A stretch of 64,000 nt of DNA, taken from assembly GCA_032622095.1 (NCBI GenBank), contig CP136063.1:31748987-31812986 (forward strand). Reading direction: 5' to 3'. Of this stretch, positions 1 through 64,000 are shown piece after piece. A program made the position numbers and the translations under genes. This DNA is from Siphonodentalium dalli. Taxonomy: Eukaryota; Mollusca; Scaphopoda; Gadilida; Siphonodentaliidae. The stretch's first letter is position 1, and the number at the start of each line of letters is the position of its first letter. The notes beneath the pieces are model-generated. The model ran no database searches. It was given only the letters and a program-made list of their open reading frames with translations, and was not told the DNA's origin.

Positions 1-190
1 AAAAGGGGGTGGGGGCCTCTCTCATCAGGTGTTGATGAAGATTAAAATAAAACAAATTATATTTTAACTGGTAAAGTAAACTCAATCACTGCGGTTAAAA
101 GCGCAGTGCCAGTAAATGTAAACGTACATAATTACAAACCTTCCATGTAACTCTTGTAGAAGATACAAGACTACTGCCCTGCGCAAATGT
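1..190. other. 3' flank of left zinc-finger gene
   Basis: Non-coding. It begins with a G-rich run (aaaagggggtgggggcctct) that recurs at 13690-13710. The part next to the gene, including a tacaagagttac motif in the minus direction, resembles the sequence after the stop of the right-hand zinc-finger gene near 60450, so homology continues into the 3' UTR. Confidence 0.5.
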
Positions 191-1086
<896 letters not shown>

Positions 1087-1863
1087 TCAGGTCAGATTCG
1101 GGCGATCACCCGCGTGGATCCTCTTATGTCTCGCCAGGTCACTCGACCGAGTAAATGATTTCTCGCACACATCACATTGATACGGGCGATCTCCAGTGTG
1201 GATTCTCTTATGTTTCGTCAGATCACCTGACTGATTAAATGATTTCACGCACACGTCACATTGATACGGGCGGTCTCCCGTGTGGATCCTCTTATGCGTA
1301 GTCAGGTGACTCGACTCAGTAAACGATTTCTCGCACACATCACAGTGATACGGCCGATCCCCCGTGTGGATCCTCGTATGTCTCGCCAGGTGACTCGACT
1401 GAGTAAATGATTTCTCGCACACATTACATTGATACGGGCGATCTCCGGTATGGATCCTCTTATGTCTCGTCAGGTGACTCGACCCAGTAAATGATTTATC
1501 GCACACATCACATTGATACGGGCGATCTCCAGTGTGGAGCATGTTATGTTTCTTCAAATCACTCGACCGAGTAAATGATTTCTCGCATACATCACATTGA
1601 TACGGGCGATCTCCCGCGTGGATCTTCTTATGTGTCGTCAGGCTAGACAACCGAGTAAATGATTTCTCGCACACATCACATTGATACGTGCGATCCATGT
1701 GATTCCTCTTATGTTTCGTCAGGTATCCCGACTGTGTAAATGATTTCTTGCACACATCACATTCATGTGGGCGATCTCTCGCGTGGATTTTTTTTATGTG
1801 ACAGCAATGTTTTAGATGTGGTGTATGATTTCCAGCATAGATAGCACTGATAGGAATGAACAT
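1087..1863 (-). CDS. Open eight-finger block of the left zinc-finger gene
   Basis: This is the longest intact stretch of the left gene, 258 codons. After about 25 residues of a degenerate first finger come eight regular C2H2 fingers, each with CX2C and HX3H ligands. Helix sequences vary at the DNA-contacting positions: [56 protein letters not shown]. The linker before the second finger is shortened (NHMDRTYQ). The block ends when the frame runs out after GDRPNLT. The ATG at its start lies in the frame-shifted leader and is unlikely to be the true start. Confidence 0.8.
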   Translation of the reverse strand: MFIPISAIYAGNHTPHLKHCCHIKKIHARDRPHECDVCKKSFTQSGYLTKHKRNHMDRTYQCDVCEKSFTRLSSLTTHKKIHAGDRPYQCDVCEKSFTRSSDLKKHNMLHTGDRPYQCDVCDKSFTGSSHLTRHKRIHTGDRPYQCNVCEKSFTQSSHLARHTRIHTGDRPYHCDVCEKSFTESSHLTTHKRIHTGDRPYQCDVCVKSFNQSGDLTKHKRIHTGDRPYQCDVCEKSFTRSSDLARHKRIHAGDRPNLT

Positions 1864-2090
1864 CTATTTGCTTCGTACCATTGTCAGGTAAACGAGTCCA
1901 TTTGTGTTTGAGAAGTATTCTCCAGTGTTGATGGCTCAATCGCTCGGTACATTGTATCAATATAATTGCCTCATTAAATATTACAGAACATTTCATGCAA
2001 GAGTTAAATTTATCACAAAGACGACGCAGTTAGACTCGTGTCCAAAGAAACGCTCCTATACTGAACACACTCGTCATATAAAATAAAAAT

Positions 2091-2345
2091 ATGTCAGCGC
2101 CGAAAAGGGTATTTCAAAAGTGGTTTTAAACAACGGAGGTCGGAATAGAACAATGGCATTTACATAGTCTATGTTACAGATAGACACCTCGTTGGTACTG
2201 TATATGCGGGAGTAACAACATCGGATGACCGAAGGCCGGAAGGCCAATACCAACGAGGCGTGTGCCTTACTAGAACATTTCTGACCGTCTGCTTGTTCAA
2301 AATGTCAGAAACCATGCCGATACCAGGAAGAAGACAAAATGAATA
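2091..2345 (+). repeat. ZF-associated repeat P, copy 1
   Basis: This repeat recurs at 27769-28162 (same orientation) and at 57770-57880 and 61303-61665 (reverse complement). Hallmarks are the end motif TGTCAGCxCCGAAAAGGG, the block catagtctatgttacagatag, and an inner inverted pair around acctcgttggta. It lies just 5' of the left zinc-finger gene, as copy 3 does for the right gene. It may contain the ancestral promoter of the family, or be a mobile element carried with it. Confidence 0.65.
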
Positions 2346-4029
2346 TTTTTACTTTAATACTCGACTGTGTCGACCGAAACATATATATTAGACAATACCT
2401 TAGCAGTCCATCAACGGCCGTTGTGTTAATTTCGCAATTTGACACATAATCGTGCGTTATGTGTGCCTTACACCACAGCCTGGCGCCTCTCAGCTTCAGG
2501 GGGAGGGTTGATTTTTCTGCCTTTGATAAAAAATAATGCGACCAACAGCGATAAGTGATATATTAGAACGTAGCTAATTGGCAGTAGTTTCCATGGTATA
2601 AAATAAATTGGCATAACCATCTCACTTCTGATTTTATAAGAAACGAAAGACAACGCTTTGCGTGAATCGTCATATTCTGCTCACTCTAAACATTATTTGA
2701 CGTCACATGACGTCATGACTGTCATTCCGAGATTCAATGATTACATGTATTACCTTAATATGTTTATCGCCCCATTCACAGGTATCAACATTGGATGAAT
2801 ATCTCTTCTCAAAAGGTGTTAATATACTCTGTCAAATATGCCTCAATAAAACCACGCGGTGCAAACAAAGTCCGCCTATCTGACAAAGCCAACATACTGA
2901 TTCCGAAAGTTAAGCGTTTATGCTAACCAAACATGTAGGTCTCATAAATTCCCTCTCCAGGCGACACCTATGTCCATATTTGCCTAGACTATCTGTGATC
3001 ATGGCAGTGCACATACACATTGACAGCCTAATGACAGGCCTAACTTAATTATTTTTACTATATATTAGAGTGGGCTTATCATTAATTCATAAACCAAGTA
3101 GTACAGTTATGGTTAAGAAGTATCAAAATAATCTGTAAACAGATGAGCTTGTGTAATCTATCAGTTCATCATTAGCCCAAAATGTAAGCAGGGCAAATCG
3201 TTTTGATGTCAACTGTACCGTACACAAAAACTTCCTTTTGCACCTTTTTGTACCTGTGCATTTTATAGGGAATAAAATTGAGAGATTTATTCAAATAAAG
3301 TGTTTATGAACGAGAAAATTCGGTATAAATGTGAAGAAAAATAATAGAATTGAATTTTCAACAAAATAAAATTACTATTATGTTAGAATATAACGAGTTT
3401 TGCTTGCAAATTGACCGAGGAAAACATGCTACTTTTAGTCAGTTTCGTTTTAACTTTACTGGTTACTGCGCATGTACGATCCGCTATTAACGACTCATGC
3501 ATGCAAAACAAATGGACACTTTCAAGATGAAGGGAAATACCAATCAAAATAAAAAAATTATGGCATGAATTATTATGATGGAACAACAAAATAAAATACT
3601 TACCACTAGCGTAGCTGATCCACAACTTCATTTAATTTTTTCATAAAAAATATATTCACGACCCGGCTCGCCTAATTTCGTTTCGGAAGTTTTCGGTCGG
3701 TTTCGTAAAAATGTAAAAAAAATGAAGTTGCCGACGGACAATTCGAATGTAACTTTGTACGGTAAATTTTAATAAGTATCTTCATAAAACTACCAGAAAA
3801 GAATGGCCACAACTTTTATTAATAATGAGATTTTATTGCAGAAACATCATCTGATCCGCTATACACGATGATCCGCTACACTCTGACTGACTATATGTAA
3901 GTGTTTGAATTTGAATAGTGCACGGTACTTATCAACTATATAGTATATTGTAAGTCTGCATTCCGATCACTTCTTCCAAAGTGCAAAAGTTTGAGAGTTG
4001 TCAGGTCCCAACTATAATTGCAAGATTAT
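2346..4029. other. Intergenic, AT-rich
   Basis: No coding homology was recognised on either strand. The only notable signal is a pair of CRE-like octamers at 2698-2715, listed separately. Confidence 0.5.
2698..2715. promoter_or_regulatory. Two CRE/ATF palindromes spaced by 2 bp
   Basis: TGACGTCA occurs at 2698-2705 and again at 2708-2715. This is the consensus palindrome for CREB/ATF-type bZIP factors. It lies about 750 bases upstream of the left zinc-finger start. Function is inferred from the motif only. Confidence 0.35.
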
Positions 4030-4208
4030 TAATAGGAGTCAGTAGACAGGGTAACTAATTGACATGGATATGGATAGTATAAAACGGTTCATAGAGGTAA
4101 GTATTATACAATCTGCAAGTGTATAATTATGGACAGTAAGATGTAACCATACTACTCGGTATATATACCATGCCATGAGTGGATAGATTATATTATTCTG
4201 ACATTGGT

Positions 4209-5419
4209 TTACTGTCGTCTCTTTGCTAGTAATTTTAGTATGCACTCATTTTCTGAGGTGAATAGCCAGGTGAATTTCTCATGATTGTTGAGGTTTTTAA
4301 AGTTTATATTTATTATTTTGATTTCATCCAGAAACTGTTTTCGAAGATTAATGTATTTGTTTACATTCCATTGTGAAATAAACCTCATTCTCAAATTGTT
4401 TGTCGTCACAATTCAAACATATTTTCTCGTTTGCCAATTTTAGATTTTTAGCCTGTTCTGTTATAATTGTAGTTCCTTTTTTGTTTGTTTTGAGTATCTC
4501 GCAGTTTCTTTCTTCAGTTTATGTGCGCTAATTCTAATTTTGGTGATTACTCTCCTGAATTCCTATTTTGTATTCTTGTAAGGTAACTCTCCCTTTGAAA
4601 ACACGACTTCATGCGGAAATATGTGGTTAATTTGCCTTTAGTTGTATGCTCTTTTCTTTGTTCAGACCAGTTCGATAAAAAATGCTTGTAAAGTAAACTC
4701 TTTACAAGGTTAACAAAGCTATTTGTAGTCATCTTATTTTGAGAAATGACCCGTTCATTCACACCAAGATGGTTAAGTAAAAACTTAATACTTTTGTACC
4801 AACTTGGTTCGATCTCTTTGATAACACTAACATCCTTACTAGTTTTATATGCATTGCACATCAAATGAGATAGGGAGTCATTCTCAAGCCTGTACCAAAA
4901 ATTCAGCAATGATATAACTATGGGGAAGTACATGGCCAAGTTCGGACATGACTGCCAGATTGGATGTGAATTTATTAACCCCAGTGTGTATTTGCATGCT
5001 TTCACGTTTAGTTTTTCAGCAGGAAGGCCTCCGAATATATTGTGTAGTACATCATCCTTATTACATGCTTTTGAATCCGTGTTAAAACAGGCCCATATTT
5101 CACTGCCATATAACATAATAGGTTTAACTGTATGATCGAAAAGATGAAGTCGAGTATATACTGATGGTTCAGATGGATTTATCATTCTGTTAAGTTTATA
5201 TAGGACTTTTAACGATTTATTATACAGCTCTTGCTTAGCAGGGGTGAATGTGCCAGATGCTGAGAATAATATCCCAAGGTATTTATATCTCTGAACGTTA
5301 TCCAGATTTTCTGATTTAAATGTGAATTTATCAGAAAATAATTTACCAGACTTATTGAATATCATTATTTTTGATTTACTATTATTAATTTGTAGACACA
5401 CAGTACTCTGCAAGTACAT
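4209..5419 (-). pseudogene. LINE RT thumb and C-terminal tail
   Basis: 4547-5419 is open for 290 codons and includes KYLGILFSASGTFTPAKQEL and PIMLYGSEIWAC, motifs typical of the region just after the RT palm in animal LINEs. A second short frame (4209-4409) contains a remnant of the Cys-rich tail, with ICLNCDDKQFENEVYFTMEC readable across the frame change at about 4400-4430. The ATG of the 290-codon frame is not a real start, because the upstream sequence encodes the YADD region in another frame. Confidence 0.75.
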
Positions 5420-6772
5420 TTAATTTACTCTGTAATCCTGCGGCTGATGTAGATGTTAGAACTATATCATCTGCATATAATAGACAGTCTAATCTTTGTT
5501 CAGCTAGGTGAACTGGATCTAACGTGCCTTTAAGGTCATCTACTAGATCATTTATAAAAATGTAGGGCTAAGATGGACTCCCTGCTTCACTCCAATTATA
5601 GATTGGAAAGGTTCAGTTAACATATTATTTATTTTAACTTGTATGGTTGAGTCTCTGTACATATCTTTTATTATCCGATAAACTAGGCCACCAAATATTG
5701 TTTTTTAGTAGCTTGAGGTTGATTCCTGCATGAATAACAGTCTCAACGGCTTTTTCATATCAACAAAACAGGTGTATAATTTATGTGACTTTCTACCTGC
5801 ATATTTTTCAATCAGAGTTTTGAGTACAAACAGGTGATCTGAGGTGCGTGCGTTCTTCGTGAATCCTCCTTGTTCTGCATGTATTATTTTGTGTTTATTG
5901 AGATAATCGTCAAGCCTTGTATTGATAACTGCATTAAAAAGTTTAGCAATACTAGTTATGGTAATCCCCCTATAGTTTGTTGGCAAAGTTTGGTCCCCTG
6001 ATTTGAACAGTGGGCATATATATCCAATATTCCATATATTTGGGTAAAAGCCAGACAGAAGGATACTATTGAAAAGCTTCTCAAGGCAGGGTAGTATAAA
6101 TGATTGTCATGCCTTTAACATTTCATTGGATATGCGGTCTAACCCATTTGCTTTATTGTTTTTTAGACGGCTGATAACCTGCTGTATTTCACTCAATGAG
6201 ATGTGCGAGTCTAACTCACAGAATATTCTGGTATTAGATTCCAGAGTAGCCTGTTCCACTTCAATTTGAGCCAGTCGCATCGAGATTATTTCTGGGTTAG
6301 TATGTAGGTTTGCGTAGTACTGGTACCAAGTATCATGTGCAAAAGGTGTATCCCTAACAGATTCATTCTCTTTTAATATATCGACTAGTTGCCAGTACAT
6401 TTTTGGGTTATCAACAGATAGTGCTTCTAATTCATTAATTATATTTTGTTTGTACTGTTTATACTTTTTTTTACATAATTTATTATATAATCTAAATTGT
6501 TTGTAGTAGTTGTTCCGAAGAGTTGTGTCTAGCGGGGACTGGGAAAGTCGGTTTGCTTTAATGATTATGGTTCTCCGCATTTGTTTCAAGTCAGAATCAA
6601 ACCATTTCTTATTTTTATTCTTCTGTCTTTTTTTTCGGTTTAGTTTTGGCAGTGTGAGACCCTCATTTGATGCTGATAGAAGAATATCGTGAAAATGTTC
6701 TGTATGCTTATTTATTGCTTCCCTACATAAGTCATTCTTACCATTCAGAAAATTAGTAACTTTGGTTATCAT
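5420..6772 (-). pseudogene. LINE linker and reverse transcriptase core, broken
   Basis: 6107-6772 carries the basic linker after the endonuclease, ending in ISLSEIQQVISRLKNNKANG, the block that normally precedes the RT. 5705-5986 has NYRGITITSIAKLFNAVI and EQGGFTKNART, RT motifs 1-2. Further on, in other frames, GVKQGVHLSP lies near 5580-5605 and the catalytic YADD box is encoded at 5466-5477. Each of these steps needs a frame change, and the remaining RT region around 5640-5700 is poorly conserved. The RT copies the element's RNA into DNA. Confidence 0.8.
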
Positions 6773-7651
6773 AGTAGGGGTATTAAAGACCTCCTGATTT
6801 TATTACATGAGGTTTTATCCCAGCGAAACTTCTGAGGCATAGGTAACAATTGTGTATCACAACTGTTAGGAATATTGTCCATATACAAGTGCGAAGCTAA
6901 TATCACAAATTCAGTTTTACAATGACAATCTGACATTGTAGTGTCAAAATTAGATACACGATAATATAAAACTTGTGACAGAAAGTCTTGTGAAACCATT
7001 GTATAGTCAACGACACTTAAGCCTTTCGGTTTAAAACATGTGAATTGTCCAGTGGTATCACCAAAGATTCTCCCATTTAATATTCTTAAACCTTTGCCAA
7101 TACATATATCCATTGATTGTTTCCCTCTGGAATTTGTAACATGATCGCTACTGACTCTTTGAAAAATATCTTGTTTATGATCTTCTTTATAATCATTTGG
7201 TCATGGGACGTAACTTGATGAATCATCGTTTATAAAATCGTAATTATTACTTGTTCGAGCATTTAGGTCCCCGCATAAAATTGTATTTCCAGATTTCGAG
7301 TAATACTCAAGATCCTCCTCTAATTTTGCTCGAATTAAATCTCCTGTTTCCTGTTCAGGTGTAGCATATGACAGGCATAGGAAGACATCTTTCCCCACGT
7401 TAAAGTAATTCGTGCATAACTTGATCCATTGGTAAATTATTATTTTGTAGAATTTTAACACCTCTTTTCAGATTAGTCTTGATAAAAATTCCCAATCCGC
7501 CAAAGTGCCTATTATTACTTGAAATTGTTCTACATATTGGGTAAAAATGGTAATTGTCTAAGTATATGTTATCCTCGTAGCCTGAATGTGTCTCTGTTAA
7601 AAGAATTATATCATGTTTAGATATCTCCCTGATAAATCTTGGATCATCCAT
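6769..7651 (-). pseudogene. LINE endonuclease domain (APE-type), broken
   Basis: Three frames must be joined. 7400-7651 contains IILLTETHSG and GGLGIFIKTNL, the first catalytic blocks of APE-like nucleases. 7201-7461 contains ILCGDLNART, the conserved GDxN block. 6769-7113 contains SVVDYTMVSQDFLSQV and SDCHCKTEFV, corresponding to the SxxDY and SDHxP region; here the expected His is followed by Cys, so the catalytic motif looks degraded. The domain would nick target DNA to prime reverse transcription. Confidence 0.8.
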
Positions 7652-7660
7652 TTTGTTACG

Positions 7661-8199
7661 AGTTCCATGGGCATAATGAGCACGGGACTTGTTTCAGAGC
7701 CGAAATATGAAAAACGAATTTTTTTCACTATAGGTTACAATACACCAAATGATTTACATAGGCCTCAGTGTTAACAAATCCCGCTGGCCTGTATTCGCAG
7801 GAAAGCTATGACCCTGCACGAGTATTTAAAATTAAAGAACGTCCCTTTAGACACACAGAAATGTGCCCAAAAGTACCTGTGAACGTGGTAAATCACACTG
7901 CAGCTTGACAAACGTCACACTACCCTTAAAATTGAGAAAAAAATTACATTGATAAAAACACAAACACCTCCCATAAATTATTCGCCATTTGCACAGCCAT
8001 AACCGTTTACCATGTGGTTATATTTTATGTTTCTCGACGGGAAACACATTTGTGAATTTTTTTCATTGACTGTTCATCCATGTATCATTGACCATTCAGC
8101 AGCCAGAATTTTTTTATGCTGATCCTAGCTTGGGGGTCCCAGGGGAAATCACTCTACTAATTTGTATTTGGTGTACACTCTTAAACGTTTTGGTTTTTT
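7661..8199. other. Intergenic
   Basis: No coding signal or recognised repeat. Some of this may be the 5' UTR of the minus-strand LINE. Confidence 0.4.
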
Positions 8200-8605
8200 A
8201 AAATACCAAATTTGGTTTTGAACTTTGTCCCATATATGTAACCAAATTTGGTCTTGATCAAAACCAAATACCAAGCGCCAACTGGTTTTGATAAAAACCA
8301 AAATTGGTTTTGATCAAAACCAAATTGTATGAATATTTGGTTTCGATCAAAACCAAAATTGGTTTTGAACTTTTGTCCCATATATGTAACCATTAGGTTT
8401 TGATCAAAACCAAATACCAAGCGCCAACTGGTTTTGATCAAAACCAAAATTAGTATTGAACTTTTGCCCCATACATGTAACCAAATTAGGTTTTGATCAA
8501 AACCAAATACCAAGCGCCAACTGGTTTTGATCAAAACCCAAACTGGTTTTATATATGAAACCAATTTTGGTTTTGATAAAAACCAATTTTGGTTTTGACC
8601 AAAAA
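8200..8605. repeat. GATC-centred palindromic minisatellite
   Basis: The 18-bp palindrome TTGGTTTTGATCAAAACC and variants recur at least eight times, embedded in a longer unit of roughly 100 bases that also contains accaagcgccaactgg and ttgtcccatatatgtaacc. Because the core is its own reverse complement, both strands carry the same words. ORFs read across it (FGFDQNQ repeats) are artefacts. Confidence 0.85.
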
Positions 8606-8689
8606 GTTCCTTTTTTGCACAATTTATTGATAAATGTGCCATACAACATACTTATGCAACATTTAAGGGTACTGTACACTAAATCCACC

Positions 8690-11149
8690 CATTTATTGTA
8701 CCATATCCATAGTCAATAAAATATATGCAACACATGAATGAATTGATTTTCATTATAATTACCAATCCATTGATATGTTAAAGGGCTAATTATAAAAAAG
8801 GCTTTAGACAGTCTGAAACAGATGCCACCAGATTCCATTTCCAGAACAAAAATTCAGCTGATCACTTGCATACTACATTTCTATATTATGGCTTTCATAC
8901 CCTCCCACAAACATACATGTACATGTATATGGGTTCTTTTTGCCAATTGGCCAAATCTTAAATTATACGAAAACCCATTATTTTTGATGGTTTCTACCAT
9001 AATAATGTTGGTTGCCAAGTAAACAGAAAATAAACGGTGACCATGTAATTTTTTTGTTCATGGTTATCACATATTTACTGTTTACACAGTCCTGAAATTA
9101 TTATGATAGAAATAGTTGGTACGCAAACAGTCAAGTATTTCTCACATAATTTTGTGATTAATTTTTCAAGTGTGCATGCTGGCATAGAACTAAATTCCAC
9201 AAGATGCTGCAAATTACATGTAAAATTTCCTGAAATCACAAACCTCTGAGGACTATTCTACCATTTAAGTGCTTTCAGTAACCTTAAATTGAGGCATGTA
9301 ATTTGCCTGCACATGTGAGGGCCACCCCATTCATGAATCATATCAAAAGCAACCAAAATTAAGAGTCGAAGATGAAGTAAATTGTCCAAATGACATAATT
9401 GGTTGCATCAATGTTGAATGAAGTTTTAAGATAAACATAAAGACATAGTGAGATTTTGGAAATTAAACTTTAATTCAAACATATCCAGCAGGAATAATTG
9501 TCATCCTAGCCATTCTTCCACAGCAGTGTATATTCCTGATGTCTGTGCACACCTCACCATTGCAACAGTTGCAATGAATTAACAGTTAATATATAGTTCA
9601 TCACACCCTTCTTATATTGAACATTCCCAAGAATGACAGCTCATCTGTTTTACACCTGTCATGCAGTAGAAATTTAAAGATCAGCAAACTCCTTTATATT
9701 GGCATCTGATGAATATAGCAGCACTTGACAGCATAGCATGTTACTAACTTCCCACAGGCTGCACCACACTTGTATATTGTGGTGCAATATATATGAATGA
9801 AAAGTTGACGAATAACATCTTCTATCTGCACAGATAACACGCATGCCTCCTCTGAATACTGTCCACATTCTGGTACTAAAGTTTCCTATGCCAGTGAACG
9901 AACATACTCTGAAAAGAAATGCATAAAATACTATGTTTAGGAAAAGTCAGATTTAAAGACATATATTGCAGACTTATTTCATTGAATATTAAAAGCATTG
10001 TTAGGGCATGGCAAAATATGCCCATGGCAATTCCAACAAAAGGCCTTTAACTCTGGTGAAATTGACGTGCTGAACCAAATCTCAAACTTGACCTGTATTT
10101 TGTACATTAAAACACACACATTTCAATTTTCATTCAACTCAGTTGAGACTATCTAAAGTTATCATCTGACATCTGGAATCCAAAAGCGAACTAACAGACA
10201 GACATGCAGCATAATACATCCCCTTTTTTAAACAGGCATATATGGGTGCATATAAACAATCAGTTAGTATCCAAACACTATCCCCACTGGAATTATGTAG
10301 CAAAAACCTGAGATTAAGAACTAAAATTCCAACCATATCCACTGCAGCATTTCAGAAAATACAATGGTTGAACCACGCACAAATGTAAACATTTACTACT
10401 TTATTCAGGGCACCTTATAAACATTACTGAAATGATTGTCCCAATACTATTATACTAGTCACTGAGTTTAATTTGTTTATAACAATGATGTTGTTTTCTG
10501 ACCATTTGGATAACTTATTTTGGCATGATTGTTTATTATTCCATCAGCAGGTCCGGGAACACCTCACTGGATTTTTACACATCACTTTAATTTGTCTTTA
10601 AAAGCACATCAGGTTATTGGATATTTACCAGGCCATTTATAAGGCTATGATGGCTATGGTTTATATAGTGTCATCAGTATTCTGTGAATTAAAGTGCAAA
10701 ATGCGATGATTATTCACCCCCCCCCCCCCAATTGCCCCTGTTTTTTTAATCTCCAGTTACCCTTCACATGTATTATTTTATTTAGTCTTATTCCATACCA
10801 TGACACTTAGAAGTACACAATCTGCTAGACATTATTTGTTTGGACTCTTTTCCATAGGTAGGGAATTTAGACATAAATTCAACAAACATACAACATAAGG
10901 CTTTTTGTTAAAGGTGCACAATCTGATCTGATTGTCACCGGATCATCCAGTTACAACATGAACAACAACGGAAATTTACACCGAAAGCCAATAGTCATCC
11001 AACATTACTTTTCATCATGTTATCTTCCGAAATTGATTTGCGATGACCTTGTGAGACCTCTCAATATCTTGTATATCTGCATATTTCTAGAAGTCAGTGG
11101 AATGTTTGGTAGGCTGACAAATAATCGAGGTGGATAAAATTAACAGATT
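8690..11149. other. Intergenic, no features
   Basis: AT-rich with only short non-conserved open frames on both strands. There is a poly-C run near 10718-10729. I recognise no protein, RNA or transposon homology here. Confidence 0.5.
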
Positions 11150-11252
11150 TGATAACTCAGCTTTGAGGGATAGGATCCTCAACTCAAATAAAATATTATT
11201 TAAACCCGAAGCTGAAGAAATAGTAATTTAGGGGGCGTCAAATCAGATTATA
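11150..11252. repeat. M1 MITE fragment
   Basis: About 100 bases match the right half of the palindromic M1 family: gataactcagctttgaggg, then cctcaactc, then cccgaagc and gaaatagtaatttag. The terminal ggtactcaatccgat motif is degraded. Confidence 0.6.
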
Positions 11253-11417
11253 CATCTTCTAAGTGATATATAAAAACTTACAGTTGTAAATTGAATACAT
11301 CCAAGTTCCAACTCTGGTCCAGTGTATGTCTTCCAGTCAATTTACTTCCACAGCAAGACTTCTAGCTGACCGTCCTCTATAAAATATAACATACAGGTCT
11401 TATAAAATGATACCAAC

Positions 11418-11690
11418 AAGCCTTGACATAGTGTGTCTGTCATTTGCAGAATGAGGTCCCCAGAGGAAGAATTTAGTTACTAGTATGGTACCCCACATAG
11501 TGGGCTAGCATCACCAAATTCACACTCTGTGAAGTTGAGTGTGAACCTCCTTCTGCTGAGGTGTAAGCAGCATGAGCTCTCCAGAGGGTGTATTTGGTGA
11601 TGCTAGCCCACTGTGCGGGGTACCATCAATAAATTCACCCTCTGGGGACCTCATTCTGCAAATGACAGGCACACCATTTCAAGGCTTGGA
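11418..11690. repeat. Palindromic MITE-like element
   Basis: The left arm (11418-11525) and right arm (about 11590-11690) are near-perfect reverse complements. They share aagccttga, ctgtcatttgcagaatgagg, tccccagagg and gtgggctagcatcaccaaat. The 60-base centre is unpaired. No coding capacity. Confidence 0.8.
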
Positions 11691-12637
11691 CATGCACTAG
11701 TATATGAAATGACATGTACATCTATAGATTTACTTAAAATATCACATATTGTTCTGGATATAAATATGTTCAATGTACTGGCCACGACACATAGGATTTC
11801 AAACAAAGAAAACATTATTGCAGGCATGTCATACATGTATCATGTTTTGATGACAGGTGAAATACCCATCATGGGTGGGGGTGTGAGTAATCACATTCTT
11901 CATGACTTCGGGGCGGGCGGCCTTCATTTAGGTTATATTTTAGAAATAACTTTTATAAAATTATGACAATTTCCTCAAGAAGATACTATTATATAGTATA
12001 GCATAATTATTATATGAATGTGATATTATTCACAAAACACGCTTTGTGTCAGAGAAAATGCAAGTCGAACAAAAAGGGCAGTGAATTGTTTATAAGCAGA
12101 GTCACGATAATGCATCGTTTCCTTATATTTAGATTTGTGTTTGGTGCATCTACAACTTACAACTGACAATACTATCATAGTAAATTCCTTATTTGGTCTG
12201 TATTACCATATTTTGGTTAAGAGAGAATCCTAACTGGATAAGGGGGGAGCTCGGAAAATAATTCAGGCACGTATGCTGATTTTTACTTTTCGACTCTAGT
12301 TGGGACTCACTGACCCCCACATCCAAATTGTTTTTCTGTTTTCGGCAGTTTTTTCGACCATATTTGGACACCAACCCCCCTTTTATCACTAAAACAGAGA
12401 TTTGCGAGGGTGGGGGGGGAATTCACTGTAAACAGCTGTATATGAATTTCTGTGCATTCATGGATGTTAACATAACATGTAAATAGGAATGTGTCATTTT
12501 GGGGTTATTCGGCTAAAAAAAACATGGCTGCCAGCGGCCATCTTGGATTTCAAAATTTGCAACAAAATGCAACACGATAACTGCCTGCAGCCAGTTTAGC
12601 AGTTAGAATTACATTATTTCTCTTATTCTAAGGTGTT
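11691..12637. other. Intergenic, no features
   Basis: Only short open frames without recognisable domains. No repeat boundary was identified. Confidence 0.45.
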
Positions 12638-12926
12638 TTAAGGTACTCAGTCCGATCAGACGCTCCTAAATTACTATTTCTTTGGCTTCGGGGTTAAAAT
12701 ATATTTGAATCGAGTCAAGGAACCTACCTGTCAAAGCTCAGCATGATCAGATATAGATTTTTCAAGTTAGTTATTTAAATTGTTTCTGGGCCAGAAACTA
12801 GAGTTTAAACAGAAAAAATGGAGTGGTAAATTATTACCACTCGAGTTTTCTGTTTAAACCACTTAATAACCCCGAAGCCAAAGAAATAGTAATTTAGGAG
12901 CGTCTGATCGGATTGAGTACCTTTAA
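12638..12926. mobile_element. M1 palindromic MITE, complete, TTAA-flanked
   Basis: The element starts TTAA-GGTACTCAGTCCGATCAG and ends in the reverse complement followed by TTAA (12638-12641 and 12923-12926). Each arm continues through agacgctcctaaattacta and ttggcttcgggg before meeting at an AT-rich centre. TTAA at both ends suggests mobilisation by a piggyBac-like transposase; a piggyBac element is present in this window. Confidence 0.75.
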
Positions 12927-13435
12927 GCCAAACTCATTGTAAAAACAGTAAAAAAAAACATGCAGGAAACAAAATTTGAGTTGCGGAAAAAATTTGTTGG
13001 TCCCATCGACCACACACCCATCCCGGCATATGTGCCCTGAATAAAATCCCCCCACCACCACCAACTGGTTTGAGAAATATTCAATTCTATGCAAGAACAA
13101 TTACATTATTTTTATCTGATGAATTCCCAATCATGAAGTAATGTGGATTAGCTAGATTATGAACTGACAGCGGGTAGAGTGGGTCAATTACAATCAAATT
13201 TGGTGTGATTTCAATGCGATTATTGATTGCGCCAATAATTTTATTTTCGCCTTCCACAGCGCAACGGAATATTTTCATTGAACGATCCGATAGTTCCGAG
13301 TGTCCATTCGGAAGTAATGTAGTTTTCCATTGAAATTGATGTTTGTAAATAAATCACTGTTTAATTGTTATATATTCATCAAGAATTTGCTTGTGAAAAA
13401 TCATTGTAAATGTGTTAAATATTGACGAATGCGTA
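12927..13435. other. Intergenic, no features
   Basis: Short open frames only, with nothing recognised. Confidence 0.45.
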
Positions 13436-13710
13436 GTTCCCAAATTGCGAACTAGAATGAGGCCCCCACCCACACCCCCATGGAATACGGAATACCACTT
13501 AATACAGAGGGTGGAATACAGAATACCAGTTAACAGCCATATGGAATACATAAAAATATATGAAAACTTCATTTTTTGGAAGGTCGGTGTACGAATACCG
13601 GTATACATGTATTTGGAATACCGAATACCTCCTAACAGAGGGGCTGGAATACGGCGTACCTCATAACAGGGCATGGAATACGGCGTACGAAAAGGGGGGT
13701 GGGGGCCTCT
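13436..13710. repeat. Degenerate GGAATAC minisatellite
   Basis: The words ggaatacggaatacc and agttaacag recur irregularly about ten times, ending in an aaaaggggggtgggggcctc run like that at the window start. Related words (gaataccagttaac) recur near 54640-55225. Confidence 0.6.
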
Positions 13711-13784
13711 AGAATCAAGCATGATGTGGTCATTTTTCCAAGAATTCTTTGAGTGCCCTGTAGGCCTATGTATTTATGGGCTTG

Positions 13785-14085
13785 TTACATGAGAGGGACA
13801 ACTCGGTTAGCCGGGACAACCCGATCTGCCAGGTGGCTAGGTCCTCTGTGCTTTCTCACTAAAATAATGGTGTGCTGTTACATGAGCCGGGTCAACTCGG
13901 CAAACCGAGTTAGCTGGGACGACTCGCCGGACTGGGTTAGCTGGGACAACTCGGTTGACGTTGACTACCGATCTGTCCCAGCTAACCGAGTTGTCTCAGC
14001 TCACATAACAGCATGATTGATTTGTCCCCGCAGACCGGGTTGTCTCAACTAACAGAGTTGTCCCGGCTCATGTAACAGCCCCTAC
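13785..14085. repeat. Fold-back element made of GGGACAACTCGGTTAG units
   Basis: Tandem units of about 20 bases (agctgggacaactcggtt) run in one orientation up to about 13960 and in the opposite orientation after it. The outer ends are gttacatgag and ctcatgtaac. The region is an inverted array able to form a long imperfect hairpin. Confidence 0.75.
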
Positions 14086-14171
14086 ATGTAAGTGACATGA
14101 CCGACTACATGTTCCTACTCTAACAGCATTGAACAGGTCAGGGAGAACCCAAAATCGATGTACTAAACCTG

Positions 14172-14326
14172 GTGATATAGTGTGGAGTATTTCATCTTAT
14201 ACCTATGGGAGGCCAAATTCACATTTAATAATTAATTGTGCTTGATTGAGCTTAAGCACAATTAATTATTAAATGTGAATTTGGGCTCCCATAGGTGTAA
14301 GATGAAATACTCCACACTATATCACT
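14172..14326. repeat. Near-perfect 155-bp hairpin
   Basis: The arms of about 70 bases differ by only a few bases. They begin gtgatatagtgtggagtatt and end at a short spacer around cttgattgagcttaag. A MITE or fold-back insertion is the simplest reading. Confidence 0.85.
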
Positions 14327-14512
14327 TACACTATATTACTTCCATTAGTATCATATTTGGTTTAGAGTGTTTCCCTTATATCATGGGTGTATGTTTTGAC
14401 CAGTGATCACATGGTCTCGAAGATGTTTTTCAATTTGTCACGAACACCGTTTTCACTTCCAAGTACCACTGACAGACCAATAACCACAATGCCAACATTT
14501 ACCATTTTTATT

Positions 14513-14905
14513 TGGACGTTTTGTGTAGAAACAAACCTGTGCGTGTTGCCTTGGTGTCCGGCAGAGAAGAAAGTTTTGTCAGCCTTACAGTAGCTCACTC
14601 ACTTGACCTGACTGTCAGCAAAGTACCAGCACACCTTGAAATTGAAACATCACTCGGCGAGATTGTTGGAAGTACCACCATTTGTAGAATGTGCAAACCA
14701 CAGGTTTTTTCTACACACATATGTGGTTGATAATGACCAGCTGACCTTTGATATTTCTGCTGGCTTACAATTTATGATTGAAAATTACATCACCGTTCGT
14801 CCTAGTAAATCAGTTGTTTGCATAGGAGATCACTCACAGTATTCTTACAACTCTTTGGACTCATTCAAACTTACTTGTACACCTTTGGCTACTGAACACA
14901 ATCAC
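14513..14905 (+). pseudogene. Retropepsin-like coding remnant, 5' part (split by BEL element)
   Basis: Two frames joined at about 14710 read VALVSGREESFVSLTVAHSL, LEIETSLGEIVGSTTICRMC, then DNDQLTFDISAGLQFMIENY. The order matches retropepsin-type domains of Gypsy-like Gag-Pol proteins: an ALVxSG.xxSFVS active-site loop, a PLG-like block, CRxC, and the FDxxLGxxF block. The expected catalytic Asp before Ser-Gly is not seen, and a frameshift splits the domain. The reading frame runs into the ATCAC target site and resumes at 25086. It is probably an older retroelement hit by the BEL insertion. A domesticated protease-like gene is the alternative. Confidence 0.5.
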
Positions 14906-15023
14906 TGTTGAAACTATTGGACGGACCAACATTTGAGTTCAGTTTAATTGCTTACCTCGTGCTCGTTCTTCACAATATATGCTCTTCGTTATTCTACATT
15001 TCTCTTCTCTCATAATCCCAACA
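14906..15023 (+). repeat. 5' LTR of BEL element (internally deleted)
   Basis: The first 50 bases (tgttgaaactattg, then cggaccaacatttgagttca) match the start of the 3' LTR at 20423. The last 75 bases (acctcgtgctcgttcttcac to cccaaca) match 25015-25085. The middle present in the 3' LTR is missing, so this copy carries internal deletions. The sequence just after it, TTGGTCCCTCGAACCGG, is a candidate primer-binding site. Confidence 0.8.
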
Positions 15024-15044
15024 TTGGTCCCTCGAACCGGATAA

Positions 15045-15143
15045 ATGGCATCAAAGGAACTCAGACTACGTCGAGCCCATCGTGGGCAGAGCTCGAAATT
15101 GGTGCATTTGATGGAAGATAGACCCGATGGCACTAGAATCTAG
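15045..15143 (+). pseudogene. BEL gag N-terminus, interrupted
   Basis: The ATG lies 21 bases after the LTR. The 32 residues begin MASKELRLRRAHRGQ, basic as in BEL/Pao Gag N-termini, then stop at a TAG created inside the inserted element. Gag sequence resumes after 17684. Confidence 0.6.
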
Positions 15144-17684
15144 TGCCGCACGGCCCCCCATACCCTGCGTTGAGGTATCTATTTCACAACATTTTTCAAC
15201 TAAACAATGAATGCTGGCCTTATTATCTCACCATATATTTTCAATCGGTACTCCCCGCCACAAGTTGACGCCAAAAGTTCCGTGTCGGTGTATCTAAATC
15301 CTTTAATCGGACATTTCTAAACTGTCTAATGTTGGTTACCTCGATAAGTCGTCCATCTTCACGTTCTTGTTGACATTTTACACAAGGCCACGTGCTCGGA
15401 AGAAATACTGGGTAATTTACTACGTCCGGTTTGGCCTATAGTCCATTTCACGAATAACTATTGACTGTTGCGTTCACTGCAGACATAGTTTAGTCTCCGC
15501 GCGAAGAGATGTCGTAACGCTGTGGCTGCAGGCACGTTTATTGTTTTAAATAATGTTTTTTTTATAGAAGTGTTTTGTAATAATAATACATAATAATAAT
15601 TCATTCTGGCTTGACCTAGACCATTTTCAAACGAATATGGACATTTTGTTTCTCAGAATAATGCAGAATTAGCTGTAACCTACAAAAATCTAAAATAAAT
15701 ATGTATATAGGAGGTATCAAATTTGCTTCTAAAATAAATAAATACGACATTGCTTCACATTCCATGTATGTGCTAGCAGGGTAAGTCCTGTGTAGGAGAC
15801 TGAACTCAGAATGGAGCTTATGTTGCGTTCTGGGACGGAAAGTATCCAAACACAGCGATCTGTAAATGACAAAATAGGCCTACCAAGCTGAAAAGTTTTC
15901 GCGATCGCCGCACTGTTTTTTTTTAGATTTACGCTCGCTATATAGTCAACAAAACTCAAATAAAATCACGTCATGTTGCATTATTATGGTTTATTTCTCC
16001 ATTATACAGCACAAAACATGATTTAAGTGTCATTTTCCGCCTTAGTTTTATCCAACTTGGTTCTGCTTGGTATTTCTACGCACCCCTGCTTATCGTCGGC
16101 ATGCATTTTCTATGGGATATTTAGAACGGGTCTATAAAACTAATTAGGCTATAACTTTGTTATCTTTCATATTTTCCGTGAAATTCAAATATGTGCCAGG
16201 GACATATATCCCGTCCGGAATGTGCACAAACATTTCCAGTTTCTCATCGTATTTTTATTTATTTTATGCGACAAAATTGTCGTAAATGTCAGAAAACCAA
16301 ACTGACCAGTCTATGTTTTGCGTTATGAGCTAACGCTCGATGTACATCTATATATAGATTTAATGAGATTTTTTGACGTCCTTTTATACCCCATAATCAC
16401 TAAAATGAGATGTCTCTCACCCACCACATGATTTGTTAAAAGTGAAATTATAAGAAGTGAGATTGTTTTATCGGTTAGCAGATACATTTCCGGATAAAAC
16501 GGAGTGATCTTCATATCCCGTATATTCAGGAGATGCATCTTTCAATGATATATGTAATTTTTGTTTTGCTGATATATATCAAAAATCGACATCCCTGTAC
16601 CCCGTCATTACCGTCACGCGAAAATTTGAAGCTATTTAAGTTGTCCGTTTGTTAGACAAAAATGAAACTTATAGATTTATATCAATGTTCCATGCTTGTG
16701 TCGAATAGAAACCAGGTCCACATTAAATTTTGTCAAGTGCGTGGATAAATGATGATCACACTTACTCCGCTTATTTCTCGGCCAGAAATATGTGTTTTGA
16801 ACTTTTGATAACAATTTATTTGAGATAAAAACTGCTGCGGGCATGTCAGTCGGTGTGAACTTATCAGTCGCTGGGCATCGTGCATGGTTCAATAAGATCT
16901 AGTGATCGTTCCTTCGTCCATATAGATGACTTAAATATTCCATTGTCCGATCTAACAACAAATTTGTCGAAAATGTCCAATTTAATGTCAGTTTGCATAC
17001 CAAGCCAATAAAAAGAAACAAAATACGATGAATACTAATAGGTATCATGTCTATGACACATGCATGCAGCCATGGCGATTGGCGAACATCTACAAAGCCA
17101 CATATACCATAAAATGAGATTTTGTATGTAGGCCTTCCTAGCTATAGATATGCAGGTAAATCTTCAAGGCCTACAAATTACTAACATTTAACACTATGCT
17201 GTAATACTATATACACAAGACAGAAGTTATATTGTTCGCTTGGTTCAACTAGGATGTTTCACTATATTACACACTCACACCGTTGTAATGGTTTGCTAAC
17301 AATAAAATCTTGAAATCAGTTAACGGTTATTCGTGAAATGGACTATAGGCCAAACCGGTCGTAGTAAATTACCCAGTAGTTCTTCCGAGCACGTGGCCTT
17401 GTGTAAAATGTCAACAAGAACGTGAAGGTGGACGACTTATCGAGGTCACCAACATTAGACAGTTTAGAAATGTCCGATTAAAGGATTTAGATACACCGAC
17501 ACAGGGAACTTTTGGCGTCAACTTGTGGCGGGGAGTACCGACTGAAAATATATGGTGAGGTAATAAGGCTAGCATTCATTGTTTAGATGAAAAATGTTGT
17601 GAAATAGATAGCTCTACACAGGGTATGGCAGGCCGTCAGCCGCCCTAATGGGCAGTTTGAGCTGATCATTAGGGCGGCGTAGTG
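15131..17684. mobile_element. Long inverted-repeat transposon inside BEL gag
   Basis: Arms of about 310 bases (15159-15468 and 17316-17627) are about 95% identical in inverted orientation. Outside them, small hairpins lie at each edge (ggcactaga/tctagtgcc; gccgccctaatg/cattagggcggc). The outermost bases read CACTA on the left and TAGTG on the right. The 1.85-kb centre has only short frames and no transposase. A non-autonomous CACTA-like or fold-back element fits. No convincing target duplication was found, so the exact ends are uncertain. Confidence 0.6.
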
Positions 17685-17688
17685 TCTA

Positions 17689-18050
17689 ATGGAAGATGCC
17701 TTACATAGCGGCAACGTGACGCAGGGAAATTTGACAATGGTCAGCTTGAAGAAAAAAATTACGAAACTGGAAGAAATCGATTCGAAGATTACCGACTTCC
17801 TTGGTGAATCGGATGATAAATTTGATGACATTGTGGTAGAAGGTGGTGAATTCCTCAATGGACTCGGCAATAGAATTACGGAATTCGAAATAGAGTTGAA
17901 TGCACTTACCCTCAGAAGCGACGAATCAAAAAAGGACATTTCAATTGAAACTAAATCCCATTCAGAGATGAGAGTTCATCTGCCAAAGACTGATCTACCG
18001 AAGTTCTCTGGCGACATTCTTAAGTGGCAGACATTTGGGAAATGTTCGAT
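17689..18050 (+). pseudogene. BEL gag, middle part
   Basis: The frame continues Gag with a coiled-coil-like segment (KKKITKLEEIDSKITDFLGE) and the conserved LPKTDLPKFSGDILKWQTF block of BEL/Pao Gag (DUF1759 region). A one-base frame change at about 18025-18050 moves the homology into the next frame. Gag forms the particle in which reverse transcription takes place. Confidence 0.8.
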
Positions 18051-19490
18051 TCATCAATACATTCATGTCGTCAACTCCGCAACATCGACAAATTCACATA
18101 CCTCCAAACTACCATCACGGGAGATGCCAAAGCTTGTATTGATGGACTGCCCCTAACGGGAGACAATTACGACACAGCCATTGACCTACTGAAAACGCGC
18201 TTTGGACAACCGCACCGCATTACTGAGGCATATATGAAAAAGTTGATGGAACTTCCACACACAGAATGGGATTTTTATTCCGTAAGAACATTTTCGGATC
18301 AGCTTGAGTCATCTGTGCGTGCTCTACAGTCACTTGGCAAAGCGGAAAATACCAAAGAAGTTATGCTACTTCCAATGCTGTGGGAAAAGTTACCATATCA
18401 GTTAAAATGTAACATGGCGAGAGCTCATGGCAACCGAGAATGGAAACTGGCCGAGTTCCGGGAGAGTATACAGTCCGAAATCGCAGTTCTTGGGTCATGT
18501 ACACCAATAGTACGCCATGTAGAGGAGCCTCGTTACATGTATACCGAAGCTGCAACAAATGGCACTGTTACTTCACTAGTTACCCCCACATTCCAGAGTA
18601 AGATCAGGTGTTGCATATTCTGTTCGGGCACGCACTTCCCATCTGATTGTAACGTAATTGGAAATGTTGACTCCAGAATAGAACACATAAAACAGAACAA
18701 TCTTTGTTTCAATTGCTTGGGAAGACATAGAGCTCAAGTATGTAGATCCGAAAGAAGATGTCTTATCTGCAAATCAAAACACCACACAAGCATTCATAGG
18801 ACTATTGTACCAGAACGTCATATAGTACCGGCAGATTCTAAAGAGGAGAAATCATCTGAGGCAGTGGTTACCACAACATCGACTTTTTCACCGAAACAAA
18901 TATTTCTCAAAACTGCTATCACAACAGTGTCCAATGAACAATCTCATAGCTATACGACTAGATATTTGCTATTCGACGATGGCGCTCAGAGAACATTCAT
19001 TTCGACCAGATTAGCTGATCAACTAGGGTTGACACCACATCGAACTGAACGATTAAATATCGCCACATTCGGCTCTGCTGAGTCTAAATACCGTGAACTT
19101 GACGAAGTCACACCAAACGTTTCATGTGGCACGTTCGCCATACCAGTTAGAGCGCTCGTTGTTCCAACTATTACTCAGTTGCCGCCGATGACAACCATAT
19201 CTAAATTTGACTTACCTGAGTTGAACGATCTCCAATTAGCAAATCCGTTTGAGAACCACATTGATTCCTTTGAAGTTTCATTGTTGATTGGTAGTGACCA
19301 TTATTACCAGTTCGTTGAAGGCCACTTAATCAGAACCTCACAGGGTCCAATTGCTGTCAAATCCAAGCTCGGCTATTTACTGTGTGGACCATTAAACTTA
19401 TCTGTAGAACAGACAAATCCAAGTGCAGCTATGATGCATGTGCTTGCACAACCCGACGATGATCTACTGAACCACCTTTGTGATCTATAA
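18024..19490 (+). pseudogene. BEL gag C-terminus, zinc knuckles and aspartic protease
   Basis: 488 codons. Residues 1-160 carry the Gag core (KFTYLQTTITGDAKACIDGL and following). Three Cys/His knuckles follow at about 195-255: a CX2C type, CFNCLGRHRAQVC, and CLICKSKHHTSIH. From about residue 290 comes a DUF1758-type retropepsin with the active-site loop LLFDDGAQRTFIS (about 313-325) and a PVRALVV / LLIGSDHYY tail. The frame ends at TAA (19488-19490), directly after HLCDL, where BEL polyproteins normally run on into reverse transcriptase. The protease would process Gag-Pol. Confidence 0.85.
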
Positions 19491-19523
19491 ACACTTGGCA
19501 CAACGATCAATGACAGCGAACTC

Positions 19524-20402
19524 ATGTCACCAGTTGAAAGGAATAACTCCAGAGATAGGTATGCGCGATATGGATACTGCAATGTTGTTCTGAATACTTT
19601 AAACTCATCCACCAATCTATCTTCTGAAGATCCTGTAAACATGCTATCTCAACTGCGAATAGATTTTGTTTCAAGTAATGCCAGAGCAAACTCTACAAAA
19701 TCCTCTGTCAAGGCAAAGTTTGACGATAGCACAAAATCATCATTTGAGAAAACATTGTGTAACTTCGTCACAACTGAACAAAAGCCCACACCAGAATTTT
19801 CGAAGAGAGGTCAACCTTTTCTGAAGCGAAATCTACCCGAGCTCAGCCCTAAACCAGTTATGTATCTACCTACTACGTCTGGCACTGATAATATATCAAC
19901 AAAACAGCCATTGCTCTCTCTTGAAATACAACCAACGAAGAAATCTCCACCAAAGAAGTTGAAGAAGGTGGAAAACACAAACGAAGCAACGGAATCTCCA
20001 GAAAAGGTAACTCTTTGTCAAGACACCGATATAAGGGATGATGTCGACAGACACCTTGAGATTGTACTTGGTAAAGACGAACAAAATAAAGCAGCCCCAT
20101 CGCAGACTCGCTTACTGCATCCTGAAACGATGTTACAGACTGCTCTTTCAGATATGAAACCAATGATGCGTTATCCCGAAGGAGCAACAAAGTACAAGAA
20201 GTTCATCAGTGAAATTTCCAGGTGCAAATGCTGTAATTTCTCCGCTAAAGTGTACAGTTCGACAGAATACCTACATACTCTACCCATTCGTGACGACGAT
20301 GATGTTGGCTTTATTCACTCTAGACCTCAGAGGAAAGCAGCATTGCGAGCTCGAGAAAAACTTCAGAAGACCTTTCGAGACGAAGACGTTGATTGTGACT
20401 AG
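19524..20402 (+). CDS. Uncharacterised 292-codon frame where BEL pol should be
   Basis: It lies in the same frame as the protease frame, separated by a single TAA and about 10 codons. The first half is Ser/Thr/Lys-rich and low in hydrophobics (KKSPPKKLKKVENTNEATE). The second half has a possible Cys cluster (SRCKCCNF) and ends RPQRKAALRAREKLQKTF, resembling the basic C-terminal tail of BEL integrases. The stop falls five bases before the purine tract. No RT, RNase H or integrase core is seen. It may be a large internal pol deletion with a surviving tail, or an acquired sequence. Confidence 0.55.
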   Translation: MSPVERNNSRDRYARYGYCNVVLNTLNSSTNLSSEDPVNMLSQLRIDFVSSNARANSTKSSVKAKFDDSTKSSFEKTLCNFVTTEQKPTPEFSKRGQPFLKRNLPELSPKPVMYLPTTSGTDNISTKQPLLSLEIQPTKKSPPKKLKKVENTNEATESPEKVTLCQDTDIRDDVDRHLEIVLGKDEQNKAAPSQTRLLHPETMLQTALSDMKPMMRYPEGATKYKKFISEISRCKCCNFSAKVYSSTEYLHTLPIRDDDDVGFIHSRPQRKAALRAREKLQKTFRDEDVDCD

Positions 20403-20407
20403 ACTTT

Positions 20408-20544
20408 GTGGGGCGGGGAGAATGTTGAAACTATTGAGGGAACTATAAAGGGTGCCGATAAGACGGACCAACATTTGAGTTCAGTTTAATGGACCTATCA
20501 ATGGGTACCGCCCCAATTTCAATTATAGCCAATGAGCCGATAGC
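20408..20544 (+). repeat. Purine tract and first part of BEL 3' LTR
   Basis: gtggggcggggagaa is a polypurine tract immediately before TGTTGAAACTATTG, the LTR start at 20423. About 120 bases of LTR follow before the MITE at 20545. This copy retains a 27-base segment (agggaactataaagggtg and following) missing from the 5' LTR. Confidence 0.8.
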
Positions 20545-21025
20545 TTAAAGGTGGATTATCTCTTTGTAAACATGTATTATATAGTTACCGGGGTATAAAA
20601 TATTAGATCTGAATCGAAGACTCCTGTCCGGAAATGCTTCTATCGATTAATATTAATTTTATTTCGAATATTTTCTGGTCTAAAAAGGTGTGTTTGTTCA
20701 GCTAACGAACAATATTGGTTACTGTTAACAGAGACCATAAATTATATTGTGCAATTTTGTCACAAATAAACGTCAATTACACTCATTATCGCTTATATCT
20801 GTGGAACAAAACAGTACAAACAACCAATCTGTGACATTTGACATTCGTTGCGTAGCCATAGGAACAGCTCAGTGCTCTATATCGCAATACGGTCTCATCC
20901 GAATGGTCGGTTCTAAAAATAGTAACATAAATGGGCCCGATTTAATATTCGAAATAAAATCAATATTAATTTATACCCACGCAACTATTTAAAATTTGTT
21001 ATTTAAAGAGATAATCCATCTTTAA
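20545..21025. mobile_element. M2 MITE, complete, TTAA-flanked
   Basis: The ends are TTAA-AGGTGGATTATCTCTTT and its near-exact reverse complement (20545-20548 and 21022-21025 are TTAA). The 481-bp body is an imperfect palindrome, with gtccggaa and taatattaat blocks in both orientations. Relatives lie at 48400-48850 and 61126-61306. It is inserted in the BEL 3' LTR. Confidence 0.8.
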
Positions 21026-22349
21026 ACCCGGAAGCAACATACGCCTGCCTAGTGATATGAATCGCACCACAAGTAGCGATGACACAAGTTTTTGAAAAAA
21101 ATCAAGTGGCGATCAAATGTTCAATGTTTTTCAAAGCCAGAGACATCTACCATCATATAGAAAGCAAAAACAAAAAATTCCTATGAATATTTTTTTTTTG
21201 CCAATTTTTTGTTAATTCGGACTTGGAAAAAAAAATTCTGTCAACTCATTATGTCACCCAGAAGTAGCCAAATAATGTCTGTGGACACTGCTAATGTGCT
21301 TTCCACTCATAATTCAGTGTAGTAATATCTCTCCTACATTAGTCTGTTGGTCGTGGTGGTGTATTAAGGGACAAAAAGCTTGTAACATCAATTGTCTATT
21401 TTCAGTTACCGGTAGGAAATGTGAAGATTGTATGTTATATATTTGGTTTCCAGCAATAACACTAATAAATGTAGAATGATTGGTTGAAAACTTGTATATG
21501 CCTGAGAAATCATCAGCACATTTGGTTAAATTTAACCCGGAGGTTGATTGACATGAGACAACAACGAAGACAATCGCCAGGTATACAAGTAACAGATATT
21601 GGGCAAGACCTAGGGTTAATTTTTATTACAGGATACAAAACTATCCTGTAATGCAACTTCATGTGCCCAAGCATCAATACTACAATAAATAAAACTGGCG
21701 TCGGATGAATACATATAAGGTGATCTTGAGAAGTTGAGATGTACAGCACCGGTAGTATTAAAGGACATGATAGACTCCAGTTATTATCGATTAACCATTT
21801 TCACATGTACTAAATGGAAGTTCCCACTCAGTTATAAAAGTGCATTGGAATAGTCTATAATCATTTGGTGGGTTTTCAGGAAAAAATAAGGTGGGTTTTC
21901 AGGAAAAAATAAGCAGACGACAGATGCAAGTATAACACAAATAAAAGTACATTTTAGGGAAATGTTCAGATAATAAGTTCAACAATTACAACCTATCATT
22001 TGATTTGTTAAACTTGAATATTATCTGAGCATTCCCTTAGGGGTCACTACTCATCAATGAGTATTTGCTAGAATAGTTTTAAGAAAATACCACATACTTT
22101 CTTTTCATAAATGAAAATTGACTAACATTTGAGTTGATGTGTATGTTGTACCTAAATCATGGAATACATGTAGTACCTCAATCTTGGGCTTTCTTTTACC
22201 CGCAGATTTACATGAACATGCTCAAACAATGTAAACAGGAAGTTGTCTAACCTAAAAGGTTGCTCACAATATATTATGTTCTCTTGTGTGAGGCAAATGT
22301 TAATGTCTTTGGGAAGGATATGAGCAGAATGTCAACAGCATTGATTTTT
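21026..22349. other. Inserted DNA inside BEL 3' LTR, unclassified
   Basis: No coding homology. It contains a 24-bp exact tandem duplication (ggtgggttttcaggaaaaaa, twice near 21870-21912) and the hairpin listed next. Confidence 0.4.
21954..22048. repeat. Imperfect hairpin of about 95 bp
   Basis: The arms agggaaatgttcagataata and its reverse-complement-like partner tattatctgagcattccct flank a short AT-rich centre. Confidence 0.6.
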
Positions 22350-23660
22350 GATGGACATCGGCATTACCTAAGTCATAACACGATTAAAATGCCTACAAAA
22401 ATAAAGTTATGTACTCCATAGCGAATTGGATTACCAATTACATGGCATGAAAGTTATTGAACATTTGTTCATTTTTTTTGCATGAAAATAGGCTATCTAT
22501 TCAGATGATTATTACATACAAAAAAATGTAAGCTTGGAATTTGGCCATGTCTATGATTAATATCAATGTTCATTGTGCACTGTTACTTATTATTCCCCCA
22601 ACATTTTAATTATTTAATGTTTAAATGGTTATATACATAATCAAATCATTATTTGTTATGGTCATTCGTCAAAATGACAGCCACCACAACACTATTAAAT
22701 TAAACTATATTTGTTTCAATATATTATCTTTGACAAAATTGCACCTCAAACTTAATTACAATTGTCTGGTTCACATCCCGGTGTGTTGCTTGTTCAGCGC
22801 TTTATTTAATACTTTTTTTATACTCTTTAAATCGCTACAAAAATTACAAGTTTGTTCAGTGACAGGTCTGACCAGACTTCTGTTGTCGCCAACACGTGTA
22901 GGCCTACTATATGTACTAGCATTGTTGTTTCCCGAGAATTTGGGCAGAACTTCCGCTGGAGGCGCTTGTCAGATCCTTAACACCACCCGTAGCCAATCAA
23001 ATTAAAAAATTGGGCAGAACTTCCCCTAGAGGCACAAGCCAGATCATTATAATCAATCAAATTGATAATTTAGGCAGTTAATGCACATTGAAGAATACTA
23101 CTGTGGCTAGAGAACTTAAATCATAGTCATGTTGGTAGAACTTCTCATACTGTTCCCTCCATACCATTGCCGCACAATGTAAATAACGTTGATTCTTGTT
23201 GGGTAGTGGTATTTACTAAGTCAAAACACAATAAAAATTCTAGCCAAAAATAAAATAAAAATATGCATTCCATAGCCAATTGGATTACCAATAACATGGC
23301 ACGTGAGTTACTGGAAGTTACTGATGATTCCTTTAACTTTTTTATGCACGAAAATAGACTACTTTTTCAGACGATTATTACCTTCAAAAAAATAATAACA
23401 TGGATTTCAACCTTGTCCAACATTAATGCCAATATTTATTGTGCATTGTCATTTATTTGTATTCTAAAATTTTAACGTATAACTTATTACAAAATCAAAG
23501 CAAAGTTCGATGGGGTCATTTATCGACATCAAAATGGTGGCCACACAACAAAAGTCAAACGGAATTTATTTCACTTACAGTTGACAATATTTCACCTGAA
23601 ACTCGATTACAATTGTCTGGTGCACACTCCGATTGTCCATTTACCTATTTTAAACAGAAA
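22350..23660. repeat. Diverged tandem duplication, two copies of about 440 bp
   Basis: 22350-22790 and about 23200-23645 share an order of motifs: ggattaccaat..catggcac, a gattattac block, aacattttaa, then attacaattgtctggt, at roughly 75-80% identity. A shorter repeat (ttgggcagaacttcc, twice) lies between them. No coding function is seen. Confidence 0.6.
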
Positions 23661-24959
23661 AGTAAGTAGTTTATCCAATAATTTATTGAATTTATATCAC
23701 TTTTGAGCTCTGCAAAAAGACACGTTTTCCTCATTCACAGATTGAGAAACCGGAAATGGCCGGAACACTGTTGTCGCTACCACAAGGCGGTCCCTAACAA
23801 CAGTTGTAAGCTATAGGGAATTTACGAACACGAGAGCAAAATATGTCTTAAAAAGCTACAATGGTGTTGATATGTGCATGGGGAACATGTCAGGTTGACG
23901 AACGATATTTATACATGTTTTAGTTCGGTTTCCTAAATAGAAAAGTAACTATGACATATTTTTACGCTGGATTAAACCATGCCAACGACCACACTCGGAT
24001 CCTAGTGTTATTTAAATTTCAATATTTATATAAAACAGATTTCAGACTAAAACGTGAAATAGTAGTCCCGATCGATGATGCGTTATGAATATTAATTGTG
24101 CCGCGAGTATGTGTTTTTCGTTATAAATGTATAGGCCTACATTTGTTGCTGTTATAACATCGTGGTAATATTGAGTTCGAATGTCTGCTATTCACACTAA
24201 CCTGTAGGATCTCGTGCGAACGTCGATCTTACTGAATCCATTTGAGAATCTAAAGCTTCCTCCGACAATGTACGTGTAAATGAGAATCAACAGATGTTTT
24301 CCAAGAGAATAGCAACAAAATTTCACATATTGCACGTGCTTCGCGGTGTATACACGCAACCTTCACCGAACAAGTTCACGTTGTGCCATTGTTGCCTCGA
24401 CATGGCAACATGTAACTGACTCCATGATAGTCGGCGTTTTCTTTAATGTACTTTATTCCCGAAAAAAAAGTAGTGGAATTTAAAAAGGCCATTATTTGAT
24501 AATCCTTTGCATCCGGCCTGATGTCACCAGGGTTCATTCAGGACGCTCGTGTATGGTAAACTGATATCGTTATATTTATTTCGACAGAAGAGGGATTATA
24601 GATTAATTACCCCATGTACACCCCCGTTTGATTTATTTCATCAATGTGTGAACCATTAGCATAGCTTCGATATTAAATTTGCTATTTGATATTGAAGTTT
24701 CATAATGGCTTCATTTACACCGTTGGTCTAACAATCACACCTGTTTTTGTTTAAAAACTGGTTCTATTTTTGTTTATATCTAACGACAGTCACTTTTACA
24801 CATGTTGCATATATACACACAAATGTATCTAAAAATCGTGATATTAAGAACGAACTATATTATCGTGTTACATGGCGTTTAACAACACAGTTCTTTCTCA
24901 TCGGAAGCTATTTTAGCACTGAAGAGATAGCGGAATTGATATGGCTTGTGGTGCGTAGT
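23661..24959. other. Rest of DNA splitting BEL 3' LTR
   Basis: No coding homology or clear repeat ends. Its inclusion inside the LTR is inferred only from the LTR halves on either side. Confidence 0.4.
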
Positions 24960-25085
24960 AACAGTAACCATGCAGCCTACAGGTGGGCGGGACGTAGGGA
25001 TAGGTCCATTGCTTTACCTCGTGCTCGTTCTTCACACTATATGCTCTTCGTTATTCTACATTTCTCTTCTCTCATAATGCCAACA
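24960..25085 (+). repeat. Second part of BEL 3' LTR
   Basis: From ttacctcgtgctcgttcttc to caaca it matches the end of the 5' LTR with few differences. It is preceded by a gtgggcgggac box. The following ATCAC repeats the 5' flank. Confidence 0.8.
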
Positions 25086-25923
25086 ATCACATTATCCAAC
25101 CTGACCGAAAGAGTATCGATAATGGCATAACAACAGTTATAACTCACCTACCAGTACCTGATCTGGACAGCTATCTGGACTATATGTATGACCAGCATAC
25201 TGATGATGTTACGCTCATGACCTCATACAACTCATCGGTATCACAGATGGGTGTATTGGTACATGTATCAACCCTACCATTGATGATTCGAACTTAACAT
25301 CCAATTGGCATATTCATTACGGCTGTGTGCCAATAGGCAAGGGTTGCGGCAACCAACTTACAGATGGCCGAACACTTACCATATCAAGGCACAAAGTTGA
25401 ATCACATTCTTCTGACTTGCATAATTCGGTGAGTGAGTCAAGTGATCGGAAGCAGATACATGAATCGATGATGACTGAGAGCAACGTTGAGAAGACAGTA
25501 TGTTCAATATCGACTGTCCCTCAAGTTATTGCCTTCACAGATCGAGATGATAATAGTGATTTTATATATCACGAAAAGCTGATTATGGTTGACACCACAC
25601 TGCTGAATACATATAGTCCAGAAGAACAAACTGCAGATATGTGTGCAAATGAATCGGCCTATCGACAGAAAGTTATGCCTTCTGAAACAGCCACAAGACA
25701 GCCATTTCTCAATCCGAATGTGACACATGTTCATAGTCACCAGATGTTACGAGAGGACCACTGTACCATGTCATATTGGGTACACAATGACAGTGTACCA
25801 GTCAATTGTGTTAACCCCAGGTTTCGCGATCGGGACATGGTGTCGATTAGCATATTGCATGTGCTCAATTATGATGGGAGTCATACACATGTCTGTTCTG
25901 GCCATCGTGTACGCTTCATCTGA
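25086..25923 (+). pseudogene. Retropepsin-like coding remnant, 3' part
   Basis: The frame interrupted at 14905 continues directly after the ATCAC (HNHIIQPDRKSIDNG, then VPDLDSYLDYMYD). After one frame change at about 25225 it stays open to the TGA at 25921, including CVPIGKGCGNQLTDG and a 198-codon open frame rich in Ser, Thr, Asp and His. The distal part matches no family I know. Continuity across the BEL insertion shows that this was one coding sequence before the insertion. Confidence 0.5.
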
Positions 25924-25926
25924 TAT

Positions 25927-26859
25927 ACCTCTACAATGACTGTCTTGGTTCAACCTCACCATCCATACTGGGACACTTGCCAGAATCTAGTTATACATTC
26001 TGATGGAAGTGTGATGATACGAAAATTCATCTTTAAATGTCCATCATTGTGTTTTTATTTTTAATACGGCTTTAATAATATGAACGCTATAGCCAGGTGA
26101 TACGGATGGAAGTGTCATAATGTTTCAAGCTATTTTGTGATGTGATTTATTAATGTTTTTTTGCCCGGGAATAGGATGTTTATCTTTTCGTTGGATCTTT
26201 GGAATGTGGAAGAAGATTCATTTTACAGACAATTTTCTTTTTATTTCATCACTGCTGGTGAAAGCTACCTATACTCTTCATTACACCTACCAGAACGTGT
26301 GTATAATTCCGTAATTATTTAATCCAAAAATCCTGTCGGAAAACATGTTGACAAAACGTTGTTAAATGGCCGAAAGTAGGAGGAGCTAACATATCGCATG
26401 ACTACGTGTATCTCGTGAAAATTTCACGCATGGCAATGTCACCGAACATGATTCTGCAATCCGCATGACAGTACCCATGTGTAACAAATTGGAGTTGGTC
26501 CGTTGTAAAAACTACACGCATGCGCAGATTTTAGTTACCCTCAACTTGAATTGTATCAGGCTACCTGAATTGTACACTCAGTGTGAACGCATGTGATTAC
26601 CTTGACGTGTGCACTGGGGAGCTCACAGGGGAATTCATGAAATGATGGGTCACATGCAATGATCGACAAACACACGACATGTCAGTGTTTACGTTCTGTT
26701 ATTTGTCGGATTTTAAGGATAAATGACACGTATGTGGGTGGATGGTTTCACACTTCTATTAGTATTTAGTTGATAAATACATGTGCGTTGGTCATAATTG
26801 TTACTTTTATTGAAAATCTACTCGCTCATAGCGTTCAGGACGAGCTATGCATGGAACTT
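25927..26859. other. Intergenic, no features
   Basis: No coding homology. A catgcgca word at about 26518 and cgcgcatgcgta at about 27222 resemble NRF1-type sites but stand alone. Confidence 0.4.
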
Positions 26860-26868
26860 AGATGGCGT

Positions 26869-27594
26869 TAGTCCAACAAATTAGACGATTCGGATTAACA
26901 CCTATTTTAATATTTGGACATTTATGTGGTCTTAATCCCTCATCGTCCAACAAAGGACGTGAAAACTTTGAACGCTACGAAGCCGCAAGAGTTATGTGGC
27001 AAGGGCATGCCCCTTTAACTTACACTGTTCACGTCTAATGACACATATAAAACTACAAATAAAAAACACATACCTTTTGTTCGAATGTTAAATATCATGA
27101 CTGAACTAACTAGCATAAATTTGTGTCACTATTAATCCATATAATTTTATAACAACTCAAACGACAGAAATATTCAAACCCGTCTACGCTAGCGAACACA
27201 TACGAAAACGAAAGCACGCGCATGCGTAATAGATCAGAAATCTGGGAAAACACGCGAAATTAACATAATTTATTTGTATTTGAAAATGGTAATATGTTTT
27301 CCAATCCGGGATTAAACTAACAAATCTGTAATTCTGACAACTTTTATATCACAATCTATGTGTGAAAACAAAGAATACTATCTCCGCTACAGGTCAGACT
27401 AATGTATTTGTAGATAATTTAAGAGAAAATGGTATTTTGTTGGGTCATATCGGTGGTCACTGATGTTGACCTGCTTCAAAATGTGTGCTAACTTTGCTTT
27501 CAGCTCTTTTTATTAGACTAGAAGGATTAATACAATCGTAAATGTCCAAATATTAAAATATGTATTAATCCGAATAGTCTAATTTGTTGGACTA
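26869..27594. mobile_element. 726-bp TIR transposon with 9-bp target duplication
   Basis: AGATGGCGT occurs at 26860-26868 and 27595-27603. Inside it the ends are inverted: TAGTCCAACAAATTAGAC at the left and the reverse complement at the right, with arms of about 80 bases reaching aatatttggacattta. No coding capacity. A 9-bp duplication is typical of Mutator-like and some Merlin elements, so this is a non-autonomous member of such a group. Confidence 0.85.
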
Positions 27595-27618
27595 AGATGG
27601 CGTAAGCCATGATACTAA

Positions 27619-27750
27619 GCACAGTTGTTGGAAGATTTGATCAAAATCCGCTGATAAATACACATACCATTACTTTAATAATAATATAGACTATTATTAT
27701 TGATGTAATGGTGTGTGTATTTATCATTGGATAATTTCCAACAACTGTGC
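27619..27750. repeat. Hairpin element of 130 bp
   Basis: gcacagttgttggaa at the left and ttccaacaactgtgc at the right bracket arms of about 60 bases. The centre is an AT-rich aataataata stretch. It is MITE-like. Confidence 0.8.
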
Positions 27751-27768
27751 GTGTAAACTTCAGATTCA

Positions 27769-28162
27769 GATGTCAGCACCGAAAAGGGCATTTCAAAAAG
27801 TGGTTTTAAACAGTGGAGGTCGGAATTGAACAATGTGATTTACATAGTCTATATGTTACAGATAGACACCTCGTTGGTGTTGGATATGCGGGAAAAACAA
27901 CACCGGATGGCCGAACGCCCGAATCGGGTTGTTTCTCTCGCATATCCAATACCAACGAGCTGTCTGCCTTACTTGAACATTTCTGACCGTCTGTTGGTTC
28001 AAGATGTCAGAAACCATGCAGATTCCAGAAAGAATCAAATCATGCTTATTTTATTGTGTAATATATAAACTTTGAAAAATTAAATATATATATTCTATTA
28101 CCCCATTCTCGAACCCCAAGCATGATACTGCCTATGTTGGCGATTAGCTTTAATTTAATTAA
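27769..28162 (+). repeat. ZF-associated repeat P, copy 2 (long form)
   Basis: It starts TGTCAGCACCGAAAAGGGC and has the hairpin acctcgttggt...accaacgagc at about 27866-27960. It extends to agcatgatactgcctatgtt and a ttaatttaattaa tail shared with copy 4 (61303-61665). No zinc-finger sequence lies beside it. Confidence 0.7.
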
Positions 28163-28920
28163 TAAATACGTAGTTGTCGTGTGCAATTGCCCATTGAATG
28201 AGGGCCGAACACGCACGAACTTGAACATTAATATGACATTGCTTGAAAACGTGACGCGACCGCACCCCGTATTCGAAAGGGGAACTTAAAGTTGGACTTA
28301 GCATTGTAGATAAGTACTGTTTGACTTATTGTCAAAACTGATTCTGTAACTATGTGTACTTGACGGTGCTATTTTGTTTTGTCCGTCGAAGACGACCGAA
28401 GTAATGTTCTAAACTTTCTGGGTCCGTGTTATCTAAATAGATATTACACAGTTATTTGTTATAAGCATGGCGTCCGTTTATAAGGGAAATATACATCACA
28501 AGCGCCCGGGAGGTAAATGACGATCCGGCCGATGATCCAAGTGTTTATATTGGAATACAAAATAATAGCAATTCTTCCGAGGAGCCGTTTTCGTTTGTGC
28601 ATTATTCCTGCTTATCGGATTTATTTATTCCATGAATTCGAAGTTGGATTTACAAGCAGTTCTTGACCAACGTAAGTTATCGAATGAGGTCCGGTGACGC
28701 AAGTGGTGGACCTTTATTGTAGTCGTTGCCTGTGTAAAATGGTCTTCAATGATTGCATTTGCGTATTGTCGGGTGAAGGCAACTACCAAATGTGTCACGG
28801 TTCAGGAGAGCGTATGTAGCTAACCCTCATGTATTTGTAAGATATGTGTGGTGACTGTGGTCTATCAATACCATGTCAAAAGATCGAAAAATTTCGCATT
28901 TTGACTTACAAATTCTTAAC
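28163..28920. other. Single-copy flank before tandem array
   Basis: No coding homology. The last bases (cattttgacttacaaattct, then taac) are the ancestral left edge of the duplicated region, lost in units B and C. Confidence 0.45.
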
Positions 28921-29944
28921 ATTCTAAGAAATTATATGTAATCAACGTAACTATTCCATTGAAGTTCTAATGCGGCGTACTCGGCATTACAAACTGATTT
29001 AGATTATCAACGTTTAAATATTTGGCATGATGTGTCGCCTCTCCGCATTCTATGTTGATTTGTCTTTGCATTTTCTTGTAAGAAAGCTTTATGTCACAGC
29101 CCATGTCAGTAACGCTAATAAGTGGACCAATCTATTGATTGAATGCTCGGGAGTGCATAGTTGGTCAATCAATGAGTGTTGCGAGAATACAATGCCTAGG
29201 AATATTTTATTTTAATCACGACATACCGTTTCGCATACATGCAAAGACATAATGATCTTTACAGTAAATAACGGTTGGTTACCGGATCTCACTGCGTTAT
29301 AATATAATAGCGAGTTTGCGATACCCGTCCAACGGGAACGGGTAGATTGGTGAACTTCGACACGGGTAATTGACCACTTTCAACACAGCACATTAAGCGG
29401 TCGCCAATTTCACCGGTATTGGTAAACACACAGACGGGTAGAAGGTGAGTACTCGACTGGTAATTTCCACTAGCGATTTATTAACCATAACTACCTGCAA
29501 TATATAAAAACCCCTGTGGAGCATTTAGCCACACTTTCCATGTGGTCTTTCATCTGAACATTTTATTCATAAAGGTATCATTTGGGTTAATTATCATGTT
29601 CATATTCTTGAAGCGGCTTCTAACCGATTGGAAACTACGGAAGACCAAACTGTTCATGACATGTATTGTATGCATGATCTCGAAGGCTATAATTATTCGT
29701 CATCGATGGTGAATGATGACTGAGTGATCGAATTAAAATATATTCCTATCCCACAATCCCCACTTTACTTCTTAATTTAAAAGTGTACACATTGAATACG
29801 CATGCAGATGCATATATATGTGAAGTTAAATTTATAAATTATATTAAATTTATGTTATGGTTTTGATCTAACTGTTTCATGTTTTTATTCTGGTTTATCT
29901 ATCGAGTTTCACAATTCTTGTTCTATTTTCATGTACACCTATAG

Positions 29945-30156
29945 ATGACTGAGAAGAAAAAGAACTTTCGCTTTTCTCGAAAATCGGACGCAGAGCTTAT
30001 GACAGAGGTTGTAGCAAGTAATCCATATCGGCAGCCGAAGAATTGGGCAGATGTTGCGGAACATATGCCAGACGGCGTTAGTGCAAGACGGTGCCGAGAG
30101 AGGGCTATATTGCTGGTCCAACAATTTAAAAGCTACGACAGAGAAGCATTGAAAAA
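29945..30156 (+). pseudogene. Harbinger Myb-like protein, exon 1 (unit A)
   Basis: 70 codons beginning MTEKKKNFRFSRKSDAEL, with a Myb/SANT-type helix pattern (NWADVAEHM ... ARRCRERAILLVQQF). Harbinger elements encode such a DNA-binding partner that brings the transposase to the element ends. The frame reaches a donor-like AAAAA|GTAAT at 30156. Unit A ends before any further exon, so this copy is orphaned. It differs from B and C by Asn for Ser at residue 7. Confidence 0.75.
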
Positions 30157-30924
30157 GTAATTTTAGCACTTTTTAATTTTTATTATGTAATGTCTGCCCA
30201 CTATATAAATTAACGGGGGTTCAGTGGCGTTGTTGGTGACTCCACAAAGGGGGTGTTTACCTTGGAATTTCCTACTGACACCCCCCCCCCCGAAACTCCA
30301 GGGATTTCCACCCCCAGCTTTCTGTTGGAATTCTCCAACCGTTATCATAATCTTTATATTTTTGTGTGTGAAAATTACCAGCATTCTAATAGCAGGAAAT
30401 ACCTTTTATAGGTGGAAATTTCCAACTCACAGCCATTCCAGTCAAAAAAATTTATCTATTTAAGGAGGCAAATTGTCTACTTGTGCTGTAAAATACAAAG
30501 ATTTTCCTTTTAAATATGCTTAGTGGCTGGAATATTGAACTATCAGGACAGTCTTTTCAACTAAATCTGCAGATATGACATTCCAATTATTGAACATTTG
30601 GATCTCTTTGAGTCAGTGATGGGGGGAGGGGTATCATTTTAGGTAGCGAATTCCCGCCAATACTTATATATTTTATATATGAGCAACCACAATATACCAC
30701 GCATGACAGTGATGTTGTGTTTTGAAGCCATGTATTGATCGCAATGGGTTTAATGGAGAGGGATCGGCCACTAATAGTTATATAGGCGTCTCCAAGGATT
30801 ATGATAATTTACTTAAATATTGGGGCTGTCAGGTTGCAAATTCCCAATACATGTAGTTGGAAAGCTTCATCTACCAGTTGGAACCCAAATGGTGGTCTGC
30901 AAATGGAATTTCGCGAATGAGTTG

Positions 30925-31159
30925 AAGGTACTCAATCCGATTAAGCACCGCTAAATTACTATTTATTTGGCTTCAGGGGTAAACAATATTTGATTCGAGT
31001 CGAGAAACCCACCCATCAAAGCTCAGAGTGATCAGATATTGATTTTTGAAGTTTGTTATTTCTCGAGATGTGTACTAATTATTGCCCCAGAAACACCTAT
31101 TCAAACGGACGAAGATGAATAACTCTAAAGTCAAGTGGTAATAATAACGCAATTTTGAC
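30925..31159. repeat. M1 MITE, truncated (unit A)
   Basis: Left arm only, starting aaggtactcaatccgatt. The A/B junction falls in the unpaired centre of the palindrome. Confidence 0.8.
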
Positions 31160-32181
31160 ATTCTAAGAAATTATATGTAATCAACGTAACTATTCCATTG
31201 AAGTTCTAATGTGGCGTACTCGGCATTACAAACTGATTTAGATTATCAACGTTTAAATATTTGGCATGATGTGTCGCCTCTCCGCATTCTATGTTGATTT
31301 GTCTTTGCATTTTCTTGTAAGAAAGCTTTATGTCACAGCCCATGTCAGTAACGCTAATAAGTGGACCAATCTATTGATTGAATGCTCGGGAGTGCATAGT
31401 TGGTCAATCAATGAGTGTTGCGAGAATACAATGCCTAGGAATATTTTATTTTAATCACGACATACCGTTTCGCATACATGCAAAGACATAATGATCTTTA
31501 CAGTAAATAACGGTTGGTTACCGGATCTCACTGCGTTATAATATAATAGCGAGTTTGCGATACCCGTCCAACGGGAACGGGTAGATTGGTGAACTTCGAC
31601 ACGGGTAATTGACCACTTTCAACACAGCACATTAAGCGGTCGCCAATTTCACCGGTATTGGTAAACACACAGACGGGTAGAAGGTGAGTACTCGACTGGT
31701 AATTTCCACTAGCGATTTATTAACCATAACTACCTGCAATATATAAAAACCCCTGTGGAGCATTTAGCCACACTTTCCATGTGGTCTTTCATCTGAACAT
31801 TTTATTCATAAAGGTATCATTTGGGTTAATTATCATGTTCATATTCTTGAAGCGGCTTCTAACCGATTGGAAACTACGGAAGACCAAACTGTTCATGACA
31901 TGTATTGTATGCATGATCTCGAAGGCTATAATTATTCGTCATCGATGGTGAATGATGACTGAGTGATCGAATTAAAATATATTCCTATCCCACAATCCCC
32001 ACTTTACTTCTTAATTTAAAAGTGTACACATTGAATACGCATGCAGATGCATATATGTGAAGTTAAATTTATAAATTATATTAAATTTATGTTATGGTTT
32101 TGATCTAACTGTTTCATGTTTTTATTCTGGTTTATCTATCGAGTTTCACAATTCTTGTTCTATTTTCATGTACACCTATAG

Positions 32182-32393
32182 ATGACTGAGAAGAAAAAGA
32201 GCTTTCGCTTTTCTCGAAAATCGGACGCAGAGCTTATGACAGAGGTTGTAGCAAGTAATCCATATCGGCAGCCGAAGAATTGGGCAGATGTTGCGGAACA
32301 TATGCCAGACGGCGTTAGTGCAAGACGGTGCCGAGAGAGGGCTATATTGCTGGTCCAACAATTTAAAAGCTACGACAGAGAAGCATTGAAAAA
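32182..32393 (+). pseudogene. Harbinger Myb-like protein, exon 1 (unit B)
   Basis: Same exon as in unit A, with Ser at residue 7 (KKKSFRF). An acceptor-like tatag precedes the ATG and a GTAAT donor follows LKK. Exons 2 and 3 of this copy follow at about 33767 and 34549. Confidence 0.75.
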
Positions 32394-33160
32394 GTAATTT
32401 TAGCACTTTTTAATTTTTATTATGTAATGTCTGCCCACTATATAAATTAACGGGGGTTCAGTGGCGTTGTTGGTGACTCCACAAAGGGGGTGTTTACCTT
32501 GGAATTTCCTACTGACACCCCCCCCCCCGAAACTCCAGGGATTTCCACCCCCAGCTTTCTGTTGGAATTCTCCAACCGTTATCATAATCTTTATATTTTT
32601 GTGTGTGAAAATTACCAGCATTCTAATAGCAGGAAATACCTTTTATAGGTGGAAATTTCCAACTCACAGCCATTCCAGTCAAAATTTTTTATCTATTTAA
32701 GGAGGCAAATTGTCTACTTATGCTGTAAAATACAAAGATTTTCCTTTTAAATATGCTTAGTGGCTGGAATATTGAACTATCAGGACAGTCTTTTCAACTA
32801 AATCTGCAGATATGACATTCCAATTATTGAACATTTGGATCTCTTTGAGTCAGTGATGGGGGAGGGGTATCATTTTAGGTAGCGAATTCCCGCCAATACT
32901 TATATATTTTATATATGAGCAACCACAATATACCACGCATGACAGTGATGTTGTGTTTTGAAGCCATGTATTGATCGCAATGGGTTTAATGGAGAGGGGT
33001 CGGCCACTAATAGTTATATAGGCGTCTCCAAGGATTATGATAATTTACTTAAATATTGGGGCTGTCAGGTTGCAAATTCCCAATACATGTAGTTGGAAAG
33101 CTTCATCTACCAGTTGGAACCCAAATGGTGGTCTGCAAATGGAATTTCGCGAATGAGTTG

Positions 33161-33582
33161 AAGGTACTCAATCCGATTAAGCACCGCTAAATTACTATTT
33201 ATTTGGCTTCAGGGGTAAACAATATTTGATTCGAGTCGAGAAACCCACCCATCAAAGCTCAGAGTGATCAGATATTGATTTTTGAAGTTTGTTATTTCTC
33301 GAGATGTGTACTAATTATTGCCCCAGAAACACCTATTCAAACGGACGAAGATGAATAACTCTAAAGTCAAGTGGTAATAATAACGCAATTTTGACCGAGA
33401 CCATCCCTTTGATGGCGTGTTTCTGGGGCACAAACAAGTGAAATAACAAAACTTCAAAAATTGATATCTGATCACTCTGAGCGTTGATGGGTAGGTTCCT
33501 CGACTCGAATAAATTACTTTTTACCCCCGAAGCCAAATAAATAGTAATTGATGAGGGTTTGATCGGATTTGAGTACCTTTAA
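33161..33582. repeat. M1 MITE, complete (unit B)
   Basis: Starts aaggtactcaatccgatt and ends aatccgatc reverse-complemented as gatttgagtacctttaa. The arms of about 175 bases are imperfect, with an unpaired centre of about 70 bases. It lies in the intron between Myb-like exons 1 and 2. Confidence 0.8.
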
Positions 33583-33766
33583 TTGGTGGCGCATTAAATT
33601 TATGCACATCAACTTTATATTTCAGTTCTGAAAGTTTGCTTGCATGAGGTCAGCATAAATTGTAAATTAAATACAGGCCTAATGCAAATTACTTTCATCG
33701 TACCTGGGGTGACCCTAACTATATTGATCAACTCTTCTCGTATGTTTGTATTCGTCTTTTTCAAAG

Positions 33767-33955
33767 ATCTGGGACAGAGAAATAATATACGACATTGTTA
33801 CAGTTGCTGCAGGAAGCGGTGGACCTGCAACCTGCAGGCAGAATCGGAGGAAAATCCGGAAAACTAAGAAGCCAGGGAAGCAACTGATGTGGCAGAACAA
33901 ACTGGATCAGACACCAGAAGACGGGCGTTGGAGGGGCGACCCAACAACGATGAAA
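33767..33955 (+). pseudogene. Harbinger Myb-like protein, probable exon 2 (unit B)
   Basis: It lies between a pyrimidine-rich acceptor (ttcgtctttttcaaag) and a donor GTATAT. It encodes an acidic stretch ESEENPEN, then DVAEQTGSDTRRRALEGR, in the style of the region after the Myb domain in Harbinger proteins. Unit B has a TAA where unit C reads GAA (ENEEAREA), so this copy is broken. The first third reads better in a different frame. Exon limits are inferred. Confidence 0.5.
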
Positions 33956-34189
33956 GTATATATTAATTTATAAATTATAAATTAATTAATTTAATTTTTT
34001 CATATATTTGATAAGCAGGAAACGCTCATTAAATTCTTAAAACCGTCAAAATATGTTTCCTCTTAGTCACTATGCCTGAGGCAAGTGTTAGTCGTAGTGC
34101 CTCGCCAAAATAACTCCAAATGCTTGTGACTAACCCTAAATTGGTCATATGGTCCAGATTTGTTTCTCAGTGTGCATTATTATTATAAT

Positions 34190-34528
34190 CAATAAATTGC
34201 AAAGTGATTAGATATCGATGTTTGAAGTTTGCGATTTCTATTGTTTGTGGGACAGAATCTTGCCGATCAAACGGACGGTCTTGAAGATAAGGATGGATAA
34301 CTCTAAAATCAAGTGGTTATTATTATTATCAATCTGTATCTACAAGACCATCCGTTTGATCGGCAACATCTGTCCCACAAACAAGTAGAAATCGCAAACT
34401 TCAAACATCGATATCTAATCACTCTGAGCTTTGATGGGTGGGTTCCTCGACTCAAACAAAATATTGTTTACCCCCGAAGCCAAAGAAATAGTAAATAAGA
34501 AGCGTCTGGTCGGATTTAGTACCTTTAA
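34190..34528. repeat. M1-related palindrome (unit B)
   Basis: The arms run from tgattagatatcgatgtttg / aacatcgatatctaatcac to gtccgtttgatcggc. The right end keeps the family terminus (gatttagtacctttaa). The left terminus is missing. It sits just upstream of the C-terminal Myb-like exon. Confidence 0.7.
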
Positions 34529-34548
34529 TGTAGTTCTTTCTATTACAG

Positions 34549-34792
34549 ACACTGATGAGCCAGCCAGGAAAAAACGACCGACAGCAATTGGATTCCTTAT
34601 GCAGAAAGCTGAGCAGGTCCGAGCATTTAGGGATCGAGAGCTGAGGTTACAAGAAGAACGCCTCAAACTTGACAGGGGAAGCGTTTAGAGTTGGATCGCA
34701 CGGAACGGCTCCAGCGGCTGGAACTGGAAAAGGAAGAGAAACAGTCGATGTTTGCATTAATGAAAACTTTAATTGATAAGCAAAATAAATGA
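34549..34792 (+). pseudogene. Harbinger Myb-like protein, C-terminal exon (unit B)
   Basis: After an acceptor (ttctattacag) it reads TDEPARKKRPTAIGFLMQKA, then a charged coiled-coil-like stretch REEL/LRLQEERLKL and, after a frame change at a G run near 34678, TERLQRLELEKEEKQSMF and a stop at 34790. This is the usual Lys/Glu-rich C-terminus of the protein. The frame change is shared with unit C. Confidence 0.65.
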
Positions 34793-34831
34793 GTAACTTC
34801 AAACTTCAACTGCGTGTTGTTCTCAATCCCG

Positions 34832-35890
34832 TCATTTGACATGCAGTGGTCGATTATCACGTTTCTCTGCCGACTCCAGATACAACTCGAGTTCTGGTGG
34901 TTCACAATCGAAAAATGTGCTGACTGTGCTCCCATATAGGCAAGTGTGACAATTTGTCAGCAGGGTACCTACTATGTAGTACTTTCCAACAGGTTGTAAA
35001 TATTGTTTCAAATTCTTCTTAAAGTCGAGAAATGCAAATGTCTTCACAACTTTCCCGAAGCTCCATTCAACTGAAACCCTGACTGCTGACATTTCTTTAT
35101 TGAATTGTTTTTCTTCGTCACTCAGTCTATTCCTGAAAGGTGCCATGAGGTGTGGTCTCAATGGGTGTGCCGGGTCTCCATATAGAGCACAAATGTGACC
35201 GTCGGTCCTTGTCATGCACTGTTCAATTTTAGGCAGTAGTCCACTCAAACGCAACATACCCGCATCGTGGTGTCGTCGTTCCACTGGTCCATACAAGTTA
35301 GCAATAAGTCCGTCCGGAGTTGTGACAGCTTGGAATTTCAGACAGTGGAAACGCTTGTGGCCGCTAAAAACAATCTTTTGGTTTTTTCTAGACCGACAGA
35401 TCGGTCTCGCGGCACCATCTATAAACCGCCCAACAATTATTTAAAGGGGTGTCATGTCCGTTGATAGCATCCGTATGTCTGTCCAAATGTTCCTGTTGCA
35501 GCCATGGGTGGTCCAGTTCTTCCAGTAAATGGTGATGTTCGGTATATATGTGGTCAATTGTCTCGTTAAAAATTATCGAAATTTCAGATATCGAACGTCC
35601 GAACTGTCCACCAAATCAGTCAAACGATTTGGATAAGTAAGTCTACGGAGAGTTATGCACAGCACATCTCTAATCCCGAGACGACGGTACCGTTGGTGCA
35701 TATGAATTTTTCAGGGATGCACATAGCTTTGACTATCCTCTGTATGTCGTCCTTTAAGAATCAAAAATGCTTCGCACATTCCCCATCAGTAGCTTGGTTA
35801 AAATCAAATCTTTTGGTTAAACGTGCACTGATTTCTCATTTGAAAGGACATCCCATGGCGCATTTCAACACCAACAATGATCAATATTGT
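34832..35890 (-). pseudogene. Harbinger-type DDE transposase (unit B), frameshifted
   Basis: On the minus strand, facing the Myb-like gene with about 40 bases between their stops. Blocks in order are LKDDIQRIVKAMCIPEKF, CITLRRLTYPNRLTDLV, the first catalytic Asp in FIDGAARPICR (about 35415), the second in YGDPAHPLRPHL, the Glu in SVEWSFGKVV, then the C-terminus through YIVGTLLTNCHTCLYG. This is the DDE_Tnp_4 / HARBI1 arrangement. Frameshifts before FIDGA and near LCIT are shared with unit C. A further one-base deletion (gaactgtcc) is private to B. The C-terminus is intact here but not in C. Confidence 0.8.
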
Positions 35891-36352
35891 AGTGGGAATA
35901 ATATAGGCCGATACAGAACGAAAGATCGATATTTTAACCTTATTATCTTCGCATTCTTACCATAGTCACAGGGGGTGTCAGCTGTCTTCTATGTTTCGCA
36001 CATACATGAAGCAAACGCTCTTCATTCAAACCATATATAGTGAATAGACTACTATTAGTTCACAAGTTCAACTTTTTAACCTACCGCCGGTTAGATCCGG
36101 ACAACAATCTCAATTTTTGGGATAAATTTCGGCATCCTTCGATCTGTTTAAAGATTCCAGTCAAATTTTCACTCAACGTGACAAAATATTCCCCAACTAA
36201 TAGAAGGTGCAAATTCGGTTTTATATTTGACTGAAAGTTAATGCAGGGAATAATTGGACCCTGAGTCTAAACTTTACACTGAATCTTTGTTGAAAAATTA
36301 ACTAACGCAATTGTATTAGAGCATAATTGTATCATAACCGATAATCCATAGC

Positions 36353-36413
36353 GACTATCGCCCATACGAGTGTGACTTATGGCCGAGAGAATTTAGATAC
36401 TCGGGTTCGGTGA
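36353..36413 (+). pseudogene. Zinc-finger remnant (unit B)
   Basis: About 20 codons read DYRPYECDLWPREFRYSGSV, the start of a C2H2 finger (linker, first Cys, then Trp in place of the second Cys). It stops being finger-like at the minisatellite. It resembles the remnant at 57254. Confidence 0.5.
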
Positions 36414-36449
36414 CAAAAGAATCTACACCGGTAGTCGACCACAGGACCC

Positions 36450-36720
36450 ATATAAAAATTTACCCGGGTAAAACTGGGGGTTTATCCGGTTTAATCCATG
36501 GTAAACCCCGGTTCACCCGGGTAAAATAATATTCAACCCGGGTAAACCCCATGTAAAAAGTTATTATACCATGGTTAATCCAGGTATATCAAACCTATAT
36601 CGAGATTTACCCGGGTGTCTTATATATTTGTAGGGATTTACCCAGGTGTTTCTCCATCTCATGGTATACCCAGGTGTTTATCCATCTCATGATATACCGG
36701 GGTGTTTTTACTGTCCATTA
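36450..36720. repeat. ACCCGGGTAAA minisatellite (unit B)
   Basis: Begins cccatataaaaatttacccg and repeats acccgggtaaa and acccaggtgttt words for about 270 bases. The same family forms the large array at 56255-57245. Confidence 0.75.
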
Positions 36721-36786
36721 TGGAAAAAGTTACCAACAGGAGCGAACTTGAATATGTATTTTCGCCCAAGCCTTGGTGCTCAAACC

Positions 36787-37234
36787 TTAACTCTTTACTT
36801 CCCATAAGCGTCCCTGGACGCTTTGCACTATTTTCCCCATAAGCGCCTGTGGACGCCTCGCAGTATATCCCTAGAAGCGCATAAGAGCGCGTTACCAGAC
36901 TTCCCCACAAGCGCTTTAGAGCGCCACACTAGGCCCAGACTGTACTAATGGGTTCGCCCATATGCTCCCCGCTAGTTTCTAATAGAGACCGCCCGGTTAT
37001 GTAAACTCGTTATTTGCCTATCTAATAACAATAAACGTGGCACCGTGGGCATCGCGCGCGACAGATGCTGTGTTACTTGGGGTTTATATTGGGGACAGAC
37101 ATCAGTGGTACCATTCTAAGTATTTACGAACAATATGGCTGAAAATTTTTCGAAACAGCAAGTGATCGACATGTTAATGGGAGATGATAGCAATTTTAGC
37201 GGAGATTGCAGTTTCTCGTCATCAGAGGATTCAG
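36787..37234 (+). mobile_element. piggyBac element, left end only (unit B)
   Basis: TTAA (36787-36790) followed by CTCTTTACTTCCC and a series of short palindromes of the form aagcgcctgtggacgc, then the first 32 codons of the transposase (MAENFSKQQVIDML). It is cut off at the B/C junction. Confidence 0.8.
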
Positions 37235-38265
37235 AATTTTGACATTCTAAGAAATTATATGTAATCAACGTAACTATTCCATTGAAGTTCTAATGTGGCG
37301 TACTCGGCATTACAAACTGATTTAGATTATCAACGTTTAAATATTTGGCATGATGTGTCGCCTCTCCGAATTCTATGTTGATTTGTCTTTGCATTTTCTT
37401 GTAAGAAAGCTTTATGTCACAGCCCATGTCAGTAACGCTAATAAGTGGACCAATCTATTGATTGAATGCTCGGGAGTGCATAGTTGGTCAATCAATGAGT
37501 GTTGCGAGAATACAATGCCTAGGAATATTTTATTTTAATCACGACATACCGTTTCGCATACATGCAAAGACATAATGATCTTTACAGTAAATAACGGTTG
37601 GTTACCGGATCTCACTGCGTTATAATATAATAGCGAGTTTGCGATACCCGTCCAACGGGAACGGGTAGATTGGTGAACTTCGACACGGGTAATTGACCAC
37701 TTTCAACACAGCACATTAAGCGGTCGCCAATTTCACCGGTATTGGTAAACACACAGACGGGTAGAAGGTGAGTACTCGACTGGTAATTTCCACTAGCGAT
37801 TTATTAACCATAACTACCTGCAATATATAAAAACCCCTGTGGAGCATTTAGCCACACTTTCCATGTGGTCTTTCATCTGAACATTTTATTCATAAAGGTA
37901 TCATTTGGGTTAATTATCATGTTCATATTCTTGAAGCGGCTTCTAACCGATTGGAAACTACGGAAGACCAAACTGTTCATGACATGTATTGTATGCATGA
38001 TCTCGAAGGCTATAATTATTCGTCATCGATGGTGAATGATGACTGAGTGATCGAATTAAAATATATTCCTATCCCACAATCCCCACTTTACTTCTTAATT
38101 TAAAAGTGTACACATTGAATACGCATGCAGATGCATATATGTGAAGTTAAATTTATAAATTATATTAAATTTATGTTATGGTTTTGATCTAACTGTTTCA
38201 TGTTTTTATTCTGGTTTATCTATCGAGTTTCACAATTATTGTTCTATTTTCATGTACACCTATAG

Positions 38266-38477
38266 ATGACTGAGAAGAAAAAGAGCTTTCGCTTTTCTCG
38301 AAAATCGGACGCAGAGCTTATGACAGAGGTTGTAGCAAGTAATCCATATCGGCAGCCGAAGAATTGGGCAGATGTTGCGGAACATATGCCAGACGGCGTT
38401 AGTGCAAGACGGTGCCGAGAGAGGGCTATATTGCTGGTCCAACAATTTAAAAGCTACGACAGAGAAGCATTGAAAAA
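38266..38477 (+). pseudogene. Harbinger Myb-like protein, exon 1 (unit C)
   Basis: Identical in protein to the unit B copy, with the same donor site. Exons 2 and 3 lie at about 39852 and 40643. Confidence 0.75.
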
Positions 38478-39245
38478 GTAATTTAAGCACTTTTTAATTT
38501 TTATTATGTAATGTCTGCCCACTATATAAATTAACGGGGGTTCAGTGGCGTTGTTGGTGACTCCACAAAGGGGGTGTTTACCTTGGAATTTCCTACTGAC
38601 ACCCCCCCCCCCCCGAAACTCCAGGGATTTCCACCCCCAGCTTTCTGTTGGAATTCTCCAACCGTTATCATAATCTTTATATTTTTGTGTGTGAAAATTA
38701 CCAGCATTCTAATAGCAGGAAATACCTTTTATAGGTGGAAATTTCCAACTCACAGCCATTCCAGTCAAAAAAATTATCTATTTAAGGAGGCAAATTGTCT
38801 ACTTATGCTGTAAAATACAAAGATTTTCCTTTTAAATATGCTTAGTGGCTGGAATATTGAACTATCAGGACAGTCTTTTCAACTAAATCTGCAGATATGA
38901 CATTCCAATTATTGAACATTTGGATCTCTTTGAGTCAGTGATGGGGGAGGGGTATCATTTTAGGTAGCGAATTCCCGCCAATACTTATATATTTTATATA
39001 TGAGCAACCACAATATACCACGCATGACAGTGATGTTGTGTTTTGAAGCCATGTATTGATCGCAATGGGTTTAATGGAGAGGGGTCGGCCACTAATAGTT
39101 ATATAGGCGTCTCCAAGGATTATGATAATTTACTTAAATATTGGGGCTGTCAGGTTGCAAATTCCCAATACATGTAGTTGGAAAGCTTCATCTACCAGTT
39201 GGAACCCAAATGGTGGTCTGCAAATGGAATTTCGCGAATGAGTTG

Positions 39246-39667
39246 AAGGTACTCAATCCGATTAAGCACCGCTAAATTACTATTTATTTGGCTTCAGGGG
39301 TAAACAATATTTGATTCGAGTCGAGAAACCCACCCATCAAAGCTCAGAGTGATCAGATATTGATTTTTGAAGTTTGTTATTTCTCGAGATGTGTACTAAT
39401 TATTGCCCCAGAAACACCTATTCAAACGGACGAAGATGAATAACTCTAAAGTCAAGTGGTAATAATAACGCAATTTTGACCGAGACCATCCCTTTGATGG
39501 CGTGTTTCTGGGGCACAAACAAGTGAAATAACAAAACTTCAAAAATTGATATCTGATCACTCTGAGCGTTGATGGGTAGGTTCCTCGACTCGAATAAATT
39601 ACTTTTTACCCCCGAAGCCAAATAAATAGTAATTGATGAGGGTTTGATCGGATTTGAGTACCTTTAA
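39246..39667. repeat. M1 MITE, complete (unit C)
   Basis: The same insertion as 33161-33582 in unit B, copied by the tandem duplication. Confidence 0.8.
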
Positions 39668-39851
39668 TTGGTGGCGCATTAAATTTATGCACATCAACTT
39701 TATATTTCAGTTCTGAAAGTTTGCTTGCATGAGGTCAGCATAAATTGTAAATTAAATACAGGCCTAATGCAAATTACTTTCATCGTACCTGGGGTGACCC
39801 TAACTATATTGATCAACTCTTCTCGTATGTTTGTATTCGTCTTTTTCAAAG

Positions 39852-40040
39852 ATCTGGGACAGAGAAATAATATACGACATTGTTACAGTTGCTGCAGGAA
39901 GCGGTGGACCTACAACCTGCAGGCAGAATCGGAGGAAAATCCGGAAAACGAAGAAGCCAGGGAAGCAACTGATGTGGCAGAACAAACTGGATCAGACACC
40001 AGAAGACGAGCGTTGGAGGGGCGACCCAACAACGATGAAA
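39852..40040 (+). pseudogene. Harbinger Myb-like protein, probable exon 2 (unit C)
   Basis: As in unit B but without the internal stop, giving PENEEAREATDVAEQTGSD. This indicates that the stop in B arose after the duplication. Confidence 0.5.
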
Positions 40041-40283
40041 GTATATATTAATTTATAAATTATAAATTAATTAATTAAATTAATTTAATTTTTTCATATA
40101 TTTGATAAGCAGGAAACGCTCATTAAATTCTTAAAACCGTCAAAATATGTTTCCTCTTAGTCACCATGCCTGAGGCAAGTGTTAGTCGTAGTGCCTCGCC
40201 AAAATAACTCCAAATGCTTGTGACTAACCCTAAATTGGTCATATGGTCCAGATTTGTTTCTCAGTGTGCATTATTATTATAAT

Positions 40284-40622
40284 CAATAAATTGCAAAGTG
40301 ATTAGATATCGATGTTTGAAGTTTGCGATTTCTATTGTTTGTGGGACAGAATCTTGCCGATCAAACGGACGGTCTTGAAGATAAGGATGGATAACTCTAA
40401 AATCAAGTGGTTATTATTATTATCAATCTGTATCTACAAGACCATCCGTTTGATCGGCAACATCTGTCCCACAAACAAGTAGAAATCGCAAACTTCAAAC
40501 ATCGATATCTAATCACTCTGAGCTTTGATGGGTGGGTTCCTCGACTCAAACAAAATATTGTTTACCGCCGAAGCCAAAGAAATAGTAAATAAGAAGCGTC
40601 TGGTCGGATTTAGTACCTTTAA
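40284..40622. repeat. M1-related palindrome (unit C)
   Basis: Counterpart of 34190-34528 in the second tandem unit. Confidence 0.7.
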
Positions 40623-40642
40623 TGTAGTTCTTTCTATTACAG

Positions 40643-40886
40643 ACACTGATGAGCCAGCCAGGAAAAAACGACCGACAGCAATTGGATTCCTTATGCAGAA
40701 AGCTGAGCAGGTCCGAGCATTTAGGGACCGAGAGCTGAGGTTACAAGAAGAACGCCTCAAACTTGAAAGGGGAAGCGTTTAGAGTTGGATCGCACGGAAC
40801 GGCTCCAGCGGCTGGAACTGGAAAAGGAAGAGAAACAGTCGATGTTTGCATTAATGAAAACTTTAATTGATAAGCAAAATAAATGA
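40643..40886 (+). pseudogene. Harbinger Myb-like protein, C-terminal exon (unit C)
   Basis: Same as the unit B exon apart from a few substitutions (Glu for Asp before RGSV), with the same frame change at the G run. Confidence 0.65.
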
Positions 40887-40925
40887 GTAACTTCAAACTT
40901 CAACTGCGTGTTGTTCTCAATCCCG

Positions 40926-41970
40926 TCATTTGACATGCAGTGGTCGATTATCACGTTTCTCTGCCGACTCCAGATACAACTCGAGTTCTGGTGGTTCACA
41001 ATCGAAAAATGTGCTGACTGTGCTCCCATATAGGCAAGTGTGACAATTTGTCAGCAGGGTATCTACTATGTAATTGTAAATATAGTTTCAAATTCTTCTT
41101 AAAGTCGAGAAATGCAAATGTCTTCACAACTTTCCCGAAGCTCCATTCAACTGAAACCCTGACTGCTGACATTTCTTTATTGAATTGTTTTTCTTCGTCA
41201 CTCAGTCTATTCCTGAAAGGTGCCATGAGGTGTGGTCTCAATGGGTGTGCCGGGTCTCCATATAGAGCACAAATGTGACCGTCGGTCCTTGTCATGCGCT
41301 GTTCAATTTTAGGCAGTAGTCCACTCAAACGCAACATACCCGCATCGTGGTGTCGTCGTTCCACTGGTCCATACAAGTTAGCAATAAGTCCGTCCGGAGT
41401 TGTGACAGCTTGGAATTTCAGACAGTGGAAACGCTTGTGGCCGCTAAAAACAATCTTTTGGTTTTTTCTAGACCGACAGATCGGTCTCGCGGCACCATCT
41501 ATAAACCGCCCAACAATTATTTAAAGGGGTGTCATGTCCGTTGATAGCATCCGTATGTCTGTCCAAATGTTCCTGTTGCAGCCATGGGTGGTCCAGTTCT
41601 TCCAGTACATGGTGATGTTCGGTATATATGTGGTCAATTGTCTCGTTAAAAATTATCGAAATTTCAGATATCGAACGTCCGAACATGTCCACCAAATCAG
41701 TCAAACGATTTGGATAAGTAAGTCTACGGAGAGTTATGCACAGCACATCTCTAATCCCGAGACGACGGTACCGTTGGTGCATATGAATTTTTCAGGGATG
41801 CACATAGCTTTGACTATCCTCTGTATGTCGTCCTTTAAGAATCAAAAATGCTTCGCACATTCCCCATCAGTAGCTTGGTTAAAATCAAATCTTTTGGTTA
41901 AACGTGCACTGATTTCTCATTTGAAAGGACATCCCATGGCGCATTTCAACACCAACAATGATCAATATTG
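40926..41970 (-). pseudogene. Harbinger-type DDE transposase (unit C), frameshifted
   Basis: Same domain order as in B. The N-terminal half is open for 104 codons (GIRDVLCITLRRL ... IYTEHHHVLEELDHPWLQ), then shifts frame before FIDGA. The C-terminal half is open for 126 codons from MYGPVERRHHDAGM to the region after the catalytic Glu, where a deletion of about 14 bases near 41070 destroys the last 50 residues. Neither B nor C can make a full transposase. Confidence 0.8.
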
Positions 41971-42433
41971 TAGTGGGAATAATATAGGCCGATACAGAAC
42001 GAAAGATCGATATTTTAACCTTATTATCTTCGCATTCTTACCATAGTCACAGGGGGTGTCAGCTGTCTTCTATGTTTCGCACATACATGAAGCAAACGCT
42101 CTTCATTCAAACCATATATAGTGAATAGACTACTATTAGTTCACAAGTTCAACTTTTTAACCTACCGCCGGTTAGATCCGGACAACAATCTCAATTTTTG
42201 GGATAAATTTCGGCATCCTTCGATCTGTTTAAAGATTCCAGTCAAATTTTCACTCAACGTGACAAAATATTCCCCAACTAATAGAAGGTGCAAATTCGGT
42301 TTTATATTTGACTGAAAGTTAATGCAGGGAATAATTGGACCCTGAGTCTAAACTTTACACTGAATCTTTGTTGAAAAATTAACTAACGCAATTGTATTAG
42401 AGCATAATTGTATCATAACCGATAATCCATAGC

Positions 42434-42494
42434 GACTATCGCCCATACGAGTGTGACTTATGGCCGAGAGAATTTAGATACTCGGGTTCGGTGA
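42434..42494 (+). pseudogene. Zinc-finger remnant (unit C)
   Basis: The same fragment as in unit B, copied by tandem duplication. Confidence 0.5.
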
Positions 42495-42530
42495 CAAAAG
42501 AATCTACACCGGTAGTCGACCACAGGACCC

Positions 42531-42801
42531 ATATAAAAATTTACCCGGGTAAAACTGGGGGTTTATCCGGTTTAATCCATGGTAAACCCCGGTTCACCCG
42601 GGTAAAATAATATTCAACCCGGGTAAACCCCATGTAAAAAGTTATTATACCATGGTTAATCCAGGTATATCAAACCTATATCGAGATTTACCCGGGTGTC
42701 TTATATATTTGTAGGGATTTACCCAGGTGTTTCTCCATCTCATGGTATACCCAGGTGTTTATCCATCTCATGATATACCGGGGTGTTTTTACTGTCCATT
42801 A
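42531..42801. repeat. ACCCGGGTAAA minisatellite (unit C)
   Basis: Second copy of the array at 36450-36720. Confidence 0.75.
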
Positions 42802-43215
42802 TGGAAAAAGTTACCAACAGGAGCGAACTTGAATATGTATTTTCGCCCAAGCCTTGGTGCTCAAACCTTAACTCTTTACTTCCCATAAGCGTCCCTGGAC
42901 GCTTTGCACTATTTTCCCCATAAGCGCCTGTGGACGCCTCGCAGCATATCCCTAGAAGCGCATAAGAGCGCGTTACCAGACTTCCCCACAAGCGCTTTAG
43001 AGCGCCACACTAGGCCCAGACTGTACTAATGGGTTCGCCCATATGCTCCCCGCTAGTTTCTAATAGAGACCGCCCGGTTATGTAAACTCGTTATTTGCCT
43101 ATCTAATAACAATAAACGTGGCACCGTGGGCATCGCGCGCGACAGATGCTGTGTTACTTGGGGTTTATATTGGGGACAGACATCAGTGGTACCATTCTAA
43201 GTATTTACGAACAAT

Positions 43216-43591
43216 ATGGCTGCAAAATTTTCGAAACAGCAAGTGATCGACATGTTAATGGGAGATGATAGCAATTTTAGCGGAGATTGCAGTTTCTCGT
43301 CATCAGAGGATTCAGATGACGATTACTCTCCACCCGCTACCAGCGACAATCTGACCTCCATCGCCGATAGTAGCTTGAATACTAACCCGATTGGCTGGTC
43401 ATATAAACTTCGAAAGGTATCACTTCCGCCATTTTACCCAAATGACAGGGCCAGTTATACCAGATGAATTCGACACTGATACAGCAACAGCTTTGGACTA
43501 TTTCAATTTGATGTTCTCGCCATCGAAGTATGCCGAAATAGCCAGGCATACTAACAACTATGCCAAGTGGAAAATGGAAGAATATATATAG
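43216..43591 (+). pseudogene. piggyBac transposase, N-terminal fragment
   Basis: The first frame (43216-43467) starts MAAKFSKQQVIDMLMGDD, followed by an acidic Ser-rich stretch SSSEDSDDDYSPP, as in many piggyBac N-termini. A one-base frame change near 43430 leads to MTGPVIPDEFDTDTATALDY, FNLMFSPSKYAEIA and HTNNYAKWKM, the conserved block before the catalytic domain. A stop follows at 43589, and the DDD catalytic region is absent. The intact protein would excise and insert elements precisely at TTAA. Confidence 0.85.
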
Positions 43592-43772
43592 TGCATGGAA
43601 ATCATAGAGAACCCAATGTATATCGACTGTATATTGATATACTCAGTTAACATTCAAACTATCCAACTATATTAATTGTTCACGCAACACATTTCATGAT
43701 ATAATTTCAAATTTGGTGAATTGCACGACTTGACTCATTTATAATTTCAAACCAAAGAATTGTCGACAACAC

Positions 43773-44767
43773 CTGATCAAATGGTCATGCTAATACGGTT
43801 GGGCCCTGCTGAATTGATATGATGCTGTTAGGGCAAACTGTTGCTGTTAACAAAAATTACCGTTATTTTATTTTTAATTTGTCTCAATCGCGGTGTTCCG
43901 ATAATATGAAAATCCATTATGTGTATCAAATTATAACATTCAAAAACAAATTTATTGCGAAATATTTTTAAAGATACGGCCGGCGTTCGCGGTGGGTATG
44001 GTGTTCAAATATTCATCTATGTCAAAAACCACCATAAACAGAAGGAATAGTAAGAAAAAGACAGACCTTGTTCTTATGCCAATCATAAATATGGCATAAA
44101 CAGTGTTATAGTCAATTTGTTCCCCTTTGTTATGTAAACAAAAGCAAAAAACGTTACGTTTTCTGGCTTTTGTTTAGATCCGGGTATGGTAAACATAAAG
44201 AGCGTTATTTGTTACTGTTTTCCTAATATGGAAATAATAGAGAGCGTTTATATCATTTTTGTATGATTATCCAATATAATTTCGGCCTGTTATGTAAACA
44301 GAATCACAACTTATGTAACACGAGCAGTCTCTTGTTTACGTACACATTTGTACGTCTTGACGACAATATACTATTTATGCGCTGATTATGTTTGGCATAT
44401 GTGTGGAACTGTATATATGTTGGCGTTCATTCTGTTGATGGCGATTTGATCAAATATAAGTATTTCTGCAACAAATGCCGCCCGTGACTTTAATAATGGT
44501 TGCATTAGTTGAAAATCGACTATAATCAAGATGGCTATTTGCGTCGTTTTAGAAACACCAGCGCAGTTATTATTATATTTTTCAAAAATATATATGTTCT
44601 TGAATGTTTTTTTTTATCAAATCGCTCTAGTTATACAATCACCGTGAAAATTACAACTTTAGAAAAATAACGGTACTTTTGGTAACGGAATCAGTTTGCC
44701 CTACCCGCATCATAGCAATTCAACATGACCACCGGCATCATAGCATATTAGCATGACCACTTGACCA
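43773..44767. mobile_element. Non-autonomous TIR element nested in piggyBac
   Basis: Ends of about 100 bases are inverted: ctgatcaaatggtcatgcta ... gggcaaactg at the left, and their reverse complement ending in tagcatgaccacttgaccag at the right. A third end of the same family lies at 51666-51787. There is no coding capacity, and I could not define a target duplication. Confidence 0.65.
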
Positions 44768-46088
44768 GTGGTGGACACACGACAGCTCAGCTACAATGAT
44801 GTATTATTGTTTCAAACCGCTGAACATCAAATGGCTGGTGTTACATGCATGTTTCAGTCGGACGTACTTATGTTACAAATTGCTTGATCGAAGATTTCAC
44901 AAACTATTTTCTCAAACATGTTTGGTTTCTTGAGTAAAAGGAAAGATCTATATCAACACAATTTGTACATTGTGCGGTCCTTTTTCTGATAATGTTGGTA
45001 TATGTTTCTGGTGTTTCTGACGTATGCGATAAAATAGTGTGTATTCGCACACATATATACCGGTATATGGATTGTTTCAAATTTCTCTTATATTCTATAA
45101 TGCTAAATTTTAAATGGTGATGCCATACAGTGTTTGCACGAAGATGAACTTCCACACTTAGCACGACGTGTTATATAATAGGTGTTTTTGAAGTCGAAAA
45201 TGTTGATAAATGTTACATTTGCATGTTAGTTTATAGTAATAAACAATCGCAAACATCACCGTTCTGAAAATATATATTTAAAACCTTACTTGAATTTCGT
45301 AGCGTGACATCGCGTTATTTTGGCTGAACGAAATAGAGGATATATAGCGTTCTGAATTGATACCGGACAAATATATTTATTTATTTTCGCGAGCGACTAG
45401 CTGCACTTTTCGCCAGCGGAAATACATTATTTCTGGAAGTAGCAACAGAAACTCATTATCTCCAGAAACAATGTACTTTCGGTCACGATAAGTTGGTCAG
45501 GAAATTTAGTCCTTGGGCCATATCATGAGATATTTCTGGTATCCACTTAAAATATTATAGATATCCTCTCTTTAATTGTCTTCTAGATAAGAAGAAAACA
45601 GAACACATTTGCTTTGAATTGTTTACAAAATACTTTTGGGAGTTGGTGACTTTTTCCAAATAAGACTGGTCTAAATCCGGAGCAAGGATCATTTGTATAA
45701 GACATATTTTATTGTCACAATGTGACATTCGTGTGCATACATTTCAGAGCTGACGAAACGCGCAATACATATACTTTAATATACTATTATTGAACTAATC
45801 CCAATGAAAAAGTCAAAGATACTAGCTTGCCCAGGGCTCTTATACTCAGGTGTCGACTTTTCTCATATTACGACACACGTCCCGGCTTACGCTCATTATC
45901 CCCAGTTGGAGCTGTCACTCCAATAGATTACCCTCACTGCGTCAACACAGTAACAGGTTTACCACCATTTATTGAGCAACGGGATACTTTCCGACAAGCC
46001 AAATACTTATGGGGAAATAGCATCTGGTACTTGATAGCTGCAGGGAGATGGCGGGGTGGTTTATACAGCTAGTGTGGGAACTAAAGAG
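44768..46088. other. Right part of piggyBac element, non-coding
   Basis: No transposase blocks were recognised. An 81-codon frame at 45827-46072 lies in the subterminal region and has no family match. It is probably non-coding. Confidence 0.45.
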
Positions 46089-46164
46089 TTAAATTACAAC
46101 AACATATTTCACATGTATAGTATGGATTACTATTACATTAATTAATTAATTAATACCAGGTGTA

Positions 46165-47570
46165 AATCCACCGTTTTTCATACGAGTCACTTAGCCAGTT
46201 TGATGCAAATTAAAGTGAGAACATGTTGTCATATGTATACAAATGTATATATATTTTATGAAGTTACAATGCCACATTTTAGGGCAAAATTGCTCCTTCC
46301 AAAATGGCCGCCTACATGGCAGCTGGAAGTGGAAAATTTGATGTTTTCCCCACTGATATCCTCTAGATAAGGTAATTATGTATGTGACTGGTTCATAATT
46401 GGGACTTTATTATTATTATTATATATTTTTTTCATGCTAATCGATCACTAACGAAATAAAATATGACATTATTGTGGTCCCAGCCCTTCCGATCCCTCAA
46501 ATATTAGATTTTTTACAGAACGTGGTATAAAATTTCACAAAAAAATCACCATTGTGATTCTATTCATTGTTCAACAAGAAATGAACAGAACTGTGCAACG
46601 TAACTGAGGCACACCATTATCTATGAATATTTTAACTCAATTTAATCAAAATTGTCACTTTGTCTCAAATTGCTGCAAAAATGGCGACAAAACTTTTACA
46701 AAAGGCAAATATTGCCACATCATGCTATGTAATCGCTTACAAGTTGTGATTAAGGAATAAAATGGACTATTCTATCTTACATATATTGAATACTAACATT
46801 TGTAATCGGACAAATATGAAATTAATAGGTATACAGGCAGTTACTATGTGATCATAAAAAACAAGGAATTGCTATATATGCTCATGGTGTGATCATAGGC
46901 CTATAGAGTAACTCCCTCTATACATATGCACCTCACTTGTGACCACATATGCACTTCCTGGTTGTTATTTTTGACGATTTCGATGTCAGCTTGTGATAGA
47001 AAAATCAGATTTGTACTTGTAATGTCAGTAGTTACACTAATAACAATTAACTAAGGTGCATCAGAATTGTTGGCATTCATGTATATAAGACATAAGGTTA
47101 TTCATCAGCCACACCTCGTAAGCGATTAAATGGCATGCTAGGGCAAAATTTACCGTTTTCCATATTTTGGCCGCCATTTTGAGACAAAATGACAAATTTC
47201 TTTCCGCGTTCTGTAAAATCGAATTTTTGAGGGCTCGGAAGGGGCTGGGACCCAATGAATGGCACATTTCATTGCTCGATGATCATTAACTTGGACAATA
47301 CAAAATAAAGTCCCTATTCTGAACCAATTCCATAGAGCAGAAACTGATCTACAAGATATTAGTGTAAAAACGTCAAAATTTCCGGCAGCCATTTTGGCGG
47401 CAATCTTGGAGGGGAGTTCCAATTTTGCCTTAAAATGTGGCAATACATCTTAGCTTCACACAAGTATATACATTTGTATACACAAGACAAGATGTTTTCA
47501 CTATAATATGCATCAAATTGACTTAGGGACTCGTCTGGGAAAAACGGCGGCCATATTGGACGCCATCTTG
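46165..47570. repeat. Large diverged fold-back element
   Basis: The left arm (46165-46790) and right arm (about 47085-47560) are inverted and about 75-80% alike. Shared blocks include ccacattttagggcaaaatt, tcagaat/ataatt..gggactttatt, cccagcccttccgatccctc and taatcgcttacaagttgtg. Aaaatggcggcc-type words occur in both arms. The centre is about 300 bases. No coding homology. Confidence 0.7.
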
Positions 47571-48399
47571 TCTGTTGTCTACACGGACAATTTTTCGCAT
47601 TAACATTGCTTACAAGTTGAGTGACTTAAAATGAGTCGGGAGCTATATTAGACCTTAAATGAACAGAAAAATATTAGGGCATAGAATTACAGTTTGTAAC
47701 CTTTAATCTTTAAGATTTCGTTTCGTTTCGTTCGGGAAACTATTGTCCTGTTTTTAAATATATTCTTCCAACGAAAAATGCGCGTAAAAGAGTTAGCGTG
47801 TATTTTATGGTAATTTTGTCGCAAATTAACATGGATTGACAACAGAAAATGGTCGACTAGATACAAATCGGATATATTGTGAATTAAATACAAGATTCAA
47901 CGATTTTATTCGTATGGATGTTCGCAGAATATCGAAAGACAAGTCTGTCAAAATTATTTCTATTTCCAATTTGCGGACCAGGAAAAGAACTGAATATGAC
48001 AGTACTGAGTACTCAATGGCAGGAATGAAAACCACTGGGTCACTCATTACTGATATGCAATTGAGAAGTTTGATCTACAGGCTTCAGATAAGTACTAGTA
48101 CCTGTACTCTAGGACTACAACTGTACTGTATAAATTAGTATTAATTAGCCAATCGACTTGGAAGTTGGAAACTTTAAAGCGATGACCCTTTGCATCACCA
48201 CAACAAAGAAATTAGAGTCGCTGGAAGAGTATATGTATACTGTTTTAAAATTATATTGTCTTCATGCCGGAGACTTTTGGCTCCCAGCATCGAGGTGCGA
48301 CATTACGCAAATTGCGGCAGCGGTTGGAACAGAAGAATATCGTGAGAATGTTATGTTGTACGGTACATGTATGTAAATTCAGTCCACTGGTACTGTGCA
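47571..48399. other. Intergenic, no features
   Basis: Short opposing open frames at 47687-48138 have no recognisable domain. Confidence 0.4.
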
Positions 48400-48850
48400 T
48401 TAAAGGTGGATTATCTCTTTGTAAACATGTATTATTTAGTTACCGGGGTATAAAATATTAGATTTGAATCGAAGACTCCTGTCCGGAAATGCTTTTATCG
48501 ATTAATATTAATTTTATTTCGGATATTTTCTGGTCTAAAAAGGTGTGTTTGTTCCGCTAACGAACAATAGTGGTCACTGTTAACAGACACCAGAAATTTT
48601 ATTTAACAATTTTGTCACAAATAAACGTTAATTATACTTATTAGCACTTATATATGTGGAACAAAACAATACAGACAACCAATTTGTGACATTTGACTTT
48701 CGTTGCGTAGCCGTAGGAACAGCTCAGTGCTCTATATCGCAATATGGTATCATCCGAATGGTCTGTTCTAAAAATAGTAACATGAACGGTCCCGATTTAA
48801 TATTCGAAATAAAATCAATATTAATTGATAGAAGCTTTTCCGGACAGGGG
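48400..48850. repeat. M2 MITE, 3'-truncated
   Basis: Begins TTAAAGGTGGATTATCTC and is about 90% like 20545-20970. It retains a gatagaagcttttccggac segment missing from that copy, and lacks the right terminus. Confidence 0.75.
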
Positions 48851-49333
48851 TATTCAGTTCATATCTATTATTTTATTTTATCCTGTAGTGAAACCATATA
48901 CAGATTCCCGGCATTGGACAACAGCCAAAAGGTACATGTAGCAGTACGCAATTGCATCAAGTTGGAACAGTGAAGACCTCAACCTATGATACTCAACAGT
49001 CAAAATAATGGGACCGATGAATGCTGGACTCAACATAAAAAAACCTAGTACATGTACATGTATATTCATACAGCATACGGAAAGTTCAAAGATTTTGACA
49101 GCAGTTTGATTCCATAAGAGGATCCACATGTACTGTACCACCTCTGGGTGATGTATGCTGCATTAATGAAGTTTACAATGAAGTTAAAACTTCATGTTAT
49201 AATAGTTAGACTGTTAGTGTGTACTTCACTTCCATTTCGAATTGAAGATTGTCCCAATTGTACTTTTTTACAAGTTATTTAGTAATTTACATATTACATA
49301 TACAGGTACCGTACTCATTCTTATCACATTGCG
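48851..49333. other. Intergenic, no features
   Basis: Nothing recognised. Confidence 0.4.
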
Positions 49334-49591
49334 GATGAAGATGGATAACTCTAAAATCAAGTGGTAATAAAAACCACTTGATTTTAGAGTTATCCATCTT
49401 CATCGGCAATTTGTCTGTTTGACCACATGTTTTCTGGGTCACATCTCGAGAAATTAACAAACTTCATAAATCTATATCTGATTACTCTGCGCTTTTGTGA
49501 GGGGGTTCCTCAACTCGGAATCAAATATTTATACCCCCGACGCCAAATAAATAGTCATTTAGGAGCGTCTGATCGGATTGAGTACCTTTAA
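49334..49591. repeat. M1 MITE with hairpin, right terminus intact
   Basis: Contains an exact hairpin (gataactctaaaatcaagtgg and its complement around taataaaa), then the right arm ending gattgagtaccttTAA at 49588-49591. Confidence 0.7.
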
Positions 49592-50454
49592 AGATGCTCT
49601 ATCATTTATGATGGGTGCATGAAAAAGTGAAACACAATAGTCAACCGAAGACAAGTTCAAGTAAGGGTCAATCCACACCAGCCACGAGCGTACGATTTTT
49701 ACGTCCGTTTTCTGTCGTCCGTAGCAGCTTACTAAATTATCATAGCATTTGCGTTTAATTGAATTTAATTCTATTCCGGTACAATTCCGGGACAGGGGGC
49801 AAATTGTGTGCGAAGTGACTTCACAAGCCTGGAATACATGTAAATTGGGACCAAAAATTAACCAGATGATCCTGTTATTACGTCAAGCTCTTGCCAGGAA
49901 TTTCTCTTCTCATTTTATGATTTATCCTTGCACTGCAGTTATCAGCATGTTGCTAAAGTCCCCCACTATCTTTGTTATCGCGATGACGAATGCATGTGCC
50001 GCCTTCAATTAGAAGGAACTTCGTGCATAAAATATCCTATTTGACAGTGGCCTAATTATCCCGATTGTTGGCCACAAAGCGAGAAATCGACGAAACATAA
50101 AATCACTGCTGTGATCGAATCGTGGTCAGCAATTCTGTCGCTTGCAGTGTGAATATAAAAATCGCGTGCTTTGAACTGCTACGGATGACAGAAAATGGCC
50201 ATTATAATCATGCGCTCGCGTCCGGTGTGGATTGACCTTAAGAAAAATCCCTAGTTGTTTCAACACTACGTATACATGTACATTATGCAGTCAGGCCGTA
50301 ACCACATTACGGCATAAATCCATTATTTGGCATGCATCTCTCAGGATCTCTGTTCATTGTTCTATCCTACATAAACATAGGACCCTCTCAAATAAAACAT
50401 CGCTTTAGCTAGAGAGGCGCCATATTCGTTTTCGAAAACCTGAACCATTACAGT
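49592..50454. other. Intergenic, no features
   Basis: An 87-codon frame at 49749-50012 has no recognised domain. Confidence 0.4.
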
Positions 50455-52172
50455 AGATTTACAGTGTCAAATTGAATGGGAAATCTTTAAGCAATTACTA
50501 GTATAATTACAGGCTCTTTGAAATATTCGAAAATTGATATAATAAACTTTATTTATTCATTTCTAACGTAGCTGATCAGAGTATGATCAGACTAACAGTT
50601 TGTTTGGTATATTTCTCTGTAATCGAGGCCTGCTTTGGCGGAACAATATTATCCATTTAGCCGGACAGCTATATTCTCTTCCAAACGAATCGTCCGTGCC
50701 CTAATTAATCGACCCGCCTTATCGAGGTTGACAACTAGTATTTAGTACCGCAGTCCACAACAAATCGATCAACCGCAGTCATTTATACCATAGTTTGATA
50801 GTATATAGAGATACAATGCATGGATTTATCATTCAAGATGAATTGTTACAGCCCTAGTTGAGACTAGTATACAATATCTGCTGGTACAATTAAATGTAAA
50901 ATTCACATAAACAACCCATGAAGCGGACTAACCACAAACGCGGGTATTCGGTAATTCCAAATTTATGAACTATCATCATGATATCCCGGTATATCATGGT
51001 TAGGACTGTTTGTACAAAAGGGAGTTATTCTATGCATAATTTTGCTATATCATTGTACTCAGACTGTATTATGCAATGGAATATATCAGTACATGTACCG
51101 GTATACTGTGTGCACATTATATACATGTAGGCCTACTTTCATTTTAGTATCTGTCATAAAAGACTCATGTTGTTAAATTGGGCGAATTGGAAAAACATGT
51201 GTGAAAACAGAGAAAATACATGTACCTGTAGCCAGGCCCATCAGTACCAGACTACTAGTAAATGAAGTACTGAAAGTGTCACATCATTAATCGAGCCCAA
51301 TCTTAGACCTAATCGTCCTGTGCCGTATTTGTAGATAAGCTTAAATAGACGTACTTGATACTAGTACATGTACTGTAACAACAGAGACTTTCTATTTAAA
51401 TGGAGATAAAGTGTTTGCATGAGAATGTTCAATAGTTTTGTTTGTCGATATGTTTTTGAACTGCCAATATACTTTTAAGAAGAAAATGTGGGCGCTGTAA
51501 GACAGTACTGTTTGCAACAGCGGTGTTGTCGATTAATCAAAATACCGTAAATACTATGAGCCATTGCAGCAGTCGGCGGCATTGTAATTGAATGTGGTTG
51601 AACAGTCAAATACTGGTGGTCATTCTTGTTGCGGGGGTGGGGTCATTTAATAGGACAAATTTCAAAAATATAACGGTACTTTTTGTTAACAGCATCACTT
51701 TGGCAAGTCTTTGCCCGAACAGCATCATAGCAATTCAGCAGGACCCAACCACATCATAGCACATTAGCAAGACCACTTGAACAGGGGGTGTATTTACAGT
51801 GTCAAATCGAATGGGCATCTTTTAACAATAATTTTGAACAATTTCATAGAAGTGTTCGAAAATTGAGAACTGAATTTATATTTTTTATTATGAGGTTTCG
51901 ATTGAAAAATTTCTAACTTCGCTTATCAGGGTTAACAGACTACCAGTATGTTTGGTATATTTTTCTGTAATCGACTCCTGATGAGGTGGGGAAATATCAT
52001 CCATTGTCGGACAGCTATATTCTCTTTCCCAACAAAGTTCATAGAGCATACATGGAAAATTACAGCTATGCTTTAATTAATCAACTCGCCTTATAAAGGT
52101 TGACCACCGGGTATTACCGCAGTATTTAGGCGTGTTCATGCGATCAACCGCAGTCAGTTATACCGCCACAGA
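50455..52172. repeat. Pair of diverged direct repeats, about 350 bp, 1.34 kb apart
   Basis: 50455-50800 and 51793-52172 share tttacagtgtcaaat, gtttggtatatttctctgtaatcga, ggacagctatattctctt and gatcaaccgcagtca in the same order and direction. A decayed LTR pair or an old tandem duplication would both fit. No coding sequence was found between them. Confidence 0.55.
51666..51787. repeat. Single end of the TIR family seen in piggyBac
   Basis: ataacggtactttttgttaa to agcaagaccacttgaacag matches the right end of the nested element at 43773-44767. The partner end is not seen nearby. Confidence 0.6.
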
Positions 52173-52418
52173 CCGTGGTCCACCTCACATTTGCGGTTAC
52201 TAGTAGGCTGTATTTTTCATGCGATGTTTATATGAATTTTTTTTTTAAGTTGACATTGTAACCACACCAGAGAATTTTTTTTATTGTTTCAAAATGTCTA
52301 GATAGAATTCAGAATTTTTGTGGTAAAAAAACAATTAACTTGTTATCACAGTTAACAAATATTGCATGCTCTAATTAACTATCAGGTTTAACATGTTTAT
52401 AACTGGATACAGTTCATT

Positions 52419-53189
52419 TTAAAGGTACTCAATCCGGTTCGGTGATCCCCATATAATCAGATTCCAACAACAACAACATACATGTATTTAGAAATGCTGC
52501 TTCAGTTATCAGAATTGATTAATTGCCCTAAAATAATGCTAACCACTGTCAACTATAGTATAAAATTGCCCGACATGTGTTGTTTATCAACAAGTTGTTC
52601 TACAAAATTTGGCCTTATTATCAACAGAAAGCCTCTTGATTTTAAAGATATCCATCTTCATCTGAAATTTGGTCCGAGACCGTCGGCTCGTCGACTGTTT
52701 TCTGGGCCAATAATAAGTTCAAAAATTGATATCTAATAACTCCTCGACTCGAACCAAATATTTTAACCCCCCCCCCACAAGTCGATCCCGGGGTCAAATA
52801 TATTTGAAAGAGTCGAGGAACCCACCTACATGTATCAAAGCTCAGAGTTATTAGATATCGATTTTTGAAATCTTAATATTTTTCACAATCAAGACTTATT
52901 AGTGGCCCAGAAAAATTTCGTGAGCCGACGGTCTCAGACCAAATTGGGGATGAAGATGGATAACTCTAAAATCAAGTGTTTTTGTGTTGATAATAAGGCC
53001 AAACTTCATCGAACAACATGTTGATAAATATCATGTATCGGGCAATTTTATACTATACATGTAGTTGACAGTGGTTAGCATTATTTTTGGGCAATTAATC
53101 GATTCTGATAACTGAAGCAGCATTTCTAAAAATGTTGTTGTTGGAATCTGATTATATGGGGACCATCGAATCTGATTGAGCACCTTTAA
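52419..53189. mobile_element. M1-type palindrome, 771 bp, TTAA-flanked
   Basis: TTAA at 52419 and 53186. The terminal aggtactcaatccg motif leads into arms of about 340 bases that pair nearly throughout, including ataatcagattccaacaaca, gttatcagaatt, actgtcaactatagtataaa and ggtctgagaccgtcggctcg words. The centre holds a cccccccc run. The ORF inside it is an artefact. Confidence 0.85.
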
Positions 53190-53279
53190 TAGTTAGCTAT
53201 ATGAGTTAATACACATAATAGGCATTTAAACTTTGAAAATTGCAGGTTTTGCTCTAAGTTTACACATTCCCATCTTCAA

Positions 53280-54410
53280 GGGTCACAGAACCATTACCTC
53301 AATCATGTACATCATTACATGTACCTCAATCATATTTATGATGATTGAATGACAGTGCGTTAGTCCGAGTGTTCGTTACTAGTAGTCTGATGGGTTCAAT
53401 TGCCAAGAAGTTCAATAGTTTGAGGGTTCAATAGTCCAAAGGTTCAATGGTACCCGGGTTTAGTGTATCAATTACTGTCGTACAAAGTTATTTACTTGAG
53501 ACATTAACATGTATTGTCGATATACATGTACAGAATGTATGTTTTATCCAATTGATATTTTACGAATACATCTACTCACAAGCCCCTGGAAAAAAATACA
53601 ATAATACCAATATAGACTATATCAGTGACTGGTATAGCCTATATTGGTGTTTTTCAGTTTTTCCCCAGGGGCCTGTGCATGTAGATGTACTGATATATGC
53701 TTCGGGGAAGATATTGTGTGTATAATTGGGTGTCTACTATGTTACCTACATGTAACTGTTGCTATAAACTGGGCATGAAGATTACAACTTGGGAGACTAT
53801 TATTATTGCGGCCTCTCATTGAAAATGGGGGCCTCTTGGACCGTCTTGGTACATTTACCTGTACTGGTACATGTGTATATTCCTTCATTGCAATTTGGAT
53901 GAAAACAAAAAATCAGTAAGTCGATACAATTGGAACAATTTGAATGACATTTACTAGTAAGCAGAAAAATTACTTGGGCCAATTCCTGAGGTCACATAAC
54001 CATTAACTCAATCGTGTACAGTACGTTAGTCAGAGTGTTCATTACTAGTAGTTCGATGGGTTCGATTGTCAAGAAGTTCAATATTTTGAGGGTTCAAATG
54101 GTCCAAGGTTCAATTGATGGTACTCGGGTTTGAAAGATTCGATTGTGTTTTACAACACATTAATTTAGTCAGTTATATATATGTATGGTAATAGTATTAC
54201 CCTCATACAAAATAAATTACTCGAGACATAACATGTATTGCCAATAAAAATGTACACAAATTAATGCAATATTTATGCAATTGATAGTTTACGCATACAT
54301 GTACTGATGCTTTGGGGAAGATATTTTGTGTGTAAATGGGTGTCTATAATTATACCTGACCTGACTGCCTCGCTATAAACTGGGCATGAAGATTACAAAT
54401 TTTGAGACAA
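53280..54410. repeat. Diverged tandem duplication, about 420-bp units
   Basis: About 53280-53800 and 53997-54410 share cgttagtccgagtgttc, gaagttcaata..ttgagggttcaa, acatgtattg, gcttcggggaagatattgtg and ataaactgggcatgaagatt in order. The first copy carries the hairpin at 53577-53685, absent from the second. Confidence 0.75.
53577..53685. repeat. Hairpin MITE with empty site in neighbouring copy
   Basis: cacaagcccctgg at the left and ccaggggcctgtg at the right, with arms of about 45 bases including accaatatag / ctatattggt. The second tandem copy lacks it, so its limits are visible. Confidence 0.75.
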
Positions 54411-56254
54411 TGTACACTCTATAATAAACAAACACCCAGGTTATCAGACTCTTGGTCTAATGCACAGTACTCATGATTTCCACTTGGATCTCACATATTT
54501 AAAGATAAAAAATTTGTTAGGTGAATCAGATACATGTACATGTACAGGTACATGTATTTGTAAATGAAGTAAATTGTAAACATTGATGCACAATTTTCAG
54601 GCGGTACGCATGATTCATACCCCTCTGCTAATGTGGTAGTCGGGATTCATTTGCGCAGTTTAACCGTTATTCCGGTATTCAGGATTCAACAAAAAGGCCG
54701 GTTTGCAGCTTTTCTAGCACAAAATTAATTTTGTTTTACTATTTTCCAGCCCAAATGACATTTATGATGTAATTCAGTCTATTATCTATTTGTATGTAGA
54801 AGTTATAGATACAACTTCAGCAAATAGTAGTACTTGTATATGAAAACTATATTATTAGTGTAATATTAGTTTTCATTCAATATTTTCTTACTTGTAACTG
54901 GTACGCATGATTAAACCTTTTACATTAACTGGTATTGGGGGGGGCGGGCGGTGACACCTTCCATACTGGTCTATTCAATTGTGATTGGCCTTTATGAGGT
55001 TGTTACGCCCCTACCACCCATGAGTACTGAATACCAGTTAACACTTTTCTCACATTTGCTGATATAGTATCCAAAACATCAACTTATCAAGAGGTATTAG
55101 GCTGAATTAGATAAAAAATATATATCACTTGGGTCTGTTTAGGCTGGAAAATACTCAAAATTTGTATAATTTTCTGCTATTATATCTGCATACTAGCCTT
55201 TTTGCTGAATCCTGAATGCCGGTTATATTGCCGTGTGAAATCCTAGTACCAGATAACATTGGGTATGTATATAGCATACCACCTGAACATGGCCTGAATG
55301 TCGCATGCCAAAGCGGGTGGGGTGTGTGTGTGTGTGTGACACCCTCCTTGATCATAGTCTGTAATCTACAGGGTATGTTAACTGTTTCGAGTTGGTGCAA
55401 TTAATGTGATTGTTTAATCTCTACCATCTGAATACTATTTATAGCATATATTGCTATCTGATCAATTGCTACTGATATAAAAAGGATAAAGATGATGTGT
55501 CTCTTTCCCAAATATTCTGTTTACATGTACATTTGGGGGTTTATTGGTCAGATAATAACAGACAACACGTCCTTCTAACACCAAGAAATAATAATAATAA
55601 TATATAGTATTTGTATAGCGCCTCATCCCTGGTGTAGCTCGAATAATGTGTTCTTATGAACCAGGACAAAATATGGCTATTTCTGGAGCATTACAGCATA
55701 CTATTACAAATATATATTTTTAAGCAGTAAGATATTGACAGGAAAGTTGAGGAAACATGTCCTTAGACTAAGAAATAATGATTTTCTGGTATACATACGG
55801 TATGTATTTCACATCAGAGCTCATGTGTATACTCACATTAGTTTATGTCATTCAAAGGGAGAAAGTTTGAATGAGACAAAACTACCTCACTTTAGATGTA
55901 GTTGCAAGGTACATGTATACTGGTAAATGCCATTGGAACTGAAATAATGATTTTTGTGTCCACCGGTATGTCACGTACCGGTATACATTGCAACAACATG
56001 TACATGTAACTTGCCTAACATACCATATACATGTATGAAGAGGGAATTTGCAAGTGTGTTTTAATCAAACTGTTAACCCAACTCTTGACAGTAAGTTTTA
56101 ACCCATGCAGTTTAATGAGTTTATATATTTATGTATTACATGTGTTGCTATACATGTATTTTATCTTTAGTTAGTTTGTTGATCTTGAATAAACTTGTAT
56201 TGCTCCACAATCAGTTTCTCTACTGCATTGCCATCCTCATCATTTCACTCTGGT
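54411..56254. other. Intergenic with simple repeats
   Basis: Contains acatgtacatgta tracts, a GT run at 55320-55338 and an ATA run at 55588-55605 followed by tatttgtatagcgcc, a 3' tail motif common in invertebrate retroelements. No coding homology. Confidence 0.45.
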
Positions 56255-57245
56255 ATCCCCACCCAGGTGAACCTTGGTGTTATTCACCCATGTGTTCCTT
56301 GGTGTTTCCTACCCATGTGTATCTTGGTGTTTCCCACCCAGTTGTACCTTGGTGTTTTCCTACCCAGGTATACCTTGGTGTTTCCTTACTTGTGTGTACC
56401 TTGGGGTTTCTAACCCAGGTGCATCTCAATGTTTCCACCCAGGTGTACCTTGGTGTTTTCGACCCAGGTGTTTCCCCAGGTGTGTCTACCAGGGTATATC
56501 CCAGGTGTTCTTAAGCAGACTCAACTCAATGATTTACCCTGGTGTACCCCAGTATTTTTACCCAGGTTTAACTCAAGTGCAACCACTCTGACAAACCCTG
56601 GTGTTCCAACACCAGGATATAACAGGGTGGTATACCTGGGATACATCTGGGTAAAACTGATGGGGTACACCAGTGTAAAATATAAGCGAGTGGTACCTGC
56701 TTAAAATACCCGAGGTATTCCCCCTGGTGGAAACACCCGGGGGAAACCCGGGGAAAACACCAAGGTATACCTGGGTGGAAACACTGGGAAATCCACCTGG
56801 GTAAGAAAACACCAAGGTACACCGGGGTAAGAAAACACCAAGGTACACCTGGGTTGGAAACATCAAGATACACCTGGGTAAGAAACACCTGGGTGGGAAA
56901 CACCCAGGTAGGAAACACCAGGGTACACCTGTGTGAATAACACCAAGGTACACCTGGGTGGGAAACACCCATGTAGGAACACCAGGGTACACCTAGGGGA
57001 ATAACACCAAGTTACACCTGGGTGGGAAACACCCAGGTAGGAAGCACCAGGGTACACCTGGGTGTGGTCACCTGTGTAATTACACCCAGGTTTATCCACA
57101 CCAGGGTTTTATCCAGTTTCAGCTGGGTTAATCATGGTAAAACCCAGGTTTCAGGGAGTCTTGATGGTTGGTGGATGCGTTGGTAGATATATACCCGGGT
57201 TTTGGCCCAAAAAACCAGGGTGGATTTACCCGGGTAAATTTTTAT
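56255..57245. repeat. Inverted minisatellite array, about 1 kb
   Basis: Units of 21-24 bases read cccaggtgtaccttggtgtt up to about 56620, then in reverse orientation (aacaccaaggtacacctggg) from about 56740 to 57130. The array ends in acccgggtaaatttttatat, the mirror of the start at 36450. Open frames on both strands across it (VYLGVSHPG-type repeats) are artefacts. Confidence 0.85.
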
Positions 57246-57253
57246 ATGGGGAG

Positions 57254-57535
57254 TGTGACGTGTGTCCAATAGCTTTCAGTCATACTGGTCAGCACACAAG
57301 ATAATTCACATTCGATCGCCCATACGAGTGTTGCGTGTACCAGGAGGCATTTAGTGAGTCCGGTTCCCTGCCTTAGTACTCGAGAACATACATAGGTGAT
57401 ATAACGTAAGATTGTTCTCAGTCAGTCCGGCAATCTGACAATCCGCACAGCTTATCGCCCTTACAGGTGCGACATTTGTCAGAAGAAGGGCGATTTTTAC
57501 TTCAAAAGTGGTCAGTTACTTCAAAAGCTGGCGTA
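57254..57535 (+). pseudogene. Degenerate C2H2 fingers upstream of right ZF gene
   Basis: 57254-57378 reads CDVCPIAFSHTGQHTR, a stop, then DRPYECCVYQEAFSESGSLP. About 57414-57535 reads SQSGNLTIRTAYRPYRCDIC and QKKGDFYFKSGQLLQKL. Finger spacing is recognisable but ligands are missing and stops interrupt it. It is probably the remains of an older neighbouring array invaded by the minisatellite. Confidence 0.65.
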
Positions 57536-57769
57536 ACAGGGGGGTGGTGTCGGACCTGCAGCGATCAGCCACGGATATGCTCGCGGATGTTGTGGAGCGG
57601 ACAATTCATCACTCGAGACCAAAACATTATGAAGCAATTTTATATCGCGGAAATGGCCACGAATAAACATAGGCTTACTGCCAGATCCCTTTGTCTCTTA
57701 TGCCTGTTTGTGTATGTTATATTTGTATTTATGTGCCTACTTGAGAAATAAAATATTGTTTACACTAAT

Positions 57770-57880
57770 ACCAACGAAGTGTCCATCTGTAACATAGACT
57801 ATGTAACTTACATTGCTCTATTCCGACCTCCGCTGTTTAAAACCACTTTTTGAAATGCCCTTTTCGGTGTTTACTTATTT
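57770..57880 (-). repeat. ZF-associated repeat P, copy 3
   Basis: Reverse complement of the core of copy 1 (ctatctgtaacatagactat; ccacttttgaaat; ccttttcggtg). It lies 135 bases before the right zinc-finger start, the same relative place and direction as copy 1 on the left gene. The next 100 bases (tatgacgcgtgtgttcagta, gcgtttctttggacacgag) also match the left gene's 5' flank. Confidence 0.7.
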
Positions 57881-58303
57881 TTATTGTATATGACGCGTGT
57901 GTTCAGTACAGGGGCGTTTCTTTGGACACGAGTTTAAACTGCATCGTCTTTCTGATAAATTTAACTCTTGCATGAAATGTTCTGTTATATTTAGTCAGGC
58001 ATTCCGTTTTGACTATGTACGGAGTGATTGAGCCATCAACAATGGAGACTGGTCCGGAGAATACGTCTGAAACACATTTAATGGAATCGTTTAGCGGGTT
58101 GTACAATGGTACGAAGCAAATGGATGTTCCTTCCTATCAGTGCGATCTATGCTGGAAATCATACACCACATCTGCAGATGTGCTGTTACATACGAGAATT
58201 CACGCTAGAGATCGCCCACATGAATGTGATATGTGCAAGAAATCATTTACTGACTCGAGTCACCTGACGAAACATAAGAAGAATCACAGGGGGGGGTCGC
58301 AGT

Positions 58304-58743
58304 TATGAATGTCATGTGTGCGATAAATCATTCACTCGGCTGTTTAGCCTGACGACCCATAAGAAGATCCATACCGGAGATCGCCCGTATCAATGTGATG
58401 TGTGCGAGAAATCATTTACTGAGTCGAGTTACCTGACGAGACATAAGAGGATCCATACCGGAGATCGCCCGTATCAATGTGATGTGTGCGAGAAATCATT
58501 TACTGAGTCGAGTCACCTGATGAGACATAAGATTATTCATACCGGAGATCGCCCGTATCAGTGTGATGTGTGCGAGAAATCATTTACTCTGTCGAGTCAC
58601 CTGACGAGACATAAGAGGATCCATACCGGAGATCGTCCGTATCAGTGTGATGTGTGCGATAAATCATTTGCTGTGTTGGGTAACCTGACTTCACATAAGA
58701 TGACCCACGCGGGTATTCGCCCGTATCAATGTGATGTGTGTTA
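58304..58743 (+). CDS. Open five-finger block of right ZF gene
   Basis: Fingers with helices RLFSLTT, ESSYLTR, ESSHLMR, LSSHLTR and VLGNLTS, linkers TGDRPYQ. It ends at a TAG where the duplicate block 504 bases on has a sense codon (gtgttag versus gtgtgag). Confidence 0.75.
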
Positions 58744-58903
58744 GAAAGCATTTACTCACTCGGGTCATTTGGTTTCACATATGAGGATCCACACTGGGGA
58801 TCGCCCATATCAATGCGATTTGTGCGAGAAATGATATACTCGGCTGTTTAGCCTGACGACCCATAAGAAGATCCATACCGGAGATCGTCCGTATCAATGT
58901 GAT

Positions 58904-59813
58904 GTGTGTGATACATCATTTACTCAGTCGGGTGACCTGACGAAACATAAGAGGATCCACACGGGGGATCGCCCGTATCAATGTGATGTGTGCGAGAAAT
59001 CATTTACTCGCTCGAATAACCTGACTGAACACAAGAGGATCCATACCGGGGATTGCCCGTATCAATGCGATGTGTGCGAGAAATCATTTACTCGGTCGAG
59101 TCACCTGACGAGACATAAGAGGATCCATACCGGAGATCGTCCGTATCAGTGTGATGTGTGCGATAAATCATTTGCTGTGTTGGGTAACCTGACTTCACAT
59201 AAGATGACCCACGCGGGTATTCGCCCGTATCAATGTGATGTGTGTGAGAAAGCATTTACTCACTCGGGTCATTTGGTTTCACATATGAGGATCCACACTG
59301 GGGATCGCCCGTATCAGTGCGAGAAATCATATACTCGGCTGTTTAGCCTGACGACCCATAAGAAGATCCATACCGGAGATCGTCCGTATCAATGTGATGT
59401 GTGTGATACATCATTTACTCAGTCGGGTGACCTGACGAAACATAAGAGGATCCACACGGGGGATCGCCCGTATCAATGTGATGTGTGCGAGAAATCATTT
59501 ACTCGCTCGAATAACCTGACTGAACACAAGAGGATCCATACCGGGGATTGCCCGTATCAATGCGATGTGTGCGAGAAATCATTTACTTATTCGAGTGGCA
59601 TAATGGTACATAAGAGGATTCACATGGGGGATCGCCCGTATCAATGTGATGTGTGCGATAAATCATTTACTCAGTCGGGTCACATGACGAGACATCAGAG
59701 GATTCACACGGAGGATCGCCCATATAAATGTGATATGTGCGATAAATCATTTACTGGCTCGAGTAACCTGACGGAACACAAGAGGATCCATACTGGGGAT
59801 CGCCCGTATTAAT
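58904..59813 (+). CDS. Open eleven-finger block of right ZF gene
   Basis: About 302 codons. Helices include [35 protein letters not shown], then a defective finger, then QSGDLTK and RSNNLTE again, YSSGIMV, QSGHMTR and GSSNLTE. The repeated order reflects a segmental duplication within the array. It ends RPY-stop. Confidence 0.75.
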
Positions 59814-60418
59814 GCGATGTGTGCGAGAAATCATTTAATGGATCGAGTCACCTGACGAGACATAAGATGACTCACACGGAGGATCGCTCGTATCAATGTG
59901 ATTTGTGCGAGAAATCATTTTCTCAGTTGTGTGGCCTGACGAGACATAGGAGGATTCACACACACACAGGATCGCCCATATCAGTGTGATGTGTGCGATA
60001 GATCATATACTGAATCGAGTAACTTGGCCAAACATAAGAGGATTCACACACACATAGCAGTGTGATGTGTGCGATAAATGATATACTGAGTCGAGTAACT
60101 TGGCCAAACATAAGATGATCCACACTGGAGATCGCCCGTAGCAATGTGATTTGTGCGATCAATCATTCACTCAGTCGAGTCACCTGACGAAATATAAGAG
60201 AACGCATACTGCATGGGGATCGCCTGTATGAATGTGATGTGTACGATAAATCATTTACTCACTCAAGTCACCTGACTACACACAAGAGGATCAACACGGG
60301 GTATCGCTCGTATCAATGTGATATGTACGAGAAATCATTCACAGAAATCATTTCTCTGACGAGACATATGGTTATCCACACATGAGATCAGCCGTATCAA
60401 TGTGATATGTGCCAGTAA

Positions 60419-61125
60419 ACATTTGCGCGTGTGAGCAGTCGTGCATCGTCTACAAGAGTTACCTGCATATAAATATATTCTTTCGTCAGAACAAAAGAAA
60501 ATCTACACAAGTTAGTCTACGCGGGTGTGATATATCTATCTATCCTTCTGAACAAACGTGAATATACACAAGGCCACGGTTTTTTGATTATGTGATTTTT
60601 TCTTCCATAATCAACTTGTTTTTGTTTTGTAAACTCAATTTTAGCTCACCATTTAAAGACGAAGATTCAAGTGAGTTATACCCATCACTTTTTAAGGTAT
60701 CCTCAGAAAAGGTGACTGCTCAATAGTCCCTGAACTATCTTATTTCAGATACACTGAGAGCAATATATGCAGGACTGATGTGACAATGGGGCTTTCTTAT
60801 TAAATAGATTGCCACACCCCATATTGTATATATCGGTATAATCTAAAGTTTGGTCTTACTTTCTCAAGATATTTTGACTAGGTGATACCCTGTCATGGGA
60901 GTGGCTAAAATAACTCATTCCCATCTACGTGTCAATGTACACAGCAAAGTTCAAACAGGTTGGATGAAAATGTGGGCTGTAGTCCATGCTAAAGGATTTA
61001 AGTGCAAAATCCTAGATGGCTGCCGGTGGCTATGTTTTTTTTAAATGGGCATGACCAAAATCACTCGTTCCCATCTGCGTGTCAATGTACAGGGCAAATG
61101 TCATGAATATTGGATGCCAAATGTG
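60419..61125. other. 3' flank of right ZF gene
   Basis: The first 40 bases resemble the left gene's 3' flank (ctacaagagttac). Further on, a direct repeat (actcattcccatctacgtgt..caatgtac at about 60915 and actcgttcccatctgcgtgt at about 61060) is present. Nothing coding. Confidence 0.45.
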
Positions 61126-61306
61126 GTGTCACCCGAATGGTCTGTTCTAAAAATAGACAAATAAATAGGCCCAATACAGTATTCGACATAAAATCAATAT
61201 TAATTGATAGAAGCCTTTCCGGACAGGGGTCTTCAGTTCATATTTATTATTTATACCCACCCAACTATTTTTAAATATTTTATTTAAAGAGATAATCCAT
61301 CTTTAA
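61126..61306. repeat. M2 MITE, right half
   Basis: From cccgaatggtctgttctaaa to aaagagataatccatctTTAA, matching the end of 20545-21025. Its terminal TTAA abuts repeat P copy 4. Confidence 0.75.
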
Positions 61307-61665
61307 ATTAAATTGCCGACATAGACAATATCATGCTTGTGGCTCGCGAAGGGGGTAATATAATATATAAATTGAATTCTTCAAAGTTTATATATTACAC
61401 AATAAATTAACCATGATTTGCTTCTTTCTGGATGGTTTCTAACATCTTGAACCACCAGACGGTCAGAAATGTTCTAGTTAGGCAGACACCTCGTTGGTAT
61501 TAGATACGCGAGAGAAACAACCCGGTGTTGTTTCTCTCGCATATCCATACTAACGAGGTGTCTATCTGTAACATAGACTATGTAAATCTCATTGTTCTAT
61601 TCCAACATCCGCTGTTTACAACCACTTTTTGAAATGACCTTTTCGGTGCTGACATATATTTTTAT
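61303..61665 (-). repeat. ZF-associated repeat P, copy 4 (long form)
   Basis: Reverse complement of copy 2 over its full length: the atagacaatatcatgcttgt end, a perfect hairpin (acctcgttggtat ... atactaacgaggt at about 61490-61560) and the ccttttcggtgctgacat end. No zinc fingers follow it. Confidence 0.7.
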
Positions 61666-62261
61666 TTTTTTATGATGCTTGTGTCAGGGAGTATAGATAG
61701 ACGGGAGATGGAAGCGACGTAACGAGCCATGTAACGTCATAAGGGAGTCGCCATTGGACAAGCTGGCGGTATAGAAACTCCGTAGCGTCGTTGGTAACAA
61801 CACAAAAAGCACACAATTTTTCGAGACGGGCTTCGAACAAATTGATCTCATTGAAAACAAACTTGATGCAAAGCTATAATTACTTCACAGTTGATAATGG
61901 AAAGCACTTACAAAGTCATTCATAGGAAAATAACATTTAAAAAAACGTAATTTTATTGTCGGAATTGTGTATTAAAATGTACATACATGATACAGGTTCC
62001 CTATTTTCGAGATAAAAAATCGGACAAGCCAGTCGGCATTTTGTCGCTTACATTGGTATATTAAGCTTGTCAGAATGTCAGTGTAATATTTGATAGATTC
62101 TTTTGTCTATTCCACATTTGCTTGACTCGGCCCTCCAGCTGAATATACATATTCAGGAGAGCAGCATTACCGGTACTCCATTAGTCTCAACACAATTTGA
62201 TACTGTCTTTATTCTGCAATTTTCTGGTCACAGAATCGGAGTCCGAATATATCATGTTTTA
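61666..62261. other. Intergenic, no features
   Basis: No coding homology recognised. Confidence 0.4.
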
Positions 62262-63109
62262 TCAAGTGGAATTTTGGATGGTGACAGCACACCTTACAAT
62301 ATGATCACTGACATAGACATGAACCAGCTTTGGGGGGGGGGGGTTGGTGCCATACTTGTTATGAAATCCAGCATCAGCAGATATCTGTTGCAGCCACTTC
62401 TTGATAGAAGAGATGGAAGGCAGTATACAAATCTTCTGAAGTAATCTATATGTCTTTGGACTGCTATAATATATAGATATTGCAAGGATCCTGTCATCGT
62501 AATTCCATCTTCGGCCCATTTTGTGTCTGCAGAACATTTGCATTTGTGATTTGAAGAAATTTGATAATTGTGGCGACAGGTAACTTGATGCAGCCTCGAT
62601 GATTGTTTCTATGTGTTTTCTCTTCTCCTCTTGCCAAATACCTTGTCAGTGGATGGTGTCGATGTCGCTTTCCTTAATTGTTTAAGTTTTCTCCTCGATC
62701 TACAGAGAGCTACACGCTGACGCTTTACAACTTTTTTAATTTCTGTGGTTTTTGGTGATTCAGTTGGTGTCTCAGTTGGTGCTGGATCTGGAGTCGGAGT
62801 GGTAAGGGAATAGAAATGATCTTCAAATTTAATTTTCTTTTCTGGTGTTTCATCATCTTGTAGCTGATGACGAGTTGGCAATTTACGTTTGATAGCAACT
62901 GGTGCTGGTGGGTTTGATATATCAAATATGGTAGGAATGGCATCTTTTTTCAACATGTTTCTTTCCCGATCATTTGCAAACATCACATTTTCAAAATGGA
63001 GAGAGCAGATACGATAATTTTTGTACAAATCATCTACCATTTTACCTCTGAGATTAAGTAAGCGGGAATTTTGAACCCATTGCGAGGATCTGAAAACAGC
63101 ATCATACAT
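62262..63109 (-). pseudogene. THAP-domain / P-type transposase fragment
   Basis: The upstream frame (63109-62609) has the second half of a THAP domain: LYKNYRICSLHFENVMF supplies the C..H ligand pair, and KKDAIPTIFD matches the conserved AVPTIF. The first Cys pair would lie on an earlier exon; a ttttcag acceptor precedes SSQWVQNSR. A basic, Pro/Thr-rich linker follows. After a one-base frame change near 62620 comes HIETIIEAASSYLSPQLSNF and RRWNYDDRILAISIYYSSPK ... CILPSISSIKKWL, the block found after the THAP domain in THAP9 and P-element-like transposases. The frame degenerates at a poly-G run (62331-62341). No catalytic region is in the window. Confidence 0.75.
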
Positions 63110-63395
63110 ACATATGTAGCTCTATAAACTTAAAGGGAAAAGCAAATCCCAAAATAATGCAAGAGCTTTAAATAATATCACAATTAGGCATATGCATAGA
63201 CATCTGTAACAATACAGGTATGCAATGACATCATGTTGAATCAACTTTTAAATGGTAAATTATTAGTGGTGGTTAACAAAACACCAGTAGACATAAATAA
63301 TAATAGCCACTATTTACACATTTTTGTCACCTGACGTTCTGAATGAAAAGGGGGACTATAAAAACAGGATCTGTTTGTTCATCACACTTTTCAGT
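63110..63395. other. Flank or intron upstream of THAP exon
   Basis: No first THAP exon was recognised here on the minus strand. Confidence 0.4.
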
Positions 63396-63700
63396 ACCTT
63401 CATGGTGTAATCATCTCCTCCTACAGATTTCATCCCAGAGATTTGAAACTTCAGAATATTGTTGCCCATATATTGAAGATGTGCAGCATGTATATAGATG
63501 ACGGAAAAAATATTTTCTGACAGAGTTATTAACCTTTTTCTGTATGAGGGTACTTTCATGGTGTAATCAACTCCTACAGTTTTGAGAGCAGATATTTGAA
63601 ACTTCAGAGTATTGTTACCCACATATTCGAGATGTGCAACATGTACTTATATAGATGATGGAAACATTATTTTTTTTACGGAGTTATTAACCCTTTTCAT
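63396..63700. repeat. Tandem duplication of about 152 bp
   Basis: Two adjacent copies (gtaccttcatggtgtaatca ... gttattaacctttttc and gtactttcatggtgtaatca ... gttattaacccttttc), about 85% alike. Confidence 0.8.
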
Positions 63701-63764
63701 AATTTCTTTAACAAAGCAGCATCGTCTTGACACATTGTCAGGGACACTGTGGTCAGCTGACCTT

Positions 63765-64000
63765 GTATTAAACTTGGACAGAGCCCCAGGCCACAATTTA
63801 CAATTTTTTTAATTTGGACAGAGCCTCCGGGCACCATTTACAATTTTTTTAATTTGGACAAGGCCTCCGGACACTATTTACAATCTTTTAAATTTGGACA
63901 GAGCCTTCGGCCACTATTTACATATTTATAAATTTGGGCAGAGCCTCCGGCCACCATTTACAAATTTATAAATTTGGGTAGAGCCCCCAGCCACTATTCA
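63765..64000. repeat. Minisatellite, about 40-bp unit, runs off window
   Basis: Six units of the form aatttggacagagcctccgg + ccaccatttacaattttt, each slightly different. The array continues beyond the window end. Confidence 0.9.

Follow-up and report, generated by a model that had tools for sequence, protein, structure and literature searches.

How did three copies of one transposon-rich segment come to lie head to tail in the genome of Siphonodentalium dalli, and in which order were they made? The window, that is, the whole stretch of 64,000 nucleotides analyzed here, is carried by contig 3 of a 2.2-Gb, 9-contig genome and contains no N. Within it we distinguish three units, A, B, and C, which are more than 99% alike, together with the following features.

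28715–28920, plus strand: left flank, belonging to a dispersed repeat and containing the ancestral left edge ...TTACAAATTCTTAAC; L001 is a 96% match to 28715–29224.
28921–31159, plus strand: unit A, 2239 bp, whose last 238 bp (30922–31159) are the left half of a MITE.
31151–31160, plus strand: joint 1, AATTTTGAC followed by the nucleotide A, where the end of unit A is joined to the start of B; 2-bp overlap (AC).
31160–33395, plus strand: unit B, 2236 bp, delimited by self-comparison.
33158–33582, plus strand: intact foldback MITE, 425 bp, in B plus the sequence after B, recognized by its inverted arms, its fold, and relatives with the same ends.
33396–37234, plus strand: 3.84 kb after B, repeated after C, including a DDE_Tnp_4 frame (34832–35440, minus strand).
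36787–37234, plus strand: truncated left end of a piggyBac-like element, made up of TTAA (36787–36790) and the next 444 bp, with 98–99% identity to many genome copies.
37234–37235, plus strand: joint 2, GATTCAG then AATTTTGAC; 1-bp overlap (A).
37235–43315, plus strand: second 6.08-kb copy, comprising a 9-base tag (37235–37243), unit C (37244–39480, 2237 bp), then 3.84 kb.
42868–46092, plus strand: whole piggyBac-like element, with TTAA at 42868–42871 and 46089–46092, spanning the ancestral right edge 43315/43316.

Self-comparison of the window aligned 28911–31159 with 31151–33395 at 99.5% identity over 2249 columns, and 31151–37235 with 37235–43316 at 99.2% identity over 6097 columns; the two large units measure 6084 and 6081 bp. 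Of the 20-mers in the 521 bases that precede A, none is found again downstream as far as 47000, and none of those in 43316–46092 is present in 28001–42860, so that both outer edges are unique in the regions compared. As in tandem (direct) duplication, the copies lie head to tail, each adds a single new joint, and the outer flanks are unique; as in serial or nested duplication, the first joint is found again inside the second copy.

Other repeats occur elsewhere in the window. Two 84-bp tandem arrays (399–1788 and 58208–60424) are about 80% alike and oppositely oriented, and their consensus has the look of C2H2 zinc-finger repeats. Two arrays of ~25-bp units (56258–56471 and 56753–57059) lie about 300 bp apart, with consensuses that look like mutual reverse complements. 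We also observe a direct pair at 93% (20545–20975 and 48400–48830), an inverted pair at 94% (15150–15467 and 17317–17636), and a 40-bp tandem repeat of 5.8 copies at 63768–63998, reaching the window end.

The order of the duplications is written in the junctions. The sequence before A reads CGCATTTTGAC TTACAAATTCTTAAC, ending in CTTAAC just before the unit start ATTCTAAG. At the A/B junction, AACGCAATTTTGAC is followed by ATTCTAAG, and at the start of C we read GAGGATTCAG, then the tag AATTTTGAC, then ATTCTAAG. Both B and C are preceded by AATTTTGAC, nine bases of the MITE loop, whereas A is preceded by its own old left edge. The sequence-only reading had placed the A/B joint, with A at 2239 bp, exactly where direct reading finds it to the base, and had given C a start made of the tag and the same first unit base as B, which the junctions also display. 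The 20-mer across the A/B junction, AATTTTGACATTCTAAGAAA, occurs exactly twice in the 2.2-Gb genome, at the starts of B and C (its reversed control pattern has 0 occurrences there), and GAGGATTCAGAATTTTGAC, spanning the start of C, has a single occurrence. Since the tag of C repeats the nine bases that end A and leads into the unit's first base, as at A/B, the joint existed already when C was copied. The junctions thus indicate that the 2.24-kb duplication came first, and that the 6.08-kb duplication came second and copied the junction of the first. Conversion as a source of the tag was rejected by reasoning, the tag being at the very edge of homology.

This order, also proposed from the sequence alone, is in agreement with the relatives of the left repeat. 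An A-type edge directly precedes the unit start, with small differences, in 19 of 21 readable loci (matches beginning past base 30 of the unit were omitted from this count), while one of the remaining two shows a deletion at the edge (L016) and the other a different sequence (L019); the tag is at the left edge of none of the 21. A substitution shared by B and C, described below, points the same way. The A-type left edge is ancestral, as had been suggested, although the 15 extra bases attributed to it are an effect of alignment: by chance, CGCATTTTGAC, which resembles CGCAATTTTGAC of the MITE loop, lies 15 bases farther out from the break in the old left edge. Similarly, many genome matches begin at the tag because ATTCTTAAC resembles AATTTTGAC; the candidate natural start of the left repeat at AATTTTGAC, suggested by these matches, is ruled out by reading the edges. 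The 96% copy of 28715–29224 noted above is inverted, lies about 203 kb upstream on the same contig, and keeps the A-type edge.

The break of the first duplication, at 33395/33396, falls in the terminal loop of the MITE, where AATTTTGAC sits, and the MITE half that ends A is identical to its counterpart in B (30922–31159 versus 33158–33395, 0 differences over 238 bp). The inverted arms pair 33170–33290 with 33449–33569 at 86% and 33310–33345 with 33404–33439 at 75%, the spacer being 58 nt. The whole-MITE DNA fold reaches z −20.9, with 0 of 100 shuffles folding as well; the tip by itself (33340–33450) folds no better than shuffles (116/200). The origin of the tag in the middle of the MITE, another claim of the sequence-only reading, is confirmed by all nine relatives whose alignment is uninterrupted, at 89% or above (L022, L027–L034), in which the loop is unbroken and AACGCAATTTTGAC continues into the right MITE half. 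Five Harbinger-like relatives (L021, L023–L026) have a 68-bp loop deletion in common.

The MITE family is large: the 17-mer AATAACGCAATTTTGAC occurs 3489 times in the genome, and the 24-mer formed by AATAACGCAATTTTGAC plus the continuation CGARACC 231 times. Eighteen of the 20 copies sampled by the 17-mer show a different continuation, TGTGTTCTGGG or near it, and at least two loop forms exist, diverging directly after AATTTTGAC. A role of the MITE loop as a general break hotspot is not supported, none of 20 copies chosen by the left half (20 of 3489 places) being broken there.

At the right edge, the piggyBac-like element is cut before C and whole only after C, the 6.08-kb unit ending about 444 bases into it; the listed genome matches to the cut-off end stop at the break, which is simply where the query sequence finishes. 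The whole element has TTAA on both sides and matching inverted ends, on which the name piggyBac-like mainly rests, and a DDE_Tnp_1_7 match of 13.4 bits is below the cut-off of 22.4. It was recently mobile, given its 99.3–99.6% identity to three genome copies (L037, L040, L041) over nearly its full length (42867/8–46036). In an alignment with four relatives (2803 gap-free columns), this copy after C has 3 private substitutions and differs from the relatives at 9–15 columns, so its insertion too was recent on this scale.

The single-copy order is preserved elsewhere in the genome. It is unbroken in L022, from the unit into the following sequence, at 92–93% identity (32539–35829, one alignment), and L021 and L023–L026 show the same order within the stretches compared, but with the 68-bp loop deletion. 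The DDE_Tnp_4 frame on the minus strand scores 73.1 bits (cut-off 24.8), and a 71-residue frame has a Myb-like match of 14.9 bits, below the cut-off of 24.4. Harbinger transposases are accompanied by a Myb-like partner. The duplicated DNA is mobile-element sequence, probably including a PIF/Harbinger-like element, and the best explanation needs no function for the duplication.

The base-by-base alignment of A, B, and C that had been proposed as a check returned a single derived substitution common to B and C (29964 in A coordinates, where six of six relatives agree with A), with none common to A and B or to A and C when compared with the relatives. Unit A carries three derived substitutions of its own, at 28973 (of 22 rows from 21 loci, 19 carry the T of B and C, three carry adenine, and none the C of unit A), 30483 (six of six relatives match B and C), and 30763 (two of six carry the B/C base, four have a gap). 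Within the unit there are no B-specific and three C-specific substitutions, and the 3.84 kb after B add eight B-specific and five C-specific changes, B being slightly uneven (0 changes in 2.24 kb versus 8 in 3.84 kb).

For timing, 16 changes were counted along the B and C branches (6.08 kb), with 3 assigned to A and 1 to the stem. This count leaves out all indels, the A/T tract at 32685–32688, 34993 beside a 14-bp gap, and 37146, which was merged with 37142 as one change and carries the B base in one of six relatives. In six of seven relatives the B-side query finds G at 33827, where the C-side query finds a gap in all seven, and at 34673 the B-side query finds A in four and a gap in three, the C-side query A in all seven. 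This dates the second duplication to 1.27 substitutions per kb on each branch and puts 0.38 per kb between the two steps, so that the interval amounts to 0.30 of the age (95% range 0.02–1.13). The two steps therefore appear close in time, the interval being marked by one substitution and its lower bound lying near zero; conversion between B and C could also produce their shared substitution.

No long near-identical repeats of the kind used in NAHR occur at the breakpoints; the exact overlaps, of 2 bp and 1 bp, are consistent with end joining or template switching rather than with long-repeat recombination. Among 1482 random pairs, 23% reach the local similarity within 25 bp seen at joint 1 and 98% that seen at joint 2, so that it does not rise above background; a stricter post hoc test, asking for an 8-mer that ends at most 2 bases from one break and lies within 25 of the other, is passed by only 0.53% of 200,000 draws. 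Just 9 bp separate the second start from the first joint; simple arithmetic done after the fact puts the chance of this at 0.15% if uniform over 6.08 kb either side, or 0.9% over 1 kb. Such proximity is unlikely for two unrelated breaks and counts against two separate events. The right break sits in a hairpin whose stem is 8 bp and whose loop is 10 nt long (fold z −3.8, 0/200 shuffles; ~1.4% of window positions score as high), and the left break in a weak 6-bp stem (24/200 shuffles fold as well; ~8% of positions). Hairpins at all three breaks are only a hint, because the idea arose after the joints were seen.

We favor, with a probability of about 0.7, a history in which a transposon-rich segment was duplicated in tandem twice in succession, the second duplication being nested on the joint that the first had left. 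In the single-copy state, the left repeat was followed by a PIF/Harbinger-like element holding the foldback MITE and then by the piggyBac-like element. The MITE loop (33395) was first joined back to 28921, yielding A, B, and the new joint AATTTTGAC/ATTCTAAG, after which a segment from 9 bases before this joint to about 444 bases into the piggyBac-like element was duplicated, C inheriting the scar. Both joints probably arose by end joining or template switching at sites sharing next to no homology (2 bp, 1 bp), in two separate events a short time apart, perhaps favored by the MITE hairpin.

The 9-bp proximity leaves two explanations: either a fragile MITE tip was used on both occasions, or a single event involved two switches. 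The 68-bp loop deletion in five relatives slightly supports the former, but all 20 MITE copies sampled by the left half are unbroken, and a 58-nt spacer is long for stalling in eukaryotic cells, for which PMC7999016 describes frequent stalling with a 12-bp spacer and not with 52 bp. In the latter, one replicative event with two template switches would have run from the MITE loop to 28921, on into the piggyBac-like element, and back onto the fresh joint, giving the same joint order but no time and no intermediate haplotype between the joints. The nearby second start and the nearly equal ages suit this account, and multi-switch events per cell division are proposed for PLP1 gains (PMC6902434). 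It is nevertheless improbable, since the second switch must land on a joint existing only in newly made DNA, and the substitution common to B and C at 29964 calls for elapsed time, an error of copying within the event, or conversion afterwards. That both duplications were a single replicative accident at the MITE hairpin tip, with the second switch re-copying the joint of the first, seems to us quite improbable; if it were true, foldback MITEs would seed nested tandem duplications, and scars would record the order of switches within an event.

The sequences following the two tags might also be two haplotypes of one locus, B-rest and C-rest, assembled head to tail. Their 0.3% substitutions lie within the range of ordinary heterozygosity. 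Such an artefact is unlikely given a window free of N, flanks before A and after C that occur once, and a joint 2 that is abrupt, overlaps by 1 bp, and starts within 9 bp of another real joint, and it would still leave the A/B duplication to be explained separately. The reverse order, with the 6.08-kb duplication first and the nine-base tag of C as an independent short templated insertion, can appeal to such insertions at replicative joints, including an 11-bp case (PMC6902434). We consider it extremely unlikely because two identical breakpoints, the last tag base (33395) and the first unit base (28921), would both have to be chosen twice; moreover, the joint 20-mer is found nowhere else in the genome, and no substitution is common to A and B against C and the relatives.

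Two serial duplications, our preferred reading, make this locus one more clean instance of a rearrangement type already known, serial tandem duplication with 1–2 bp overlaps, neat but not surprising, and no effect is shown for the duplication itself. The case is unusually complete: each breakpoint lies inside a repeat whose intact form exists elsewhere in the same genome, so that every joint can be polarized without a second individual. Reading joints in this way could be automated to order nested duplications genome-wide. A literature search over titles and abstract openings of open-licence papers found no nested duplication ordered by its own scar, from which we do not claim absence.

Among known systems, PLP1 copy gains are non-recurrent tandem duplications or triplications formed by microhomology-guided template switching (FoSTeS/MMBIR), according to PMC6902434. 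They share with this locus the direct copies, joint overlaps of 0–2 bp, more than one joint per locus, and short tags at the joints; unlike them, the locus is evolutionary and not that of a patient, and the tag is a piece of an earlier joint, which orders the joints. Two copy-gain breakpoints that lie very close recall breakage-replication/fusion with adjacent parallel breakpoints (PMC12807874), but the breakpoints there are equally oriented, whereas here a segment end (33395) and a segment start (33387 in MITE coordinates) face opposite ways. Finally, as in palindrome-associated rearrangements (PMC7999016), one breakpoint per duplication lies in the loop region of a long foldback, although the product here is a direct and not a palindromic duplication.
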